A program made the position numbers and the translations under genes. Under the pieces are notes generated by a model. That model saw nothing but the letters and a program-made list of their open reading frames with translations. It had not been told where the DNA came from and searched no databases. From Spirochaetota bacterium (lineage in GTDB: Bacteria; Spirochaetota; Brevinematia; DTOW01), in NCBI GenBank assembly GCA_025061835.1, contig JANXAC010000003.1, positions 10,862 through 74,861 on the forward strand: a DNA stretch of 64,000 bases, read 5' to 3'. Of the stretch, positions 1 through 64,000 are shown piece after piece (within the stretch, counting starts at the first letter, position 1; the number at the start of each line of letters is the position of its first letter).

Positions 1-668
1 TGTTGGTAGGTCTATGTTTGATATTTCTTATTGCATCTATGATTGTGTTTAGAAAGATTAAGAGTAACCTAAAGACTATTATGTTTGGATCTGCCAATGT
101 TTTCTTATCTTCCCTGGTTAGTATTTTGTTGATCTACGTTACTATGAATCATATTCCTAAAATATTTAGTTCTACTACTACTGATATAACAATTACTAAG
201 AAAACAAAACAAATACTTGAATCAAAAGAGGAAACATCCTTTGGACCTAGAATTGAGGAATTTATGAAGACTATGAGAGTAGCATTGGAAAATCCAATTA
301 TAGGAACTAGTCTGGGTGGAATTGCTCCTCATAAGGCGGTGAAAAGTGGTGTTGATCCAAAAAGTAATCCTGATGTTAAGATGTTTGAGGGTATGAGCAT
401 ATATGCGGAGATACTAGCAGGGCTTGGAATTATAGGCTTTTTAATATTTGTTGCTTTCGTTTTGAAGTTAACCTATGATAGTTTAAAAACTTCTTTTATG
501 TTGATGAAGGGAGATGAGGTTTTTAAGTCTGTAATTGTTTTTTCCTTGTTGTCAGGGTTGTTGATAGAATTATTTACACTATCTTTTAATCAGAATATCT
601 TAAGGTTTTATTTGTGGAACCAGATAGCGGTTTTAGGACTGGCTCTTGAGAGTTATAGGAAACTATAG
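1..668 (+). CDS. O-antigen ligase/polymerase-like membrane protein, 3' part
   Basis: C-terminal 221 residues of a polytopic membrane protein; the frame is open to the window edge, so the 5' end is missing and the TTG at position 3 is probably not the true start. There are hydrophobic segments near residues 1-15, 28-48, 135-155 and 175-195. Between them lies a polar loop with the pattern RIEEFMKTMRVALENPIIGTS and, later, YAEILAGLGIIGFLIFV. This arrangement (a long periplasmic loop with 'NPIIGTS', then 'E-L-G-GIIG' in the next helix) is typical of the Wzy/WaaL O-antigen ligase family, which transfers or polymerises undecaprenyl-linked glycans at the periplasmic face. The family call rests on this pattern; the substrate is unknown. 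It converges with the small gene on the minus strand and overlaps its end by a few bases. Confidence 0.6.
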   Translation, partial: LVGLCLIFLIASMIVFRKIKSNLKTIMFGSANVFLSSLVSILLIYVTMNHIPKIFSSTTTDITITKKTKQILESKEETSFGPRIEEFMKTMRVALENPIIGTSLGGIAPHKAVKSGVDPKSNPDVKMFEGMSIYAEILAGLGIIGFLIFVAFVLKLTYDSLKTSFMLMKGDEVFKSVIVFSLLSGLLIELFTLSFNQNILRFYLWNQIAVLGLALESYRKL

Positions 669-959
669 CATTATACTAATGGTTAGTAGTATGTAGAGAA
701 TCACAAAAGAAATGATGACAATTCCTAGTAGTATTGTAATAGGTTTGAAGATGATCTTGTAGTTTTTCTTATTGGATCTAGTGACATTGATGTATCTTCT
801 TATGAGTAGAAATAACATGGCAAATATAGTCAGACTTATAACTATAATGTTAAAGACATTTTTGTATGAAGTAAGCGAGAAGAGAATGTAGGAATATACA
901 AACATAGATACTATCATTGCAAGGAATATTAGAGATAGACTTAGAAAGATCTTTTTCAT
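663..959 (-). CDS. small membrane protein of unknown function
   Basis: 98 residues with three predicted membrane helices (about residues 5-28, 36-53 and 72-95) and a short basic stretch around residues 54-70 (RRYINVTRSNKKNYK). I do not recognise a family. Its ATG overlaps the stop of cinA by four bases (ATGA), so it is probably translationally coupled to and cotranscribed with cinA. The codon use and AT-rich base composition match its neighbours, so it looks like a real gene and not a shadow. Confidence 0.55.
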   Translation of the reverse strand: MKKIFLSLSLIFLAMIVSMFVYSYILFSLTSYKNVFNIIVISLTIFAMLFLLIRRYINVTRSNKKNYKIIFKPITILLGIVIISFVILYILLTISIML

Positions 960-2203
960 TGTTTATCTCGTGTTTGTAGCAACTTGATTGTTAATTCTAT
1001 AGCTTTGAGTGAGGCAGAGCTTCTTATTTTCTCTCTGTTGCCGAAGAGTTTTAACTCTTTTGTCAGATACTTACCATCTCTATCCATTGAGACTATATAT
1101 ACAGTCCCTATTTCCTTTTTTGAGAGGTCTGTGCTAGGTCCCGCTATGCCAGTTATAGCTATTGAAATATCGCTTCCGAATATTTCAAGAGAGTTTCTTG
1201 CCATCTCAATAGTTGTTTCTAAACTAGTTGCATAGTATTTTCTGATAGTGTCTTCTTTTACTTTTAGCACTCCTACCTTTGATGAGTCTGAATATGAAAC
1301 TACACCTCCTATGAAATATTCGGTTGCTCCTGGAACTGATGTTAAGATTTGAGATAGGTATCCTCCTGTCATTGATTCGGCAGTGGAGAGAGTCAATCTT
1401 CTTTTCAAGAATTCTTGTTTGACTAAGGATGGTATATCATCAGGTTCATCATTGAAAAAGAAAATAGCATCTTTTAGGCTTGAGTTATTATTGTTGAAGA
1501 ACTTTATTATGCGTTGCTTTTGATTTTCGTATTCTTGCGTGTCAAAATAGAATATCACATCAACAACTCCATAATCGGCTATTGTGTTATACTCAACATC
1601 TCTCATAGTAGAAACTATCTCATCAACCTTTGATTCAGGTATGCCCATAACTTTGACAAAAAACTCTTTCTTGGTTCTCTTGAGTATATTTCTTGAGATG
1701 TAGTCCCTTAGGTAGTTTTTGAACATAGTTTTCATCTCTTGAGGAACACCTGGAAGTGAAATTAGAAATTTGTTATCCTTTTTTATGATGTATCCTGGTG
1801 CAGAGCCTACCTCATTCTCAATGATAATCCCCCCTTTTGGAATGTATGCTTGTCTTACATTTATCTCAGGCATCTCGCCGTTGTTGTATTTGCGGAACTT
1901 CTCTCTTATCTTCTCAAGTATGCTTTCAGAGAGGATAAATTCAACATTCAAAATCTCTCCAACGCATTCTCTAGTCATGTCATCTGCAGTAGGACCTAGA
2001 CCGCCTGTTGTTATCACAAGGTCGGAGTCGCTATAAGCAAACTCCAATGCTCTAATTATTTCTCTTTTGTTGTCCCCCACTCCAATGATGTATCTAACAT
2101 CAACCCCAATTATCCCAAGTTCCCTTGAAAGATAGTTTGAGTTTGAGTCAAGTATGTATCCTTTCGTTATTTCTGTTCCTATCGCAACAAGTGATGCTCT
2201 CAT
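956..2203 (-). CDS. cinA: CinA-like protein (competence/damage-inducible, nicotinamide-nucleotide amidase)
   Basis: 415 residues, the normal length for full CinA. The N-terminal half is a MoaB/MogA-like (COG1058) domain with the signature VAIGTEITKGYILDSNS near residues 6-22 and the TTGGLGPTADDMTRE motif near residues 65-79. The C-terminal half (about 260-415) is the PncC amidase domain with STAESMTGGYLS and AITGIAGPS. The family deamidates nicotinamide mononucleotide and removes the pyrophosphate from damaged NAD-related nucleotides; a role in natural competence is known in some bacteria only. The ATG lies only six bases after an extended -10 element, with no Shine-Dalgarno sequence (see promoter). 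The small membrane protein gene follows with a four-base overlap. Confidence 0.93.
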   Translation of the reverse strand: MRASLVAIGTEITKGYILDSNSNYLSRELGIIGVDVRYIIGVGDNKREIIRALEFAYSDSDLVITTGGLGPTADDMTRECVGEILNVEFILSESILEKIREKFRKYNNGEMPEINVRQAYIPKGGIIIENEVGSAPGYIIKKDNKFLISLPGVPQEMKTMFKNYLRDYISRNILKRTKKEFFVKVMGIPESKVDEIVSTMRDVEYNTIADYGVVDVIFYFDTQEYENQKQRIIKFFNNNNSSLKDAIFFFNDEPDDIPSLVKQEFLKRRLTLSTAESMTGGYLSQILTSVPGATEYFIGGVVSYSDSSKVGVLKVKEDTIRKYYATSLETTIEMARNSLEIFGSDISIAITGIAGPSTDLSKKEIGTVYIVSMDRDGKYLTKELKLFGNREKIRSSASLKAIELTIKLLQTRDKQ

Positions 2204-2239
2204 AGATGAATTATACCAAATAATTTTAAATAATACGAA
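2204..2239 (-). promoter_or_regulatory. extended -10 promoter of cinA, predicted leaderless
   Basis: On the minus strand TGGTATAAT forms an extended -10 (hexamer at plus positions 2210-2215), with TTCGTA 18 bases upstream (2234-2239) as a weak -35. Only six bases separate the -10 from the cinA ATG, so transcription should start at or next to the ATG. No Shine-Dalgarno sequence can fit. Confidence 0.5.
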
Positions 2240-2269
2240 TGCTAATATGGTAATTACCTAAACCTAGCG

Positions 2270-2504
2270 CAATAGAGTCTAAAATTCACAGCCAGAGTAA
2301 AGTTCTTTCTTTTCTTCACGGTCTCCACTAGGTATGAGTAAATATTCTTCCTAATAACTAAAAGTTCTAGTATGAAGCTGATTTTCACAACTAACGACAT
2401 TACATAGAACCTATAGGAAGTGAGTAAGCAAAGAGTCTAAAATCTTGACTACTTATCTAAGTGGAATTTATTGATCATCTCTCAAAAAATTTTAGACTTT
2501 ATTG
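2270..2504 (+). repeat. MITE-like intergenic element, copy A (best preserved termini)
   Basis: A 235-bp element bounded by 17-bp terminal inverted repeats: CAATAGAGTCTAAAATT at 2270-2286 and the complement of CAATAAAGTCTAAAATT at 2488-2504 (16 of 17 match). The internal order is TTCACARCCA, a CTTTCTT run, GAGTAAATATTCTTC (about 2336), TAGTATGAA, ACTAACGACATTAC, then an imperfect hairpin near 2420-2458. The same blocks in the same order recur in other intergenic regions of this window, in both orientations. There is no coding capacity and no obvious target duplication. It fills most of the gap between cinA and the 5-formyl-THF cyclo-ligase gene; the rest of the gap holds a possible small ORF. 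Confidence 0.7.
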
Positions 2505-2565
2505 ACTCTGTGCATAAAAATGTTGATTTTAGAGAACTTTGATTATTATATTTTCATCCACTGCT

Positions 2566-2661
2566 ATGGATAGACTTACAAAGTTCTTGGTTCTAGGAGG
2601 AATAATCTTTTTCGTCATAGTTTACGGAGTGAAAGCCTTGATAAGACTAATATCTAACTAA
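2566..2661 (+). CDS. possible 31-residue single-pass membrane peptide
   Basis: ATG at 2566 and TAA at 2659-2661 encode a basic N terminus (MDRLTKF), one hydrophobic helix (LVLGGIIFFVIVYGV) and a basic tail (KALIRLISN). This layout suits a small membrane peptide, but there is no Shine-Dalgarno sequence. The stop overlaps the end of the convergent cyclo-ligase gene by a few bases. It could be chance in an AT-rich gap. Confidence 0.25.
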   Translation: MDRLTKFLVLGGIIFFVIVYGVKALIRLISN

Positions 2662-3209
2662 TAGCACTTATAGAAACCTATTTCTGTTATGACTACATCA
2701 AGTTTCACATCGTGTTCCTCTGAGAAGTCATTATCAATTTTCTGACATTCATAAGCGATACCAATCTTGTATTTTATCCTTCCTTTTTTTAGGAATCTAT
2801 CGTAATATCCACCGCCATATCCTATTCTGAAGCATTTTTCATTGAAGCCAACAACAGGAACTATGACCAAGTCAATATCGTCTTTGTACTCAACTCCGTC
2901 TGAAGGTTCCAGTATGTTTTTGAAGCCACTAGCAACTCTGAACTTTTTCACTACTTCAATAGGTATTATATTCCCATTAGATACTTTCGGTATCAGAAGC
3001 CTTTTGTGAAATTCAATAACTTTGGTGAGTAGTGGTAGAGTCATAACTTCGGAGTTTATGGATAGATAAACCATCACAGAGTTTGAACTGTGCCACTCAT
3101 CAGTTGAAATGAGTTTATCTACAATAGCGATTGAATACTCAACTCGTTTCTCAAAAGACAAACTATCTCTTCTGGCTAGAAGTTTTCTTCTCAGGTCTGT
3201 CTTTGTCAT
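2658..3209 (-). CDS. 5-formyltetrahydrofolate cyclo-ligase
   Basis: 183 residues from the ATG at 3209. A TTG at 3230 would add seven residues but would overlap the upstream gene by 20 bases, and it has no better ribosome site. The N terminus KTDLRRKLLARRDSLS and the C-terminal RIGYGGGYYDRFLKK motif, with VPVVGFN just before it, are signatures of the MTHFS/YgfA family. The enzyme uses ATP to convert 5-formyl-THF to 5,10-methenyl-THF in cytosolic one-carbon metabolism. It follows the HerA-like ATPase gene almost without a gap and is probably cotranscribed with it; no functional link between the two is evident. Confidence 0.9.
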   Translation of the reverse strand: MTKTDLRRKLLARRDSLSFEKRVEYSIAIVDKLISTDEWHSSNSVMVYLSINSEVMTLPLLTKVIEFHKRLLIPKVSNGNIIPIEVVKKFRVASGFKNILEPSDGVEYKDDIDLVIVPVVGFNEKCFRIGYGGGYYDRFLKKGRIKYKIGIAYECQKIDNDFSEEHDVKLDVVITEIGFYKCY

Positions 3210-3210
3210 C

Positions 3211-5016
3211 CTAGATAAGTTCCCTGTCAATCTTAACTAGTTTCTCCTTTTCGGACTTTGCTTCCTCTTTTCTAGTAGCGTAGGGTGGGTGTGGGAATGT
3301 TATGACGAGAGGAACTTCAACATCAGGTTGGAAGAGTATCATTGTTCCGCTTCTTATCTTCTTTGATTTTTCCTTAAATTCTTTTGGCAGGTAACTGTAT
3401 AGGCTGTGCTCAACTTCCCTTGCATCAAGCCTACCGTTTACTCTAATACTTGAGTTTGATATAATTCTTGGTTCTACCTCGCTACTCATTTGCTGTGCTC
3501 CAATGAGTATTATACCTAGGCTTCTACCTCTCTCCGAAATGTCAAGTAGGATGTTCTTTATAGGGCTAAATCCATACGCTGGTGCGTATTTGTTAAGTTC
3601 ATCAAGCATTATAAATATTTTGGAACCAGATAGTTGATAATTGCGATTATTGCTTGAAGTGCTAGATACTCTTTGGTAGATATTTGATAGAATACTTCCG
3701 ACAACGAACCTCTGTGCTATCGGTGATAAAAATTTGTCAGGTATGCTTATAACATTGACTTTCTTTTCAAAACTTATTTCTCTTGTTCTATTTCCTACCA
3801 TAAACGATATACTTTTAGCACATTCAGAAAACTTTCTTGCGAATTTCAGTACAGTTTGTGAAGTAGAACTACCAAAGATGTATCTTCTGATATTCTCATA
3901 ATCTCCTTCTACCGAAACCATCTCTAGAAATTTTGACAATGACATCTTTCGTATCCTTGAGTTGGATCTGCCGTTAGTTTCGTTTTCGTTAGAGTAGAGG
4001 GAAGTTATAGTAGCGATAGGTTTGCCTTGTTTATCGCGGATTTCTATTACATCCTCGGGTGATTCTTCTATCATATCTTTGATTTTCCTAGTGAAGGAGT
4101 TTAGAGCGTAGGAGAAGTTGTCATCCTGTCTGTCATCTTGGTCAAACATATATTCCACTAAACCTTCCCTAAAGAGATCTTTGATAGACCAACTGTATAT
4201 TTTGGTGTCAGCATCTGATCTTTCGTGAGTCAGTGGTTTTTTTGGATTGCTCGGATCAGGTGGTGTCCAGAATTCAATATCTTCTCTTCTAAATGGCTTT
4301 GGAGGAATCCACATCATTTCGTATAACTTCTTATCTTCATTACTAATGCGGGTATTAGGTTTGTCTAGGTGTAGTAGATCTTCTCCTTTGACACTGAAGA
4401 TTACTACTTTAATATTATCTCTCTCAGCAGTTTTGAGTTTGTTAGAATATAGCATAGAGTGTATTAAGAATAGAGCATATGAGGTTTTTGTTGCGACACC
4501 GGATATTCCTGATATTGATATGTGTGCTCCCTTGCGACCATTGATAAAATCCCAATTGATGTAAGCAGGCTTGCCGTTACTTAATATGCCTGCAGGTAGA
4601 AGTTCTTCCTTTTTATCTATGTTGATTGCTTTCTTTGTATCTTCTTCCTCCAAGACAATGAAGACTTCACTTTTCGGGTCAGGTGGAATAAGGTATGTTT
4701 CAGGTTCTATCCTTGTTATTCTTACGTGTGCTATCTGGTATGTTTGGTAAGGAATGATTCCCGATAGAGTTTCTTTATTCCAACTATGAAAATCAACTCC
4801 TTCAAAGCCCTTAAGTATGTTTGAAACTACTCCATAGAAGGTTATCTCTACCTCTCTGTCACCATCTTTCAAACGATTGATCACCTTTACAATATTATCA
4901 ACATTTACAATAACATCGTCATCAACCTGAAACCAGAATTCAAACGGTGTTGAATCTTTTGTCCCTATCACGATACCTACTCGTCGCTTTTCTTCTCCAT
5001 TATTGTGGTTTGACAT
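3211..5016 (-). CDS. HerA-like (DUF87) P-loop ATPase
   Basis: 601 residues. The N-terminal ~115 residues look like the HAS-barrel that precedes HerA ATPase domains (IVIGTKDSTPFEFWFQVDDD onward). The P-loop near residue 175 reads GISGVATKTS, a variant in which the usual GK[ST] is preceded by Thr. Walker B is IFIMLDELNKYAP near residue 470, followed by SERGRSLGIILIGAQQMSSEV, typical of the FtsK/HerA superfamily sensor region with an arginine finger, and ISNSSIRVNGRLD. HerA proteins are hexameric DNA translocases, often paired with the nuclease NurA in repair or with effectors in phage defence. No nuclease lies nearby. A good GGAGG site lies upstream of the ATG. Confidence 0.75.
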   Translation of the reverse strand: MSNHNNGEEKRRVGIVIGTKDSTPFEFWFQVDDDVIVNVDNIVKVINRLKDGDREVEITFYGVVSNILKGFEGVDFHSWNKETLSGIIPYQTYQIAHVRITRIEPETYLIPPDPKSEVFIVLEEEDTKKAINIDKKEELLPAGILSNGKPAYINWDFINGRKGAHISISGISGVATKTSYALFLIHSMLYSNKLKTAERDNIKVVIFSVKGEDLLHLDKPNTRISNEDKKLYEMMWIPPKPFRREDIEFWTPPDPSNPKKPLTHERSDADTKIYSWSIKDLFREGLVEYMFDQDDRQDDNFSYALNSFTRKIKDMIEESPEDVIEIRDKQGKPIATITSLYSNENETNGRSNSRIRKMSLSKFLEMVSVEGDYENIRRYIFGSSTSQTVLKFARKFSECAKSISFMVGNRTREISFEKKVNVISIPDKFLSPIAQRFVVGSILSNIYQRVSSTSSNNRNYQLSGSKIFIMLDELNKYAPAYGFSPIKNILLDISERGRSLGIILIGAQQMSSEVEPRIISNSSIRVNGRLDAREVEHSLYSYLPKEFKEKSKKIRSGTMILFQPDVEVPLVITFPHPPYATRKEEAKSEKEKLVKIDRELI

Positions 5017-5186
5017 ACTGTCCTCCTAAAGATATGTTTTCTACACCAATTGTATTACTTCTGGGGATATTGTGGCAAGTTTTGGCTTTTGAACCGATAA
5101 GGCTAAGGTTCATAATTAGGAGTAGTTCTTCTTTCACTTACAGTCTTTTGTAGAGATTTAGAATTCGTTGTTGAGTTGGTTTTTTA

Positions 5187-5215
5187 TTGAAAAAGATTTT
5201 TCTTAGATTTAATAT
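5187..5215 (+). promoter_or_regulatory. sigma-70-type promoter of flaA
   Basis: TTGAAA at 5187-5192, a 17-base spacer and TAATAT at 5210-5215. Transcription would start near 5222, giving a 5' untranslated region of about 78 bases that contains the hairpin at 5239-5270. The pattern is that of the housekeeping sigma factor, not sigma-28. Confidence 0.5.
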
Positions 5216-5238
5216 ATAACTGGCTTTTATGAGATATT

Positions 5239-5270
5239 GGAAGTCTTTAAACTAACAAAAAACGACTTCC
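5239..5270 (+). promoter_or_regulatory. hairpin in the 5' untranslated region of flaA
   Basis: GGAAGTC at 5239-5245 pairs perfectly with GACTTCC at 5264-5270 across an 18-base A-rich loop, 15 bases before the GGAGG site of flaA. It has no T-run, so it is unlikely to be a terminator; an mRNA-stability or translation-control role is plausible but inferred. Confidence 0.4.
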
Positions 5271-5299
5271 GATAATCCTAAAAGCAAAAGGAGGATCTT

Positions 5300-6343
5300 A
5301 TGAGGAAGGTCATAGGTTTGATTGTGCTATTCCTAGTCTCGGCTGGAAGTGTATTCGGAGTGATAGAGCGAACTCTGATTGACTTTGGTTCTTACGAACA
5401 GAAGATAGGTGAGTACTTGTCAAAAGAGAAGCAAAACCTTCAAAACTTGGTTGATAAGTATAAACAAGAAGGTGTTGATTTATATAGAGAATGGTTTTAT
5501 TCCCAAGAGAATGCCCAGAAGTTGCTGGATGTTTGGTTTGACCCTGCGTCATGGAAGATAGAGAACTGGAAAGTAGAATTAGTATCATCTGCTAGGTTTA
5601 TCCCAAATATAGTTAATTCGTATCTTCTTAAGGTAGATAGCAAAAGATGGGGTAATGTAATGGGTATTAGAATAAGGTTTTCAGAAAATCCTTTCCTGTC
5701 CAATGCGAAAATAATTCCACCTTTTAGATTCACACCATACTATCTTGATGGTTCACCTGTTGATCCTGAAGGTGACTTCTCAAAACAGCAGTTTACGGAT
5801 GAAGAAAAGGTTAAGAATGGGATACTTATGAATGTGCTACAAGTCAAGAGAGTATCAGTATGGGTCTCAGGTAGAAACTACAAGCATCTTATGTCTGTGG
5901 TCTTCAGGAATGAGGATGGTGTTGAAGAGGAGTACTTTATGGGTCCTTTGTTCTTCCAAGGTTGGAGAAGACTTGCTTGGGAGAATCCGAACTATATAGA
6001 GCAAGTTAATCAAAGAGTTTTACAAAGATTACCATTATATCCAAGACCTCTACCATTCAAGGAGTTCGCTTACTTCAAGATTTACAAGCCTCAGGAAGAG
6101 TCTGGTGGAGACTTTGTAGTTTATTTCAAAGATGTTTCAGTCTCCTTTGATAGAGCAGTTGTTCAGGAAGAATTGGACATTGACGATGAAAAATATTGGC
6201 AGATACTTTCAAAACAAAAGATAGAGTATACTAAGAGAATGTTGAGAAGAATAATAGATCAGGTAGAGCTTATAGAACTTGAGAAGAAGAGAAAAGCGGC
6301 ATCAACGGATCAACCTCAACAACAGCAACAAAGAACTCAATAG
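5300..6343 (+). CDS. flaA: flagellar filament outer layer protein FlaA
   Basis: 347 residues with a signal peptide (MRKVIGLIVLFLVSAGSVFG). The body has the traits of spirochaetal FlaA: the N-terminal VIERTLIDFGSYE, a central beta-rich region with RFTPYYL and an aromatic segment YFMGPLFFQGWRRLAWENPNY, then PRPLPFKEFAYFKIYKP. FlaA forms the sheath around the periplasmic flagellar filament core of spirochaetes. The end has a helical stretch followed by a low-complexity tail rich in Gln (DQPQQQQQRTQ). It stands alone with its own promoter, a strong GGAGG site seven bases before the ATG, and a Rho-independent terminator, as expected for an abundant structural protein. This gene is the main taxonomic marker in the window. 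Confidence 0.88.
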   Translation: MRKVIGLIVLFLVSAGSVFGVIERTLIDFGSYEQKIGEYLSKEKQNLQNLVDKYKQEGVDLYREWFYSQENAQKLLDVWFDPASWKIENWKVELVSSARFIPNIVNSYLLKVDSKRWGNVMGIRIRFSENPFLSNAKIIPPFRFTPYYLDGSPVDPEGDFSKQQFTDEEKVKNGILMNVLQVKRVSVWVSGRNYKHLMSVVFRNEDGVEEEYFMGPLFFQGWRRLAWENPNYIEQVNQRVLQRLPLYPRPLPFKEFAYFKIYKPQEESGGDFVVYFKDVSVSFDRAVVQEELDIDDEKYWQILSKQKIEYTKRMLRRIIDQVELIELEKKRKAASTDQPQQQQQRTQ

Positions 6344-6371
6344 GAAGTAATTTGGTGTTGATAGTTATTCC

Positions 6372-6400
6372 AAGGGGCTACAAAGCCCCTTTTTTATTTT
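6372..6400 (+). terminator. Rho-independent terminator after flaA
   Basis: AAGGGGCT (6372-6379) pairs with AGCCCCTT (6384-6391) over an ACAA loop, followed directly by a T-rich run. It sits 28 bases after the flaA stop and at the very end of the convergent dehydratase gene. Confidence 0.9.
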
Positions 6401-7400
6401 ATGCTTTTTCAAAAGGATCTAGCCCTTCTAAGGAAAGAGAGTCCTTGCTTGAGAAGGATTGAGTGTTCTGTACTTTATGTAGGTTTCTGATGTATGTATT
6501 CTGGAAAGGTCTTCTATCATTTATGATGTCAGGATAAACTACGAAGTAGTCTTCATCCTCAAAGCAGATCCTTTGTTCGTATTCGGAGACAAGCTTTTCG
6601 TAAACTTTCTCACCTGGTCGTGGTGTTGTTTCAACTATACTTGCTTTTGGATACAATACTTTCACAACATCAATAACCTTACTTGACTGCATTTTGGGAA
6701 TGAATATTTCACCTCCAACCATGATATTTAGAACCTTAAGAATAAACCTTGATGCTTCTTCTATCGTTATCCAAAATCTTGTCATGTTTAAGTCTGTTAT
6801 GTAAATAGGTTCTCCTTTTGCTTTTCGTTCCTTTACTATCTCAAAGATACTTCCTCTGCTATTTATAACATTACCAAACCTCACAACTGAAAAAAGTGTT
6901 TCAAAGTTATTCCTCTCATCAAGATTAGCAGATATGAATATCTTTTCAGAGCATAGTTTTGTTGCCCCATAGGTGCTAGTTGGTTCAACTGCTTTATCAG
7001 TGCTTACCAGTATCGCTTTTTCAACTCGGTTCTCAATGCAAATATCTACAATGTTTTTTGTTCCTTCAATGTTAGTTTTTACAAGTTCGTAGGGGTAATA
7101 CTCTCCAAATTCTACTCTCTTTAATGCAGCAGAATGTATCAATACATCAACTCCTCTTGTGTATCTTTTCAAAACCTCCAGATCTCTTATGTCACCAAGT
7201 TTAGGAGATATTTTTTTGTAGTCTCTGAACTCTTCAAGTAGTTTTGAGAGTTTGTATTCGTCTCTACTAAGAATCCTTATTTCTTTGACAACTTCATAAA
7301 AATTCTGGACTAGATAACTAAGGAAGCCTCCCCCTATCGTTCCAGTAGCACCAGTTATGAATATTACTTTATCTTGTAAATAGACCTCTTCAGTGAGCAT
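6399..7400 (-). CDS. UDP-sugar 4,6-dehydratase, PseB/CapE-like extended SDR
   Basis: Extended short-chain dehydrogenase, 333 residues from the ATG at 7400 (a TTG at 7409 is possible, but the CGGAG site fits the ATG better). The nucleotide motif VIFITGATGTIGGG is near the N terminus, followed by GDIRD, VLIHSAALKRV and the signature STDKAVEPTSTYGATK with the catalytic Tyr-X3-Lys. VRFGNVINSRGS and TRFWI are typical of the PseB/FlaA1/CapE group, which converts UDP-GlcNAc to a 4-keto-6-deoxy sugar for pseudaminic acid, flagellin glycans or capsule. In a spirochaete next to flaA, glycosylation of flagellar or surface proteins is a fair inference. It is last in an operon with the DUF3467 and M16-like genes and overlaps the former by 11 bases. 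Confidence 0.82.
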   Translation of the reverse strand: MLTEEVYLQDKVIFITGATGTIGGGFLSYLVQNFYEVVKEIRILSRDEYKLSKLLEEFRDYKKISPKLGDIRDLEVLKRYTRGVDVLIHSAALKRVEFGEYYPYELVKTNIEGTKNIVDICIENRVEKAILVSTDKAVEPTSTYGATKLCSEKIFISANLDERNNFETLFSVVRFGNVINSRGSIFEIVKERKAKGEPIYITDLNMTRFWITIEEASRFILKVLNIMVGGEIFIPKMQSSKVIDVVKVLYPKASIVETTPRPGEKVYEKLVSEYEQRICFEDEDYFVVYPDIINDRRPFQNTYIRNLHKVQNTQSFSSKDSLSLEGLDPFEKA

Positions 7401-7665
7401 CTTTGCCAAACTCCGGTAATATTATTGTTCCAAACTTATTCTCATACTCAACTATATTGTTGGATAGAAGTCCTGCAAGCCTCTTTGCATTTCTCGGGTT
7501 CATAACAACTCTTGATACTATTCTAGGGTTTCGGTTTCCTGGCATCATCCTTGCGAAGTCAAAGATAAACTCGTCCTCATTAAACGATATTATAACTAGG
7601 TTAGAGTAGTGCGTAACATCGTAGTTCTCTGGTATTTCTAGGTGAAGTTCTTTCTTTTCCATCAT
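7390..7665 (-). CDS. DUF3467 family protein
   Basis: 91 residues matching the small DUF3467 family: Y-S-N-L-V-I-I-S, then EFIFDFARMMPG, RIVSRVVMNPRNAKRLAGLL and NIVEYENKFGTI. The function of this family is not established. Its ATG overlaps the stop of the M16-like gene by four bases and its end overlaps the dehydratase gene, so the three genes form one tightly coupled operon. Confidence 0.75.
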   Translation of the reverse strand: MMEKKELHLEIPENYDVTHYSNLVIISFNEDEFIFDFARMMPGNRNPRIVSRVVMNPRNAKRLAGLLSNNIVEYENKFGTIILPEFGKDAH

Positions 7666-8999
7666 TCACCCCCTACTATCACTATCGTGAGATTGTTAAT
7701 ATCAATATATTCTCTAGCAACTCGCTGAATATCCTCCTTTTTTATTACGGAAATTTTTTGTATATCTTTAATGAAGTAGTTTTTATCTAGTCCAAACATC
7801 TTCTCTGAGACTAAAAATGATGCTATAGTTGAGAAACTTTCCATTCCAAGAAGTAGAGAACCTTTTGAGAAGTTCTTCGTATCCTCAAGCTCCTTGTCCG
7901 TGATGCCTTCTTCTATTATCTTTTTTATCTCATTTGTAATTATGTCTATAGTTCTACTCACATTCTTGTTTTCGGTTTGAGTCCCTACGAAGAAGTATCC
8001 ATTAAGTGTCCTTTCTATGTAGAAGTTGCTAAAAACCCCGTAAGCAAGCCCTTCCTTTTCCCTTATCCTCTCCATCAGTCTAGAGCCGAAACCTCCTCCA
8101 CCGAGAATGAAGTTCAATATTTTTAACTCCATAGAGTTTTTATCCTTTATGTTTGTAGATAAATGTCCTAACCTTATCGTAGATTGCTTTAAGTTTTTGT
8201 TTATTCTAACTTCTTTTTTGTCTTTTTTAGTTCTAATTTCCGGGGCGGACATTGGTTTTTTCTTGCCTGTCCATTTTGAGAAATGCTCTTCAATAAACTT
8301 TTTAAGGTTGTTAGTATTCATCTTTCCGACTACGACTAAAACTGCATTATCTGGTGTGTAAAGGTTTCTAAAGAAGGTCATTATGTCATCAGGAGTTATA
8401 CTAAGGATTCCTCTCTCATCTCCTTCAGGTTCTCTTCCATAAGGATGGTCTCCATAAATCTCTTTCAAGAATGTTTTTCTTGTGAAGTCCCAGGCGTCAT
8501 CGTCTTTAACTTTTATCTCTGAAATAATGTTTGGCTTGAGTATGTTTAGAACTTCGTTATCTACTTCAAATCCGTTCAGAATGTCTAAAACTTTTAGTAG
8601 AACTGTTTCAGTGTCTTCATACAGAGCCTTTACAGTTATCGTTGAAATGTCGTGTCCTGCGGAAGTAGTTATACTTCCACCTAGAGACTCTATGATCTGT
8701 GGTATCTCTAGCATTTTATATTTCTTGTTCTTAAAAACGAGTGATTGAGCGGTTAGGTATGCTAGACCGGGTTTATTCTCATATAAACTCCCTGCATTAA
8801 ACCCGATAGTAGTATTGATGGTTTTTGCATCATTTACGTTGAAAAGCACTACCTTAAGACCATTTGTAAGTTCAAAGTCTATCCTGTTTTTGTTTATATT
8901 CTCTATGACTATTGAAATCTTATCAGCCATACACAACTCCTCAAATGTAAGAAGTGCAAAAACTGTCAATAGTATCCTCAAAACTTTACCTATACTCAT
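7662..8999 (-). CDS. M16 family peptidase-like protein without the zinc motif, exported
   Basis: 445 residues with an N-terminal hydrophobic signal (about residues 5-25), so probably periplasmic. Two M16 (insulinase/mitochondrial processing peptidase) modules follow: LTNGLKVVL with GFNAGSLYENKPGLAY, and a C-terminal one with GGGGFGSRLMERIREKEGLAYGV. The HXXEH zinc motif expected right after 'GLAY' is replaced by LTAQS, so this chain should not cleave peptides alone. The C-terminal Arg/Tyr substrate-binding pattern (RxxxREKEGLAY) is kept, as in the non-catalytic subunit of heterodimeric M16B enzymes. A catalytic partner is not present in the window. First gene of the operon with DUF3467 and the dehydratase; its promoter leaves only about five untranslated bases. 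Confidence 0.82.
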   Translation of the reverse strand: MSIGKVLRILLTVFALLTFEELCMADKISIVIENINKNRIDFELTNGLKVVLFNVNDAKTINTTIGFNAGSLYENKPGLAYLTAQSLVFKNKKYKMLEIPQIIESLGGSITTSAGHDISTITVKALYEDTETVLLKVLDILNGFEVDNEVLNILKPNIISEIKVKDDDAWDFTRKTFLKEIYGDHPYGREPEGDERGILSITPDDIMTFFRNLYTPDNAVLVVVGKMNTNNLKKFIEEHFSKWTGKKKPMSAPEIRTKKDKKEVRINKNLKQSTIRLGHLSTNIKDKNSMELKILNFILGGGGFGSRLMERIREKEGLAYGVFSNFYIERTLNGYFFVGTQTENKNVSRTIDIITNEIKKIIEEGITDKELEDTKNFSKGSLLLGMESFSTIASFLVSEKMFGLDKNYFIKDIQKISVIKKEDIQRVAREYIDINNLTIVIVGGE

Positions 9000-9011
9000 A
9001 ACTTTTTTAGA

Positions 9012-9041
9012 AGTATATTCAATTCAAGGGCTACTTATCAA
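9012..9041 (-). promoter_or_regulatory. promoter of the M16-DUF3467-dehydratase operon
   Basis: On the minus strand, TTGATA (plus 9036-9041), an 18-base spacer and TATACT (plus 9012-9017). The ATG at 8999 lies 12 bases past the -10, which leaves about five untranslated bases and no room for a Shine-Dalgarno sequence. Confidence 0.5.
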
Positions 9042-9055
9042 TAAACTCTGTATTC

Positions 9056-9295
9056 CCTATTAAAGTCTGAAATCCACGGTTCAGCTTGCTTTCTTATTTT
9101 CCTTGTAATCTCCTTACAAACTAGGTAAATACTCTTCTTAAAGAACAAATAGTATGAATCAAAATTTTGAAACTGACAATCACTGTATAAAAGGTGGTGA
9201 ATAATCAAAATATAAGACGTTATACATCACCTAAACGAAAGGTTGGGGTTTATTGAAGACTACCTATAGAATTTGAAAATTATACTCCTGTATTA
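9056..9295 (+). repeat. MITE-like intergenic element, copy B
   Basis: Fills the divergent gap between the M16-like gene and the DUF2400 gene. Shared blocks in order: AAAGTCTGAAATCCAC (about 9062), CTTTCTTATTTTCC, TAGGTAAATACTCTTCTTA (about 9123), TAGTATGAAT (about 9152), AACTGACAATCACTG and a hairpin with GGTGGTGAATAA (9193-9204) against TTATACATCACC (9220-9231; 10 of 12 pair). The right end is a degenerate GGTTTATTGA. Boundaries are approximate. Confidence 0.6.
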
Positions 9296-9308
9296 GTAAA
9301 GTTTTTGA

Positions 9309-10139
9309 ATGGAACAGCAAAGCCTTTTTGGTTCTTCAGGGTTAGATAGTCAGAACAGTCTAAAAGAAAATCTTGATAGACTCTACTACAAGTATTGCGT
9401 TCCTAGTTTCATAAACACTGATCCAATCCAGTTTGTATATAAGTTTAGTGATGATGTTGAAAGGGAATTAGCAGGTTTCATCGCTTCAATAATGGCTCAA
9501 GGTAGAAGAGTGAATATAATATCAAAAACAAATGAATTACTTTTTAAGATAATGAGAGGTGAGTTAAGGGATTATATCCTAAAGTTTGACCTGTCAAATG
9601 TGTCAGAAGAACTAGCGAGTTTTAACTACTTCGCATACAGGAATATAACTGGAACTCAACTTGCTTACATATTTTACTCACTTAAACTCGTCCTTGGAAA
9701 GTGGAATAGTCTTAAGAATGTATTTGGTGAGATGTATGAAAGAAACAAGTCAAAGGATAATATTAAGGATACACTGGCTGATGTAGTTGAAGAACTTTTT
9801 AGTTGGAATTCAGAGATACCTCAAGATGTTCTGTCTCTGGTTCCAAACCCGAGAAGGGGAAGTGCTTGTAAAAGGATGAATATGTTTCTTAGATGGATGG
9901 TTAGAAAGGATCAGGTTGATACTGGTCTTTGGAATGATATAATACCTACATCAAAATTAGTTATACCTCTTGATTTCCATGTCTCAAAAATATCAAGGGA
10001 ACTCGGACTTACTAGTAGAACGCAAGATGATTGGACAACGGCAGAAGAGATAACAAACAAACTCAAAGAGTTTGACTTCAACGACCCTGTAAAATATGAC
10101 TTTGCGATATTTGGATACGGTGTGAGTAAAGGTAAATAA
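9309..10139 (+). CDS. TIGR02757/DUF2400 family protein
   Basis: 276 residues covering the whole family. Recognisable segments are ELAGFIASIMAQGRR near residue 58, the strongly conserved NPRRGSACKRMNMFLRWMVR near residue 180, VDTGLWNDIIPTSKLVIPLD and FHVSKISRELGLTSRTQDDW. The family is found in Bacteroidetes, spirochaetes and related bacteria; structural prediction places it near HhH-GPD DNA glycosylases, but no reaction has been shown to my knowledge. There is no clear Shine-Dalgarno sequence. It converges with mutL, ten bases away, which is compatible with but does not prove a repair role. Confidence 0.82.
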   Translation: MEQQSLFGSSGLDSQNSLKENLDRLYYKYCVPSFINTDPIQFVYKFSDDVERELAGFIASIMAQGRRVNIISKTNELLFKIMRGELRDYILKFDLSNVSEELASFNYFAYRNITGTQLAYIFYSLKLVLGKWNSLKNVFGEMYERNKSKDNIKDTLADVVEELFSWNSEIPQDVLSLVPNPRRGSACKRMNMFLRWMVRKDQVDTGLWNDIIPTSKLVIPLDFHVSKISRELGLTSRTQDDWTTAEEITNKLKEFDFNDPVKYDFAIFGYGVSKGK

Positions 10140-10149
10140 ATTTATTTTA

Positions 10150-12012
10150 CTAGGCTCTTCTTAAAAAGATACTTTCTAAATTTTTTCTATCTATATAAAT
10201 CGTTGTAGGTCTTCCGTGAGGACAGGTATAAGAACCTTCTTCTTTCTTAGAATCGCTGTATAGTTTGTATGCTTCCAAAGGAGTTATTACATCTCCAGAT
10301 TTGATTGCTTTCTTACAGGAGATACTTGCTATGGTTTCCAGAATAGTCTCAAGGTTTATTTCCATTCCCTCTTTTGCTTTCTCACATATCTCAACTATGC
10401 TTGATACAGGATCAATTTCAACTCCAAAGAAGTTTGGAACTGATAGTATGATTACCTTCCTTTCATCAGTTTCAAAATCAAAACCAAGTCTTCTCAAGAC
10501 ATCTTTGATTTCATAGATTATTTGTAAGCAATCGTTTGAGATTTCTATTTCTGTTGGTGTTATGAGTTTTTGACTTGAGACATTATTTTTCTCTGTTATT
10601 TCTCTATACAATCTTGAGTATATGAGTTTCTCGTGTAATGCGTGTTGGTCAATCAACACAAGTCTATCGTTCTTGGTATCCTCAAATATAAGGTAAGTCT
10701 CAAAGACTGTCCCAACAAATCTTACATCTAACTCAATGTTTGATTCTACGTTGCTACTACTAGTAGGTATGTTTCTACGAACCTCTTCAAAGTGTTTAAG
10801 CCTATCTTCTGACGACTTTGGAGTCCCTGTTTTATTTTCGCTTCTATAGGTTCTACTGAAATCTTGGGGTAATGTAGGTTGTCTAGAGATACTGTCTTCT
10901 TTAGGTTTGAGGTTGGTATCTTCTGTGGATAGTCTTTTGCTTGATGTTAGGAATTCCTCAAGTGATGCTTTTATTCTCTTTTCAGCATCGCTAAATCTAA
11001 AATCAGTCTCATCAATGCTTAGAACTTGACTAAATTGAGACAGTCCTTCCATAAGTGTGTGAGTTATAACATGAAAAACCTTTCCTTCGTTTCTAAACTT
11101 AACTTCTTTCTTTGCTGGGTGTATATTAACATCAACAAGAGATGGTGATATCTCCAGAAAACAGAATACTATTGGAAAACTGCCTTTTGGGACTAGGTTT
11201 GAGTATGCGTTTGATACTGCAGTTAGGAATGTTTTTGATTCAACAAACCTACCATTTACATACAATTGTTGTAAGTTTCTAGTGGGTCTGTTAATGGAAG
11301 GCTTTGAAAAGAAAACGTTAATACTTATCTCTTCAATATTTTTGTTAAGATTATTCAAACCTTTTACTTCCGGGTATGCGGATATAATTCTTTCGTATAG
11401 TGTTTCAACTCTTGGTAGTATTATTTCTTTCTTGTAGTTATGATACAACTCAAAATGGATGTTTGGGAAAGGGATAGCCTTTTTTATTACGACATCTAGC
11501 ACGTTTCTAAACTCTACCGTTTCGCTTTTTAGGAAATTTCTTCTCGGTGGTAAGTTGAAGAATAGGTTTCTAACTCTTACGGTAGTTCCATCCTGTGATG
11601 GTTGTGGTGTAATATTCTCATACTTTCCACCTTTTACGAGTAGTTTATATCCTTCAACTTCTTCTCTTCTTTTTGAGACTATCTCAATCTCCGATACTTC
11701 TGCGATACTTCCCAAAGCCTCTCCTCTGAAGCCCATCGTTGTGATGTTATATAGGTCTTCAAAACTTCTTATCTTGCTTGTTGAGTGTCTCAAATAACAC
11801 CTTTCAAGGTCTTCCTTATCCATCCCCTCACCATCGTCAATGACCTCAATGAGTTTTTTCCCACCTTCAGTAATGTTGATAATAATTCTTGTGCTACCTG
11901 CGTCTATAGAGTTATCAATTAGTTCTCTGACAACCGAGTAAGGACCATCAATAACCTCTCCAGCAGATATTTTAGATACTGTATCTTCGTCAAGTATCCT
12001 TATCTTGCCCAT
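10150..12012 (-). CDS. mutL: DNA mismatch repair protein MutL
   Basis: 620 residues. The GHKL ATPase domain shows ELIDNSIDAGSTRI (motif I), DDGEGMD and GFRGEALGSI, then the transducer domain with NRPTRNLQQLYVNGR and HPAKKEVKF. A low-complexity linker covers about residues 340-430. The C-terminal dimerisation/endonuclease domain has LVLIDQHALHEKLIYS and TCPHGRPTTIYI. In the metal-binding motif DQHA-X2-E-X4-E the last Glu is Ser here, while the CPHGRP motif is intact, so endonuclease activity is likely but not certain. MutL couples MutS mismatch recognition to strand incision; no mutS is in the window. It is followed by the nucleotidyltransferase gene's stop three bases upstream, so the two are cotranscribed. 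Confidence 0.94.
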   Translation of the reverse strand: MGKIRILDEDTVSKISAGEVIDGPYSVVRELIDNSIDAGSTRIIINITEGGKKLIEVIDDGEGMDKEDLERCYLRHSTSKIRSFEDLYNITTMGFRGEALGSIAEVSEIEIVSKRREEVEGYKLLVKGGKYENITPQPSQDGTTVRVRNLFFNLPPRRNFLKSETVEFRNVLDVVIKKAIPFPNIHFELYHNYKKEIILPRVETLYERIISAYPEVKGLNNLNKNIEEISINVFFSKPSINRPTRNLQQLYVNGRFVESKTFLTAVSNAYSNLVPKGSFPIVFCFLEISPSLVDVNIHPAKKEVKFRNEGKVFHVITHTLMEGLSQFSQVLSIDETDFRFSDAEKRIKASLEEFLTSSKRLSTEDTNLKPKEDSISRQPTLPQDFSRTYRSENKTGTPKSSEDRLKHFEEVRRNIPTSSSNVESNIELDVRFVGTVFETYLIFEDTKNDRLVLIDQHALHEKLIYSRLYREITEKNNVSSQKLITPTEIEISNDCLQIIYEIKDVLRRLGFDFETDERKVIILSVPNFFGVEIDPVSSIVEICEKAKEGMEINLETILETIASISCKKAIKSGDVITPLEAYKLYSDSKKEEGSYTCPHGRPTTIYIDRKNLESIFLRRA

Positions 12013-12015
12013 TAC

Positions 12016-13035
12016 CTAAAACCCTTTCTTCTTGTATTCTGAATGAGGACCTATGTTTAGTTCTCTAAAGCTCTCCTCAACGATACTGTCTTGACCTATT
12101 AGACTTTTCTCTATTACCATTCCTTCAACCTTTGCTCTCTCCTCAACGATACTCTCCTTGATAATAGAATTTTTTACTAAAGCGCCTTCATGAATGGAGA
12201 CATAAGGTCCTATTACTGAGTCTTCAACCAGAGCGTTAGGGCTAATATATACTGGAGGTATCACAACAGAGTTTTTAACATTTATACCAATATCCCCTTC
12301 GTTATGAAATTTAATAAGCAGTTTGGTATTTGCTTCTATGAGTTTCTCTTTACTGCCGCAATCGTATATCTCCGATGTTTCAAATATACTTATTTTTTGT
12401 CCTCTCTTTATCATATCCATCATAGCATCGGTGAGTTGATATTCGTTTTTTGTCTTTATATCGTTGTTTATGATGTAGTCAATAGACTCAAAGAGTGGTT
12501 GTGCAAGAGTGAAGTAGTATATTCCGGATATAGCAAGATTTGAGATTGGTTTTGAAGGTTTTTCAACCATCTCTTTTATATATTTCCCATTCCTTTCCAA
12601 CACAACAACTCCATACCTGTGAGGGTCTTCTACATTCACAACACCTATGCTATGTTCACCTTTAGGTGTTTCACTTATAACTTTCTTGACATTTGCGAAG
12701 AATATAAGGTCTCCTAGAATTATCAAAACTTCATCATTTGGGGATACGAATTCTTTTGTCAAACTTATAGCATGTGCGAGTCCTTTAGGATTATCCTGGA
12801 CTACGAAGGTTTTGTTTTCTTTCTTGTATGTTTTTCTTATATATTCTTCTATTTGGTCTCCTAGGTATCCTATTACGAATATGAACTCTTCAACGTTTAC
12901 ATCTTTTACCATATCCATTATGTAGTCAATGATCTTCCTGTCTGCGACGTTTATGAGTGTTTTCGGGATAAGTAAAGTATGAGGTCTTAACCTTGTGCCT
13001 TTACCTGCTACTGGTATTATTACCTTCAGTCCCAC
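12016..13035 (-). CDS. sugar-phosphate nucleotidyltransferase (RmlA-like) with LbetaH tail
   Basis: 339 residues from a GTG with a strong AAGGAGG site. The N-terminal domain carries the pyrophosphorylase signature PVAGKGTRLRPHTLLIPKTL, the nucleotide-binding DNPKGLAHAI, the metal site ILGDLIFF, and VEKPSKPISNLAISGIYYF. The last ~90 residues form hexapeptide-like repeats with I/V every sixth residue, a left-handed beta-helix (from about IGINVKNSVVIPPVYI). This matches the 'long' glucose-1-phosphate thymidylyltransferase group found in archaea and many bacteria, which make NDP-sugars for cell-surface glycans. The exact nucleotide and sugar cannot be told. It is upstream of mutL in one transcription unit. 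Confidence 0.82.
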   Translation of the reverse strand: MGLKVIIPVAGKGTRLRPHTLLIPKTLINVADRKIIDYIMDMVKDVNVEEFIFVIGYLGDQIEEYIRKTYKKENKTFVVQDNPKGLAHAISLTKEFVSPNDEVLIILGDLIFFANVKKVISETPKGEHSIGVVNVEDPHRYGVVVLERNGKYIKEMVEKPSKPISNLAISGIYYFTLAQPLFESIDYIINNDIKTKNEYQLTDAMMDMIKRGQKISIFETSEIYDCGSKEKLIEANTKLLIKFHNEGDIGINVKNSVVIPPVYISPNALVEDSVIGPYVSIHEGALVKNSIIKESIVEERAKVEGMVIEKSLIGQDSIVEESFRELNIGPHSEYKKKGF

Positions 13036-13101
13036 TTCTTCCTCCTTGTCAAAATTATAATCAAAGAATTTTAGTCCTTAACAAGTTTGTATATACGATA
13101 T

Positions 13102-13325
13102 CGGTAAAATCTAAAATTGACAACTATAAGCATTTTATTCTACCTCTTTGTAGGGGATGAGTAAATATTATTAGAGAGCAATTAAAATCTATGGTGTGTT
13201 GAAGTTTCGGAATTAACGATGCCATATAACTATTAGGGTGACGAGTAGGTGAAGAGCCTAGAGCCTTACCTACTTGCTAAATAGGTATTAGGATTCATTT
13301 GATATGTTCTGGATTATATAACTTT
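13102..13325 (+). repeat. MITE-like intergenic element, copy C
   Basis: Occupies most of the divergent gap between the nucleotidyltransferase gene and pfkA. It starts with GTAAAATCTAAAATTGACAAC, then GATGAGTAAATATTATTAG (about 13158), GGAATTAACGATGCCATATAAC (about 13209) and a hairpin: CGAGTAGGT (13242-13250) against ACCTACTTG (13268-13276). Blocks align in order with copies A, B and F. The right end is degenerate and only approximately placed. Confidence 0.6.
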
Positions 13326-13352
13326 AAAGGTACTTTAACTCATCGTTATAAT
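13323..13352 (+). promoter_or_regulatory. promoter of pfkA-lysA
   Basis: TTTAAA at 13323-13328, an 18-base spacer and a consensus TATAAT at 13347-13352. It predicts a short untranslated region of about 19 bases that contains the GGGGG ribosome site of pfkA. Confidence 0.45.
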
Positions 13353-13377
13353 ATCTAAAAACAAAGTGGGGGTAATG

Positions 13378-14367
13378 ATGTCTATTTCCAAACCTATTAA
13401 GAGTATTGGTGTTTTAACTAGCGGTGGTGATTCTGCTGGTATGAACCCTTGTATAAGAGCAGTTGTCAGGTATGCAATCTATAATGGTATCAAAGTATAT
13501 GGTATATACAGAGGCTACAAGGGGCTGGTGAATGGTGAAATATTTGAGATGAATGAATCATCTGTTGGAGGAATAATAAACAGAGGTGGAACGATACTAT
13601 ATACGGCGAGATTGCCAGAGTTTAAGAACTATGAAGTTAGGAAAAAGGCTGTTGAGAACCTTGAAAAGTATGGTATTGATGCACTCGTTGTGATCGGTGG
13701 TGACGGATCTTTTAGAGGAGCACATGACCTATACAAAGACTTTGGTATCAGGGTTATAGGAGTTCCGGGAACAATTGATAACGACATAAAGGGCACGGAC
13801 TACACAATAGGCTATGATACGGCAATAAATGTTGCTATGGAAGCAGTAGATAAGATAAGAGATACTGCTACCTCTCATGAGAGACTTTTCATAGTTGAGG
13901 TTATGGGTAGGAATGCAGGTTATATCGCAAATGCAGTAGGGCTTGTTTCCGGGGCAGAAGAGGTTTTGATACCAGAGGTTCAAGTTAGCGTTGAGGATAC
14001 GGTTGAGAGAATTCTACAAGGTAGAAGAAGGGGTAAAGTGAGTAGTATAATCATCGTTTCGGAAGGAGTTAAGATGTCAATGGATATAATGCATTTTGCT
14101 GAATACGTTGAAGATAAGACGGGTTATGAAACTAGGGTAACTATTCTAGGGCATCTTCAGAGAGGTGGATCTCCAACAGCATTGGATAGACTGTATGCTT
14201 CAAGGATGGGCGCATACGCAGTTGAGTTACTTATGAAAGGTGAAAATGATAAAATGGTTGGAATAGTTTCGGATAGTCTTGTCTCAATACCTCTTGAAGA
14301 AGCATTTGAGAAGAAAAAAGATATTGATATGGATGTGTATAATCTGATTAGGATACTTTCAATATAA
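13378..14367 (+). CDS. pfkA: ATP-dependent 6-phosphofructokinase
   Basis: 330 residues from the ATG at 13378, which is placed correctly behind GGGGGT; the in-frame ATG at 13375 and the GTG at 13366 are less well placed. Motifs: IGVLTSGGDSAGMNPCIRA at the N terminus, GGDGSFRGA (the Gly form associated with ATP instead of pyrophosphate), PGTIDNDIKGTDYTIGYDTA with the catalytic Asp, and ILGHLQRGGSPTALDR near residue 255. It phosphorylates fructose 6-phosphate in glycolysis. Length and motifs match bacterial PfkA of ~320 residues. lysA follows after five bases in the same operon. Confidence 0.95.
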   Translation: MSISKPIKSIGVLTSGGDSAGMNPCIRAVVRYAIYNGIKVYGIYRGYKGLVNGEIFEMNESSVGGIINRGGTILYTARLPEFKNYEVRKKAVENLEKYGIDALVVIGGDGSFRGAHDLYKDFGIRVIGVPGTIDNDIKGTDYTIGYDTAINVAMEAVDKIRDTATSHERLFIVEVMGRNAGYIANAVGLVSGAEEVLIPEVQVSVEDTVERILQGRRRGKVSSIIIVSEGVKMSMDIMHFAEYVEDKTGYETRVTILGHLQRGGSPTALDRLYASRMGAYAVELLMKGENDKMVGIVSDSLVSIPLEEAFEKKKDIDMDVYNLIRILSI

Positions 14368-14372
14368 CGAAA

Positions 14373-15596
14373 ATGAATACGAAAAAGTTAAATAACTTCA
14401 TCGGTATAGACCTTGTTGGTATAGCCAGAAAGTTTGAGACACCTATATATCTTTACAATCTCAACAAAGTAGTGGAAAATTTTAGTAATCTCTACCACAA
14501 CATCCCATACAAGAATAAAAGGATACTCTTTGCGATGAAATCTAACTTTAACTACGATATTCTAAAGACTATAAGGCAACTTGGTGGTGGAATTGATGCT
14601 ATCTCTATAGGCGAGATTGAATATGCTTTGGATGTAGGTTTCAAAAAAGAGGATATTCTTTTTACAGGAATAGGGATATCAAATGAAGATTTGGAATTTT
14701 GTTTTAGGAAAGGTATAACTCCAAATGTAGGTTCAATAGACCTATTAGAAAGGATAGGTAGTAAATATCAGGGTGCTAGGATAAGCATAAGAATAAATCC
14801 AGACTACGGAGCAGGACATCATGACCATGTCATAACAGGAGGTCCTCAAAGTAAGTTTGGAATATACGAGACATACCTTGAAAGAGTAAAAGAAATTTCA
14901 AAGAAATACGATCTCAAGATAATAGGCATACATTTTCACATAGGTTCAGGTGCTTTGGATTACTCGGTTTATACCGAAGCGATAAAGAAGGCACTTGATA
15001 TTTCGCTGATGTTTGAGGACATAGAATTCATAGACATTGGTGGAGGTATCGGTATTCCTTACAGACCTGACCAGAAGGAGTTTGATGTAAAGAGTTTCGG
15101 TATCAGAATAACAGAAATGATGGAGGATTTCTCAAGTAGAGAGAAGAGAGATGTTAAGTTGTTCCTAGAACCAGGTAGGTATTTGGTTGCGGAAAGTGGA
15201 GTTTTACTTACCAGAGTTGTTGAGATAAAAGAGACACCATTGTATAAATTTGTGATAGTAGATACAGGTTTTAACCACCTTGTGAGACCTGTTATGTATG
15301 GTAGTTATCACGAGATAATAAACTTATCTAACCTTGATGGAGAGGGAGAAGAGGTTGTTGTTGCGGGGAATGTCTGTGAAAGTGGAGATATATTCACAAG
15401 AGATGATAATGGAATAGTTCCAAGACTCCTTAAGAAGGCTAGGTATGGAGATATAATTGGTATCTTTGATGCTGGAGCTTACGGATATGCTATGGCTTCA
15501 CACTATAACCTACGCAAACTTCCAAAAGAAATAGTTATTAGGAATGGGAATATAAAAGTCTCAAAGAAGAAATACCTAAAATACATAATTCCTTAA
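14373..15596 (+). CDS. lysA: diaminopimelate decarboxylase
   Basis: 407 residues, fold type III PLP decarboxylase. The PLP lysine is in LFAMKSNFN near residue 57; downstream are KFGIY, GIHFHIGSG, DIGGGIGIPY, LEPGRYLVAESG, the active-site CESGDIFTRD, and GAYGYAMASHYN near the C terminus, all typical of LysA. It converts meso-diaminopimelate to L-lysine, the last step of lysine synthesis. There are only five bases to pfkA upstream, so it has no leader of its own and no room for a lysine riboswitch. Confidence 0.94.
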   Translation: MNTKKLNNFIGIDLVGIARKFETPIYLYNLNKVVENFSNLYHNIPYKNKRILFAMKSNFNYDILKTIRQLGGGIDAISIGEIEYALDVGFKKEDILFTGIGISNEDLEFCFRKGITPNVGSIDLLERIGSKYQGARISIRINPDYGAGHHDHVITGGPQSKFGIYETYLERVKEISKKYDLKIIGIHFHIGSGALDYSVYTEAIKKALDISLMFEDIEFIDIGGGIGIPYRPDQKEFDVKSFGIRITEMMEDFSSREKRDVKLFLEPGRYLVAESGVLLTRVVEIKETPLYKFVIVDTGFNHLVRPVMYGSYHEIINLSNLDGEGEEVVVAGNVCESGDIFTRDDNGIVPRLLKKARYGDIIGIFDAGAYGYAMASHYNLRKLPKEIVIRNGNIKVSKKKYLKYIIP

Positions 15597-15611
15597 TAAT
15601 CGTTATCCGTT

Positions 15612-15778
15612 GAATATTAATTCTAAAACTCTTACCCTACTGATTGCGGAATTGCGGACTGATAGGGTTCAAAAACAAGAAGAGACTTACCAAATTGAAT
15701 AAGTTTAAAGCTTTTAGGAGAATGCATGGGAATAAAGAAGTTTCAACCTAGTTGTAAATTTTAGCCTTTATTGATTTA
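15612..15778 (-). repeat. MITE-like intergenic element, copy D (reverse orientation, shortened)
   Basis: Read on the minus strand it starts with ATCAATAAAGGCTAAAATTT followed by ACAACTAGG, a close match to the start of copy A, and ends with GTTTTAGAATTAATATTCA, a degenerate inverted terminal repeat. The middle is shorter than in copies A-C. It includes the tandem octamer ATTGCGGA ATTGCGGA near 15646. It lies between lysA and the exported protein gene. Confidence 0.5.
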
Positions 15779-15837
15779 ATTTTTTGTATAGTTTGATATG
15801 TATGATGATAAAGATAGATAATTTGGAATATAGGATT

Positions 15838-16482
15838 ATGAAAGTTCTAGTAGGATTTATACTATTATTTGCCGCTTTACAGTTTGGTTTTGGTTTTACT
15901 CCTCAAAGTAGTAGTTATTTTTCACTTGAGTTGGGGGAACTTCTATCCGAGGGAGATATACTTTTGGATAGAGATATTTTCATTTTCGGTGCATCCGATG
16001 GCATAAAGGTTTCAGATTGGTTTTCTGTGAATGTTCAACTACTGTTTTCATTTCCAGATGAGTGGTTTTGGTATTTTAGGGTCAGATTTTTCGGTAGTAC
16101 TTCGGTTTTTAATTTTGATTACTTTGTCAACCTCAATTTTTCATTCACATATGGTATAGACAATATATCGCAGTTTGTCAAAGAAGTCCTTCCTACTCAA
16201 ATTACAAACGAATTCATATTCAAGTATTATGGCATATTCATGCCTTACTTTACTTCGTCTCTTACGCTAACTGTTCCTTTAGTCTTAAACATATTTGCTG
16301 GAGTAGGGTGGTATGGAGGAATGCCTATTCTGTTTTTTCCTAACAAAGAACCGCTCTGGGGGTTACCTGTTGGGTATCCTTTCTACTACGCAGGGGTTAG
16401 TAAAATTAACTTTATTGTTGATGAAGTATCAATATACTATGACGATAATATGTATCTACTTTCGCTAACGAAACTGTTCTAG
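15838..16482 (+). CDS. exported protein of unknown function, possibly outer-membrane
   Basis: 214 residues from the ATG at 15838, which starts directly with a signal peptide (MKVLVGFILLFAALQFGFGF); an upstream TTG at 15784 would add 18 residues ahead of the signal and is unlikely. The mature part is rich in aromatic residues with alternating hydrophobic stretches (FSVNVQLLFSF, YFRVRFFG, FNFDYFVNLNFSFTYG), as in outer-membrane beta-strands, and ends in YLLSLTKLF with a C-terminal Phe. I do not recognise a family. It converges with the coiled-coil protein gene one base away. Confidence 0.55.
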   Translation: MKVLVGFILLFAALQFGFGFTPQSSSYFSLELGELLSEGDILLDRDIFIFGASDGIKVSDWFSVNVQLLFSFPDEWFWYFRVRFFGSTSVFNFDYFVNLNFSFTYGIDNISQFVKEVLPTQITNEFIFKYYGIFMPYFTSSLTLTVPLVLNIFAGVGWYGGMPILFFPNKEPLWGLPVGYPFYYAGVSKINFIVDEVSIYYDDNMYLLSLTKLF

Positions 16483-16483
16483 A

Positions 16484-17239
16484 CTACTTTTTTGAAGACA
16501 TTACTACTTTTGCTATCTTTATCTCTGATGGGGAGAAGCCCATCTCAACTAGTTTATCTTCATCAAAGTTAATTGTAAGTAGTTTTCTCAAAAGTTCCGC
16601 CCTAGCAGAAACTTCAAGTTCTTCAATATTGATGTTTTCAATTTCCTTTATGATTTCTAATTTTGAGTCTTTCATTCCTTGAATGTCGTTCAACAGTTCT
16701 CTCTCCGGTTTAGTTTGAATGTGTGCTTCTTCATACTGGTTTTGGTGATATACTTGTTGTATGTTTTGGTTGGTGTTTATGAGTGGTATTGAACTTTCTG
16801 TCTTGGTTTTTCTTGAGTGTTTTTGGGGTTTTTCTTGTAATGGTGTTTTGGTAGTCTGGTATGGATTATTGGTGTCTGTATGGGGAGAGGTTTCTTGAAT
16901 TGTTAATTGATTTTGAAGTTCCTTTTTCATAATTTCGTATCTCTTTATTGCTTCAAGGTAGTTTCTTGTAATGTTATCAAGTTTTAGTATTCTATCATCT
17001 GCTGTTTTTATAAGGTTATCAAGTTCTTTGATTTTCTCATCCATGACTATTATCTTTCTGTTGGAAACCTTGTTAAACTCAACAATTAGTCCTTCTATCT
17101 CTTTTTTTATTTCTTCTACGATCCCTTTTCCTTTGACATTTTTTATCTCATCTTTTAGTCTTGCGTAAAGGAAAATAACCAAGAAGAATAGGATTATTAC
17201 GAGGGTGAATAGGATAAAATCCATACGGTGTTTACGCAA
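16484..17239 (-). CDS. single-pass membrane protein with coiled coil, possible motility accessory
   Basis: 251 residues: one membrane helix near residues 7-25 (MDFILFTLVIILFFLVIFLY), a long coiled coil (about 28-110), a low-complexity Gln/Asn/Thr linker (about 115-175) and a short C-terminal helical part ending MGFSPSEIKIAKVVMSSKK. The plan N-terminal anchor, coiled coil, linker, 'G-x-S-x-x-E-I' end resembles DUF6115/SwrB-like proteins that accompany flagellar genes, but the match is by architecture only. It overlaps the upstream 109-residue gene by eight bases and is cotranscribed with it. Confidence 0.5.
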   Translation of the reverse strand: MRKHRMDFILFTLVIILFFLVIFLYARLKDEIKNVKGKGIVEEIKKEIEGLIVEFNKVSNRKIIVMDEKIKELDNLIKTADDRILKLDNITRNYLEAIKRYEIMKKELQNQLTIQETSPHTDTNNPYQTTKTPLQEKPQKHSRKTKTESSIPLINTNQNIQQVYHQNQYEEAHIQTKPERELLNDIQGMKDSKLEIIKEIENINIEELEVSARAELLRKLLTINFDEDKLVEMGFSPSEIKIAKVVMSSKK

Positions 17240-17561
17240 TAATATCTATGCTATTGCCCTTTTGACTTTCAACTAAACTCTCATTTTCTTTCAGATTTTG
17301 TTCTTCTTTTTGTTTTCTAGAGATATATTTAATTCTTTTGGTGTTGCTTTCACCGAGATTTTTTCTCCTTATCTTCTCGCTCTCTCTTGAGATTTCAACA
17401 ATGTCAGTGGTTCTATTCTGCTCTATATCCGCTTTTTCCTTCATTATAACTCTGGCTTGACTCTGTAGTAGAGAGGCATAGCCGGGATTGTTTATAGAGT
17501 TCTTCATCAGAATGTTATCTGCGAATATTACAGTTTTAATATCAAGCGGTGTATAACTCAC
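17232..17561 (-). CDS. small soluble protein, possible flagellar-locus family
   Basis: 109 residues, no signal peptide, highly charged. The start MSYTPLDIKTVIFADN and the following segment of Gln, Ala and Lys, then a Lys/Glu-rich tail, resemble small proteins that begin 'xxxTPLDLQT' and sit in flagellar operons of spirochaetes and clostridia. That similarity is from memory of the pattern and needs a profile search. The pairing with the anchored coiled-coil gene supports the idea. No flagellar structural genes other than flaA are in the window. Confidence 0.45.
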   Translation of the reverse strand: MSYTPLDIKTVIFADNILMKNSINNPGYASLLQSQARVIMKEKADIEQNRTTDIVEISRESEKIRRKNLGESNTKRIKYISRKQKEEQNLKENESLVESQKGNSIDIIA

Positions 17562-17665
17562 AATGAAATTATCGTAAAAATCAAGTTTATAGTCAATACG
17601 ACTGTAAGTTTTGACATAAAGGCTGTTATTTGTTATTTTTAATTAAAAATTAAAGGAGGGTCATT

Positions 17666-18286
17666 ATGGCTTTTAGTCCAATCAGTCTAAAGTATACGAA
17701 GGATTCCATACCTTCAATATCTTCAAAGACCATGGATATACACTTTGATAGGTTGTATGTAGGGTATGTGAATAAGAGAAATGAGATTGAAGAACAACTT
17801 AAGACAGTTGATAGAAGTAAGGCTGTTGCATCTTACAGTGCTTACAGAGCACTTAAGGTTGATGAGACTTTCAACGCAAACGGGCAGATACTACACGAAA
17901 TATTTTTCTCAACGCTAACTCCTACTCCAAAAGATCCAAGTGATACTTTAGAATTTGTCAAGAAAGTTAAGCAAGATTTTGGTTCTTGGGAGGCTTTTAT
18001 TGAAGATGTTGTTGCCTGTGGTATGGCTGCTAGAGGATGGTGTATAGTTGCCTATGATTTTAGAGATGGTAAGATACACACATTTTTAGGTGATGCTCAC
18101 AATCAAGGGGGCGTTTGGGAGACATGGCCTGTTTGGAGTATTGACGTGTATGAACACGCTTACTTTATTGACTTTGGCTCCGATAGGAAGTCTTATATAA
18201 ATGAAGTCATAAAATATACAGATTGGGAAGAAGTCAATAGAAGATACCTTAAAGCAAAAGCAATTGAAGAGATATTCAAAAAGTAA
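17666..18286 (+). CDS. superoxide dismutase, Fe/Mn family (divergent subgroup)
   Basis: 206 residues behind a strong AAAGGAGGG site. All four metal ligands of Fe/Mn superoxide dismutase are in place: His26 (TMDIHFDRLYVGYVNK), His77 (NANGQILHEIFF), Asp160 and His164 (WSIDVYEHAYFIDFG). The segment around His77 has the 'G-Q-I-L-H-E' form of the anaerobe-associated subgroup and not the classical 'NH-x-FW', and RGWCIVAYDFRDGKIHTF replaces the usual 'GSGWAWL' strand. It dismutates superoxide in the cytosol; there is no signal peptide. Metal preference cannot be read from the sequence. Confidence 0.82.
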   Translation: MAFSPISLKYTKDSIPSISSKTMDIHFDRLYVGYVNKRNEIEEQLKTVDRSKAVASYSAYRALKVDETFNANGQILHEIFFSTLTPTPKDPSDTLEFVKKVKQDFGSWEAFIEDVVACGMAARGWCIVAYDFRDGKIHTFLGDAHNQGGVWETWPVWSIDVYEHAYFIDFGSDRKSYINEVIKYTDWEEVNRRYLKAKAIEEIFKK

Positions 18287-18296
18287 TTTGGATATA

Positions 18297-18368
18297 AATC
18301 AATTACATTCAAAATGCACGTAAAAGTAATTCTAGAATACCAATCAATTACGTTAAAATACGCGTATC
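18297..18368 (+). repeat. two direct repeats with a CpG palindrome after the superoxide dismutase gene
   Basis: AATCAATTACATTCAAAATG (18297 on) recurs as AATCAATTACGTTAAAATAC (18342 on), 45 bases apart; each is followed by a CACGTA/CGCGTA block. The second includes the perfect palindrome ATACGCGTAT (18358-18367). It lies 11 bases after the stop codon. It is not a typical terminator and not part of the MITE-like family. Confidence 0.4.
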
Positions 18369-18384
18369 TTGGATTTGATCAAAG

Positions 18385-18470
18385 AACTTCAAGAAGAATA
18401 GTCTTTACTCGTTTTCGTTGAAAACTCGCAAAGAAAAAACTTTATTTAGTTGTGAATTTTAGATTCTGTT
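18385..18470 (-). repeat. MITE-like intergenic element, copy E (reverse, partial)
   Basis: On the minus strand: AATCTAAAATTCACAACTAA, then AAAGTTTTTTCTTT and GAGTAAAGACTATTCTTCTTGAAG, which matches the left third of copy A in order. The remainder of the element is missing or replaced by the direct repeats. With copy F it fills the 488-base gap between the superoxide dismutase gene and tpiA. Confidence 0.55.
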
Positions 18471-18479
18471 TAGTGTTTG

Positions 18480-18704
18480 AGAATGAGTTCAATTTTCATT
18501 GGATGAGGGGATAAGATTCTAGGCTCCGTGCTAATTTGACTTTTTGTTCTAAATAGCATTTATTAGCTGAAGGGATTTAATTCATACTAAATTCTTTGAG
18601 TTATTGTTAAGAAGGATATTTTACTCAATTCCTTATAGAGACTACAATACAGATAAGAAACAACTGCACTTGGTTGTGAATTTTTTAGACTTTATTGGGT
18701 GTTT
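18480..18704 (-). repeat. MITE-like intergenic element, copy F (reverse)
   Basis: On the minus strand: CAATAAAGTCTAAAAAATTC followed by ACAACCAAGT, then GTTTCTTATC, GAGTAAAATATCCTTCTTAA, TTTAGTATGAATT and GGAGCCTAGAATCTTATCC. The last block matches GAGCCTAGAGCCTTACC in copy C. The far end runs directly into the start of copy E, so the two copies are in tandem. Confidence 0.65.
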
Positions 18705-18774
18705 GTAAGATAAGTTGTTATACTTATACTTGAAGTTAAATAATTACTAACAACTTTTCGTAGGGGGTTAGGTT

Positions 18775-19533
18775 ATGAGGAGATATCTGATTGCTGGTAA
18801 CTGGAAGATGAACAAGACAGTTTCGGAGTCGGTTGAACTTGCAAGAGGTCTTGTTGAGAGACTTAAAGATGTTGATGACAGGGATATTTTGATATGTCCT
18901 CCTTTTACATCTTTATATCCTGTTTATCAGGTTATTAGGGGAACTAATATAAAGTTAGGTGCGCAGGATGTTTTCTACGAGGATAGTGGTGCTTATACAG
19001 GTGAAATCTCGCCTATTATGCTTAAGGATGTTGGCTGTGAGTATGTTATAATTGGACACAGTGAGAGAAGACATGTGATAGGGGAGACTGATGAGGTTAT
19101 AAATAAAAAGGTTAGGAATACTCTAAAAAACGGACTAAGGGTTATACTGTGTGTAGGAGAACTTCTTGAGGAGCGAGAGCAGGGTAAGACACTTGATGTT
19201 GTTAGGGGACAGACTGTTAATGGGCTTTCTGGTGTAAGTAAGGAAGATATAAAGAATGTGGTTATAGCCTACGAGCCTGTATGGGCGATAGGAACCGGTA
19301 AAACAGCAAAACCAGAGGATGCACAGGAGGTTCAAGAGTTTATAAGGAAGATAATATCAGAGATGTATTCAAAGGAGATTGCTGATGGATTTATAATCCA
19401 GTATGGTGGTAGTGTTAAAGCAAACAATATAGATGACCTTATGGCTATGCCGGATATTGATGGAGCATTAGTTGGTGGTGCATCTCTAAACCTTGATGAG
19501 TTTGTTAGAATAGTTAAGTTTGTGAAGAAGTAG
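18775..19533 (+). CDS. tpiA: triosephosphate isomerase
   Basis: 252 residues, the usual length. N-terminal IAGNWKMNKT carries the catalytic Lys, GHSERRHVIGET the catalytic His, AYEPVWAIGTGKTAKPEDAQ the catalytic Glu in loop 6, and IQYGGSVKANN with GALVGGASL bind the phosphate. It interconverts dihydroxyacetone phosphate and glyceraldehyde 3-phosphate in glycolysis. It is transcribed alone behind two MITE-like copies, with a GGGGG-type ribosome site, and converges with the cyclic-nucleotide-binding protein gene one base away. Confidence 0.97.
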   Translation: MRRYLIAGNWKMNKTVSESVELARGLVERLKDVDDRDILICPPFTSLYPVYQVIRGTNIKLGAQDVFYEDSGAYTGEISPIMLKDVGCEYVIIGHSERRHVIGETDEVINKKVRNTLKNGLRVILCVGELLEEREQGKTLDVVRGQTVNGLSGVSKEDIKNVVIAYEPVWAIGTGKTAKPEDAQEVQEFIRKIISEMYSKEIADGFIIQYGGSVKANNIDDLMAMPDIDGALVGGASLNLDEFVRIVKFVKK

Positions 19534-19534
19534 G

Positions 19535-20554
19535 CTACATTGAAATTTTTGCTATCACATCTTTGGCTTTCTGAGATACCTCATCAAACGGTGGAGTTGA
19601 AGCAACTTTCTTTAGCATCATCAGTGCGTTGTTTTTATCTCCTTTCTCTATGAATATTATAGCCATATTAAACATAGATACCTTCATATTCTTTGAATTT
19701 GGGAACTTATCGAGTATTTCTTTGTAAGTGTTTATTGCTTCATCATATTTTTTTAATTTTGATAAGCACTTTGCCTTGATATTTAGAGCCTTCTCAAGTA
19801 AATCTTGACTTGGTATTTCCTTGAGAGAGGATATCTTTTCAAGTATGTTGAGTGCCTGTTCTAAATTACCACGCTGGAAGTTATTCTCAGCCATTGAGAG
19901 AGCATTAAGTATGCTGGATATTGTTCCATTTATCTCAAGGTCAAGACTTCTAGGTGACGCTGTAGATTGCAATGGAATCTTACTCTCATCAATAGGTGTA
20001 AATTTATCAACAACACCTGTTTCAATAGCTTTTTGGGCTATCTGTATTCTCTTTTTAGCATCTTGAGATAATTCTGAGTCCTGATAAGACTTAAGGAATC
20101 TTTCAAAAACTTGTATTGATTGTTTGTATTTTTTGTTCATTAGAAAATATTCACCTATTTTGAACATTCCTATATCTTGTCTAACAATCACATTGTTTGA
20201 GAGCAGATTATTCACCTTTATACCGATGTTTCTCAATTGATTACTTAAGGCTTTCAGTGTTTTGAAAAGTATTTCTGGCTTGTTGGATATGAAAGATTCA
20301 AACTCTTTTATGTCAAACAGTATTACTTCCGAAACCTCTGCAGATATCGCAGTTTCACCTCTTGGGGCGGAGATTATCGCTGATTTTAAGCCGAATATTT
20401 CACCGGGTCTTACTACTTTTGAGACTTCTTCATTAGTATCTTCTGCGATATACTTTATTATAACTTTGCCAGACTTTAATAAGAACACTTCACTACCGAT
20501 ATCCTTGTCAAAGTAGATTATTGACCCTTCATTGTACCTCTTAACACTAGGCAT
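19535..20554 (-). CDS. cyclic nucleotide-binding domain protein with TPR repeats
   Basis: 339 residues. Residues ~5-110 are a cNMP-binding jelly roll: EGSIIYFDKDIGSEVFLLKSGKVII, then VVRPGEIFGLKSAIISAPRGETAIS and ILFDIKEFESFI. The canonical phosphate-binding RTA is represented by RGETA, so ligand binding is possible. The rest holds TPR-like pairs (KIGEYFLMNKKYKQSIQVFERFL; LEKALNIKAKCLSKLKKYDEAINTY; FNMAIIFIEKGDKNNALMML). There is no DNA-binding domain, so it is not a CRP-type regulator; a scaffold or signalling role is likely. Similar proteins occur in spirochaetes. An AAAGGTG site lies ten bases before the ATG. Confidence 0.75.
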   Translation of the reverse strand: MPSVKRYNEGSIIYFDKDIGSEVFLLKSGKVIIKYIAEDTNEEVSKVVRPGEIFGLKSAIISAPRGETAISAEVSEVILFDIKEFESFISNKPEILFKTLKALSNQLRNIGIKVNNLLSNNVIVRQDIGMFKIGEYFLMNKKYKQSIQVFERFLKSYQDSELSQDAKKRIQIAQKAIETGVVDKFTPIDESKIPLQSTASPRSLDLEINGTISSILNALSMAENNFQRGNLEQALNILEKISSLKEIPSQDLLEKALNIKAKCLSKLKKYDEAINTYKEILDKFPNSKNMKVSMFNMAIIFIEKGDKNNALMMLKKVASTPPFDEVSQKAKDVIAKISM

Positions 20555-20630
20555 AAATGTGTTTCACCTTTCAATTAAATATTATATAATAACCCCCAGC
20601 ACTTATCAATAAAAACCGTGCTATAAAAGA

Positions 20631-20659
20631 TTGAAAAATGATTTCTATTGACTTATGAT
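20631..20659 (+). promoter_or_regulatory. promoter of the response regulator gene, predicted leaderless
   Basis: TTGAAA at 20631-20636, a 17-base spacer, TATGAT at 20654-20659, then six bases and the ATG at 20666. No Shine-Dalgarno sequence is present, so the transcript probably begins at the ATG. Confidence 0.5.
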
Positions 20660-20665
20660 AATACT

Positions 20666-21424
20666 ATGAGAGTATTGTTAGTTGAGGATAATCCTTTAAA
20701 TATAAGACTTTTTTATGATACCCTTAGTATGAAAGGGTATGAAGTTACGGTTGCCAGGAATGGTAATGAGGCGCTTGAAGTTTTGAAGAATATTACACCA
20801 GATATTATTGTCCTCGATCTTTATATGCCGGGTATGAGTGGTTTTAGGTTCGCTAACACAATATCTAAGGATCTGAAGTACTCATCAATACCTATAATAG
20901 TTGTAAGTGCTAGTTCTTCGGTATATGATGTCAAGGAGATGGCTTCTTACAATATCAAAGCTTACCTTGTTAAGCCAGTAGCACCTACCAAACTTCTTGA
21001 AACTATCAAGAAAGTTATTATTGATAAGGAATATTCTGATTCGTTAAACAAATCAAATCAACAATATGTCTCATCTGGTAAGCCTGAACCTCAGAATACT
21101 CCATCTTCTGATCAAGAGAAGATTGAAGCAAAGGATTCATCTTTATCTACTTCTTTCAAGAGGGAGGTAGAGACAGGTATTAGAGTTTCAGTTGATGATC
21201 TAGTAGAGGGTATGGTTCTAGGTGCTCCCGTTGTCAAAAATAAGGCTGTTATATACAAGGAAGGTAGTGTAGTAGATAGCAAGATGATAGAGAAGATCAA
21301 AAATTTAGGTGTAAATGAAATATACATAACTAAGGATAGTTTTGAAAAATTCAAAGACATCATTAAGTTAAAGCAAGATACTGAAGAGTCATCTCTTGAC
21401 ATTTTCAAGGATTTTGAAGAATGA
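20666..21424 (+). CDS. response regulator with REC domain and small C-terminal output domain
   Basis: 252 residues from the ATG at 20666 (a TTG at 20648 lies inside the promoter). REC domain, residues 1-120: MRVLLVEDN with the acidic pair, the phospho-acceptor Asp51 in IVLDLYMPGMSG, VVSAS and the Lys in YLVKPVAP. A linker of ~50 polar residues follows, then a domain from about residue 172 (RVSVDDLVEGMVLGAPVV, KNLGVNEIYI) that resembles the short beta domain that precedes HD-GYP domains, without the HD-GYP itself. No DNA-binding motif is visible. The gene overlaps the next, a histidine kinase, by four bases, so the two form a two-component pair. Confidence 0.82.
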   Translation: MRVLLVEDNPLNIRLFYDTLSMKGYEVTVARNGNEALEVLKNITPDIIVLDLYMPGMSGFRFANTISKDLKYSSIPIIVVSASSSVYDVKEMASYNIKAYLVKPVAPTKLLETIKKVIIDKEYSDSLNKSNQQYVSSGKPEPQNTPSSDQEKIEAKDSSLSTSFKREVETGIRVSVDDLVEGMVLGAPVVKNKAVIYKEGSVVDSKMIEKIKNLGVNEIYITKDSFEKFKDIIKLKQDTEESSLDIFKDFEE

Positions 21425-22941
21425 AAGTGAATGAAAGTTTTCTGAAGGATATCTCCAGGTTCTTGTCGTTAGGTGTAAAGATTAATGAGATATTTCAGAG
21501 GATAGGTGAGTTTCTGAGATCTAACCTTTCAACGAATAATTTCTTGTTCTGTTCATCACAAGGGATAATATATCAATTTGGTTCAGAAGATTATGTTGTA
21601 TTCCAAGATATGTTTAAGGATGGAAAGGAAAACTTTTACTGCAACCAAAATAGTTCTTATATGAACTTTGATAACAAATACTACTTGTTTTTTGATTTTG
21701 ATACTAGTTGTGATCCTGATAATATCTATTCGCTTTATCTTATGTTGGATATTTTTCTGAAAAGTTATGAAAGATTTGAAAGTATTCACTCTAGGTTTAA
21801 GTATCTGAAATCTTTGGTTTTTGCAATAGAACCACTTATATATGAAGTGTCAATAAAGAATGCTTTTTCACAATCTCTTATATCTCTGACTACTTTTACT
21901 GATATTGAAAAGGCTGTTATTGCAACTACATCTGGCAGTAAGATAAATGTTGTATCTTCAATAGGTGTTGATATTGACTTCATTAGATCAAGAGAGATTT
22001 TGGAAAAAGTTAGAGGTGTTATAGAGGGTGGTGAGGATGAATTTTTCTTATCTTCATTAGGTTCGCTAGTAGGAATAGTAGGATTGGGTGATTTCAAGGA
22101 TGTAAAAGGTCTTTTTATTGTGGTATTCAGACAGGGCAAAAGTGAAGTAAATGAAATTGACAAGGAGATCCTAAAGATATTGTCTTTTATCATAACTCAT
22201 AGAATAAAACTACACGAAATAAACGTAAATCTGATCAAGTCAAAGAAGCGTGCAGAAGAGCTGTCAAAACTCAAGTCTGAGTTCGTTGCTAACGTCTCGC
22301 ATGAGTTAAGAACACCTCTTAACGCTATACTCGGATTTGTTGAACTTCTAAAGATGGGAGATTTCTCTAAGGAGGATCAAAACAAGTATCTTGACTATAT
22401 AATGTCTGCTGGTGTATCACTTCTGAATATGATAAACAATATTCTTGATCTTTCCAAGATAGAAGCAGGTTATATGAAACCCACTAAGACTGAATTTCCG
22501 CTGTCTGATATGATAGATGATGTAAAAAAATATGGTGAGATACTTGCGAAGAATAAGGGGATATCATTTTTCGTATATGACCATGTTGGAGAACTTGTTG
22601 TTAGGACAGATTATAATATGCTTAAGTCTATTCTTATCAATCTTGTCTCAAATGCTATAAAATTTACTGACAATGGATGGGTGAAACTTCAAGTTTTCCT
22701 AAAGGATCGAAATTTGGTTTTTAAAGTTGAAGATACGGGTATAGGTATAGACGAGCATAATCTCAAGAAGATATTTAAAACATTCGTTCAACTTGAAGAG
22801 GCTAGGACAAAGAGATTTCAAGGAACAGGTATAGGTTTATCTATTTCGAAGAAGTTTGCAGATATGATAGGTGCTAGAATAATACCTAAAACGAAAGGAC
22901 TGGGTAAAGGTGTTATCTTCTACGTTGTGATGAGAGTCTAG
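21421..22941 (+). CDS. soluble sensor histidine kinase
   Basis: 506 residues without a membrane helix. The first ~270 residues are a sensor part with a probable GAF-like segment (about 135-265). The HisKA helix has FVANVSHELRTPLNAILGF with His294 as phosphorylation site. The ATPase domain shows the N box LKSILINLVSNAIKFTDNG, the G1 box VEDTGIGID and GTGIGLSISKKFADMIG. It should phosphorylate Asp51 of the response regulator encoded just upstream; the four-base overlap (ATGA) supports the pairing. The signal it senses is unknown and must be intracellular. Confidence 0.88.
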   Translation: MKVNESFLKDISRFLSLGVKINEIFQRIGEFLRSNLSTNNFLFCSSQGIIYQFGSEDYVVFQDMFKDGKENFYCNQNSSYMNFDNKYYLFFDFDTSCDPDNIYSLYLMLDIFLKSYERFESIHSRFKYLKSLVFAIEPLIYEVSIKNAFSQSLISLTTFTDIEKAVIATTSGSKINVVSSIGVDIDFIRSREILEKVRGVIEGGEDEFFLSSLGSLVGIVGLGDFKDVKGLFIVVFRQGKSEVNEIDKEILKILSFIITHRIKLHEINVNLIKSKKRAEELSKLKSEFVANVSHELRTPLNAILGFVELLKMGDFSKEDQNKYLDYIMSAGVSLLNMINNILDLSKIEAGYMKPTKTEFPLSDMIDDVKKYGEILAKNKGISFFVYDHVGELVVRTDYNMLKSILINLVSNAIKFTDNGWVKLQVFLKDRNLVFKVEDTGIGIDEHNLKKIFKTFVQLEEARTKRFQGTGIGLSISKKFADMIGARIIPKTKGLGKGVIFYVVMRV

Positions 22942-23007
22942 TTATTGAAGTCTGATTAGTAGGGCTTTGTGCAGAATCGGTGGATTTTGAGGTTATCGGA
23001 TGAAATT

Positions 23008-23036
23008 TTGAGTTTCGTTAGACAGATATTTATATT
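23008..23036 (+). promoter_or_regulatory. promoter of the TPR lipoprotein gene, predicted leaderless
   Basis: TTGAGT at 23008-23013, a 17-base spacer, TATATT at 23031-23036, then seven bases to the ATG at 23044. Confidence 0.5.
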
Positions 23037-23043
23037 TTAGGTT

Positions 23044-24432
23044 ATGAGAAGTTTAGGTATTGGCATATCTTTCTTAGTTATATTGTTTCTCGCAACCACG
23101 AGTTGTGATTTTTACACTGCTTACATAATTAAAAAATCACTTGAAGGCGACTTTGAATATATTAATAAGTTTTCAGATAATTATGAGTTAAAAGGGGATA
23201 ATGCGTCCGATATAGTTGTATCAAAGGAAGAGAAAATATTACCGGAGTTTGTTGAAGATAAAATCTCGCCGCTTGAAAGCGAACAGGATATGTTCCCTAG
23301 CAGTAAGGAAAAGCCTGTAGGTGTAACAAGAATATTTACAACTAGAGGTGAGAATTTCAGTGTTGAATTACCTGACGATGGTGGTGTATGGATTGCGAAA
23401 AAGTTTCCAGTGAAGATTGCTGATATGGATAGGATATCATCCTCTATTAAAGATAACAGGTATGTATTTATAACCAAGGACTTTGGCAAAGATAATCTTG
23501 TGTTTCAATTGTTTTCAAGTAATGGAACATCGTTGAAAATTGTTGAGTATGAAATAGTATCAACTGAGAATGATAACTTAAAGAGTGGCAATAGTGTAAT
23601 AAACACTAATGCTAAAGGTTCTGGAAACTTGAGAATACAGAATACGAATAAGCAAAAAAATGGTAGTTTATCTGACTTTAAGTTTGTTGCTTCTAATAGG
23701 AATGACGACAACGATAACAAGTTAAGCCAATTTGACACGACGGACAACGAAAAGGAAGAAACCAATGACCTTTTGGAGCCTAATCCTCCATCTGGTGTTG
23801 CAAAGATGGATCTTAAAAGTTTAGTTGGAGATGAAGTTAGGTTCTTTGAAAGTATTGACAATATTGCGAAAAAGTATGGTTATTACAGGGCTCTTAAGGA
23901 GATAGAGAAGATTGAAGCGAATATATCTCAGGATGATTTGCCGAAACTCAAGTTAAAGAAGATGGAGATACTAGGGAAACTAAATAGATTTTCTGAGGCA
24001 ATAAAAGAAGGAGAACCTTTTGTTGATAGGGACAATTTTATAAGACTTTACACAGGTATTTTTTTTGGTAGATCAAAGAACTATTCCGTTGCTGATAGGA
24101 ACATAAGGGAAGCATTACAGAGAATAACATTGCCTAGAGAACTTTCGCTAGCGTTGGACGAAGCTTTGAGTTATTATTCGTCAATACCTGAAGTTCCCAC
24201 TAGAGAAATGATAACACTGCTTTTACAGAAGAATGAGATGTTACAAAAGGATTACAAGAATAACTATTACAGGAATTTAATGATGATAGGTGGTCTTTTT
24301 GAGAGGGTAGGGGAGATATACAAGGCAAGGTCTATTTACGAACAGGTCTATAACTCTGATGTTAGTGATGATGTAAAGAGTGAGGTTGAATTAAAAATTT
24401 CAAACCTGGATAGGTTGATAAACTATAAATAG
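23044..24432 (+). CDS. lipoprotein with TPR-like C-terminal half
   Basis: 462 residues. The N terminus is a lipoprotein signal: basic start, hydrophobic core and LATTSC at residues 15-20ish, a loose lipobox like those of spirochaetes. The middle (~100-270) contains a beta-rich segment (GVTRIFTTRGENFSVELPDDG) and a polar Asn/Asp/Lys-rich linker. The C-terminal half has helical repeats (YYRALKEIEKIEANI, LKKMEILGKLNRFSEAIKEGE, YKARSIYEQVYNSDVSDDVKSEVE) typical of TPR or Sel1-like arrays. Probably anchored in a membrane and acting as a scaffold. The next gene, also TPR-rich, starts 112 bases later. Confidence 0.65.
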   Translation: MRSLGIGISFLVILFLATTSCDFYTAYIIKKSLEGDFEYINKFSDNYELKGDNASDIVVSKEEKILPEFVEDKISPLESEQDMFPSSKEKPVGVTRIFTTRGENFSVELPDDGGVWIAKKFPVKIADMDRISSSIKDNRYVFITKDFGKDNLVFQLFSSNGTSLKIVEYEIVSTENDNLKSGNSVINTNAKGSGNLRIQNTNKQKNGSLSDFKFVASNRNDDNDNKLSQFDTTDNEKEETNDLLEPNPPSGVAKMDLKSLVGDEVRFFESIDNIAKKYGYYRALKEIEKIEANISQDDLPKLKLKKMEILGKLNRFSEAIKEGEPFVDRDNFIRLYTGIFFGRSKNYSVADRNIREALQRITLPRELSLALDEALSYYSSIPEVPTREMITLLLQKNEMLQKDYKNNYYRNLMMIGGLFERVGEIYKARSIYEQVYNSDVSDDVKSEVELKISNLDRLINYK

Positions 24433-24544
24433 TTTTTAGATCATAGATTGACGAAATGGTTTAGTCGCTAGATTTGTATAATTTTTAATGTTGTGTGTTA
24501 ATTTTTTAGAATAATATAACGAAACTTGTTAAGGGTATGTGTCT

Positions 24545-25903
24545 ATGGAGGATTTAGTTATCCTTGGTGCTTTTGCTGCGGTTATCATGTTTGTTGTTAT
24601 TATATTCTTATTTAGGTCGTTTGTTCAACCACTCAAGCTTGATGCTATAAAGAAGAAAATAGATGATAAGAATTATGTAGGTGCTATAGCGGATCTGGAA
24701 GAGTATATAAAAAAGGATGAAAAGAACCCTTTGGCTCATCTGTATCTAGCAGATTGCTATTACATGACTAATAAAAGAGATCTGGCTCTAGTTGAGTATC
24801 GTCAGGCTTTGTCTCTAGGTAAGTTCTCAAACCAGTCAATAGAAAAACAAGCAAGGTATAGGATGGCTGATATATATGTTTCATTAGGACAGGTTGAAGA
24901 AGCTCAAAAGGAGTTTTTACTTATCGTTAAGATGGATCCAAACGATTATAAAGCACTCTATAACATAGGTAAGATATTCTATGAGAGAAACATGCGTGAT
25001 AATGCACTTAATTATTTAAGCAAAGCTGTTAAAATTAACTCCTCTTTCCCTGATGCATGGTTCTATATGGGGAAGATACATCTTGATGCTAACAAATACG
25101 CAGAGGCTATGAATGCTTTCATCAATTGTGTGAAAAATGACCCTAAAAATTATGAGGCTCACTATAATCTAGGTGTGATATACAAGGCTATGAACAATGC
25201 AACGAAAGCACTTCAAGAGTTTGAAATTGCTGAAAGGTCTCCTGACACAAATTTGAAGCTCAAAGCTATATACCAGATAGGTTTGATAGCATCAGATAAT
25301 GGTAATTACGATAAGGCAATAAGTGAATTTCAAAGAGCATTAAAATATGCAACTGAAGAAAATAACACAACTATAGGCATAAGATATGCCTTGGCTAGTG
25401 TCTATGAGAATAGAAAGCAGATCCTTGAAGCAATAGAACAGTGGGAAAGGATATCTCAATACAGACCTAATTATCTTGATGTTCAAGAAAAACTACTTAG
25501 ATACAGTGATTTGAGAATGGATGACAAACTGAAAGACTTTGTTACCTGTTCTACTTCAACATTTGAGATATTATCTCAGAAAGTTCTTTCGGAACTTGAT
25601 TATGATGTGATTGATAGTAAGGTCGTTAATGATAACACAGTCCATATGGTTGCGCTTGAAAGGTCGGGGAAGTGGTCAAATGTGAGACAGGGTAAGGTTT
25701 TCGTAGTTGTTACGAGAAGTGGAGAACCTGTGGATGATGACATATTATCACTTATAGTAGATAAGGTTAAAGCTATACACGGCGTGAAAGGGTTGTGTAT
25801 AACAACATCAAGATTTACTCCTAAAGCTATAAGGTATGCTGAAAATCGTCCTGTAGCCCTTATAGATAGAAATGAACTTACGAAGGTATTAAAGAAGATA
25901 TGA
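24545..25903 (+). CDS. membrane-anchored TPR protein with C-terminal Mrr/REase-like domain
   Basis: 452 residues from the ATG at 24545, nine bases after AAGGG (a GTG at 24539 is possible). One membrane helix (about residues 4-24) is followed by about eight TPR units (NPLAHLYLADCYYMTNKRDLALVEYRQAL, then similar 34-residue units). The last ~110 residues differ: LSELDYDVIDSKVVNDNTVHM, then VFVVVTRSGEPVDDD and GLCITTSRFTPKAIRYAE with RPVALIDRNEL, the order seen at the end of Mrr-like restriction-endonuclease folds. The catalytic D-QxK pattern is not clear, so it may be inactive. The stop overlaps the next gene by four bases. Confidence 0.72.
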   Translation: MEDLVILGAFAAVIMFVVIIFLFRSFVQPLKLDAIKKKIDDKNYVGAIADLEEYIKKDEKNPLAHLYLADCYYMTNKRDLALVEYRQALSLGKFSNQSIEKQARYRMADIYVSLGQVEEAQKEFLLIVKMDPNDYKALYNIGKIFYERNMRDNALNYLSKAVKINSSFPDAWFYMGKIHLDANKYAEAMNAFINCVKNDPKNYEAHYNLGVIYKAMNNATKALQEFEIAERSPDTNLKLKAIYQIGLIASDNGNYDKAISEFQRALKYATEENNTTIGIRYALASVYENRKQILEAIEQWERISQYRPNYLDVQEKLLRYSDLRMDDKLKDFVTCSTSTFEILSQKVLSELDYDVIDSKVVNDNTVHMVALERSGKWSNVRQGKVFVVVTRSGEPVDDDILSLIVDKVKAIHGVKGLCITTSRFTPKAIRYAENRPVALIDRNELTKVLKKI

Positions 25904-26271
25904 AGTATAGCGTTTCCGTTAGGTCCTCTTTTTCTTCTGCTCACAGGGTAAAGCTACCAAATGGTGATTGGGAACCTCTTCACGGACACAACTACAAGGT
26001 GGAAGTTTGTATATCTTCTGACAAGCTTGATGATAATGGTATGGTTATTGATTTCCTTCTGCTAAAGGAAGCACTGGATAGTGTCGTGTCAAAACTACAT
26101 AACTCAAATCTCAATGAAAATTCTTATATTACATCCAAAGTAGATATACCTACTGCAGAAAACTTAGGACTCTTCATACTCAAAGAAGTTGAAGGGATAA
26201 TAGGTAGAAAAGTTAGTTATGTTAAAATTTATGAGACTGATGATTTTTTTGTAGTAGTTCGGTCAGATTAA
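25900..26271 (+). CDS. 6-pyruvoyltetrahydropterin synthase family, PTPS-III type
   Basis: 123 residues of the COG0720 (QueD/PTPS) fold. Zinc-binding histidines are in SFSSAHR and LHGHNY. The catalytic Cys expected four residues before HGH in QueD is Trp, and Glu stands three residues before it (WEPLHGHNY), which fits the ExxHGH signature of PTPS-III. Enzymes of that type make 6-hydroxymethyl-7,8-dihydropterin from dihydroneopterin triphosphate and stand in for FolB in folate synthesis. I therefore favour a folate role over queuosine. DFLLLKEALD and PTAENLG, with YVKIYET near the end, complete the family signature. It is translationally coupled to the TPR/Mrr-like gene. Confidence 0.82.
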   Translation: MKYSVSVRSSFSSAHRVKLPNGDWEPLHGHNYKVEVCISSDKLDDNGMVIDFLLLKEALDSVVSKLHNSNLNENSYITSKVDIPTAENLGLFILKEVEGIIGRKVSYVKIYETDDFFVVVRSD

Positions 26272-27234
26272 CTTGTTATCCAAAGCCCATTTTATAGTTT
26301 CTGGAACGCCAATACTTATAGGATACTCATATTTCATACCTGTGTCTTTTACTATATTCTCGGAACAACAAACCCAACTATTTTTTATCTCGTTTATTTT
26401 ATCATAGTTGAACATACTCGGTTTTCCTATTACCTTTGAGAAAGAAGTATTGAAAAACGCAAGAATGTATAATAGACTAACAGGTATTGGAATTCTGAGG
26501 ACAAATTTTTTCCCGATTGATTTTTCGATCTCTCTGTAAAAGTCGGAGAGGTAGATAACTTCGGGATGTGCTGAAAAGTATTTTTTTCCTATCGTCTTTT
26601 CAGAAGTCATTGCTAGAAATATACTTTTAACTAGGTCTTTGACATACACCATGCTTAATTTAGTTTTGCCGCCTTTGACGAGTATTTCAAATCCGTATTT
26701 TATCATCTTATAAACTGGTAGGAATTCCTTATCGTAAGTTCCATAGACAGCGCTTGGTCTTATTATCGTTATAGGTATCTTGTCGTAGTTTACCTCTAAA
26801 AATTTCTCTGCTTCAAGTTTGGACTTACCATAGTGTGTAACAGGTGATGATGGATAATCTTCGGATATTGGAGTTTCAGAAGGACTGCTGGCCGCTTGAG
26901 AACTAATATAGACAAATCTCTTCAAACTAGGATTATTCTTTAAGACCGCTTTGAAAAGATTTATCGTTCCAATGGTATTGACCTTGTAGTACTCTGAAGG
27001 TGATAGGGCCTTGACAATAGCAGCACCATGGATAATATAATCAACATCTTTTACGGCATCAGGTAGTGATTCAGGAACTGTTATCTCTCCATATACTAAT
27101 TCCGACTTATCTGCTATATTCTTTACGTTGCTTGTCTTTCTAACAAGGCATCTTATTTTAAAACCTTCTTTGTATAGAAAATCCACCAAATGATGACCTA
27201 TAAACCCACTCGCTCCAGTTATCAAAACTTTCAT
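26263..27234 (-). CDS. NAD-dependent epimerase/dehydratase, extended SDR
   Basis: 323 residues. The Rossmann motif is VLITGASGFIGHHLVDFL at the N terminus; IHGAAIV, VNTIGTINLFKAV, and YISSQAASSPSETPISED follow, with the catalytic Tyr and Lys in HYGKSKLEAEKFL. IIRPSAVYG and YVKDLVKSIFLAM are typical of the 3-beta-HSD/dihydroflavonol reductase-like branch. The substrate is unknown; similar genes act on nucleotide sugars or on lipid/hopanoid intermediates. It overlaps the convergent PTPS gene by nine bases. The neighbouring LpxL-like gene is divergent. Confidence 0.72.
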   Translation of the reverse strand: MKVLITGASGFIGHHLVDFLYKEGFKIRCLVRKTSNVKNIADKSELVYGEITVPESLPDAVKDVDYIIHGAAIVKALSPSEYYKVNTIGTINLFKAVLKNNPSLKRFVYISSQAASSPSETPISEDYPSSPVTHYGKSKLEAEKFLEVNYDKIPITIIRPSAVYGTYDKEFLPVYKMIKYGFEILVKGGKTKLSMVYVKDLVKSIFLAMTSEKTIGKKYFSAHPEVIYLSDFYREIEKSIGKKFVLRIPIPVSLLYILAFFNTSFSKVIGKPSMFNYDKINEIKNSWVCCSENIVKDTGMKYEYPISIGVPETIKWALDNKLI

Positions 27235-27319
27235 AGCAATCTAGTTTAATAAAAGTGTCAAATTAGAATCAAAAACTCAGACTATCTCTTATGTAATTTA
27301 TTCGTATTCTAATTTTACT

Positions 27320-27348
27320 TTAATAGAAGTATAAAATCTCTTTAAAAT
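27320..27348 (+). promoter_or_regulatory. possible promoter of the LpxL-like gene, leaderless
   Basis: TTAATA at 27320-27325, a 17-base spacer, TAAAAT at 27343-27348, then seven bases to the ATG at 27356. The -35 is weak; no Shine-Dalgarno sequence is present. Confidence 0.35.
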
Positions 27349-27355
27349 TTCAGCG

Positions 27356-28264
27356 ATGAGAGTAGTAGGTTTTATAATTGAATATCTTTTCTTCATTGTT
27401 CTAAGGTTGGTTGTTCTTGTAATTGGGTACAAATTGGGTAAGAAAGTTGGTAGGTTTCTAGGTAAAATTGCTTTTAGGCTCATAAAGAATTTAAGAGATG
27501 CTGCCATTAAAAATGCAACTGTAATTTTCGGCGGTATTGATAGTGAAGTAATGAGAATACTTGAAAAAGCGTTTGAGAATGTGGGAATTTTTGTAGTGGA
27601 CTCGTTCTTTGTGAATTGTATAAATGAAGATAACTATAGAGAGTTTGTAGAGTTTGAGGATTTTCATTACATACAAGAGTCTCTTAGTTACGGAAAGGGT
27701 GTGATTGTTGTGACTGGGCACTTTGGGAACTGGGAGTTCCTAGCGGGTGTTCCTGCGAGACTTGGGTGGGTGAAACTTGCTGTGGTTATGAATAGGCAAA
27801 TAAATCCTTTTACAGAGTCACTAATTGTGAAGACTAGGAAGAAAGCAAATATGGAGACTATCTACAATCAACCTGAAGAGGTTAAGAGGATAATATCATT
27901 TCTTAAGTCTGGTGGTATAGTAGGTATGGTAGTGGATCAAGCGTATTACTTTGACCCTATATATGTGGAGTTTTTTGGAAGAGCTGCTCCTACCGCAAGA
28001 GGACCTGCCGTTTTTCATCTCAAGATAGGGTCGCCAATAGTTCCAGCGAGAAGTATTCTTCTTGAGGATGATAGGTATAAACTCAAGTTCTACCCACCTT
28101 TAAAGTTTGACCTGCCTTATAACGATGAAAGCGTAATGAAGATAATGAGAAACATAAACAGTATATTTGAGGAGTGGATAAAAGAAGACCCAACACAGTG
28201 GTTTTCTTGGACACATCCCAGATGGGACGTTGAAGGTATAGTTGTAAGAAAAACTAGACAATAA
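27356..28264 (+). CDS. lipid A biosynthesis acyltransferase family (LpxL/HtrB-like)
   Basis: 302 residues with an N-terminal membrane anchor (about residues 2-22). The acyltransferase HX4E-type motif is VVTGHFGNWEF near residue 120; further family blocks are RQINPFTESLIVKTRKK, FLKSGGIVGMVVDQ, VEFFGRAAPTARGPAVFHLKIGSPIVP and the C-terminal WFSWTHPRW. The family adds a secondary acyl chain to lipid A or acts on related glycolipids at the inner face of the cytoplasmic membrane. Its presence suggests LPS-like lipids, which only some spirochaetes have. It converges with birA and overlaps it by 11 bases. Confidence 0.85.
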   Translation: MRVVGFIIEYLFFIVLRLVVLVIGYKLGKKVGRFLGKIAFRLIKNLRDAAIKNATVIFGGIDSEVMRILEKAFENVGIFVVDSFFVNCINEDNYREFVEFEDFHYIQESLSYGKGVIVVTGHFGNWEFLAGVPARLGWVKLAVVMNRQINPFTESLIVKTRKKANMETIYNQPEEVKRIISFLKSGGIVGMVVDQAYYFDPIYVEFFGRAAPTARGPAVFHLKIGSPIVPARSILLEDDRYKLKFYPPLKFDLPYNDESVMKIMRNINSIFEEWIKEDPTQWFSWTHPRWDVEGIVVRKTRQ

Positions 28265-29225
28265 GGCTAACTTCTCCAAAACTAAACTTTTTTATAGTAT
28301 TGTTGTCATCAACTATTATCTCACCTGTTCTTGAAACATCAACTAAAGTGCATTGTAGCGACACATCACCATACTTTACGCAAATCCTCTTGCCGATGTA
28401 TCCAATGTTCTTCTTCCATTCTGTAAAGATAGAATTATATGTCATCTGAAGGATAGAGTCAAAGTTTGAAAGTATCATTCCTATGAGTGAGTATCTCTTG
28501 ACTTCAAAACCTAGTATCTCATACACTGATGTTGAGTTTGGAATGGCCTTGGAAGGAATGCTATTAACATTGAGACCTATACCTATAACGATTGCTTCAA
28601 CGAGACCTGTTGTGTATTCCAAGATGGTTTCTACAAGTATTCCACAGACTTTCCTATCGTTGTATATTATGTCATTGGGCCATTTGATAAAAAGATTGTC
28701 AATATCAAGATTCCTTAAGGCTTCAAGGACTGCTATAGAGGCGGACATTGTGTATTTTACTACTTCATCAATATGTATGTTCGGCTTGAGTAATATACTC
28801 ATAGTTATGTCTTTACTACTTTCTGAATACCAGCTTCTACCGAACCTGCCTTTACCTTGAGTTTGGTGATTTGCTATCACTACGGTTCTATCTTCTAGAT
28901 TTTTAGCATTCTCCAGACAGTAAGTGTTGGTTGATGATATTTCATCAAAAATTATAAATTTGAATTCATTATTCCCAGTATATTTTAGCCTTATTACTGA
29001 TGGGTAAATAACATCAGGAATGTTTGTGATCCTGTATCCCTTATATTTCTTGGCTTCTATTATAAAACCTTCATCCATAAGTTCTCTGATGTATCTATTT
29101 ACCATAACTCTGGTTATTCCTAGTTCCTTAGATATTTTTTCTCCTGAAACAGTTTTAGATTTACCAGAAGTATCCCATCCTTCAAGGAGTAGTCCGAGTA
29201 TTATATTTTTAATGTCAGACTTCAT
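28254..29225 (-). CDS. birA: biotin-protein ligase with HTH domain (BirA)
   Basis: 323 residues. The N-terminal ~70 residues form a winged helix (VSGEKISKELGITRVMVNRYIRELMDEGF), so this is the bifunctional repressor-ligase form. The catalytic core shows ISSTNTYCLENA, the nucleotide loop NHQTQGKGRFGRSW, KWPNDIIYNDRKVCGILVE with the active-site Lys, and IGIGLNVNSIP. The C-terminal SH3-like domain ends GEIIVDDNNTIKKFSFGEVSLI. It activates biotin with ATP and attaches it to carboxylase subunits, and may repress biotin genes; none is in the window. Confidence 0.92.
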   Translation of the reverse strand: MKSDIKNIILGLLLEGWDTSGKSKTVSGEKISKELGITRVMVNRYIRELMDEGFIIEAKKYKGYRITNIPDVIYPSVIRLKYTGNNEFKFIIFDEISSTNTYCLENAKNLEDRTVVIANHQTQGKGRFGRSWYSESSKDITMSILLKPNIHIDEVVKYTMSASIAVLEALRNLDIDNLFIKWPNDIIYNDRKVCGILVETILEYTTGLVEAIVIGIGLNVNSIPSKAIPNSTSVYEILGFEVKRYSLIGMILSNFDSILQMTYNSIFTEWKKNIGYIGKRICVKYGDVSLQCTLVDVSRTGEIIVDDNNTIKKFSFGEVSLIV

Positions 29226-29386
29226 AACGATACATTAAGTATATTTTGAGGAGACAATGTTTTTCTACTAGTGTGAAGATATTTGGGATCAATATAGGAT
29301 TTAAACTCGTAACTGGTAATAACTTGAAATTTATGTTTTTGCTTCAATACCATTATGAGAAACATGCTTATGAGGAGGATAAGGAT

Positions 29387-30043
29387 ATGAAGAGGTTTAT
29401 TTTAGTCACTTTTACTCTACTTCTGATTGGAAGTTTTGCGTTCGGTGGTTCTTTCGGTGCATATACTGGTATAACTGAAGGTATATCCGTAGGTCCATCG
29501 TTCCATATTCCTATAGATCCATTCTCTGCTGAAGTAGAGTTAATGGCTGCTGTTGGAGTACTACCAAAACTTGATATACAATCATCTTTGTCAGTTATTG
29601 GAATAGCAAGTGAAGGGGTTCAATGGCTAGGGGCTTCCATAATGCCAAGATATGATCTAGGTAGTTTAGCAATACTTAACTACAACATTTTCGGGTTACA
29701 TCTGGGGTATTCGGATGCGTTTGAGTTAGGTATTGAATACCACACCGAACCAAGCCTAGTCCAAGACATTCTCTGGATAGAACTCAATCTAGGTTTCTAT
29801 GCTTTACCTACTCTCTCTGTATCAGGTATAATAGCCCCTGTATTATCACTACAGCAACTTGCTAATCTACCATTATCAATATACTTTGAAACAGACCTAG
29901 AAGCAGAGATAGAACATCTTGACCATTTACACTATTCTCTTATAGCAGGCATCAGCGTAAGTGTTCTAGAAAACCTTGAGGTGAATATAGGTTATAACTT
30001 TTCCGGCTCTGAAATAGTAGGTTATCTTAACTTATCATTCTAG
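29387..30043 (+). CDS. exported protein of unknown function, probable outer-membrane barrel
   Basis: 218 residues from the ATG at 29387, which is followed by a clear signal peptide (KRFILVTFTLLLIGSFAFGG) and preceded by GGAGG/AAGGA sites; the frame is open further upstream but lacks a plausible start. The mature part alternates Gly/aromatic strands (GSFGAYTGITEGISVGPSF, LEVNIGYNFSG) and ends VGYLNLSF with a terminal Phe, as outer-membrane beta-barrels do. I do not recognise a family. A strong terminator follows at once, so it is a single-gene unit. Confidence 0.6.
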   Translation: MKRFILVTFTLLLIGSFAFGGSFGAYTGITEGISVGPSFHIPIDPFSAEVELMAAVGVLPKLDIQSSLSVIGIASEGVQWLGASIMPRYDLGSLAILNYNIFGLHLGYSDAFELGIEYHTEPSLVQDILWIELNLGFYALPTLSVSGIIAPVLSLQQLANLPLSIYFETDLEAEIEHLDHLHYSLIAGISVSVLENLEVNIGYNFSGSEIVGYLNLSF

Positions 30044-30047
30044 GTTT

Positions 30048-30080
30048 TAAGGGGGTATATCCCCCTTAGTTTTCTTGTTT
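30048..30080 (+). terminator. Rho-independent terminator
   Basis: TAAGGGGG (30048-30055) pairs with CCCCCTTA (30061-30068) over a five-base loop, followed by GTTTTCTTGTTTT. It begins four bases after the stop of the exported barrel-like gene. Confidence 0.85.
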
Positions 30081-30160
30081 TAGTCTATTGTACTTTATAA
30101 GTGTCTAATTTGAATATACTTATCTTCATCTGTTATACATCTTGAATGTAAATATATTTT

Positions 30161-30733
30161 ATGTGTAGGTTTATCCTAACCTTGATGATATTTTTTGTTA
30201 GTATTGGTGCTTACTGCTTTGAGATTTCAAAGCCTAGGATATTCTTTGATAGGAATAACTATTCGGTCCTGGTTATAGTCTTTGTTGAAGGGAGTCCTCC
30301 CAGACGACTTGATGATATTCTGAAAAGGAATTTTAGTGTTGAATTTACACTAGAATTGAATTTCATAAGAAAGGATTTTGGAGTGTTCAATATACAAACG
30401 GTAATAACAAACATAAAAACAAGATATTCAATTTCATATGACATTGTGAGTGGTAAGTACATAACTTCTAATCCATTTACCTTTAGAACTTATGACAATT
30501 TTGAGGATGTAATAGATGGTTTATCTCCCTTCTTTCAAAGAATTGATCTTAAGTCATTCAAAGGTAATCCAGATTTTGAGGAGATATATGAAGATACAGA
30601 GTTCTTTATAACATCAAAAGCAAGGATAACATACATTAACTTGAAACCACCTCTCAGTATAATAACATCTCTAATTGGTTTCGGTAATTATGAAACACCA
30701 ACAACAGTTTCAGATACTTTCAGGATAAGGTAG
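30161..30733 (+). CDS. exported DUF4390-like protein
   Basis: 190 residues with a signal peptide (CRFILTLMIFFVSIGAYCF). The segments PPRRLDDILKRNFSVEFTLEL near residue 46 and FFITSKARITYINLKPPLSI near the C terminus fit DUF4390, a periplasmic family usually encoded directly upstream of an NtrY-like histidine kinase. The same arrangement occurs here: the kinase ATG follows four bases after this stop. The function is not established; a sensor-accessory role is an inference from the conserved pairing. Confidence 0.6.
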   Translation: MCRFILTLMIFFVSIGAYCFEISKPRIFFDRNNYSVLVIVFVEGSPPRRLDDILKRNFSVEFTLELNFIRKDFGVFNIQTVITNIKTRYSISYDIVSGKYITSNPFTFRTYDNFEDVIDGLSPFFQRIDLKSFKGNPDFEEIYEDTEFFITSKARITYINLKPPLSIITSLIGFGNYETPTTVSDTFRIR

Positions 30734-30737
30734 GATT

Positions 30738-32360
30738 ATGGTAAGGCAGTATGTTCTAATATCCATTTTCATAGCAGTGATTTTAATAACTTCTGTGATA
30801 ATATCAGAATGGGTATATACTCTTTCTTTCGGAGCAGTAAATAGAGTTTCAAACTTTGTAGTGGTATCTTTAGTAGTTGTTTCATTCTTCACATCAATAC
30901 TTCTAATTTTTAAGTCTGTAAGAGATCTAATAGCGTCAAAATTAGGTTCAAGAATAAGGCTTAGGCTTATAGTTCTGTTCGTATTCACGAGTAGCATATC
31001 AAGTATTATCTTATCAACGATCTTTGTATCAACAGTGGATGCTATAAGGTCGGTTAATGAAACAAGAGAGGGTGAGAGAGTATCTCAAATGTCGAGAGAG
31101 ATATTAAAACATTTGTCAGTATTCTACAAAGATATGTTTGTTGAGATAGAGACATCATTAGATAAACCATCAAAAGGTGTTAAAGTTTTAACTATTTCAG
31201 GTTCAACTCAAGTTTCAGACAAGGTTGAGAAAGAGATAATTAATCAAGTTCTTAAAACATTTGCTACTGAAGGAAAAAGTATAATAGTTGTTGATGATAA
31301 GGAGTATGGGTTTGTGTTTAGAAGAGATAGGGACTATAAGGTTGCTTATAAGCAAGTTGATAATGAGATATACGAAATCAAGAAAGGAATATCAAAAATA
31401 CTTCAGGTGTCAAGTAATAGTGAGTTCATATTCTACGATATTTTTGGGAATTACTTTTTAGTAATCCTGATTCTTTTGAATATACCATCACTTTTCGTAT
31501 CAATACTAATAGCGTATTTGTTTGCTGAATACGTCTCAACAGGTATATCAAGGTTAAGTGAGGGGATGAACGAATTGTCAAAGGGTAATCTTCAATACAA
31601 AATATCAGAGAAATGGGCTGTTGATGAAGTTAGGGATTTGATAAAAAACTTTAACATAATGACACTAAAACTTCTTGAAGCACAATACAGGGTAAGTAAA
31701 ATGGAAAAAATGGAACTGTGGAAGGACATTGCTAGGAAAATTGCACACGAGATAAAAAATCCTCTAACGCCGATAAAATTATCAATCCAAAGACTACTTC
31801 TGGATACTGAAAAAGAAAACTTCAAACAAAAAGTAGTATCCAGTCTATCGTTAATACTTGAAGAGGTTGATAGGATTGATAATCTTATAACTCAACTATC
31901 AAACTTTGCGAAAATACCTCAACCAAACCCTTCAAATTTTAGTTTCACTACTATCGTTGAGAGTTTGAAATCACTGTTTTCTGAACAAGGGATTGAGATA
32001 GAGTATATTGTTGAAGGTGATGATAATATATACGCAGACTTTGATCAAATAAAGCAGTGTTTGATAAACCTTGTGAAGAATGGTATTGATGCATCTCAAG
32101 GACTTTCAAACAGGATCACTATAAAGTTTTCTAGAAAGCCTGAATCCTGTGTTATAAGTGTTAGAGACTATGGAGTTGGTATTCCGGATGATATGAAAGA
32201 CAAAATACTAAAGCCTTACATAACAACAAAAAAAACGGGTAGCGGGCTTGGACTCTCAATAGTTGAAACAATTGTTATAAATCACAATGGGAAACTATAC
32301 TTTGATTCTGCGGTAGGCAAGGGTAGTGAGTTCTTTATTGAGATACCTTCATCTTACTAA
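30738..32360 (+). CDS. NtrY-like membrane sensor histidine kinase
   Basis: 540 residues. N-terminal helices near residues 5-25, 35-55 and 75-100, a periplasmic/extracytoplasmic region to about residue 230 and a further helix around 235-260. A HAMP domain follows (GISRLSEGMNELSKGNLQYKI), then HisKA with ARKIAHEIKNPLTPIKLSIQRLL (His337) and an ATPase domain with LINLVKNGIDASQG, VRDYGVGIPD and GSGLGLSIVETIV. 'HEIKNPLTPIKLS' is diagnostic of the NtrY group. No NtrX-type regulator lies next to it, so the partner must be elsewhere. It overlaps the convergent nuclease gene by four bases. Confidence 0.86.
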   Translation: MVRQYVLISIFIAVILITSVIISEWVYTLSFGAVNRVSNFVVVSLVVVSFFTSILLIFKSVRDLIASKLGSRIRLRLIVLFVFTSSISSIILSTIFVSTVDAIRSVNETREGERVSQMSREILKHLSVFYKDMFVEIETSLDKPSKGVKVLTISGSTQVSDKVEKEIINQVLKTFATEGKSIIVVDDKEYGFVFRRDRDYKVAYKQVDNEIYEIKKGISKILQVSSNSEFIFYDIFGNYFLVILILLNIPSLFVSILIAYLFAEYVSTGISRLSEGMNELSKGNLQYKISEKWAVDEVRDLIKNFNIMTLKLLEAQYRVSKMEKMELWKDIARKIAHEIKNPLTPIKLSIQRLLLDTEKENFKQKVVSSLSLILEEVDRIDNLITQLSNFAKIPQPNPSNFSFTTIVESLKSLFSEQGIEIEYIVEGDDNIYADFDQIKQCLINLVKNGIDASQGLSNRITIKFSRKPESCVISVRDYGVGIPDDMKDKILKPYITTKKTGSGLGLSIVETIVINHNGKLYFDSAVGKGSEFFIEIPSSY

Positions 32361-33010
32361 TCTTGCTGTTCTTTGTTTTGGAGTTTGTTTATCTCGTCTC
32401 TTATCTTTGCTGCATCTTCGTATCTTTCTTCCATTACGGCTTTCTCTAACTCTCTCTGTAGTTCCTCAAGCATGACTTCTTTCTTAGTTCTTCTTGGTTG
32501 CCCCGTTGACCTTGAACGTGTTGTAGATTGTGTTTGTTCAGTAGTTGGTTCGTTGCCTACATCCTTCTGTTGTAGTGACCTACCATAAGCCTGACTTACA
32601 TACTCAGACCTATGGACAGAAGCAATATCCATTACATGTTGGGATACATATATAGGTGCGTTAAACCTCAACGCTATCGCAACAGCGTCACTAGGTCTTG
32701 AGTCTATCTGTATGATATTACCTTGAAAGTTTATATACAGATTAGCATAGAAAGTGTTATCCCTTATGTCGTTTATTACAACCTTCTCAACATAACTTCC
32801 TAGGCTATCAAGAATATTCCTTATGAGGTCATAGGTAAGAGGTCTTGGAAACTTCATCTCCTGTAGTTTGAAGAGTATTCCATTCGCCTCAAAAGGTCCT
32901 ATAAAAATTGGTAGAACTCTGTTGCTAACCCTATCGTAAAATATCATAGCAAAACTTGTATTTGCCATTACAATGTCTTCTATTTCAACCTCAATTATGT
33001 TTTCTTCCAT
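32357..33010 (-). CDS. bifunctional nuclease family protein (DUF151) with UvrB/C motif
   Basis: 217 residues. Residues 1-135 are the BFN/DUF151 domain: VMANTSFAMIFYD, VLPIFIGPFEANGI, PRPLTYDLIRNILDSLG and IQIDSRPSDAVAIALRF. A Thr/Ser/Gln-rich linker (about 145-175) leads to a UVR motif at the C terminus (LEELQRELEKAVMEERYEDAAKIRDEI), the coiled hairpin of UvrB/UvrC. This two-part arrangement is common in Bacteroidetes, spirochaetes and thermophiles. BFN domains have been reported as DNase/RNase in plants, but the bacterial role is unclear. Confidence 0.86.
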   Translation of the reverse strand: MEENIIEVEIEDIVMANTSFAMIFYDRVSNRVLPIFIGPFEANGILFKLQEMKFPRPLTYDLIRNILDSLGSYVEKVVINDIRDNTFYANLYINFQGNIIQIDSRPSDAVAIALRFNAPIYVSQHVMDIASVHRSEYVSQAYGRSLQQKDVGNEPTTEQTQSTTRSRSTGQPRRTKKEVMLEELQRELEKAVMEERYEDAAKIRDEINKLQNKEQQD

Positions 33011-33144
33011 ATCTCTATGTAATAAAAATAAAAAATATATCCGACACTAGTCAAGTTAATATTTTTGCTTTAAAAACATCGTTAGCAGATAACAGACTCT
33101 CACAATTAGATATGGTTTCTATCGCAGTATCTAAAGATATGGAT

Positions 33145-33300
33145 AGATGTTCTTCTCAACGAACGACTAGAAAGACTAGTATCAATTGAAGCATTGAAAC
33201 TGACTAACACTACCTAGAACCGAACAGGTCAGATAAGTAGAGAGTTCAGTATTCATCTACTTGCCTGATGGAAGTTAGGATTTGTTGTTGAAGAGAGGTT
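33145..33300 (+). repeat. MITE-like intergenic element, copy G (left part missing)
   Basis: In the divergent gap between the nuclease and symporter genes. Blocks that align with copy A: TGTTCTTCTCAACGAACGAC, GACTAGTATCAAT, ACTGACTAACACTACCTAGA, ACC, and a hairpin with AAGTAGA (33235-33241) against TCTACTT (33256-33262). The terminal TCTAAAATT block is not recognisable upstream. The other ~130 bases of the gap, next to the nuclease gene, show nothing clear. Confidence 0.5.
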
Positions 33301-33307
33301 ATACAGT

Positions 33308-33344
33308 TTGTAATCAAGTTAACTTTTATGTTATAATAGTTAAC
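33308..33344 (+). promoter_or_regulatory. symporter promoter with paired AGTTAAC sites, predicted leaderless
   Basis: TTGTAA at 33308-33313, an 18-base spacer and the extended -10 TGTTATAAT ending at 33337; the ATG follows eight bases later. AGTTAAC occurs at 33317-33323 and 33338-33344, exactly 21 bases apart on the same helix face and flanking the -10, so a repressor could bind both. Confidence 0.5.
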
Positions 33345-33345
33345 C

Positions 33346-34716
33346 ATGATGTATATATTTATTTACCTAGTGGTTTTGGTTGGTTTGATTGTGGTTTTAT
33401 ACAGGAGGATTACGAGGAGTGAGGGTGAGTATTTGGTTTATGGTAGGAGAGGGGGTGTGTTTGAGATAACGATGTCGCTTACCGCTTTAGTTTTTGGTGC
33501 ATCTTCGGTTTTTGGGCTTGGAGGATGGGCTTACAAACTAGGGTGGAATGCTATCTGGTGGACGCTATCAGGTGTTGTATTCCTAGTAATTCTTTCTATA
33601 TTCTTTGTTAAGGTAGTTCATTCACTCAAAGGTTATACAATAATTGACATAATACAGGAAGGGTTTGGGAAAGAGGTTAAATTTATCTCTTCTTTGATAC
33701 TTTTTGTTGCTTGGGTTTCGGTTCTTGCGGGGCAGGTGATAGCGGGTGCGAATATTACTCAATTTGTTGTAGGGGATAGGTTGGCTTCGTTAATTATATT
33801 TTCTTCTATCTTTGCGGTATATACGCTAATTTGGGGACAAGTTGGTGCTATAAAAACTTCACCATTACAAGTTATCCTGATGGTTTTTGGACTTCTGATA
33901 TTACTCTATGTTTCCGTTTCAAAATTAGGTCCTGATGGTAGTCTTCAGTCCATCGGAAGTAAAGGTATTGGATTTAGTGAAGAGTTTTCGTTATCTCTAT
34001 GGTTGAGTATTTTTGTCTCCGTTGGGCTTTCTTACCTATTTGGTCCTGATATATACTCTAGGATTTTCTCTTCCAAAGATTACCGAATCGCAAGGTTATC
34101 TTTACTTTTGGCTTCGTTTTTGATCGTCGTAATATCGGTATTGATAGTTTCAATCGGTATTCTAGGTAAAAGTCTATTACCTGATATTCAAAACCCTGAA
34201 AATGTAATACCTACACTGGCTTTGAGTGTTCCTGATGAACTTAAACCTTTGATTTTGATTGCTCTAATATCCATACCTCTATCAGGTGCGGATGTTATAC
34301 TGCTTACTTCTACTTCACTTGTATCAAAAAACATTATTTCAACTATCTTTGGTGATAGGGAAGTTTTTACAAGGCTATGGTTTGTTAGAACTGTAGCACT
34401 TGTTGTAATCCTTTTCGCAACTTTGGTTTCTTTAGTAGGTAGGGGTATAATCCCTATGCTACTACTAGCTTACAAAGTTTTTTCTTCTACCGTTGTTCCT
34501 CTAATATTTCTTTCAATATTGTCAAAGGTTTTCAACAGGAAGGTTTCAGTGTCTAATTTGGGTAGGGTGGTCATTTTTGTTATGTTGGCTTTGAGCTTGG
34601 TATATATAATTGTAGTAGAACTTATTTATCCTCAAATGAAGTTTGATGGTTATAATATGTATCTACTTTTGATTAACCTAGTAGTGTTTTGGGGTGTCTG
34701 GTTGTTTGGAAAGTAG
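33346..34716 (+). CDS. sodium:solute symporter family protein
   Basis: 456 residues with about 12-13 membrane helices and nothing else. Family signs: TLSLTALVFGASSVFGLGGWAYKLGWNAIWW-type second helix (seen as FGASSVFGLGGWAYKLG near residue 50), LRGYTIID-like KGYTIIDIIQEGFG, and VSVGLSYLFGPDIYSRIFSSKD around residue 225, which corresponds to the SSS signature that binds sodium and substrate. It imports a small organic solute with sodium; related transporters carry proline, pantothenate or sugars, and the specificity cannot be read here. ATG at 33346 or the adjacent ATG at 33349. Confidence 0.82.
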   Translation: MMYIFIYLVVLVGLIVVLYRRITRSEGEYLVYGRRGGVFEITMSLTALVFGASSVFGLGGWAYKLGWNAIWWTLSGVVFLVILSIFFVKVVHSLKGYTIIDIIQEGFGKEVKFISSLILFVAWVSVLAGQVIAGANITQFVVGDRLASLIIFSSIFAVYTLIWGQVGAIKTSPLQVILMVFGLLILLYVSVSKLGPDGSLQSIGSKGIGFSEEFSLSLWLSIFVSVGLSYLFGPDIYSRIFSSKDYRIARLSLLLASFLIVVISVLIVSIGILGKSLLPDIQNPENVIPTLALSVPDELKPLILIALISIPLSGADVILLTSTSLVSKNIISTIFGDREVFTRLWFVRTVALVVILFATLVSLVGRGIIPMLLLAYKVFSSTVVPLIFLSILSKVFNRKVSVSNLGRVVIFVMLALSLVYIIVVELIYPQMKFDGYNMYLLLINLVVFWGVWLFGK

Positions 34717-34946
34717 GTGAGGTCGCTTGATTGAATACAACCTGAAATTATTGATCGGTTTGTGAAATTTTTTCAAAGTATGTGTAAATATTTTTTACAA
34801 TTTTGGGTAGATACTTCAAAAATCGGTCTTGTTGATGCTTTCAAAAATGTCGTTTTTTACTGGTTTCCAAGGTTATTTAGGATTATTTAGTAATTTTGGT
34901 ATGTAATTTGAATATAATGAAGTTGATTTTATTACGATACGAAATT

Positions 34947-34955
34947 TGCTATAAT
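34947..34955 (+). promoter_or_regulatory. extended -10 promoter upstream of the giant-protein genes
   Basis: TGCTATAAT (34947-34955), an extended -10 with a perfect TATAAT hexamer; no convincing -35. It leaves about 30 untranslated bases that contain AGGAGGT (34978-34984). The ~230 bases between the symporter stop and this site show no gene or clear structure. Confidence 0.5.
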
Positions 34956-34990
34956 ATTATTTTAGTGAGACTTTAGTAGGAGGTATGTTA

Positions 34991-37900
34991 ATGACGAGTT
35001 TGAGTAATAAAGTTCTTTTAGTTTTGATGTTTGTGTTTCTGTCATATCATTTGTATGGGCAGATTACCTTTTATGAGGATTTTAATACTGCTGCCAATAT
35101 CAGTAGTTTCACTGCTAATCTTACGAATGGTACCCTAGAAGTAGGGTATCCAGATGTGACTTCAGGATATTATTGGTTTCAAGAGTGGGGGGATTTTGCT
35201 TACTACAATGGAAATTTCTATATTGTTTGGGCTGATAGAAGGTATGATGGATACTCACAAGTATTTCTTACGAAAATGGATGGTAATGGTAATATACTAT
35301 TTTCAACCAACATAGAGATATCAATGATTGCAACTACCAACTCAAATGAGTATTATAATTTCGCTATTAGCCCTACAATATCCGTTTATGATAACAATCA
35401 TATCTATATCTCCTTTGGTTATAACTTTAATAACTTTTACAGAACTATTGCTAGTAGATGGCAAGATACAGGCAGTTCTTTTTCTCTTGTTTGGTCAAGG
35501 AGAGTTGATAATAACTTTGGGGACCAGATAGACTATACTCCGATCCTATATAAGGCATCATCAACTGTTGATAATGTTGGTAATTTGTATCTTATACAGG
35601 TGTGGCGTAGGATAGGTAGTGGAGATACGTCTTGGATTTCTAAGATAGACTCATCTGGTAACCAATATTGGATAAGTGGTATAAATCCCGGAACTGCTTT
35701 CATGACAACCTTTGGTGATTTCATAATAGCGGGTGAGGTTATATACACAAATGGTTTTATTTATGCTACTGGTCAGCATTGGATATGGTCTCCATCTAGG
35801 GACTTCGGTGTTGGGATAAATAGGTTATCAACGAATAATACCTATTCTACTTCGTGGGGTGGTGGTACTAATATTAGTGGTAGAGGAGTAGTGTTTGATT
35901 ACATGCTTCATGCTGCTCCTAAGGTTGATCTTGTATATCTATCAGGAGACTTATACATTGTCTTTGCTGATAGGAGAAATGGTAATTCTGATGTTTTTAT
36001 AACGAGAATAAATACTAATACAGGTTTTTTTGTTTGGTCCTCTCCGTCCGTTAGGTTGGTTGCTGGTGGTAGTGATGTTCAAGAATATCCTTCTATACAC
36101 TATGATGGTTCTGGAAACTTATATGTTTCTTACCTTGCTACATCTGGAAGTGGTAGGAGCATAAGGGTTGCTAAAGTTGACCAGAATGGTTCTGTGTTAG
36201 GTGATGTATCTCTTGACTCTGCTTTGTATAATCCTACTTACAATATAGGACAACCTAAACTTTATGTATCTCCTTCTGGTGAGTTGTTCGTGTTCTTTTA
36301 TGAAGATGGAGGGGTAGGTAAGAGAAGAGTGAAGGTTGCGAAATATGATGGGTTTGCTGGGAATTTATTGTTTGTCAAGGAAGTGCAGGATGTAGAGTAT
36401 AAGAAAGTATCTTCAATGCTTTCTACAAGAGTTTTAGCAGGGTCTGTTGGAACCGCAAGTTCAGTTAGATTAAACTCAACTTTTGCTACCAATGGTCAGC
36501 AGATAAATTTCTTTACGTCGCCCGATGGTATCAATTGGTATCTTACACCAACGAATACTGTTGTGAATTTCACCAATATTGGTTCCGACTTGAGGGTAAG
36601 GATAACATTTTCTGGAGATGGTAAGAGTAATTTTTGGGTTGATAGTTATTCGTTAGAGGTTTTGGGATATCAAACTGGAGATATATTTGCTTCGACGAAC
36701 TCTAACTTTACAACTTATGTTGGTAGCAATTACATAAGTAGTGCTCTATCTTCTCAAATAATTACAAACTATGTCTTGTCAGATGGTGTAAATAAGGCTG
36801 TTTTCCATTTGAGACTACTTAACATAGGTAATTCTAGTGGTAACTTCTATTTGTATGGTAGTTTTAGTAAATCCTGGTCATACGACTTTTTTGATGCTAA
36901 CAATAACAATATAAAACCTCAAGTCAATAATGGAACTTATGGTGTTTCATTACTACCAGGACAATTCACTAACTTCAGATTAGAGATAACTCCTCCAAGT
37001 TCTTCGTATGATGGTGAGATAGGTGAGTTCTATCTATACACGTCTGCTACGAATGGCAATTACCAACACGATGCGATGACACTTGTTGTGTATGCTAGAA
37101 AGTATTTACCAGATATGGCAATAAGTAATGCCTCGGGTGTAATTGGGACTAATGTTTATGAGCTTCATCCTTCATCACAGTCATGGTCTGCTAAAGCAAA
37201 TTCTAGGTTCTACGGGTATGAGACGGCTTATACCAATTACATAAGAATATTCAATAGAGGAATCCTAAACGATGTTATAGCAATAACTAACAACTTCTCA
37301 TCAAGTATTGGTTCTCTGTCTGATTGGAACATATTGGTGAGTAATATAAGTGATAATCAACTAGTATCGTCTTATCCTTACTATCTGAATATAAATTCTG
37401 GACAGAACAAAGTTCTGATGGTTGTAGTATCTCCTAAAACTAACGCTACTACCAATGATATTCTCTCTTTAAGATTTTTCTCCTTCTCAACGAATACCAA
37501 TGCAATCAATGATAATTTGAGAAAGGATAGCGTCATGTTTGTAATTACGAATCACAAAGTTCAACCTGATGTAGTAGTATCAACAAACATTTATATGCTA
37601 GGTGGGGTTAATGAGGGTAACTATGTATCTACCAATACTACGCTTACACAATCTATAATGGTTAGGACAGTCAATAATGTTGGACTTACATATTACTTTA
37701 GAGTAAAGAATGATGGGTATCAACCTGACACAATCTTTGTTAAAGCACAACAGATTACGAACCCCGGGTGGAGTGAGAGGTACTATACAAATGATGTTGA
37801 GATAACATCTTCTATAACCAATGCCGGTATTAATGTTTATTTACAGCAAGATGAATGGATTGACATAAAAGCGGAATACACACCAGATGGGACTGTTGAT

Positions 37901-40900
37901 AGTGGTGTTGAACCATGGGTTAGGTTGGATACTATTTCAACTACATTCACGAATGCTTATGACTATGCTTGGGCAAGACCTAGAAACATAAAGGTAAGAC
38001 CTGATGTCCTTATTGGAAGTTCGTTGTCAAGTATGATAGGTAATGATATTTACAACTCAACAGGTATGAACCAAAATACTTTTAATTTAGTTATGAAGGG
38101 AGGTGTTGAGATAGTAACGAACTTCATTGTAGTTCAAAACGACAGTACAACTGACCCAGATATTATCAACATCGTAGGAGATGTGCAACCTACAGGGTGG
38201 ATTGTGAAGTATTTAAGTGCTTCTGATGATGATATTACTCATAACATAACTAACACTACTAATTTGACATTACCTCTAGGTAGCAGTATAACACTAAAGG
38301 TTGTTTCTTATCCTCAGATGAGTGTTCCTGATGATCAAATTGTTGAAATCAAGGTCAAAGCTTATTCTTCTTATGTAGCATCTCAAGAGGATGTTGTTGT
38401 TGTATCCAACAGGGCTATAAGTGTCAAACCTGATATGGGTGTTTGGGCACCATTGAGTGGTTGGATTGATGTACCGACTGTTTCCGGAACCTATGAGGGA
38501 CAAGGTAGTCTGAGTAATAAAATAATAGCAGGAATGACTAATTCGTTTAGGATTAGGCTGAAGAATGATACTTTATCTGTTCAACCTTATATTCTTAAGG
38601 CAACAATAACCAATAAGGGAGGAAGTTTAAAAGACTGGGTTTATACTTTCAGGTCTGTTGTTGGTTCATTAACCAACGATATAACATCTCATGTTACTAA
38701 CAATGGTTGGACGAATACATATTCAGTTGGACAGACTGTTGAAGTGTTGGTTAGTGTATTTTTGACTAACGCTGTTTCTTTTGATTTGGCAACTACGAAT
38801 GGTGCTGTGAGCAACATGCTTGAACTCAAGTATGATTTCATAAGCGTTTTTAGAACTAATATTGTGGATAAGGGAATGCATAGTCTGATAGTGGTTAGAG
38901 GACTTCCTGATGCGTATCATGAGAGCTTACTTGTAGGATTAAATATTGTGACTAATGAGTTTGGTCCTGGAAACTATTCACTGTATGGTATAACAAAAAA
39001 CTACCCAAGAAGTGATATAGTATTAAAGTTCAGGAATGTTGGAGACTTTAGAGATGTGTTTAGAATATATGCTACCATTTCAAATGGATCTCAACCGAAC
39101 AATCACATTACTAATTGGGTTTTCTCGTTCTTTGATGAACAGACGAATGATGTAACTTATTACATAACCAACACTAATGCTGGTTGGACAAATACAATAA
39201 CGAATGGCTATGAGAGAATTTTGAGGATGCAAATTGTGAATAGTAATGGTTATGTAAATGACAACGTTTTCTTTTTCTTCAGTTTTGAGACGGTAACTAA
39301 AGAGGTAAGGTTTGACACAATCTGGTATGAGGTTATTATCACACCGGGATTACCGGATGTTGCTGTCTCAAATATTTATACAGGGACTTTGAAAGGAACA
39401 AATCAGTTTGGTCCTGAAAGTTATGACTATTACAAGATTGAGACGAATGAAATAGGTAGGTATAGGATAGTAATGAGGAACATAGCACCGATACAAGGGT
39501 ATCCGCGGTTTAGACTGAAAGCAGTATTGTATGGAGATACAGGTAAGTTTGATATCTACCATACCAACAAGGATGGAAATTACATTCATTTAACAAATTT
39601 GACATCAACACTGGGATACACTAATTATCTGAGTAACTATAACGCTATAAATAACTTTCCAGAGGATTATCTATCGGTTTATGTCGTTCCAAAACCAAGT
39701 GCTCTTCCAGGTGATAAGGTGATAATTAGATACGAATTTAGCCTTTACGATAATCCTGGTGTATTTGATTTCGTTTATATAACCAATCAAGTTGTAATAC
39801 CTAGGGTTAGTGTTTTGTCTTTACCAACTTATAGTTCTAATGTTACTGCATATGTGGGTAAGTATCAGTCTTCTACTGGAATGTTTATAGTATCTAATGG
39901 TGATAGTGTTTGGGAAGACTTTGTTGTGAAAGCAACTCAATCATCTTCTGTTGGTTGGAATATAAAGTTCTTTACAAACTCAACTGATCTGTCTTCTTCA
40001 TTCTTTGGGACTGGTTTTGAAACAGGTAATATTGATGGTAATACTGTAATGTTATTCACATTTACTATAACTAATACAACTGAACTTACTAGCGGCACTA
40101 CCAATATTCTCAGCATAACTGCGAGGAGTAAGAAAAACACTAATGTTTCATCTACTCTTACTGTTAACATACTATATATTGATGCTGTTGCGGATATTTT
40201 TGCTAGGAATGAGGATGATAATGGTGAGTTTGTAGGTATCAATGTAATAGATGGTGCTATTACGAACAAGATTGAAATCAATGAAACTAACATTTACTAT
40301 GTTGTTTTGAGTAATTCTATAAGCGTGGGTGCTCCTGTTAAGTTTGTTGTTTCCGCTGAGAGTAATTACTCTCCGATGTTTATTACCAGAATATTCTCGC
40401 ATAATGATACAGATATAACTTCTCAAGTGTTTAATTCAAACTATATTATAGAGATTGGCTCAGGTCAGAGTTCTTTTGTTAGGGTTGTTAGAATACTGAC
40501 TAACACGAATACATCTGTTGGAAGTGGGTTTCATTCATATCTTAGGCTTTCAATGAAGACGGTTGATGTGGAGAATAATATTTATGACTATATTATTCTA
40601 AGGGATGTTGTAGTTGATCCTGATGTTGATGTAAGGAGTGCTGGAGGTTATGATAACATATTCTCGTTTAATTCATACTTGGATAATGGTAAAAATGTAA
40701 AAACTTTCAAGAATACACCTATTTCAGTCTATTTGGGTATAAAGAATGAAGATCAAGTCAGTGAAAGGTTCTATGTTAAGGCTAATACAGGAAATTCTGT
40801 TTGGGATGTTAAGTATTATGACCTAAACAATAATGATGTAACAGATTTGGTTAGACAAGGTAGTTATCTCACTCCATTAGTTGGTCACGGGGAATTTTAT

Positions 40901-41581
40901 ATCATAAAGACTGTGATAAAACCTTCTATTGAGGTGAATCCTGCGGATGTGTTTTATCAAACTGTTGAGGTTTGGTCATACAAGAATAACTCTCGTAAAG
41001 ATTTTATAACTAATACTGTTTCAATAGAGAGTATGTTCATAGTTGGCAAAGTGAGAGATAAAAAGACAGGTAATGGTATTCCAAATTCGGTTGTTGAGGT
41101 TGTTGATCCTTATGGTATGAAAGTTGTTGTTAAATCAGATACAAATGGTAATTACTCTGCACCTGTTTATCCTGTTGTCGGAGGATTGTATATGATGAAA
41201 GCAGAAGCAAGCGCATATGTGGGAGCATTTACCAATATTTACTTTGAAATAGGAACTAATATTGTTAATTTTGATCTGGTCGGTCTCAATATGACGGCGG
41301 ATAAGGTTGATGTTAGAATATTCCCTAACCCAATACAGGTAGGTAAAGGTGGTAGTTTTGTTTATGCTTTAAACGAGGATACGGTTGTTTCTGTGTCAAT
41401 ATATGACTTGAACGGAAAACTGGTTAAGCATATTGCTAGGGATGAGAGAAAACCGAGAGGTGTCTATTACTTCATATGGGATGGGACGGATGAGAACGGA
41501 GCGTATGTTAAACAAGGTGTTTATGTATTTACAATAAATACGGGTAAAGAAGTTATTGTTAAAAAATTGTTCGTTAAGTAG
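34991..41581 (+). CDS. giant modular surface protein with C-terminal T9SS-like sorting domain (1)
   Basis: 2,196 residues from the ATG at 34991, seven bases after GGAGG (the ATG at 34985 touches it). A signal peptide ends at LYGQ. The next ~550 residues contain repeated propeller-like units (FYIVWADRRYDGYSQVFLTK; LYIVFADRRNGNSDVFITRI). Then come about ten related modules of 130-160 residues, each opening with a 'PDV' motif and including a 'N-x-G'-type strand, a Trp-rich strand, D-I/V-T plus Thr-Asn repeats. Near residue 2020 lies a carboxypeptidase-regulatory-like domain (VGKVRDKKTGNGIPNSVVEV). The end is an FPNP domain (DVRIFPNPIQVG, then YDLNGKLVKHI, YYFIWDGTDENG, QGVYVFTI) with a basic tail KKLFVK, like type A sorting/FlgD-like Ig domains. 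The following gene is a paralogue. Function unknown; surface display or adhesion is inferred. Confidence 0.82.
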   Translation: MTSLSNKVLLVLMFVFLSYHLYGQITFYEDFNTAANISSFTANLTNGTLEVGYPDVTSGYYWFQEWGDFAYYNGNFYIVWADRRYDGYSQVFLTKMDGNGNILFSTNIEISMIATTNSNEYYNFAISPTISVYDNNHIYISFGYNFNNFYRTIASRWQDTGSSFSLVWSRRVDNNFGDQIDYTPILYKASSTVDNVGNLYLIQVWRRIGSGDTSWISKIDSSGNQYWISGINPGTAFMTTFGDFIIAGEVIYTNGFIYATGQHWIWSPSRDFGVGINRLSTNNTYSTSWGGGTNISGRGVVFDYMLHAAPKVDLVYLSGDLYIVFADRRNGNSDVFITRINTNTGFFVWSSPSVRLVAGGSDVQEYPSIHYDGSGNLYVSYLATSGSGRSIRVAKVDQNGSVLGDVSLDSALYNPTYNIGQPKLYVSPSGELFVFFYEDGGVGKRRVKVAKYDGFAGNLLFVKEVQDVEYKKVSSMLSTRVLAGSVGTASSVRLNSTFATNGQQINFFTSPDGINWYLTPTNTVVNFTNIGSDLRVRITFSGDGKSNFWVDSYSLEVLGYQTGDIFASTNSNFTTYVGSNYISSALSSQIITNYVLSDGVNKAVFHLRLLNIGNSSGNFYLYGSFSKSWSYDFFDANNNNIKPQVNNGTYGVSLLPGQFTNFRLEITPPSSSYDGEIGEFYLYTSATNGNYQHDAMTLVVYARKYLPDMAISNASGVIGTNVYELHPSSQSWSAKANSRFYGYETAYTNYIRIFNRGILNDVIAITNNFSSSIGSLSDWNILVSNISDNQLVSSYPYYLNINSGQNKVLMVVVSPKTNATTNDILSLRFFSFSTNTNAINDNLRKDSVMFVITNHKVQPDVVVSTNIYMLGGVNEGNYVSTNTTLTQSIMVRTVNNVGLTYYFRVKNDGYQPDTIFVKAQQITNPGWSERYYTNDVEITSSITNAGINVYLQQDEWIDIKAEYTPDGTVDSGVEPWVRLDTISTTFTNAYDYAWARPRNIKVRPDVLIGSSLSSMIGNDIYNSTGMNQNTFNLVMKGGVEIVTNFIVVQNDSTTDPDIINIVGDVQPTGWIVKYLSASDDDITHNITNTTNLTLPLGSSITLKVVSYPQMSVPDDQIVEIKVKAYSSYVASQEDVVVVSNRAISVKPDMGVWAPLSGWIDVPTVSGTYEGQGSLSNKIIAGMTNSFRIRLKNDTLSVQPYILKATITNKGGSLKDWVYTFRSVVGSLTNDITSHVTNNGWTNTYSVGQTVEVLVSVFLTNAVSFDLATTNGAVSNMLELKYDFISVFRTNIVDKGMHSLIVVRGLPDAYHESLLVGLNIVTNEFGPGNYSLYGITKNYPRSDIVLKFRNVGDFRDVFRIYATISNGSQPNNHITNWVFSFFDEQTNDVTYYITNTNAGWTNTITNGYERILRMQIVNSNGYVNDNVFFFFSFETVTKEVRFDTIWYEVIITPGLPDVAVSNIYTGTLKGTNQFGPESYDYYKIETNEIGRYRIVMRNIAPIQGYPRFRLKAVLYGDTGKFDIYHTNKDGNYIHLTNLTSTLGYTNYLSNYNAINNFPEDYLSVYVVPKPSALPGDKVIIRYEFSLYDNPGVFDFVYITNQVVIPRVSVLSLPTYSSNVTAYVGKYQSSTGMFIVSNGDSVWEDFVVKATQSSSVGWNIKFFTNSTDLSSSFFGTGFETGNIDGNTVMLFTFTITNTTELTSGTTNILSITARSKKNTNVSSTLTVNILYIDAVADIFARNEDDNGEFVGINVIDGAITNKIEINETNIYYVVLSNSISVGAPVKFVVSAESNYSPMFITRIFSHNDTDITSQVFNSNYIIEIGSGQSSFVRVVRILTNTNTSVGSGFHSYLRLSMKTVDVENNIYDYIILRDVVVDPDVDVRSAGGYDNIFSFNSYLDNGKNVKTFKNTPISVYLGIKNEDQVSERFYVKANTGNSVWDVKYYDLNNNDVTDLVRQGSYLTPLVGHGEFYIIKTVIKPSIEVNPADVFYQTVEVWSYKNNSRKDFITNTVSIESMFIVGKVRDKKTGNGIPNSVVEVVDPYGMKVVVKSDTNGNYSAPVYPVVGGLYMMKAEASAYVGAFTNIYFEIGTNIVNFDLVGLNMTADKVDVRIFPNPIQVGKGGSFVYALNEDTVVSVSIYDLNGKLVKHIARDERKPRGVYYFIWDGTDENGAYVKQGVYVFTINTGKEVIVKKLFVK

Positions 41582-41599
41582 TAAGTAGGAGGTTTATGT

Positions 41600-44500
41600 A
41601 TGAAAGGAATTTTGTTTAGTTTTGTATTCATACTTATGAGTAGTGTTGTGTTTGGAGGTGTAATTTACAAGACATCTTCAAACACTCTTGTTTGGGATGA
41701 AGATTTTACTAGTTCAGCACATCTTGACTCTTACAATGCCTTTATAGGTGTTTGGGGTGGTGGTAGATTATCTATAAACAGTCTGTTTATGTGGAGATGG
41801 GATGGCCCGATAGTTGATGTTATTGCAGATAAGGCAAATTCTAAGCTTTACCTTGTTGAGGAACTGAATGTTTATTCTTCGTTTTACGGTGGAACACCAT
41901 TCGTGAATAACGCTAACTTTAGATATGATGTTTTTGCTTATAGTTATAACTTTGATGGAACAAAGAATTGGACATACAGTGTGATGATGAGAACCAATAC
42001 TAACGATGCCATTGTTTCATATTCTGGTGGTGACTCAAGGTATCCTGTTGCGACGGTTGATAACTATGGTAATCTGTATGTTGTATATTCTGATTTGACA
42101 AATAACATCTGGTCAATTATCGTTCAAAAAGTTTCTAATAATGGACGAATCCTATGGGGTAGTTCAACTCAGGATAGGGTAATTACTAATACAGTTAATT
42201 ATCAGCCTGCAGTTGCTTATCGTAGTAATGACAATTCATTGTTTGTGGCTTATTTCATAGGTAACAATGTAAGATTAAGGAAACTCAATGCTAACAATGG
42301 AAGTGATATCTGGGATGTTCAGGTAAATACATCGTCTGGTGTTAATCGTGGTATTGATATGAAGATAGGACCTGATGGGTATCTGTATGTTGTTTGGAAT
42401 AATAGCACTGGTGGGTTTATGAATGTAAGAGCACAGAGAATAGATCCAGTTAGTGGAAACAGGGTTAGCTGGGGTGGGACCCTTAACGATAAAACACTAA
42501 ATCAACATACTTCTTATTCATCTGCTAACTATTGGTATGGAACTACGGAAGAAACTGTTGGTATTGATTTTGATGATCAAACTAATATGTATGTAGTATT
42601 CAAATACTTTAGGAGTGGGTATGGTTCAAAGGTGTTTATACAAAAAATAAGGTGTTATAACAATGGTGTTAATGATTTTGAGAGAGTTTGGTCTGATGAT
42701 GTTAAAGTTGCGAATGGTGGAGGTGTTGCAGATGCTTATCCTGACATTGTTTTGATGGGTGACTCTGCGTATGTTGTATGGATTAATCACGGCGATGTTC
42801 AGAATGACCATGCTATGTTACAGAGAGTGAATATACATACTGGTCAGAAAGTGTGGGCTAGTGACATTAATTTGCAGCCGTATGGTATAACTCACCACGC
42901 GAGGATAGCTAGTGATGGAAATTTTGTTTATGTATTTGGTCAGATTGGGCTTGTAAAGGTTGATATATTCGGTAATGTAGTGGAATCTATAAATCAGATG
43001 GACAGGTTTTATACTACTTTTGCTACATTTAGGATAAAGAATCTGTTCAATCCTGATGTTGATACTGCAGTAGTTCCATTGAATGTGAGAGTTAGACCTT
43101 CTTTCTTGTCAAATTATAATAACTCAACATCTTTGTTCTATGTTAGCCCTGAAACAACTCCTAGTGGTGCTTCAGCAAACTATGTTGTATCAACGAATAC
43201 AAACTCGCAATTGCTTCAACTTTCATCACAGAAAGGTAATGTGCTTGTTTTCATCTCACTTGATAACAGGTCTAATGGTGGAACGAATACGATAGTTTTG
43301 ACAAACCTTAAGGTAGAGTTTGTTGATTACTATTTTGGTGATGGACTAATTGGTAAGGTAAGTGATGGTAGCGATAGGATTGGTAATCTTGTGCTTAATA
43401 CTAGCGGTAGTGGTCAGAGTGTTGTTGATTATGTCTATAACGATGGACTCCAATCCGCTAAAGCGTTTTTCTATTTTGTAAACAATGGGACTGTGGTAAG
43501 TAATTTTAGGTTTAGAGGAACGCCAGGTAATCCTAGTTGGACTGTTGAGTATTGGCTTTGCACGAATAATGGTACTGAATGGGTTACGAATCAAAACATA
43601 ACTTCTATAGCGACTGGCTCCGGTTTTGTAACTAATCTATCACCATACACAGGTGGTAACTCAAACATTCTAGTTGTTAGGGCTTTTCTAAGACCTTCTT
43701 CTGGTCTTAGTTCAGGTAGCACATACACAATCTACGGACGGATTGATACTCAACTTCCTGATGGTAGTTACAAGGAGTCTGATGTGGTTGCACTTCAAGG
43801 TGTTGTAAGTTCCTCAATACCTGATAACAGAGTAAGTTATGACAATTCTGCTTACATAGGTGATGATATTAGAAACTCTGATGGTTCTGGTCAGACTTTG
43901 AACTCGGTAATGGATGTTGGAGTAGAGAAGAGGTTCTACCTCATCATTAGAAACCGAGGTGGTGCTGATAATATAACTCTTCAAGGAACTGGTGGAGATG
44001 GATGGTGGAGTATAAGGTATTTTACAAACAATTTAGATGTTACATCTTCCGTTGTTGGTGGAACATTTTCAGTTAATCTCGCTTCAATGGCAGACTCTCC
44101 TGTCATTGAGATTAGAATCTCTCCTACCAATTCCTCTACTCCAACTAATACCGTTAAAAACATAGTTTTGAAATCTATCTCCCAGAGTGATCCTACTAAG
44201 GAAGATGTTGCTAGGGTTGTTGTTACCGCTGTTGTTACTAAATCCGAACTTGTTGTGAGGAAACAGGGATCGCTTGACTGGGTTGGGGCAGGTGTGTTTT
44301 CTACAAATTATTCTATCCAGAAAGTATCAAACCGTATTGATAACGGACTTACAAACGTTTATGAGATTTCAATAACTAACCTAGGTAGTTATCCTCAAAA
44401 CTATACCATAAAGGCTTTCAGTAGCAATTTTGCATCTGGGTGGGATGTTAAGTATTTCTATGGTTCTTCTGACATAACTGCACTTATCACAGGTCAAGGA

Positions 44501-47500
44501 TTTATTGTTTCAAACCTAAATCCTACAAATATCGGTAGTAACATAATCTTGCGTATCATTTCTCCTTCTACATATCCAACTGGTGCTAATGAGGTTATGG
44601 GAGTCTATTTTGTGGCGTATGGTGAAGGTGATACGAATACTGATAGCAAAAGAGATACAGTTTCAGTTGAGGATAGGCTTGTATCAACCAGACTTGATGC
44701 TATCGTTGTATCCTCGTTATATGGGAGTTACGGTTATAACTTAATAACAGATAACATATTCCTTCAAGAATTTTACACTTATACAGTATCAAATAGTGAA
44801 TATACCATAATACTATCAAACCCATCTCCTTCATCTTTTGAGTTCAATGTAAGAATAACGAATGCTAATAATATTCAGTGGAGGATAGTTGTTTCAAATC
44901 CTTCGTCTGATATTACAGCAAGTGTGACAAATCCTTCTGGTTGGACAACACCAATTATTCCTTCAGGTGGAACATACCAACTCAAGTTATATGTTTTCTC
45001 AACTAATGAGGGCACAGGTTTTGGGGCTTCAGTTGGTAGTACTAATAGAGTGTCAATCCTATTGAATTCTCCTCTCAAGGCCAGTGTGGTAGACAGACTT
45101 CTATTGTATGTGGAAAGAGCATTACCTCCTGATCTAGTAGTTAAAAATACGAATGAATTCTCTTACAGAGGATTTAATCTATTTACAACTAATACAAATG
45201 TGTCGGATCAACTTGTGTATAATTCCTATCCTAACGATGATACAACATACAAAGAAGGGCTTTTTAGAGTCAAGAATAGAAGACCCGTTTCTGAAAACTT
45301 TATCATTAAGGTAGGTGAGTTAGTCAAGAATAATGATTGGGATTACAGTATCTTATTATACACGGGAAGCGATATAGATAACCCTGATTTTACAGCTTCA
45401 TCTCATTGGAGTAATGTTACTGCTAACATAACTAATACTGGTGGTATTACTAACTCTGTTTTAGGTAATAGTGATGTGTTATTTAGGATAATTGCGAAAC
45501 CAATAACTGCAACAAATAACAATGATACTATATCTTTGAAGTTTAGTGTAATTGGGAACACTACTAAACTAGAAGATGTTGGAGTATTCAGAGTAGTTTT
45601 CGGCGTTGGGATACCTGATGTTTATGCTTTGTCTGGTGTAGGTCAAGGGGTTATTAGCACGAACTATTCTGTGGCCTATACTAACTACTTTGACAAGGCT
45701 CTAGGAGACATAATACCTATATTCATAAGTAATCAAAACCCTGATGTTGGTGGTGATTTTGTAGTAATTGGGGATAATGATAAAGATCAGTGGGATATCG
45801 CATACTACTCAAGTTCTACTAATGATATTACATCTTATGTAGTAGGAAATGGTTATTCTATATCTTTTCTACCATCAGGAACTAACGTTATATATGTAAA
45901 GATAAAGGCAATACATAACTCTACCTATGGTCTGGGACAGACTACGAACTTTAATATTGCGGTTAAGAATGATCAAGGGGGTATAGATACAATTAAAGTT
46001 GTCTCTATCATAACTGATAGGGGAGTGCCAGACATATATACAAGCAGTGGCTGGAGTAATGTTTTTGAGTCTACTCCTTCTTCACAAATACTAACTACCT
46101 ACATAGGTAAGGGTGATTATATCACTAACATTATTTATGTTGGTAACTGGAGGACTATAAGTGAAACTAATCTTCTTTACATTTCTAAGCCTGCGATTGA
46201 AGACTTTAGTATCAAAGTAGAGAAACTTGTTGGTTCTTCTTGGGTGGATATCACATCCGAAGTTACAAACTTATCAACGAAGCATGAGGTGGTCTTGGGT
46301 GGAACTTCAGTTACGACGAGGATAATTATGTATGCTGACTCCAATACTACACTACCTCTCAACACTCTTGCAGAAATTGATGTTAGGGTTGACTCGCAAG
46401 GTAAGTTGAAGGTTGATAGAGCAAAGATTAGATATGTCCTTACTGATATGGGGAGACCAGATATCTATTCAGTAGTATCTGGTGTATCCAATGGCTTTGA
46501 CATTTATGAAACTACTCCTCTAATTCAAATTCAGGACATTGAAATAGAGAAAGGGGTTACGAATGAGTTCAATATTCTGTTGGGAAATAGAAGATACAAG
46601 ACTGAAACGATGAAGGTATGGTCATCAGGTAGTAGTTATAGTGAGTTTAAGTTAAGATACTTCTTATCAACAAACGGTGTTGATTGGATCAATATTACAA
46701 CGAATATAACTAACTCTTCAGGTTATACCAATCTTCCAATCCTGGGGAATAGTAATGTGATACTCAAGATTGAGGCGTTCCTTACAACAAACTCTACTAA
46801 TCAGATTGATGATGTTTTAGACACAACTGTTAGACTATATTCTTGGGTAGGTGTTTCAAATGATAACTTTAAATTGAACTTCATTGTTAAGGATAAGAAT
46901 AGACCTGATCTGCTTATCTCTAGTACTGGTAGTAACATCTTCTATCCTATACCACAGAGGATAACGAATACTATAGAGAAGGGCAATGTAATAACTCAAA
47001 GTATCATTATAATGAACGCAAAGAATGACAGGACTTCTGATTTTATACTTGAAGCGAATAGTGGATATGGAGATTGGTCTGTTAAGTATGTTATTGATGG
47101 AGTGGATGTAACACATTCTGCTACCAATACAGGAACTTACATATCCGCTGTCCCACCTCTGGGTATCAAAAACCTGGATGTTATTGTAACACTTGACTCT
47201 AATTCAACTTACACTCTTGGTAGTAATTATACTGTAAATCTTAAACTTTTCTCGTATTCTAAACTCGTTAGGGATGAGTTTAATATAACTTTTAGGATCA
47301 TTGATCAAGGAAGACCTGATGTTTTTATAGTGTCTGAGCATGACAATGTCTATTCTCCAGATAATCAGTCAGTTACGAATAAGATAGAGGAAGGAGAGAC
47401 ATTGACTAATTACTTCTATGTTCAGAATGATAGGTTGGATAAAGCAGAGAATATCACTATACGAGGTTCTTTCAACACTAATACTAACTGGGTTTATGAG

Positions 47501-48733
47501 ATAAAGGTTAATCAGGGTGGTGTATGGAATAGTATAATCAACGACTTTACGAATAATGGTTATACTGTCAGTATTTCACCTAGTAGTGTTGTTACAGGTC
47601 AAGTCGTTATTTATTTAAGTAACAATTCTGGAATACCTAGTGGTAGTGTCAATACTGTGAGTATAGAAGCCTTATCGCAAGGAAAATTAGTTAATGATTC
47701 AGCAACGATCAACTATCTGTTAGTTAAACCAAGACCAGATATTAAGGTTATACCAGTATCAAGTGGTGGTAATTTAGCGGGTAATAATATTTATGAGACA
47801 AACACTAATGATATTACAAATTCAACAGGTTTGGGTTATGTTATGCTTATACAGCCATCTATATACTCCGTCATAGTGGATAATGATGATGTTGTTGAAG
47901 ATACCTATGTTGTCAAAGCCTTTGGTGAATTGTATGTATCAAACAAGTGGGCTGTTACAGTAAGAGACCAGCATGGTGATGATATAACTTTCAGGATAAC
48001 AAACATCGGTGTTACGAATGTTGTTTCTGGGACGAACTCTTTTGTTTTGGTGGTTGATGTCAAACTTATAAATGCTGAGAATGTTGCTATAGGTGAGAGT
48101 AATGTTGTTTTCTTTAAAGTTGTGTCTATGAAGAATACTAACAAGACTGACTTTGTTAGGGTTATCACAGTCAGGATGGAGACTGATGTATTCGGGAAGG
48201 TTGTTGAGAAAGTAAGTGGTAGTCCGATATCAGGTGCAATTGTTGAAACTTATGAAGCCAGAACTGGAAAACTTATAAAGACAATCAATACTGCCAACGA
48301 TGGAACATTCACTGTGAAACTTATACCTACAACTTATAAGTTTGTTGTTAAGAAGGATAAGTATTTAGTGTTTGAGAAGGTTCTTACTATACCAGAGGTG
48401 CTACAGCATACATTAGAAGACCTTGGACTGATTAGGTTTAACCTTAAGGATGATGTTTTGGATATTCATTCATTCCCTAATCCTGTTAATGTTGGTGGTA
48501 ATGTTAGGATTGTTGTGAATGTTCCGAAGAGATCTGTGGTTAAGGTATATGTTGTAGGTATGAATGGAGTGCTTTTGAGAAGGATTGTCAATGCAAAAGA
48601 ACTAGAGCCAGGCAAGTATAGTTTTGAGTGGAACTTGAGAACTGATGATGGTACTATACTCAAACAAGGTATATATTTGCTTGTCATTGAAGACGGTTCT
48701 GAGGTTATTATAAGAAGAATAATGATAAAATAA
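41600..48733 (+). CDS. giant modular surface protein with C-terminal T9SS-like sorting domain (2)
   Basis: 2,377 residues, paralogue of the preceding gene with the same plan: signal peptide (KGILFSFVFILMSSVVFGG), an N-terminal propeller-like region with LYVVYSDLTNNIWSIIVQK-type units to about residue 480, some eleven to twelve 'PD[IVL]' modules (SIPDNRVSYD, GIPDVYALSG, GVPDIYTSSG, GRPDIYSVVS, NRPDLLISST, GRPDVFIVSE, PRPDIKVIPV), a carboxypeptidase-regulatory-like domain (VFGKVVEKVSGSPISGAIVE) and an FPNP domain (IHSFPNPVNVGG, FEWNLRTDDGT, QGIYLLVI) with a basic end RRIMIK. It starts 18 bases after the first giant gene behind its own GGAGG site, so the two and the following barrel gene form an operon. 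Confidence 0.82.
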   Translation: MKGILFSFVFILMSSVVFGGVIYKTSSNTLVWDEDFTSSAHLDSYNAFIGVWGGGRLSINSLFMWRWDGPIVDVIADKANSKLYLVEELNVYSSFYGGTPFVNNANFRYDVFAYSYNFDGTKNWTYSVMMRTNTNDAIVSYSGGDSRYPVATVDNYGNLYVVYSDLTNNIWSIIVQKVSNNGRILWGSSTQDRVITNTVNYQPAVAYRSNDNSLFVAYFIGNNVRLRKLNANNGSDIWDVQVNTSSGVNRGIDMKIGPDGYLYVVWNNSTGGFMNVRAQRIDPVSGNRVSWGGTLNDKTLNQHTSYSSANYWYGTTEETVGIDFDDQTNMYVVFKYFRSGYGSKVFIQKIRCYNNGVNDFERVWSDDVKVANGGGVADAYPDIVLMGDSAYVVWINHGDVQNDHAMLQRVNIHTGQKVWASDINLQPYGITHHARIASDGNFVYVFGQIGLVKVDIFGNVVESINQMDRFYTTFATFRIKNLFNPDVDTAVVPLNVRVRPSFLSNYNNSTSLFYVSPETTPSGASANYVVSTNTNSQLLQLSSQKGNVLVFISLDNRSNGGTNTIVLTNLKVEFVDYYFGDGLIGKVSDGSDRIGNLVLNTSGSGQSVVDYVYNDGLQSAKAFFYFVNNGTVVSNFRFRGTPGNPSWTVEYWLCTNNGTEWVTNQNITSIATGSGFVTNLSPYTGGNSNILVVRAFLRPSSGLSSGSTYTIYGRIDTQLPDGSYKESDVVALQGVVSSSIPDNRVSYDNSAYIGDDIRNSDGSGQTLNSVMDVGVEKRFYLIIRNRGGADNITLQGTGGDGWWSIRYFTNNLDVTSSVVGGTFSVNLASMADSPVIEIRISPTNSSTPTNTVKNIVLKSISQSDPTKEDVARVVVTAVVTKSELVVRKQGSLDWVGAGVFSTNYSIQKVSNRIDNGLTNVYEISITNLGSYPQNYTIKAFSSNFASGWDVKYFYGSSDITALITGQGFIVSNLNPTNIGSNIILRIISPSTYPTGANEVMGVYFVAYGEGDTNTDSKRDTVSVEDRLVSTRLDAIVVSSLYGSYGYNLITDNIFLQEFYTYTVSNSEYTIILSNPSPSSFEFNVRITNANNIQWRIVVSNPSSDITASVTNPSGWTTPIIPSGGTYQLKLYVFSTNEGTGFGASVGSTNRVSILLNSPLKASVVDRLLLYVERALPPDLVVKNTNEFSYRGFNLFTTNTNVSDQLVYNSYPNDDTTYKEGLFRVKNRRPVSENFIIKVGELVKNNDWDYSILLYTGSDIDNPDFTASSHWSNVTANITNTGGITNSVLGNSDVLFRIIAKPITATNNNDTISLKFSVIGNTTKLEDVGVFRVVFGVGIPDVYALSGVGQGVISTNYSVAYTNYFDKALGDIIPIFISNQNPDVGGDFVVIGDNDKDQWDIAYYSSSTNDITSYVVGNGYSISFLPSGTNVIYVKIKAIHNSTYGLGQTTNFNIAVKNDQGGIDTIKVVSIITDRGVPDIYTSSGWSNVFESTPSSQILTTYIGKGDYITNIIYVGNWRTISETNLLYISKPAIEDFSIKVEKLVGSSWVDITSEVTNLSTKHEVVLGGTSVTTRIIMYADSNTTLPLNTLAEIDVRVDSQGKLKVDRAKIRYVLTDMGRPDIYSVVSGVSNGFDIYETTPLIQIQDIEIEKGVTNEFNILLGNRRYKTETMKVWSSGSSYSEFKLRYFLSTNGVDWINITTNITNSSGYTNLPILGNSNVILKIEAFLTTNSTNQIDDVLDTTVRLYSWVGVSNDNFKLNFIVKDKNRPDLLISSTGSNIFYPIPQRITNTIEKGNVITQSIIIMNAKNDRTSDFILEANSGYGDWSVKYVIDGVDVTHSATNTGTYISAVPPLGIKNLDVIVTLDSNSTYTLGSNYTVNLKLFSYSKLVRDEFNITFRIIDQGRPDVFIVSEHDNVYSPDNQSVTNKIEEGETLTNYFYVQNDRLDKAENITIRGSFNTNTNWVYEIKVNQGGVWNSIINDFTNNGYTVSISPSSVVTGQVVIYLSNNSGIPSGSVNTVSIEALSQGKLVNDSATINYLLVKPRPDIKVIPVSSGGNLAGNNIYETNTNDITNSTGLGYVMLIQPSIYSVIVDNDDVVEDTYVVKAFGELYVSNKWAVTVRDQHGDDITFRITNIGVTNVVSGTNSFVLVVDVKLINAENVAIGESNVVFFKVVSMKNTNKTDFVRVITVRMETDVFGKVVEKVSGSPISGAIVETYEARTGKLIKTINTANDGTFTVKLIPTTYKFVVKKDKYLVFEKVLTIPEVLQHTLEDLGLIRFNLKDDVLDIHSFPNPVNVGGNVRIVVNVPKRSVVKVYVVGMNGVLLRRIVNAKELEPGKYSFEWNLRTDDGTILKQGIYLLVIEDGSEVIIRRIMIK

Positions 48734-48744
48734 GGAGGTATTTT

Positions 48745-50379
48745 ATGAAAAGAGTTGTAGTTTTTTGCTTGTTTGTTTTGGTTTCTGCTGATGTTTTTGC
48801 GCTAACGCTTCTTGAAAATACTATAGGTCCTAGACCTTTGTCGCTTGGAGGGGCTTATGTTGCGGTAGGTGGTGATAATGAGAGTATGTTTTGGAATCCT
48901 GCTGGAATACCGAATGTTAAGTATGGTTCGGTCTCTTTAGGTTATCAGAATAGATTTCTAGGGTTTAGTTATCTTGAATTTTATGGTAGTTTCAAAGTTC
49001 CGGTTAAGGAGATTCCTTTGCTTGACGGTGTTGGTGGTTTGGGCTTTGCTTTCTGGGGGACAGAAGAAGAGAGGTGGAGTGATATAAACGAACTTGATGG
49101 TAAAGTATATGCTAATGAATATCTTTTTGGACTTGGATACAAGAAAGTGTTTTCGGATGCATTATCAATAGGGTTCGCTCTCAAGTTAGCAGGACAAAGT
49201 GTTGATGATGTATCATCTCTTTCGTTTGTATTGGATGTTGGAGCAATAAGTAGTGTTGAAGGAGTAGGTATAGGACTTGCTATAAAGAACATAGGTATAG
49301 GTAGCACGAATATAGATATACCTATGGGGATATCACTGGGCGCTTTCTATACCATATTCAATACACCAGATAATCAGCATTCTGTGAGTTTAACTGGACA
49401 ACTTGATTCTGTCTATGGTAGTGGTTTTTCTCTCAAGGTTGGTTCTGAATATAGTTGGATACCAACATTCTGGGATGGTGTTATAAGAGTCAGGCTGGGT
49501 TATGATACTCTACCTTCAAAAGATTTAGGTATCCTTTCAGGATTAGGTGGAGGTTTTGATGTATCGTGGTATGGTGCAACACTGAAGTATTCTTTATACA
49601 ACCTCGGCTTCATAGGAGCGTCTCATAATGTTCAACTTTCCTATGACTTTGACTTTTTACTCAAGCGAACACTAGCACAGGATGATAAAGAATCTCCTAC
49701 TATATCTTTGCTTGTAAGACCGAAGATGATAGTTATGGGTAATGAAAAATACGGTAAAATAAACATTGATATTGATATTGCTGATAATGTAGGTATAAAG
49801 TATTGGGGATATAGGATAATTGATAGTAGCGAAAATGTTGTTTATTACTATGACCTTACGAATGCTAAGTCTTTGCCGAAGGTTTCAAAGAGCATTGAAT
49901 GGGATGGCAAGTCGCAGGTTGGATCTCCACTTTATGATGATATTTACAAACTTAAAGTTTTTGCTTATGATGATGTTGGTAATGTCTCGGAAAAGGTTGA
50001 GAAGAATATAATAATAAGTGCTGACCCAAGGAACATAATACTCATTCCTGATAAGCAGGTTATCACATCGCCTACCGATAAGCTAACAGTGAGTTCCTTT
50101 AGGGATGTAAGTAATGTCATCTCATATAGGATTGTTGTAGTATCAGAAAGGGATGGTAGTATTATCAGGGAATTTAAGGAAAGTGCTAACATAAAACTTA
50201 CTAAGGATGGTAAGATAGCAAGTGGAAAACCACTTGAGTTTAAGTCAATCGTTTGGGATCTCAAGAAGAGCGACGGGGAGCTGGCAGAGAAAGGAATTTA
50301 TGTAGTTCAAGGAGAGTTTGAGTTTGTTGGTAATGTTATAAGAAAATCCTTCCCTGCGGAAGTAAGAATTGACTATTAG
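48745..50379 (+). CDS. PorV/UPF0164-like outer-membrane barrel with FlgD-like Ig extension
   Basis: 544 residues. Signal peptide (KRVVVFCLFVLVSADVFA), then IGPRPLSLGGAYVAVGGDNE and SMFWNPAGIPNVKYGSVSLG, the N-terminal signature shared by PorV/PorQ (T9SS) and the spirochaetal UPF0164 family; beta-strands continue to about residue 310. Unusually, a further ~230 residues follow with two Ig-like units (SIEWDGKSQVGSPLYDDIYK; VWDLKKSDGELAEKGIYVV) of the FlgD type. PorV shuttles T9SS cargo to the outer-membrane attachment complex by binding its C-terminal domain. Its position directly after two FPNP-domain proteins, with an 11-base gap and GGAGG site, suggests it handles them; this is inference. Confidence 0.75.
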   Translation: MKRVVVFCLFVLVSADVFALTLLENTIGPRPLSLGGAYVAVGGDNESMFWNPAGIPNVKYGSVSLGYQNRFLGFSYLEFYGSFKVPVKEIPLLDGVGGLGFAFWGTEEERWSDINELDGKVYANEYLFGLGYKKVFSDALSIGFALKLAGQSVDDVSSLSFVLDVGAISSVEGVGIGLAIKNIGIGSTNIDIPMGISLGAFYTIFNTPDNQHSVSLTGQLDSVYGSGFSLKVGSEYSWIPTFWDGVIRVRLGYDTLPSKDLGILSGLGGGFDVSWYGATLKYSLYNLGFIGASHNVQLSYDFDFLLKRTLAQDDKESPTISLLVRPKMIVMGNEKYGKINIDIDIADNVGIKYWGYRIIDSSENVVYYYDLTNAKSLPKVSKSIEWDGKSQVGSPLYDDIYKLKVFAYDDVGNVSEKVEKNIIISADPRNIILIPDKQVITSPTDKLTVSSFRDVSNVISYRIVVVSERDGSIIREFKESANIKLTKDGKIASGKPLEFKSIVWDLKKSDGELAEKGIYVVQGEFEFVGNVIRKSFPAEVRIDY

Positions 50380-50380
50380 G

Positions 50381-50767
50381 TTATAGTAATACGAGTATCC
50401 TAACAAATCCATTACTAAATTTATACATAACTAACGATGATAAGTTGTGATACATAATTACACCGAGCCCTCTGTATCTTTTCTCTGAATAATTGAGATA
50501 TAACTTTGGGTTTTGTATTTTTTGGATGACTATCTCAAAATCGTTTGACTTAAATAAGATCAATATGCTTACCTTCTTACTTTTATACTCCCGTATGCTT
50601 ATTGTTATCTTGTCTGTATTTGAATGATGTAGAATATTCTCAATTATCTCGGTAAGTATTACTTTAAGTTTATCTTTTATTGGCAGATCAAATCTCAATC
50701 TGTCTATAAATTCATTTATCAAGAATATCCCTTTTTTATTGTTGCGTATTTCTATAAGAAACTTCAT
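50381..50767 (-). CDS. RsbW/SpoIIAB-like ATPase-fold protein (degenerate anti-sigma kinase)
   Basis: 128 residues of the GHKL fold. The N box KVILTEIIENILHHSN is intact. The G1 'DxGxG' motif is not visible, and only a short GLG remains near residue 100 (RYRGLGVIMYHNL) for the ATP lid. Proteins of this type bind and phosphorylate STAS antagonists and hold a sigma factor or another partner. The degenerate ATP site raises the chance that it only binds. Last gene of the operon; its ATG overlaps the STAS gene's stop by four bases, which fits a kinase-antagonist pair. Confidence 0.7.
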   Translation of the reverse strand: MKFLIEIRNNKKGIFLINEFIDRLRFDLPIKDKLKVILTEIIENILHHSNTDKITISIREYKSKKVSILILFKSNDFEIVIQKIQNPKLYLNYSEKRYRGLGVIMYHNLSSLVMYKFSNGFVRILVLL

Positions 50768-51093
50768 TTTACATCTGATAGTGAGAATACAATATTGAAC
50801 ATATCCTTGAAACCCGTTGAATTGATTGCTTCAAGTGCTACTGATGATGGTGATAGGATGAACACCTTAAAACCTTTTTCTTCTCCTTTCTCAATGGCAT
50901 ACATTATGGTTCCGAGCCCAGCAGATGAAAGGATATCAACCTCGCTTAAGTCAATACAGACACTCTTTTTTTCAATAGCATCGTATAGTTGTTTTTGAAA
51001 GTCATCGTAGGTGTAGGAATTTATACTTCCCTTTGCCTTTATAAGGATGAATTTGCCCTCATCAGAAACATTGATAAATAACTTCTTTTCCAT
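50764..51093 (-). CDS. STAS-domain anti-sigma factor antagonist
   Basis: 109 residues, a single STAS domain. CIDLSEVDILSSAGLGTIM (residues 46-64) is the RsbV/SpoIIAA signature, with Ser56 and Ser57 as candidates for phosphorylation. In the known partner-switch scheme the dephosphorylated STAS protein captures the RsbW-like kinase and frees its client. Both enzyme types of that switch are encoded next to it: two PP2C phosphatases upstream and the kinase-fold protein downstream. A good GGAGG-type site precedes the ATG (GGGAGGC on the minus strand). Confidence 0.86.
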   Translation of the reverse strand: MEKKLFINVSDEGKFILIKAKGSINSYTYDDFQKQLYDAIEKKSVCIDLSEVDILSSAGLGTIMYAIEKGEEKGFKVFILSPSSVALEAINSTGFKDMFNIVFSLSDVK

Positions 51094-51104
51094 ACAAGCC
51101 TCCC

Positions 51105-53231
51105 TTAAGATAGTTTAAAGACAACTAAACTAATATCATCCTCAATTTTTCTATTGACGAAATTATACCAAGTATCAAATAGTTTGTCTAGTATTTCTCT
51201 GGAATTTTTATTTTCCGATAGTTTTATGATATTTTCCGTTATAGATAGTGGGAAGGTAGTTCCTTCTAGTGACTTTGCTCCTGTGTATCCATCGGTTGCT
51301 ATCACAACTATATCGTTCTTGTTAAGTGATACTTTGTTTATCTGTATATACTTTGAGATGTCTTTCACAAATCCTAAGACTTTCCCTTCACCTTGTATTT
51401 GTGATATACTCTTGAGCTTTGAGGAATAGTGCCACATTGCTGGTATGCCTGCGTTTATAAAGAACATTTCTTTCTGTTGAGTGTCAACGAGTATAAAAAC
51501 TCCGCTAAAGAATGTTCCCTTTGGTAGGTTTTCCTTTATAATTTTGTTAAGTTCCTCAACCATTCCTTTGAAGTTAAGTTTATTTCTTATTAGAGTATAT
51601 ATTGATGATTTCAAGACCACCATTGACATACTTGCTGTGAGCCCCTTGCCAGATATGTCTCCTATAACGATTAAATATCTGTTTTTTATTTTTATAACAT
51701 CCACAAAGTCGCCACCTAAACCACTACTCGTTCTTGTTATATACTCAAAATCTAGCTCTGCTGGGTTTGGTTTCTTGATATTATGAAGTATTGTCTCGGT
51801 GATTGTCCTACTCATCTCAATCTCTCTATTCACTGTTATAGTTATCTTTTGCTTCTTTAAGTTTTTGAGTATATATGCTATCGTGAAGAGTGTTGGATAT
51901 ATCGTTTGTAGTGCCTTGTAGTCATAGTTATCGTATGTTCTACCATTTTCTTTCTCACCGAGCGACAATAACATTATTGTTTGAGTTCCATCTTTCACTA
52001 ATATGATAACTTCTGATGATAGTTTTTTAAACATATCCTGTATTACATCAGCATTCGTTTTTAGGATTGGATCAGATATGATTTCGGAGCTTAGAAAAAC
52101 GGTCTTGTTCCCGTAGCTTGAGAGTATCTCAATTACCTTAAGATTCTTGTCTAAACTTTCTTCCGTGTTTGTTTCAGTATAGATATTTTCTAAAAGTCCA
52201 ACCTCATTCTCTACAAAGAGATTTATTTTTGTTGAGGATATGTTTTCTCTTAGTGACTTTACGAGTTTATCTACTATTTCTTCTTGTGGTTTTGTTAAAT
52301 CAATTGAGTTTATATCATTCAGCAGTGTCTCAATATAGTTTGACTTGAACTTGAGGATTTTTCTTATGAACTTATTTAGGTAGTTGCCTATCAGAATTAG
52401 TATTGAAAGTAGTAGAAATATTGATAGGGGGAATACATTCGCTAGTGATGTTGAGTAGTTTGATATTACTTTCAGTGTTATTCCACCTATAGCTCCTAAG
52501 ACTATTATTGAAACTACTACAACTATGGTATTATATATTGCGGATGTTATGTTGAAGAGTTTAGTTCTTGTTATTGCGTAGGCTAATGATCCAGCGAGTA
52601 CGAATCCCAGTAACGATGATAAGTAGTAGTATCTGAATGTTTTTAGGAGTATAGGTATTACCATCGCTATAAACACTGCTAGTAGTAATGATAGAGCTGT
52701 TCCTATCACTATAAGTGTTGTTTGAAGTTTGAAAATCTTATGTTTGGTTCTTACTGCTTTTACTATGCCTATTAACGATGATACTACTAATAGCCCAGTA
52801 GCAACAGAAGTGTAGAGTCTGTAGTATTGCCCCTCGAGTCGGTATATTATCCCTTCTCGCTGTTCGGCTCCAACTATTACCGAGTCTGTCATGAAAAGTA
52901 TATAAACAACTATTCCTACTGCACCCAAAAGCAATAGATCTAACAGTTTCAGATCCTTCTCTTCAGGAAAAGAGACCATCAATCTTAGTATTGATAAGTT
53001 TGCTATCACCATCATAAGTGATGTAAGTCTTAAAGATGCATTTGTTATTTCAAGTGCATTCATCTTAGCAGAATCCCAAGAGATACCGATAAATAAAGTG
53101 ATAAGTGAAGAAGACATTATCGTTATGAAAATTATTCTAGTATTTATTAATTTGGGACTCTTAAGGAATATAAACCATCCTAGTATCTGAAGAGTAATGA
53201 AAGCAGAATAAGGAATTAAACTTTCACTCAT
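51105..53231 (-). CDS. membrane SpoIIE-type PP2C phosphatase with 7TM-like sensor
   Basis: 708 residues. The first ~290 residues have about eight membrane helices in the style of the N-terminal 7TM region of sensor proteins. A GAF-like segment follows (about 310-450). The C-terminal PP2C/SpoIIE domain shows SSGLGGDFVDVIKI, VIGDISGKGLTASMSMVVLKS, NAGIPAMW, IATDGYTGAKS and KIEDDISLVVF, with the metal-binding Asp residues in place. It should dephosphorylate the STAS protein encoded 11 bases downstream in response to an outside or membrane signal. It overlaps the preceding phosphatase gene by four bases. Confidence 0.86.
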   Translation of the reverse strand: MSESLIPYSAFITLQILGWFIFLKSPKLINTRIIFITIMSSSLITLFIGISWDSAKMNALEITNASLRLTSLMMVIANLSILRLMVSFPEEKDLKLLDLLLLGAVGIVVYILFMTDSVIVGAEQREGIIYRLEGQYYRLYTSVATGLLVVSSLIGIVKAVRTKHKIFKLQTTLIVIGTALSLLLAVFIAMVIPILLKTFRYYYLSSLLGFVLAGSLAYAITRTKLFNITSAIYNTIVVVVSIIVLGAIGGITLKVISNYSTSLANVFPLSIFLLLSILILIGNYLNKFIRKILKFKSNYIETLLNDINSIDLTKPQEEIVDKLVKSLRENISSTKINLFVENEVGLLENIYTETNTEESLDKNLKVIEILSSYGNKTVFLSSEIISDPILKTNADVIQDMFKKLSSEVIILVKDGTQTIMLLSLGEKENGRTYDNYDYKALQTIYPTLFTIAYILKNLKKQKITITVNREIEMSRTITETILHNIKKPNPAELDFEYITRTSSGLGGDFVDVIKIKNRYLIVIGDISGKGLTASMSMVVLKSSIYTLIRNKLNFKGMVEELNKIIKENLPKGTFFSGVFILVDTQQKEMFFINAGIPAMWHYSSKLKSISQIQGEGKVLGFVKDISKYIQINKVSLNKNDIVVIATDGYTGAKSLEGTTFPLSITENIIKLSENKNSREILDKLFDTWYNFVNRKIEDDISLVVFKLS

Positions 53232-54589
53232 GCTACTCCTCCTTTTTTGATAATGATGTATGTGAGGTCATCTGAAAGTTTTGAAGATGACAAGAAATCT
53301 TTGAGATCCTCTCTTATGATTCTGGATACTTCTTCAGACTTTTTTGTATAGTTTGATATTAGAAGGTTTTTCAGTCTGCCTGTGTTTTGATATTCTTCAT
53401 CATAATTGTTTTTGGCTTCTAAAATTCCATCGGAGGTAAGAAATAATAGATCTCCTTCTTTCAGTTTGTATCGTGATGTTTGAAATTCTGGTAAGTCTAT
53501 TATTCCCAAGGGTGGTAAATCTACCTGAAATTCTTGGATATTACCATCTCTTACTAATAAGATTCTTGGCATTGCGGAATTCACAAATTCAATTTCCCCA
53601 TTTTCAGGGTTACATAATAACAAGATTATAGTTGTATATTTGCCTTCAAACTCCAGATCCTTTATGGTTCTATCAACTTCGTATATTATTTCTTTTAATG
53701 TTTTGTTTCTATTTATCTTTATAGCATTTACTATAACTGCCATAAGTAAGGATGCGTTCAAGCCTTTACCAGAAACATCTCCTATTACAAACAGATACTT
53801 CTCATCTTGAAGAGGTATTATATGATAATAATCACCGCTTACGCTCACAAGTGGTTCAAAAGATATACTAACATCAAGCCCTTTGATAGGTGGTATAGTT
53901 TCTGGTAGGAATACTTTTTGTATCTTTGATAGTAGTTCCCATTCATGTGATAGTGTAGATACTTTAAACATGTTTTCAATTATCTCTCTTCTCTTTGTGA
54001 ATTTAATTATTTCGCTATACATCTCTTCAAACAACGATGGATTAATTATAGATATATACCTTGATATGAAAAACAACTCAAATTGATTATGTTTGAGTAG
54101 AATTGCTACTATTTCATTTGAACCACCGTTTATAATTTCTCTTTCAGTATATTTATTCACTCCTTCTTCTTTTATTAAAGAGGTTAAGTTTTTCATAATG
54201 TTCTCATCTTCAAATAATCTTGAAGGACTTTTGTAAATGACCTTATTATTTTCTATCCATAGTAAAAAGATATTCGCTTCAACTTCAATGAATCTTTTAA
54301 TGAGATTAACAAATTCACTATCAGATATAGTTGTTTCTAACTGTTGGATAAACTTGTTAATAGGTTTATTCCACTTATTGTATATTATTAGGTCAAGTAG
54401 AAGTCTAGATAATCTTTCGGATAGAGGGTTAAAAACATAGTACATAAGTGATATTAGCAGTCCGTTGATAATGATGAAGGATATGTTTTCAAGACTTTTG
54501 GTGTATATAAAGGCTATGTAGAATACCGAAAAGAGTAGTAGTATTGATACTCCTTGAGAAATGTATTTTATGAAAATGGAATATTTCAT
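53228..54589 (-). CDS. SpoIIE-type PP2C phosphatase, membrane-anchored
   Basis: 453 residues. Two N-terminal membrane helices (about 8-28 and 34-52) are followed by a cytoplasmic sensor-like region to about residue 205. The PP2C domain starts LQKVFLPETIPPIKGLDVSI, the standard opening of RsbU/SpoIIE phosphatases, with VSGDYYHIIPL, VIGDVSGKGLNASLLMA, LLFLTSDGILEAKN and LSDDLTYIIIK. First gene of the partner-switching operon; no Shine-Dalgarno sequence precedes the ATG. Two phosphatases with different sensor halves suggest that two signals feed one STAS switch. Confidence 0.86.
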   Translation of the reverse strand: MKYSIFIKYISQGVSILLLFSVFYIAFIYTKSLENISFIIINGLLISLMYYVFNPLSERLSRLLLDLIIYNKWNKPINKFIQQLETTISDSEFVNLIKRFIEVEANIFLLWIENNKVIYKSPSRLFEDENIMKNLTSLIKEEGVNKYTEREIINGGSNEIVAILLKHNQFELFFISRYISIINPSLFEEMYSEIIKFTKRREIIENMFKVSTLSHEWELLSKIQKVFLPETIPPIKGLDVSISFEPLVSVSGDYYHIIPLQDEKYLFVIGDVSGKGLNASLLMAVIVNAIKINRNKTLKEIIYEVDRTIKDLEFEGKYTTIILLLCNPENGEIEFVNSAMPRILLVRDGNIQEFQVDLPPLGIIDLPEFQTSRYKLKEGDLLFLTSDGILEAKNNYDEEYQNTGRLKNLLISNYTKKSEEVSRIIREDLKDFLSSSKLSDDLTYIIIKKGGVA

Positions 54590-54763
54590 GGACGCACTAA
54601 ATCTTAAATATTATTCTGTAGCTTTTCAACAAACCTATTTAGTAAAACCTAAAGTTTTAGAGTTTAAGAGGATAGGTTTCTAAAAAGTGAAGTATGTGGA
54701 TAGTTGGAAGGTTAAGAGATTCTTAGTATTTGCAGGTATGTTTAAAAATTTTGGACTTTACTG

Positions 54764-54791
54764 TTGACATTGTAATTATTTATATTATACT
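54764..54791 (+). promoter_or_regulatory. promoter of ctpA
   Basis: Consensus TTGACA at 54764-54769, a 16-base spacer and TATACT at 54786-54791. Transcription would start near the ATG at 54798, leaving room for the AGAGG site (54804-54808) of the ATG at 54816. Confidence 0.55.
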
Positions 54792-54815
54792 ACAAGGATG
54801 TTAAGAGGTATATTT

Positions 54816-56246
54816 ATGCTTATGAGAAAATACCCCTTCAGATTTATCTTTGGTGTGGTTTTAGTTGCAATTTTGGTAATAATTTTCTTTTCATACTCTC
54901 AAATATTTGGTAACAAAGGTATATTTTCGTCATTCTCAAAAGATGATGACTACTATTACTACCTAGAGATGTTGAATTCTGTCTATAACCTTATAAAAGA
55001 CGGGTATGTTGATGGGGATAAGGTTGATGCGAAGAAGTTGTTTCATGGTGCTATAAAGGGGATGCTAGAAAGTCTTAATGATCCACACACTGCTTTTTTA
55101 AGTGAAGATGATTTTAAGGAACTTACAGTTGAGACAAGTGGTAAGTTTGGTGGTTTAGGAATACATATATCATCAAAGGATGGGTACATTTACATAATAT
55201 CTCCTATTGAGGACACACCTGCTTTCAGAGAAGGTCTTAAACCTGGAGACTATATAATCTCCATAAACGGCGAAACCACTAAAGGTATGAGTGTTGAGAA
55301 AGCTGTCAAACTCTTGAGAGGAACGCCCGGGACAAGAGTTACGATAACTATAAAAAGAAATGACGAAATATTTGAAAAAACTCTTACAAGAGAGATCATA
55401 AATATACCAACTATAAGATGGGGATGGGTTTCAGAGGAAAAAGGTATAGCTTTTATAAGAATACTTCAGTTTTCTGGGACTACTTATGATTCGTTTGTGA
55501 ATGCTATTGACAAGATAAAAAAGAGTGATACTCAACTTAAGAGTTTGATACTTGATCTGAGGTATAACCCTGGGGGATTGCTTGATGAGGTATTGAAGAT
55601 CCTTGATGTTATGGTACCTGAGGGATTACTACTTGAGACGAGAGGAAGGATAATGGGTAGTGATCAGCGAACTTATGCTTCGGGAAAGAAACCTATAATA
55701 CCTCTAAACATTCCTATCGTAGTTTTGATAAATGAAGGTTCTGCTTCTGCTTCGGAGATACTTGCTGGGGTCTTGCAAGATACGCATAGAGCAGTGGTTG
55801 TTGGAACTAAGAGTTTCGGTAAGGGGTCTGTTCAAACTATAAGGCAACTACCAGATGGCTCAGGATTAAGAATAACAATAGCACGATATTACCTACCTTC
55901 AGGTAAAACACCTGATAAGGAAGGTATAGTCCCTGATGTTGTCGTTGAGACAACCAAAATAACGAAAGAGCTGGAGGAAAAAATATCCATCATTGAGAGA
56001 GAAGGTTATATCAAGGAATATATGAAGAACAAAAGCGAGGTAACAGAACAGGATATACAGAATATTAGTAAGTTGTTGCAAGAAAAAGGTATAAAACTTG
56101 ATAAAAAGGTAATAAAGATACTGGCTAATCGCGAGGTTCCTAGAATACAAGTGTTTGATCCGGATGATGAGTACGTTCAGAAAGCAATAGAGGTATTAGA
56201 GGATTACAAAAAGTATAGCAAACCTCTGGTCTTCTATAAGAAGTAG
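54816..56246 (+). CDS. carboxy-terminal processing protease (S41, CtpA-like)
   Basis: 476 residues from the ATG at 54816, seven bases after AGAGG; the ATG at 54798 would lie at the predicted transcript start and add six residues. N-terminal membrane anchor (about residues 8-27), then DGYVDGDKVDAKKLFHGAIKG and LNDPHTAFL, a PDZ domain (FGGLGIHISSKDGYIYIISP, AFREGLKPGDYIISINGE), and the S41 core with catalytic Ser in NEGSASASEILAG and Lys in GTKSFGKGSVQ. It cleaves exported proteins near their C termini in the periplasm. A tail of ~70 residues of charged helix follows. Confidence 0.92.
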   Translation: MLMRKYPFRFIFGVVLVAILVIIFFSYSQIFGNKGIFSSFSKDDDYYYYLEMLNSVYNLIKDGYVDGDKVDAKKLFHGAIKGMLESLNDPHTAFLSEDDFKELTVETSGKFGGLGIHISSKDGYIYIISPIEDTPAFREGLKPGDYIISINGETTKGMSVEKAVKLLRGTPGTRVTITIKRNDEIFEKTLTREIINIPTIRWGWVSEEKGIAFIRILQFSGTTYDSFVNAIDKIKKSDTQLKSLILDLRYNPGGLLDEVLKILDVMVPEGLLLETRGRIMGSDQRTYASGKKPIIPLNIPIVVLINEGSASASEILAGVLQDTHRAVVVGTKSFGKGSVQTIRQLPDGSGLRITIARYYLPSGKTPDKEGIVPDVVVETTKITKELEEKISIIEREGYIKEYMKNKSEVTEQDIQNISKLLQEKGIKLDKKVIKILANREVPRIQVFDPDDEYVQKAIEVLEDYKKYSKPLVFYKK

Positions 56247-56449
56247 AAGATATAATCTTGAACATAAAGAATAGGGAAATTAACAATTTGTGATTCTTCT
56301 AAAATAAAACCATTTGATGCCTTTTTAGGTTATTTGCTCTGGTAGTTTGAATTTTTAATTTTCAAACAGAGTTTTACTTGTTTAGAAATGTTTTAAAGTT
56401 GGGATTAAGTTTTGTTAGAACCAAGTTGATATTGAAGTTTCTACTATAC

Positions 56450-57397
56450 CTACTTCTTCACGAACAAGGAGCTTACTGAACTGTTTGTGTGAGTTCTTGA
56501 TATCGCTTCAGCAAAAAGTTTATAAACGCTTAAAACTTTAATTTTTGGTAACATTTTTTCTTCTGGTATAGGTATTGTATCAGTTACAACTACTTCGTCT
56601 ATTGCATCATCCAGTAGTTTTTCTTTTGCGTTTCCTGAAAGGACTGGATGTGTCGCCATTACAATAACCTTCTTTGCTCCTTCATCTTTGAGTTTTCTAG
56701 CAGCCTTGGCAACAGTGCCCCCAGTGTCAATTATATCATCAATCAAAACAGCATTTTTACCCTTTACTTCACCAACAAGGTTCATAACTTCAGCGATGTT
56801 ATACCCAGTTCTTCTCTTATCAATTATTGCAATGTTTAGGTCAAGGAATGATGCTAGGAATCTTGCTCTCTTAACTCCTCCCATGTCAGGTGCTACAACA
56901 ACGAAATCACTTATGTCCTCATAGTTCTCTTTTAGGTAGTCAATGAAGACAGGAAAAGCGTAAAGATGGTCAACAGGTATGTCAAAGAAGCCTTGTATCT
57001 GGTCGGCGTGTAAGTCCATAGTCAAAACTCTATTTGCTCCAGCAGTCGTTATAAGATTTGCTACTAACTTTGCTGTAATAGGTACTCTAGGTTCTGCTTT
57101 TCTATCTTGTCTAGCATATCCAAAGTATGGTATAACTGCCGTTATTCTGTCTGCGGATGCTCTCTTAGCAGCATCAATCATTATAAGCAATTCCATCAGG
57201 TTTTGATTAGATGGATTACAAGTTGATTGAATGATGAAAATATCACTACCTCTTATACTTTCTTCTATCTTGACGAATATCTCACCATCAGCGAATTCGG
57301 TTATGAGAGTATTCCCAAGTTCAAGTCCAAGATAATCTGCTATCTTTTTAGCAAGAGATGAGTTTGACCTACCACTTAAGACAACAACATCACTCAT
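56450..57397 (-). CDS. prs: ribose-phosphate pyrophosphokinase
   Basis: 315 residues from the ATG at 57397, the usual length; the frame runs 24 codons further upstream but across the promoter. Motifs: VVLSGRSNSSLAKKIADYLG, FADGEIFVKIEESIRG, VIPYFGYARQDRK (ATP loop), LTMDLHADQIQGFFDIPVDHLYA, and the phosphoribosyl site VLIDDIIDTGGTVAKAA. It makes PRPP from ribose 5-phosphate and ATP for nucleotide, His and Trp synthesis. The gap of 203 bases to ctpA contains only an AT-rich stretch with no clear feature. Confidence 0.96.
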   Translation of the reverse strand: MSDVVVLSGRSNSSLAKKIADYLGLELGNTLITEFADGEIFVKIEESIRGSDIFIIQSTCNPSNQNLMELLIMIDAAKRASADRITAVIPYFGYARQDRKAEPRVPITAKLVANLITTAGANRVLTMDLHADQIQGFFDIPVDHLYAFPVFIDYLKENYEDISDFVVVAPDMGGVKRARFLASFLDLNIAIIDKRRTGYNIAEVMNLVGEVKGKNAVLIDDIIDTGGTVAKAARKLKDEGAKKVIVMATHPVLSGNAKEKLLDDAIDEVVVTDTIPIPEEKMLPKIKVLSVYKLFAEAISRTHTNSSVSSLFVKK

Positions 57398-57407
57398 ACT
57401 GGACTGA

Positions 57408-57437
57408 ATTATAAAACCTTCGGAGTTTAAATATAAA
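57408..57437 (-). promoter_or_regulatory. promoter of prs, near-leaderless
   Basis: On the minus strand, TTTATA (plus 57432-57437), an 18-base spacer and a perfect TATAAT (plus 57408-57413). The ATG is ten bases past the -10, so only about three bases would be untranslated, and no Shine-Dalgarno sequence is present. Confidence 0.45.
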
Positions 57438-57474
57438 CTTTGAAGATACTTTATATCAATGAATTCCAATTTCT

Positions 57475-57565
57475 ATTGGTTGAGTAAGCGAGATTAAAGA
57501 TACTGCAAGGAAAAAAGGAACTACACATAGTTGTAAATTTGCAAATTTTAGATTATATCAATATC
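57475..57565 (-). repeat. MITE-like intergenic element, copy H (reverse, partial)
   Basis: On the minus strand: GATATAATCTAAAATTTG, then ACAACTATGTGTAGTTCC and a T/C run, which match the left end of the family with a short insertion (TGCAAAT) inside the terminal block. The remainder is not recognisable. It lies in the divergent gap between prs and the phosphohexomutase gene. Confidence 0.4.
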
Positions 57566-57628
57566 TTTGAAATAAGCAATTATGGAAGTTAATAATTTTA
57601 CAAACATTTTCCTGCTAGGAGGATGAGA

Positions 57629-59401
57629 ATGTTAAGTCTTAACGATGTTCAATTGTCGGAAAGTGCTAAAAATAATATAAAGCTTTGGATAGATGAGTTT
57701 GGTAAAGATGTGGAGGAAGAGGTTTCAAGACTGGTCAGTGAGGGTAAGTTAGAGGAGCTTGAGGATAGGTTTTATAGAAAACTTGAATTTGGAACGGGAG
57801 GAATGAGAGGTAAGGTCGCAATAGGGACGAATAGGATGAACGAATACAACATCAGAATAGCAACTCAAGGTTTTGCTAATTATCTCAAAAAAGTTAAGGG
57901 CAATCAAATCTTATCGTGTGTGATAGGATACGATACAAGGAGAGACTCTAGGAAGTTTGCGATTGAGGCTTCAAAGGTTTTGGTGGGTAATGGTATAAAG
58001 GTGTATCTTGTTAAAAAACCTATGCCAACACCATTCATATCTTTTGCGGTTAGGTATCTAAAAGCGTCTGGTGGTATAATCATTACTGCTTCGCATAATC
58101 CACCTGACTACAACGGGTATAAAGTGTATTGGGATGATGGTGCGCAGGTTGTTCCACCACACGATAAAGGCATAATAGAAGAAGTGTATAGAATAACATC
58201 GTCAAAAGAGATAAGTATGGTTTCTGATGAAGAACTGTTAAAATCGGAATTGTTTGTTGAGTTTCTTGATGAAGTCAAGGATGCTTATCTTAAAATCTTA
58301 AAAGTAAGTTTGTCAGAACTCATTGATGTTGAAGATGTGAGTTTTAGAAAAGATATGAAGATTGCGTATACTCCTTTGCACGGGACGTCGCTTTACCTTA
58401 CCATTGACGCACTCAAGTCGCTAGGTTTTGAGAATGTGTATCTTGTTGAAGAGGAATGTTCGGTTGATGGTAGTTTTTCAGCAGTTCCTTTACCAAACCC
58501 TGAAGAGGATAGTTCGTTTGAGAGAGTGATAAAACTGTCAAAACAGGTTGGAGCACAAGTGTTTTTTGCAAGTGATCCAGATGCGGACAGAGTGAGAGCA
58601 GGAATAATCGTTAATGATGAAGATGTATTATTCTCTGGAAATCAATTGGCATCTATGATGTTGGAGTGGATTCTGTCAAAGCTATATCAGAGAGGAACAC
58701 TACCTGAAGATGGCTTTGTAGTAACTACAATTGTAACGACCGACTTAATAAGAAAGATTGCTCAGAGCTTCGGTGTAGAGACATATCTTACATTAACAGG
58801 CTTTAAATACATAGGAGAGAAGATAAGACAGTTTGAAGGGCAGAAAAGGTTTATATTTGGTTGTGAGGAGAGTATAGGATACCTGTATGGAGATGATGTT
58901 AGGGACAAAGACTCTGTAATATCCACGGTGCTTATATCTCTGATGGTTGAGGATCTGATGAAACAAGGCAAGAATTTGAAAGAATATTTATTTGAGATCT
59001 ATAAGAAGTATGGGGTTCACATTGAGAGTCTTATCTCGCTTGAGTTTGAAGGTTTTGAAGGGCAGAGGAAGATTGAGAGTATGATGGGTAAGGTAAGAAG
59101 TGAAAGGTTTGAAGAATTTGCTAGCCTTAAAGTTTTATCTAGAATAGACGTTAAGAACAGAACTTACGAAGATTTTGCTAAAGGATTTAAGGAAGATTAC
59201 AAAACTGACTTGCCAGTATCAAATGTGGTAATCCTTAATCTTGAAGGTGGTAGTAAGATAATAGTTAGACCTTCTGGAACTGAACCTAAAGTTAAGATAT
59301 ACTTCCTTAGTGAATTCGGTAAGGATGTTGAAAGCATTGAGGATTATCAGAGAAAGCATGATCTACTTGTGAATGACTTCAAAAAGAAAGTTATTGGTTA
59401 A
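57629..59401 (+). CDS. phospho-sugar mutase (PgcA-like phosphoglucomutase/phosphomannomutase)
   Basis: 590 residues from the ATG at 57629, six bases after AGGAGG; the ATG at 57623 directly abuts it. Alpha-D-phosphohexomutase with FGTGGMRGKVAIGTNRMNEY at the N terminus, the phospho-Ser loop GIIITASHNPPDYNGYKVYW near residue 150, the metal loop ASDPDADRVRAG, the sugar loop CEESIGYLYGDDVRDKD and the phosphate loop VRPSGTEPKVKIYF. The length and 'YKVYW' are typical of PgcA, which interconverts glucose 1- and 6-phosphate for glycan synthesis. It could supply the nucleotidyltransferase encoded at 12016-13035. It overlaps the convergent cyclotransferase-like gene by 11 bases. Confidence 0.92.
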   Translation: MLSLNDVQLSESAKNNIKLWIDEFGKDVEEEVSRLVSEGKLEELEDRFYRKLEFGTGGMRGKVAIGTNRMNEYNIRIATQGFANYLKKVKGNQILSCVIGYDTRRDSRKFAIEASKVLVGNGIKVYLVKKPMPTPFISFAVRYLKASGGIIITASHNPPDYNGYKVYWDDGAQVVPPHDKGIIEEVYRITSSKEISMVSDEELLKSELFVEFLDEVKDAYLKILKVSLSELIDVEDVSFRKDMKIAYTPLHGTSLYLTIDALKSLGFENVYLVEEECSVDGSFSAVPLPNPEEDSSFERVIKLSKQVGAQVFFASDPDADRVRAGIIVNDEDVLFSGNQLASMMLEWILSKLYQRGTLPEDGFVVTTIVTTDLIRKIAQSFGVETYLTLTGFKYIGEKIRQFEGQKRFIFGCEESIGYLYGDDVRDKDSVISTVLISLMVEDLMKQGKNLKEYLFEIYKKYGVHIESLISLEFEGFEGQRKIESMMGKVRSERFEEFASLKVLSRIDVKNRTYEDFAKGFKEDYKTDLPVSNVVILNLEGGSKIIVRPSGTEPKVKIYFLSEFGKDVESIEDYQRKHDLLVNDFKKKVIG

Positions 59402-59804
59402 TGCTTTTTGAGAATTCAACCCAGTCGCCAGAAGGTATTTTTGGAGAGTCTTCAATGTCCTGGATAAATACATAACACCACGCATCTAAAGTCTGACCAC
59501 TTTGTGTTTTAACTTTGACTTTAACTCTTCTTGACAAGCCTATTTCGATGTTTTTTATACTCACTGCATCTTCTGCTTCATCAAGTTTATATAAGTCATC
59601 TTCGGGTAATTCATAGACTTCTCCAATGACTTTACCATTGCCTTCAACAATTCCAGGGAACATATTATAGATGTAATATAGTTCAAATCCTTCAAGAATT
59701 GCGTAGTCAATAAACTTTGCATTACCTAGAAGGTAATGTCTAGGTTGATCTTTTCTGATCGTCCCAAAGACAAAAACCCTTTCATTCATATCTGAAAGTT
59801 TCAA
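59391..59804 (-). CDS. gamma-glutamylcyclotransferase-like (AIG2/GGACT) protein
   Basis: 137 residues, or 132 from the ATG at 59789. The family opening RVFVFGTIRKDQPRHYLLG matches the 'YGTLR' substrate loop; then MFPGIVEGNGKVIGEVYEL and LDEAEDAVS with the position of the catalytic acid, and a C-terminal strand WCYVFI. Members release pyroglutamate from gamma-glutamyl amines or peptides; the substrate here is unknown. Confidence 0.8.
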   Translation of the reverse strand: MKLSDMNERVFVFGTIRKDQPRHYLLGNAKFIDYAILEGFELYYIYNMFPGIVEGNGKVIGEVYELPEDDLYKLDEAEDAVSIKNIEIGLSRRVKVKVKTQSGQTLDAWCYVFIQDIEDSPKIPSGDWVEFSKSINQ

Positions 59805-59933
59805 TAAGTAGTTAGATTGCTTTCAAACTTTTACGGGGCTGTTCAAAAAATTGCTGTATGTCTTTAGAGAATATTCAAGAGGAAGAATGAGTTTGTGAAA
59901 GTATATTAAAGTAATGTCTATCGGAGGTCAGAT

Positions 59934-60053
59934 ATGATGTCCTTCTTGGAAGTCATCAAACAAATATACTGGGAGATAGAAAGAATAATCAGCGAAGACT
60001 ATTACAAAGGCAGAAGGATAAGTAAGAAACACAAAGATGTTGTTCTGTTTTGA
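59934..60053 (+). CDS. 39-residue ORF with good ribosome site, possible transposon relic
   Basis: ATG at 59934 (or 59937), six bases after GGAGG (59923-59927); stop TGA at 60051. The peptide is charged and aromatic: MMSFLEVIKQIYWEIERI, then SEDYYKGRRISKKHKDVVLF. I recognise no family. It lies in a 329-base gap between convergent/divergent genes. GGGGCTGTTCAAAAAATTG (59834-59852) to the left and CTGTTTTGAACAC (60045-60057) to the right share an inverted TGTTCAAAA, of the kind seen at insertion-sequence ends, so the ORF may be what is left of a mobile element. The rest of the gap shows nothing clear. Confidence 0.4.
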   Translation: MMSFLEVIKQIYWEIERIISEDYYKGRRISKKHKDVVLF

Positions 60054-60096
60054 ACACTATCAACTTTTACTGTTTTGTAGATTTGGTAAGTTGTTC

Positions 60097-60126
60097 TTGA
60101 ATGTAGACTTATAGTGTCTAGATAAT
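60097..60126 (+). promoter_or_regulatory. promoter of the GNAT gene, predicted leaderless
   Basis: TTGAAT at 60097-60102, an 18-base spacer and GATAAT at 60121-60126, then seven bases to the GTG at 60134. Confidence 0.45.
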
Positions 60127-60133
60127 TACTTCT

Positions 60134-60757
60134 GTGCTTGATATTGTAAGATGTAGTGATTTTTCAAGGGATACTTTACTTGAGATTAGTTATAAGGTTT
60201 CTGACCTTATTATTATCAGTTCTCAAGAGCTTTTTGAAGTTCTATTTGGAGATGATATGAAAAATGTTGTAAGAGATTTGTTTCTTGCTAAGGGAAACCT
60301 TTACAGTTATGAGAACACATGGGTTGCTATTGAAAGGGATCAAATTGTTGGGGTGATGGTTTTGTTTACCCAAAAGGATTTTTTCGTCAAGGGTTTGAGG
60401 ATGGGACTTAAAATTCTGTCTTGTATGGGACCGAGAACATTTCTAAAGATACCTTTACTCTTGAAATCTTCTTCTCTTCTTCTACCTATACCTAAAGGGA
60501 GTATATACTTAAGCAACATATCTGTTCTTCCAGAATATAGAAGAAGAGGTTTAGGAAGAGAAATGCTAAAATATGTTTCAAACTACGCTAAATTATTGAA
60601 GTGCAATAAAGTTGTTTTAGATGTAGGTGTTGAGAATGATGTTGCTTTAAGACTCTATGAAAGTGAGGGGTTCAAGGTGGTAGCACAGACCAAGTCAGTA
60701 AAGATTAATACACATACCTTTTGTTTTTATAGAATGGAGAAAGAGATAGGAATTTGA
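60134..60757 (+). CDS. GNAT family N-acetyltransferase
   Basis: 207 residues from a GTG placed at the predicted transcript start. The acetyl-CoA site is ISVLPEYRRRGLGREML near residue 140 (R-x-x-G-x-G/A), preceded by GVMVLF and followed by VVLDVGVENDVALRLYESEGFKVV, the standard GNAT C-terminal half. The N-terminal ~60 residues are variable. The acceptor substrate is unknown. A helix-hydrophobic stretch near residues 90-118 (LKILSCMGPRTFLKIPLLL) occurs in several spirochaete and clostridial members. Confidence 0.8.
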   Translation: MLDIVRCSDFSRDTLLEISYKVSDLIIISSQELFEVLFGDDMKNVVRDLFLAKGNLYSYENTWVAIERDQIVGVMVLFTQKDFFVKGLRMGLKILSCMGPRTFLKIPLLLKSSSLLLPIPKGSIYLSNISVLPEYRRRGLGREMLKYVSNYAKLLKCNKVVLDVGVENDVALRLYESEGFKVVAQTKSVKINTHTFCFYRMEKEIGI

Positions 60758-60865
60758 TGTTGAGTTAGGATGATTGGATGTTTAAAAAATTAGTCTTATA
60801 AGCCTAACTTTGTCCTGAATGTACTTTGTGGAATTTTCGGTTTTGAAAGTTTAAACTTAAGGTGT

Positions 60866-61330
60866 ATGAGTAGTGTAAGTAGATTAATATTTTTAGTTCA
60901 ACATGGTGAGGCAAAATCGGAGGATGAGGATCCCGAGAGACATCTGAAAGACATAGGTAAGGAGAAAACTAGAAAGGTTGCTGATATACTTTATGGTATG
61001 TCTCTAAGACCAAGAGTTATAGTTCATAGTGGAAAAGCAAGGGCAAGGGAGACTGCTGAGATTATGGCAGAGGTTCTGAAACCAGAGAAAGGTATTGTAG
61101 AGGAAAAAGGATTATCTCCTCTTGATGACCCTTCAAGTTGGGCTAGACGACTTGAGAGTGAGCAGGGAGTTATGATAGTAGGGCATCTTCCTTATCTATC
61201 AAAACTCACTTCACTGTTATTAATAGGTAATCAGGATGTTGAAATTGTGAAGTTCACATACTCTTCTTGTTTGGTGATTGTCAAAGAAGAGAAGTTTAGA
61301 ATATCTTTGTTCATAACACCTGAGGTGTAG
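60866..61330 (+). CDS. SixA-like histidine phosphatase
   Basis: 154 residues of the histidine phosphatase superfamily. The N-terminal catalytic motif reads LVQHGEAKSEDEDPERHLKDIG, with Gln in place of the usual Arg of 'RHG'; many SixA-like proteins of anaerobes share this change. VIVHSGKARARETAEIMAEVL and MIVGHLPYLSKLTSLLL with the second His complete the active site. SixA removes phosphate from phosphohistidine on HPt domains or phosphotransferase proteins. Start at ATG 60866; AAGG lies too close for a good Shine-Dalgarno sequence. Confidence 0.84.
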   Translation: MSSVSRLIFLVQHGEAKSEDEDPERHLKDIGKEKTRKVADILYGMSLRPRVIVHSGKARARETAEIMAEVLKPEKGIVEEKGLSPLDDPSSWARRLESEQGVMIVGHLPYLSKLTSLLLIGNQDVEIVKFTYSSCLVIVKEEKFRISLFITPEV

Positions 61331-61481
61331 TGGTGTTATCTTTTTGTTCGGTAGGTTTGATTGATACTAGTTCGTTGAATGAGATGAATTCTGAAGTATT
61401 GATATTCTTCGTATATTCTATTAGTTGAAGACAATACTATTAGGTTATGTTTAGAGAGTTTGAAAAAGTTTTGGATTGTTA

Positions 61482-61510
61482 TTGATAATTACGAATGTAT
61501 TGAATATTAA
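61482..61510 (+). promoter_or_regulatory. promoter of the RNase R-like gene, predicted leaderless
   Basis: TTGATA at 61482-61487, a 17-base spacer, TATTAA at 61505-61510, then eight bases to the ATG at 61519. No Shine-Dalgarno sequence. Confidence 0.5.
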
Positions 61511-61518
61511 TTACTTAA

Positions 61519-63153
61519 ATGGGAAAGAGAAAGAAAGGTGCTACATTAAAGAAGAGCATAGGTAGAAAACTTGAGGATCTCTCAAAGTCAGAACTTTTGG
61601 TAGAGATATCAAAGAGAAAGAAATTGCCTTGGCTTAAGGAAGAGATATTTGAAGACAATCCTTTACTTGATATCGTTTTAGTCTTGAGAAAGTATAAGAT
61701 AAAGCACCGATTTTCAAAGGCTTCTTTGAAAGAAGCGAAGAGGATAAGCCAGTCTGTTAATGGTTCAGACTTAAAGGGTAGAATAGACTTGAGGGATGAG
61801 TTGATATTTACGATAGATGGTGAAGATGCGAAGGATTTTGATGATGCTGTGTCTCTTGAGATTAATAACAACTACTACATTCTTGGTGTTCATATAGCAG
61901 ATGTTTCATATTATGTTAAGTCGGGCTCTCCGCTTGATAGGGAAGCTTTTGAACGAGGGAATTCTACCTATCTCATAGATGTCGTTTTCCCAATGCTTCC
62001 ATTTGAACTCTCCAACGGTATATGTAGTCTAAACCCTAATGTTGATAGACTTACAGTTTCTGTTGAAATGTGGATAAACAAGAAGACACTTGAAGTTGAT
62101 AAATTTGATATATTTGAGTCTGTTATAAGAAGTAAGTATAGACTTACTTATAATTATGTTGAAAAAGTCCTTGATGATCCTAGTATTGAGAGGGATGAAA
62201 GACTTGCGTATACGCTTCTCAATATGTGGGATCTTGCCAAAAAACTTCACGATAATAGGATAGCCAAAGGTGGTATTGATTTTAACTTTAAAGAAACGAA
62301 GATATACCTTGATGAGAGTGGAAATCCTATTGATTTCAAAGTCTATCCAAGACTAAAGTCTGAAAGATTGATAGAAGAATTTATGTTGATGGCTAACAAA
62401 ACGGTAGCAAAATTTCTTTCTGACAAGGGACCTACAATATTTAGAATACATGAAGAACCTGATTATGAGAATATACAAAACATATCAAATATTGTGTCAC
62501 TTTTCGGTTTTAGACTACCACCAGTTGAAGAAGTTCGTTCTGTGCATCTACAAGAGGTAATAATGAATGTTTCGCAGAAGGAGTATGAGGAGTTTGTGAA
62601 TTACATTATCTTGAGGTCTATGAAACAGGCTAGATACGACACTGATAATATTGGACACTATGGACTTGATTTTGAACATTATACTCACTTTACTTCTCCT
62701 ATAAGGAGATACCCAGACCTTGTCATTCATAGACTTGTTAAATTTGTCTTGAACAACAAAAAGAAGAGACCTAAATCACTTTCGCTTAAGAAACTAAAAT
62801 GGATAGCAGATCACTGCTCTGAAACTGAGAGAGAATCTGTTTCTGCTGAAAGGTTTATTGCTAAGCTAAAGGGTATAAGGTATGTTAAGAAGTATCCAGA
62901 TGAGGTATTTGATGCTATTGTATCGGGGTTTAAAGAAGATGGTATTTTCGTTCAGATTATAAAGAATGGTGTTGAGGGTTTTGTTAAGATTGAGGACCTT
63001 GGAGATGAGTTTGTCTATGATGCCAAGACAAATAGTTTTTTGTCTCGGAAAAGCGGTGATTCTTTGAGCGTTGGACACAAAATAAAGGTTAAACTCAAAG
63101 AATACTCTTTAGTAAAAGGATTCCTAGATTTTATAATTATCAGGGATGAATAG
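61519..63153 (+). CDS. short RNase R/II-like exoribonuclease (RNB + S1)
   Basis: 544 residues. The RNB catalytic domain starts near residue 92 (TIDGEDAKDFDDAVSLEI, with the metal-binding Asp cluster), followed by LGVHIADVSYYVKSGSPLDREA, MLPFELSNGICSLNP, the substrate-binding FMLMANKTVAKF, and YTHFTSPIRRYPDLVIHR near residue 405. An S1 domain closes the protein (FDAIVSGFKEDGIFVQI, GFVKIEDLG). The first ~90 residues are basic and lack the two cold-shock OB domains of normal RNase R (usually 700 or more residues), so this is a trimmed version. It degrades RNA 3' to 5'. The prepilin-like gene overlaps its end by eight bases. Confidence 0.9.
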   Translation: MGKRKKGATLKKSIGRKLEDLSKSELLVEISKRKKLPWLKEEIFEDNPLLDIVLVLRKYKIKHRFSKASLKEAKRISQSVNGSDLKGRIDLRDELIFTIDGEDAKDFDDAVSLEINNNYYILGVHIADVSYYVKSGSPLDREAFERGNSTYLIDVVFPMLPFELSNGICSLNPNVDRLTVSVEMWINKKTLEVDKFDIFESVIRSKYRLTYNYVEKVLDDPSIERDERLAYTLLNMWDLAKKLHDNRIAKGGIDFNFKETKIYLDESGNPIDFKVYPRLKSERLIEEFMLMANKTVAKFLSDKGPTIFRIHEEPDYENIQNISNIVSLFGFRLPPVEEVRSVHLQEVIMNVSQKEYEEFVNYIILRSMKQARYDTDNIGHYGLDFEHYTHFTSPIRRYPDLVIHRLVKFVLNNKKKRPKSLSLKKLKWIADHCSETERESVSAERFIAKLKGIRYVKKYPDEVFDAIVSGFKEDGIFVQIIKNGVEGFVKIEDLGDEFVYDAKTNSFLSRKSGDSLSVGHKIKVKLKEYSLVKGFLDFIIIRDE

Positions 63154-63598
63154 TAGAGCGTTTTCACTAGTTGAAGTAATGGTGGTAGTAATGCTATCAT
63201 CAGTTGTGTTTTTGGTTATTTATAGTCTAACTTCTGTGGGTATAAGGTTTTTTGAGAACTTTTCAAAAAATTTTGATTTTTCAATAAATCAATTCTTGAG
63301 GGATGTAGAGTTTGAGTTATTGAGAGCAGATGAGTTCAGAGTTGATGGAGGAGTACTTGAGATTAGGTTGGGTGACACATTTATTAGGTATATTCAAGTT
63401 TCACCGAGTAAAGATTTTTCACTTCTGACGATAAGGAAGGAGATAATCTCTCGAGGGGTAGCAACCAAAAAAACTTTTACTCTTAGAAATGTATTTGAGT
63501 TGAAGATGAACAAACAACCAACTTCATCTAGAAACAAGCTTTATATATCCATTCTAGATGTTAATGGCAGATATATATATATGGGATATATACCTTGA
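63146..63598 (+). CDS. prepilin-type protein (type IV pilin/pseudopilin-like)
   Basis: 150 residues. MNSRAFSLVEVMVVVMLSSV is a type III signal: a short basic leader, cleavage after Ala5 (usually Gly), then Phe+1 and Glu+5 followed by a hydrophobic helix. The C-terminal ~110 residues are beta-rich and resemble GspJ/PilW-like minor pseudopilins only in outline. It stands alone: no peptidase, ATPase or other pilin is nearby. It overlaps the ribonuclease gene by eight bases and is followed by a terminator. Confidence 0.72.
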   Translation: MNSRAFSLVEVMVVVMLSSVVFLVIYSLTSVGIRFFENFSKNFDFSINQFLRDVEFELLRADEFRVDGGVLEIRLGDTFIRYIQVSPSKDFSLLTIRKEIISRGVATKKTFTLRNVFELKMNKQPTSSRNKLYISILDVNGRYIYMGYIP

Positions 63599-63624
63599 TG
63601 AGAAAAAGGTTTAGGAAAAGAGAT

Positions 63625-63650
63625 AGGGGGTGTCCCCCCTTTGTTTTATA
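63625..63650 (+). terminator. Rho-independent terminator after the prepilin-like gene
   Basis: AGGGGG (63625-63630) pairs with CCCCC (63634-63639 region) over a three-base loop, followed by TTTGTTTT. It lies between two converging genes. Confidence 0.7.
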
Positions 63651-64000
63651 ACTCTTCTAGTTTTTCTACTGCTTTTTTAGGAGACACATCAGCTTTGCCT
63701 TTTACTTTTGGTTCTTCAGTTTTTGATTCTGATTTAGCTTCTGAAGCTTTTTTATAGGCCATTTCAGAGACGCTTTCTTTATCTTCAGGTTGAGCAAAGG
63801 ATTGGTCTATATCTGTTCTAACGGTTGATCTTCTTCTAGTGTATTGTGCAAACGCAACATCAGTAAAGCCCTTAGAGAGTTGGAATAAGAATTCATTTAT
63901 GACCTCAGCCATTTGTCTGAGAATAAACTGCTTTCTCTTTATTGTCGTTATATCAAGTTCTAGTACTAGTCCTGGTTGTATATGGTGTGGGTTTAAAGAA
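63646..64000 (-). CDS. 3' part of a gene of unknown function, cut by the window edge
   Basis: The minus-strand frame is open from the window edge through the first Met at 63912, with a coding-like stretch (NPHHIQPGLVLELDITT, then IKRKQFILRQMAEVINEF), so the true start lies beyond position 64000 and the Met is internal. After LFQLSKGFTDVAFAQYTRRR the last ~55 residues are a charged Lys/Glu/Ser tail. I do not recognise the family; 'PG-x-x-LELD' at the upstream end resembles the start of a PilZ-like or signal-domain strand, but that is weak. Confidence 0.55.
   Translation of the reverse strand, partial: SLNPHHIQPGLVLELDITTIKRKQFILRQMAEVINEFLFQLSKGFTDVAFAQYTRRRSTVRTDIDQSFAQPEDKESVSEMAYKKASEAKSESKTEEPKVKGKADVSPKKAVEKLEEL

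Follow-up and report, generated by a model that had tools for sequence, protein, structure and literature searches.

A spirochaete operon of two giant proteins and a PorV-like barrel points to a probable outer-membrane-only relative of the type IX secretion system

In the type IX secretion system (T9SS) of Bacteroidota, GldL, GldM and PorU are essential, and subtilases are a classic type of cargo. Outer-membrane export in spirochaetes, for its part, is poorly understood. A survey of the T9SS found the system in no clade beyond the Bacteroidota/FCB superphylum (PMC4793230), and a 2024 review confines it to Bacteroidota or the FCB superphylum (PMC11205867). The C-terminal domain (CTD) of T9SS cargo is a sandwich of 3+4 strands, for which a KLIKK ending has been described and which in RgpB contains the L-beta3-beta4 motif at I694-V702, with its Gly at G699 (PMC11285876). 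In the type B SprB/SprF pairs of Flavobacterium, a giant adhesin-like cargo is held at the cell surface by its own linked shuttle (PMC12618676, PMC12635249).

The locus described here lies in a 64,000-nucleotide stretch of DNA (the window) from a draft assembly of a Spirochaetota bacterium of the class Brevinematia (1.8 Mb, 96% complete, 55 contigs). In common with the Bacteroidota T9SS, this genome has a homologue of SprA, a putative shuttle of PorV-like fold, a CTD with the published motifs at the extreme C terminus of its cargo, a secreted subtilase and giant cargo of surface type. It differs in that neither a PorL/PorM motor nor a PorU sortase was detected, in having multiple shuttle genes, each paired with cargo, in that the cargo probably keeps its CTD, and in its host phylum. 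Since motor and sortase were sought and not found, we do not class the system as a T9SS; by analogy, the operon together with SprA would work like the outer-membrane half of one. The reading that we consider probable is therefore an outer-membrane-only relative of the T9SS, in which dedicated PorV-like shuttles carry uncleaved cargo to the surface and probably keep it there.

Comparison with the type B pairs is also instructive. As there, cargo genes are linked to their own shuttle genes, and the permanent anchoring that we propose would resemble that of SprB and SprF. However, both tag and barrel are type-A-like, the shuttle being related to PorV rather than to PorP/SprF, and the shuttle has no twin-cysteine tail, its sole cysteine being residue 8, inside the signal peptide. 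In Flavobacterium, SprF is attached to GldK. A further comparison is with the FadL-like PorV/UPF0164 proteins of treponemes, which belong to the same barrel family, but none of the eight treponeme-like loci inspected has a CTD gene beside the barrel gene.

Three co-oriented genes on the plus strand make up the operon, in the order cargo 1, cargo 2 and PorV-like barrel, and this order is kept in other genomes of the same genus. Their reading frames are open at 34985-41581 (2198 aa), 41600-48733 (2377 aa) and 48745-50379 (544 aa). For cargo 1 we prefer a start at 34991 to the longest-frame start at 34985, because an AGGAGG at 34978-34983 lies 7 bases before the former and only 1 base before the latter; giant cargo protein 1 thus occupies 34991..41581 and has about 2,196 residues. 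Giant cargo protein 2 (41600..48733), a paralogue of cargo 1, and the barrel protein (48745..50379), proposed as the dedicated shuttle or anchor, are each preceded by a clean AGGAGG, and their genes are separated by 11 bp. The three-gene arrangement, the giant sizes and the 11-base gap reported in the first-pass annotation were thus borne out, as were the signal peptides that it claimed for the giants: a hydrophobic, signal-peptide-like stretch is present at the N terminus of all three proteins. Beyond the barrel gene and convergent with it, positions 50381-54589 of the window carry genes for a STAS protein, an anti-sigma-like HATPase and two SpoIIE phosphatases, which form a partner-switch regulatory module.

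The two giants share 23% identity over their final 579 residues (E 1e-22) and have compositions rich in N, T, S and V, with cysteines absent from cargo 1 and numbering two in cargo 2. From its signal peptide, cargo 1 continues through a beta-propeller-like N-terminal part and an Ig-like rod, both judged from sequence in the absence of a family match, to a carboxypeptidase-regulatory-like beta domain (approximately 41024..41302, plus strand) and a type-A-like CTD. Their size and repeat-rich make-up suggest that the giants may be surface filaments or adhesins. The regulatory-like domain had been assigned to both giants in the earlier reading, an assignment that holds in part: the AF2 model of cargo 1 aligns with carboxypeptidase D and N domains, and a third giant of the genome has a weak Pfam match to the domain, whereas Pfam calls it in neither giant of the operon.

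The CTD of cargo 1 (41318..41578, plus strand) starts just before the FPNP sequence and ends in KKLFVK, and that of cargo 2 (48473..48730, plus strand) ends in RRIMIK; these conserved basic terminal strands are akin to the KLIKK ending. Against the profile of the T9SS type A sorting domain, TIGR04183, cargo 1 scores 32.1 bits and cargo 2 24.7 bits, both over the curated NCBI cut-off of 23 bits. Both alignments span practically the whole profile, in cargo 1 positions 1-72 of 72, and reach the final residue of the protein. FlgD_ig gives 36.8 bits for cargo 1 and a match below its cut-off for cargo 2. The two profiles overlap, so that an HMM match alone suits a CTD and a FlgD Ig domain alike; the first-pass annotation had reckoned with C termini matching FlgD/Ig folds only, and both giants exceed the TIGR04183 cut-off. 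In an AF2 model covering 189 residues at the C-terminal end of cargo 1 (mean pLDDT 82), the regulatory-like beta domain is followed by seven strands, the strand count of the published 3+4 sandwich. The conserved Gly of the cargo 1 sequence IYDLNGKLV is residue 6 of the nine that form the L-beta3-beta4 motif, as G699 is in RgpB. A fold search with the modelled CTD returned mostly generic Ig folds, with PorU at rank 13 and PorZ at rank 34, a result that does not discriminate between CTD and FlgD domains. A FlgD scaffold, in which the domain would sit within a protein of some 150-300 residues, was tested and failed: the carriers are the signal-peptide-bearing giants and a subtilase.

Against PorV_fam (NF033709) the barrel protein scores 73 bits (E 3e-20), under the curated cut-off of 90, and a single-sequence search of it against PDB sequences gave no match. 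Its AF2 model has 14 strands between residues 62 and 301 (48805..49650, plus strand), with pLDDT values mostly of 75-95 and lower ones in a few loops. The top PDB folds for this model are 8gl6_F (E 5e-11) and 6h3i_F (E 1e-9), with the next at 1e-6. In both entries chain F is the PorV of the SprA-PorV translocon, and FadL and porins follow well behind. The claim of a PorV-like barrel is made probable by this structural proximity and by a profile match that is strong though below its cut-off. The remainder of the protein, residues 310-544 (49672..50376, plus strand), is a beta-rich, FlgD_ig-like extension with a weak FlgD_ig match of 17.4 bits and a low-confidence AF2 model; it would lie in the periplasm.

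Searching the genome with TIGR04189 gave matches to two parts of a single frame of about 1,894 aa on another contig (C12), at 40.9 bits, far under the NCBI cut-off of 200 bits; a single-sequence search of this candidate against PDB sequences gave no match. Compared with the PDB as a profile of 20 spirochaete relatives, it matched SprA of Flavobacterium johnsoniae (6h3i) at E 6.3e-32. The main block of that alignment corresponds to F. johnsoniae residues 141-885, with weaker collinear pieces up to residue 1525, and the C-terminal barrel half aligns weakly. On this profile evidence the genome encodes a real SprA homologue; a genome devoid of SprA had earlier been named as the case against a T9SS-like route, and a homologue of about 1,894 residues is present. 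In a protein tree (FastTree, 849 columns) this SprA falls among those of Brevinematia and named Brevinematales genomes, and the tree, in which typical Bacteroidota SprA was not included, does not have the shape that one recent transfer into this genome would give. The gene is flanked by outer-membrane lipid genes (L003:1754-17111), namely lnt and an LptA-like gene, with lptB beyond an SNF2 helicase.

The profile searches of the genome covered SprA, CTD, PorV, GldL, GldM, PorU and MotA_ExbB. GldM had no match in this genome at E values up to 10, and in 393 Spirochaetota genomes it gave noise only (about 15-17 bits outside this genome). GldL had no credible match in the same 393, single-contig genomes included. 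Many spirochaetes did give GldL matches, which we discarded as noise from coiled coils: most fall at profile positions of about 100-240 in frames of some 600-750 aa, the size of chemotaxis receptors, and the two best-sized (in genomes G047 and G028) lie in a protein with a zinc-ribbon-like CPNC tail, encoded beside an RNase H-like gene. The PorU sortase, a C25 peptidase, was not found in this genome, where NF033707 matches a CTD-like C-terminal part only. One flagellar MotA with an adjoining MotB-like gene and one ExbB/TolQ-like protein are present; a general energy source thus exists in the genome, with nothing tying it to SprA.

A complete T9SS, with a PorLM-type motor, a PorKN ring and a PorU sortase, would have to hide its other parts through divergence or in the missing 4% of the genome. 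SprA itself is barely visible to its family model, the draft stops at 96% completeness in 55 contigs, and PorK, PorN, PorT, PorW and PorE were outside the searched set, all of which such a proposal can draw on; but the failure to find a credible GldL or GldM in any of the 393 genomes, and a PorU match confined to the CTD-like part with the peptidase part unmatched, make it unlikely in our view. The cargo-and-shuttle route proposed at first stands, then, as regards SprA, the sorting-domain cut-offs and the PorV fold, but not as a complete T9SS, neither GldL/GldM nor PorU having been found.

We return to the outer-membrane-only relative, for which sequence and structure prediction provide signal peptides and type-A-like CTDs on the cargo, an adjoining gene for a PorV-like barrel and, at another place in the genome, a homologue of SprA, and from which we infer transport, surface location and energy source. 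The cargo would cross the inner membrane by Sec and its CTD would enter the SprA channel, to be captured by a PorV-like barrel docked at SprA; the complex of barrel and cargo would then leave SprA and stay in the outer membrane. As no PorU was found, the CTD is probably uncut and the shuttle would serve as a permanent anchor, for which the repeated cargo-shuttle gene pairs also argue. As no PorL/PorM motor was found, an alternative energy source would be needed, which may be folding and capture on the outside, a general motor of TolQ/ExbB type, or a motor too divergent to detect. The products would be long, rod-like surface proteins.

The count of further proteins with the same tag, suggested in the first-pass annotation, came to two, a subtilase of 728 aa and a 263-aa protein, which exceed the TIGR04183 cut-off and bring the number in the genome, giants included, to four. 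The subtilase, with its C-terminal sorting-like domain, is encoded at L046:8501-10684. The gene for the 263-aa protein adjoins that for a BatA-like double-membrane-anchor protein (L047:2217-4518), a pair that recurs in a second genome of the genus. A CTD-like gene followed by a PorV-like gene after 11-12 bp occurs at three loci of the genome, in the window and on contigs C15 and C5; at the latter two the domain matches FlgD_ig and not the curated T9SS tag. On C15 (L045:10093-18309) the contig end truncates the third giant, which has at least 2,298 aa and a FlgD_ig-type end; 12 bp later comes the gene for a second barrel, PorV-like and 436 aa long. On C5 (L049:3909-8044) the FlgD_ig protein has 494 aa, the PorV-like barrel behind it has 300 aa, and a protein of 573 aa with no family match comes next.

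SprA was found in at least 83 of the 393 sampled Spirochaetota genomes, more sensitive searching adding others, and in all four sampled genomes of the genus, the sister genus and most of the class. Within the class all 14 SprA-positive genomes have CTDs, while four genomes of another family have neither SprA nor CTD nor PorV. Among genomes with three or more CTDs, 26 of 28 are SprA-positive after checking (Fisher p 4e-17, a value that ignores shared ancestry); two that had seemed SprA-negative (G036 and G146) were rejected as such on account of SprA fragments on short contigs. Three other spirochaete loci (L243, L244 and L172) hold frames of about 1,570-1,780 aa with weak similarity to SprA, possibly highly diverged forms of it. 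Outside the class, a scan of named genomes found SprA relatives in Spirochaetia, Leptospiraceae bins, Elusimicrobia/Endomicrobia, Aerophobetes, Omnitrophota, Firestonebacteria, WOR-3 and others.

Several further families of Spirochaetota show the pairing of CTD-like and PorV-like genes, and a tag-then-PorV pair shares its locus with SprA in Elusimicrobia and Aerophobetes. At three Elusimicrobia/Endomicrobia loci (L154, L134 and L138) and one from Aerophobetes (L102), the pair lies some 2-5 kb from SprA. The Elusimicrobia/Endomicrobia cargo at SprA loci consists of M6 metalloproteases with over-cut-off T9SS tags, and permeases that look to be of LptF/LptG type stand between SprA and the pair. 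Treponemes without detected SprA often carry one CTD-like match and one PorV-like protein, and therefore neither marker alone proves secretion. The eight treponeme-like loci (L215-L222), from genomes mostly without detected SprA, encode very large proteins with one CTD-like domain and have no adjacent PorV gene.

It is to these treponemes that one would point in arguing that the T9SS likeness is coincidental, and that plain FlgD/Ig domains, a FadL-type transporter and an SprA-like protein with some other outer-membrane task, such as the handling of lipid or LPS, have been brought together; FlgD_ig matches as good as those of TIGR04183, and the presence of lnt, an LptA-like gene and lptB among the neighbours of SprA, would be in keeping. 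Such coincidence sits badly with the tight CTD-PorV gene pairing across families and phyla, with the co-occurrence of CTDs and SprA, with the same tag being borne by a secreted subtilase and by M6 proteases, and with PorV being the best fold for the barrel, well ahead of FadL, and we hold it to be improbable. That SprA and the operon sit on contaminating contigs, a concern with any metagenome-assembled draft in 55 pieces, is scarcely credible, given that the operon is kept within the genus, that the tree groups this SprA with Brevinematia, that SprA occurs in all four sampled genomes of the genus, the sister genus and most of the class, and that a stray contig is excluded by orthologues of SprA with 54-69% identity in the genus and its sister.

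To judge from these searches, the same partial set as in the outer-membrane-only relative proposed here appears to recur in many spirochaetes and in other phyla thought to be without a T9SS. A literature search, with subscription papers and preprints outside its scope, turned up no previous account of a spirochaete SprA. We are evenly divided on whether an outer-membrane-only ancestor or relative of the T9SS, in which SprA, a PorV-like shuttle and CTD-bearing cargo do without a dedicated motor or sortase, is widespread across phyla, Spirochaetota, Elusimicrobiota and Aerophobota among them. If it is, the motor and sortase of Bacteroidota would be later additions, and translocation by SprA and PorV could run without PorLM. 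A translocon, shuttle and tag unaccompanied by a motor, outside Bacteroidota and the FCB superphylum, raise the questions of what drives transport through SprA and which parts a minimal system needs, and would offer a route to the surface for the very large proteins of spirochaetes.
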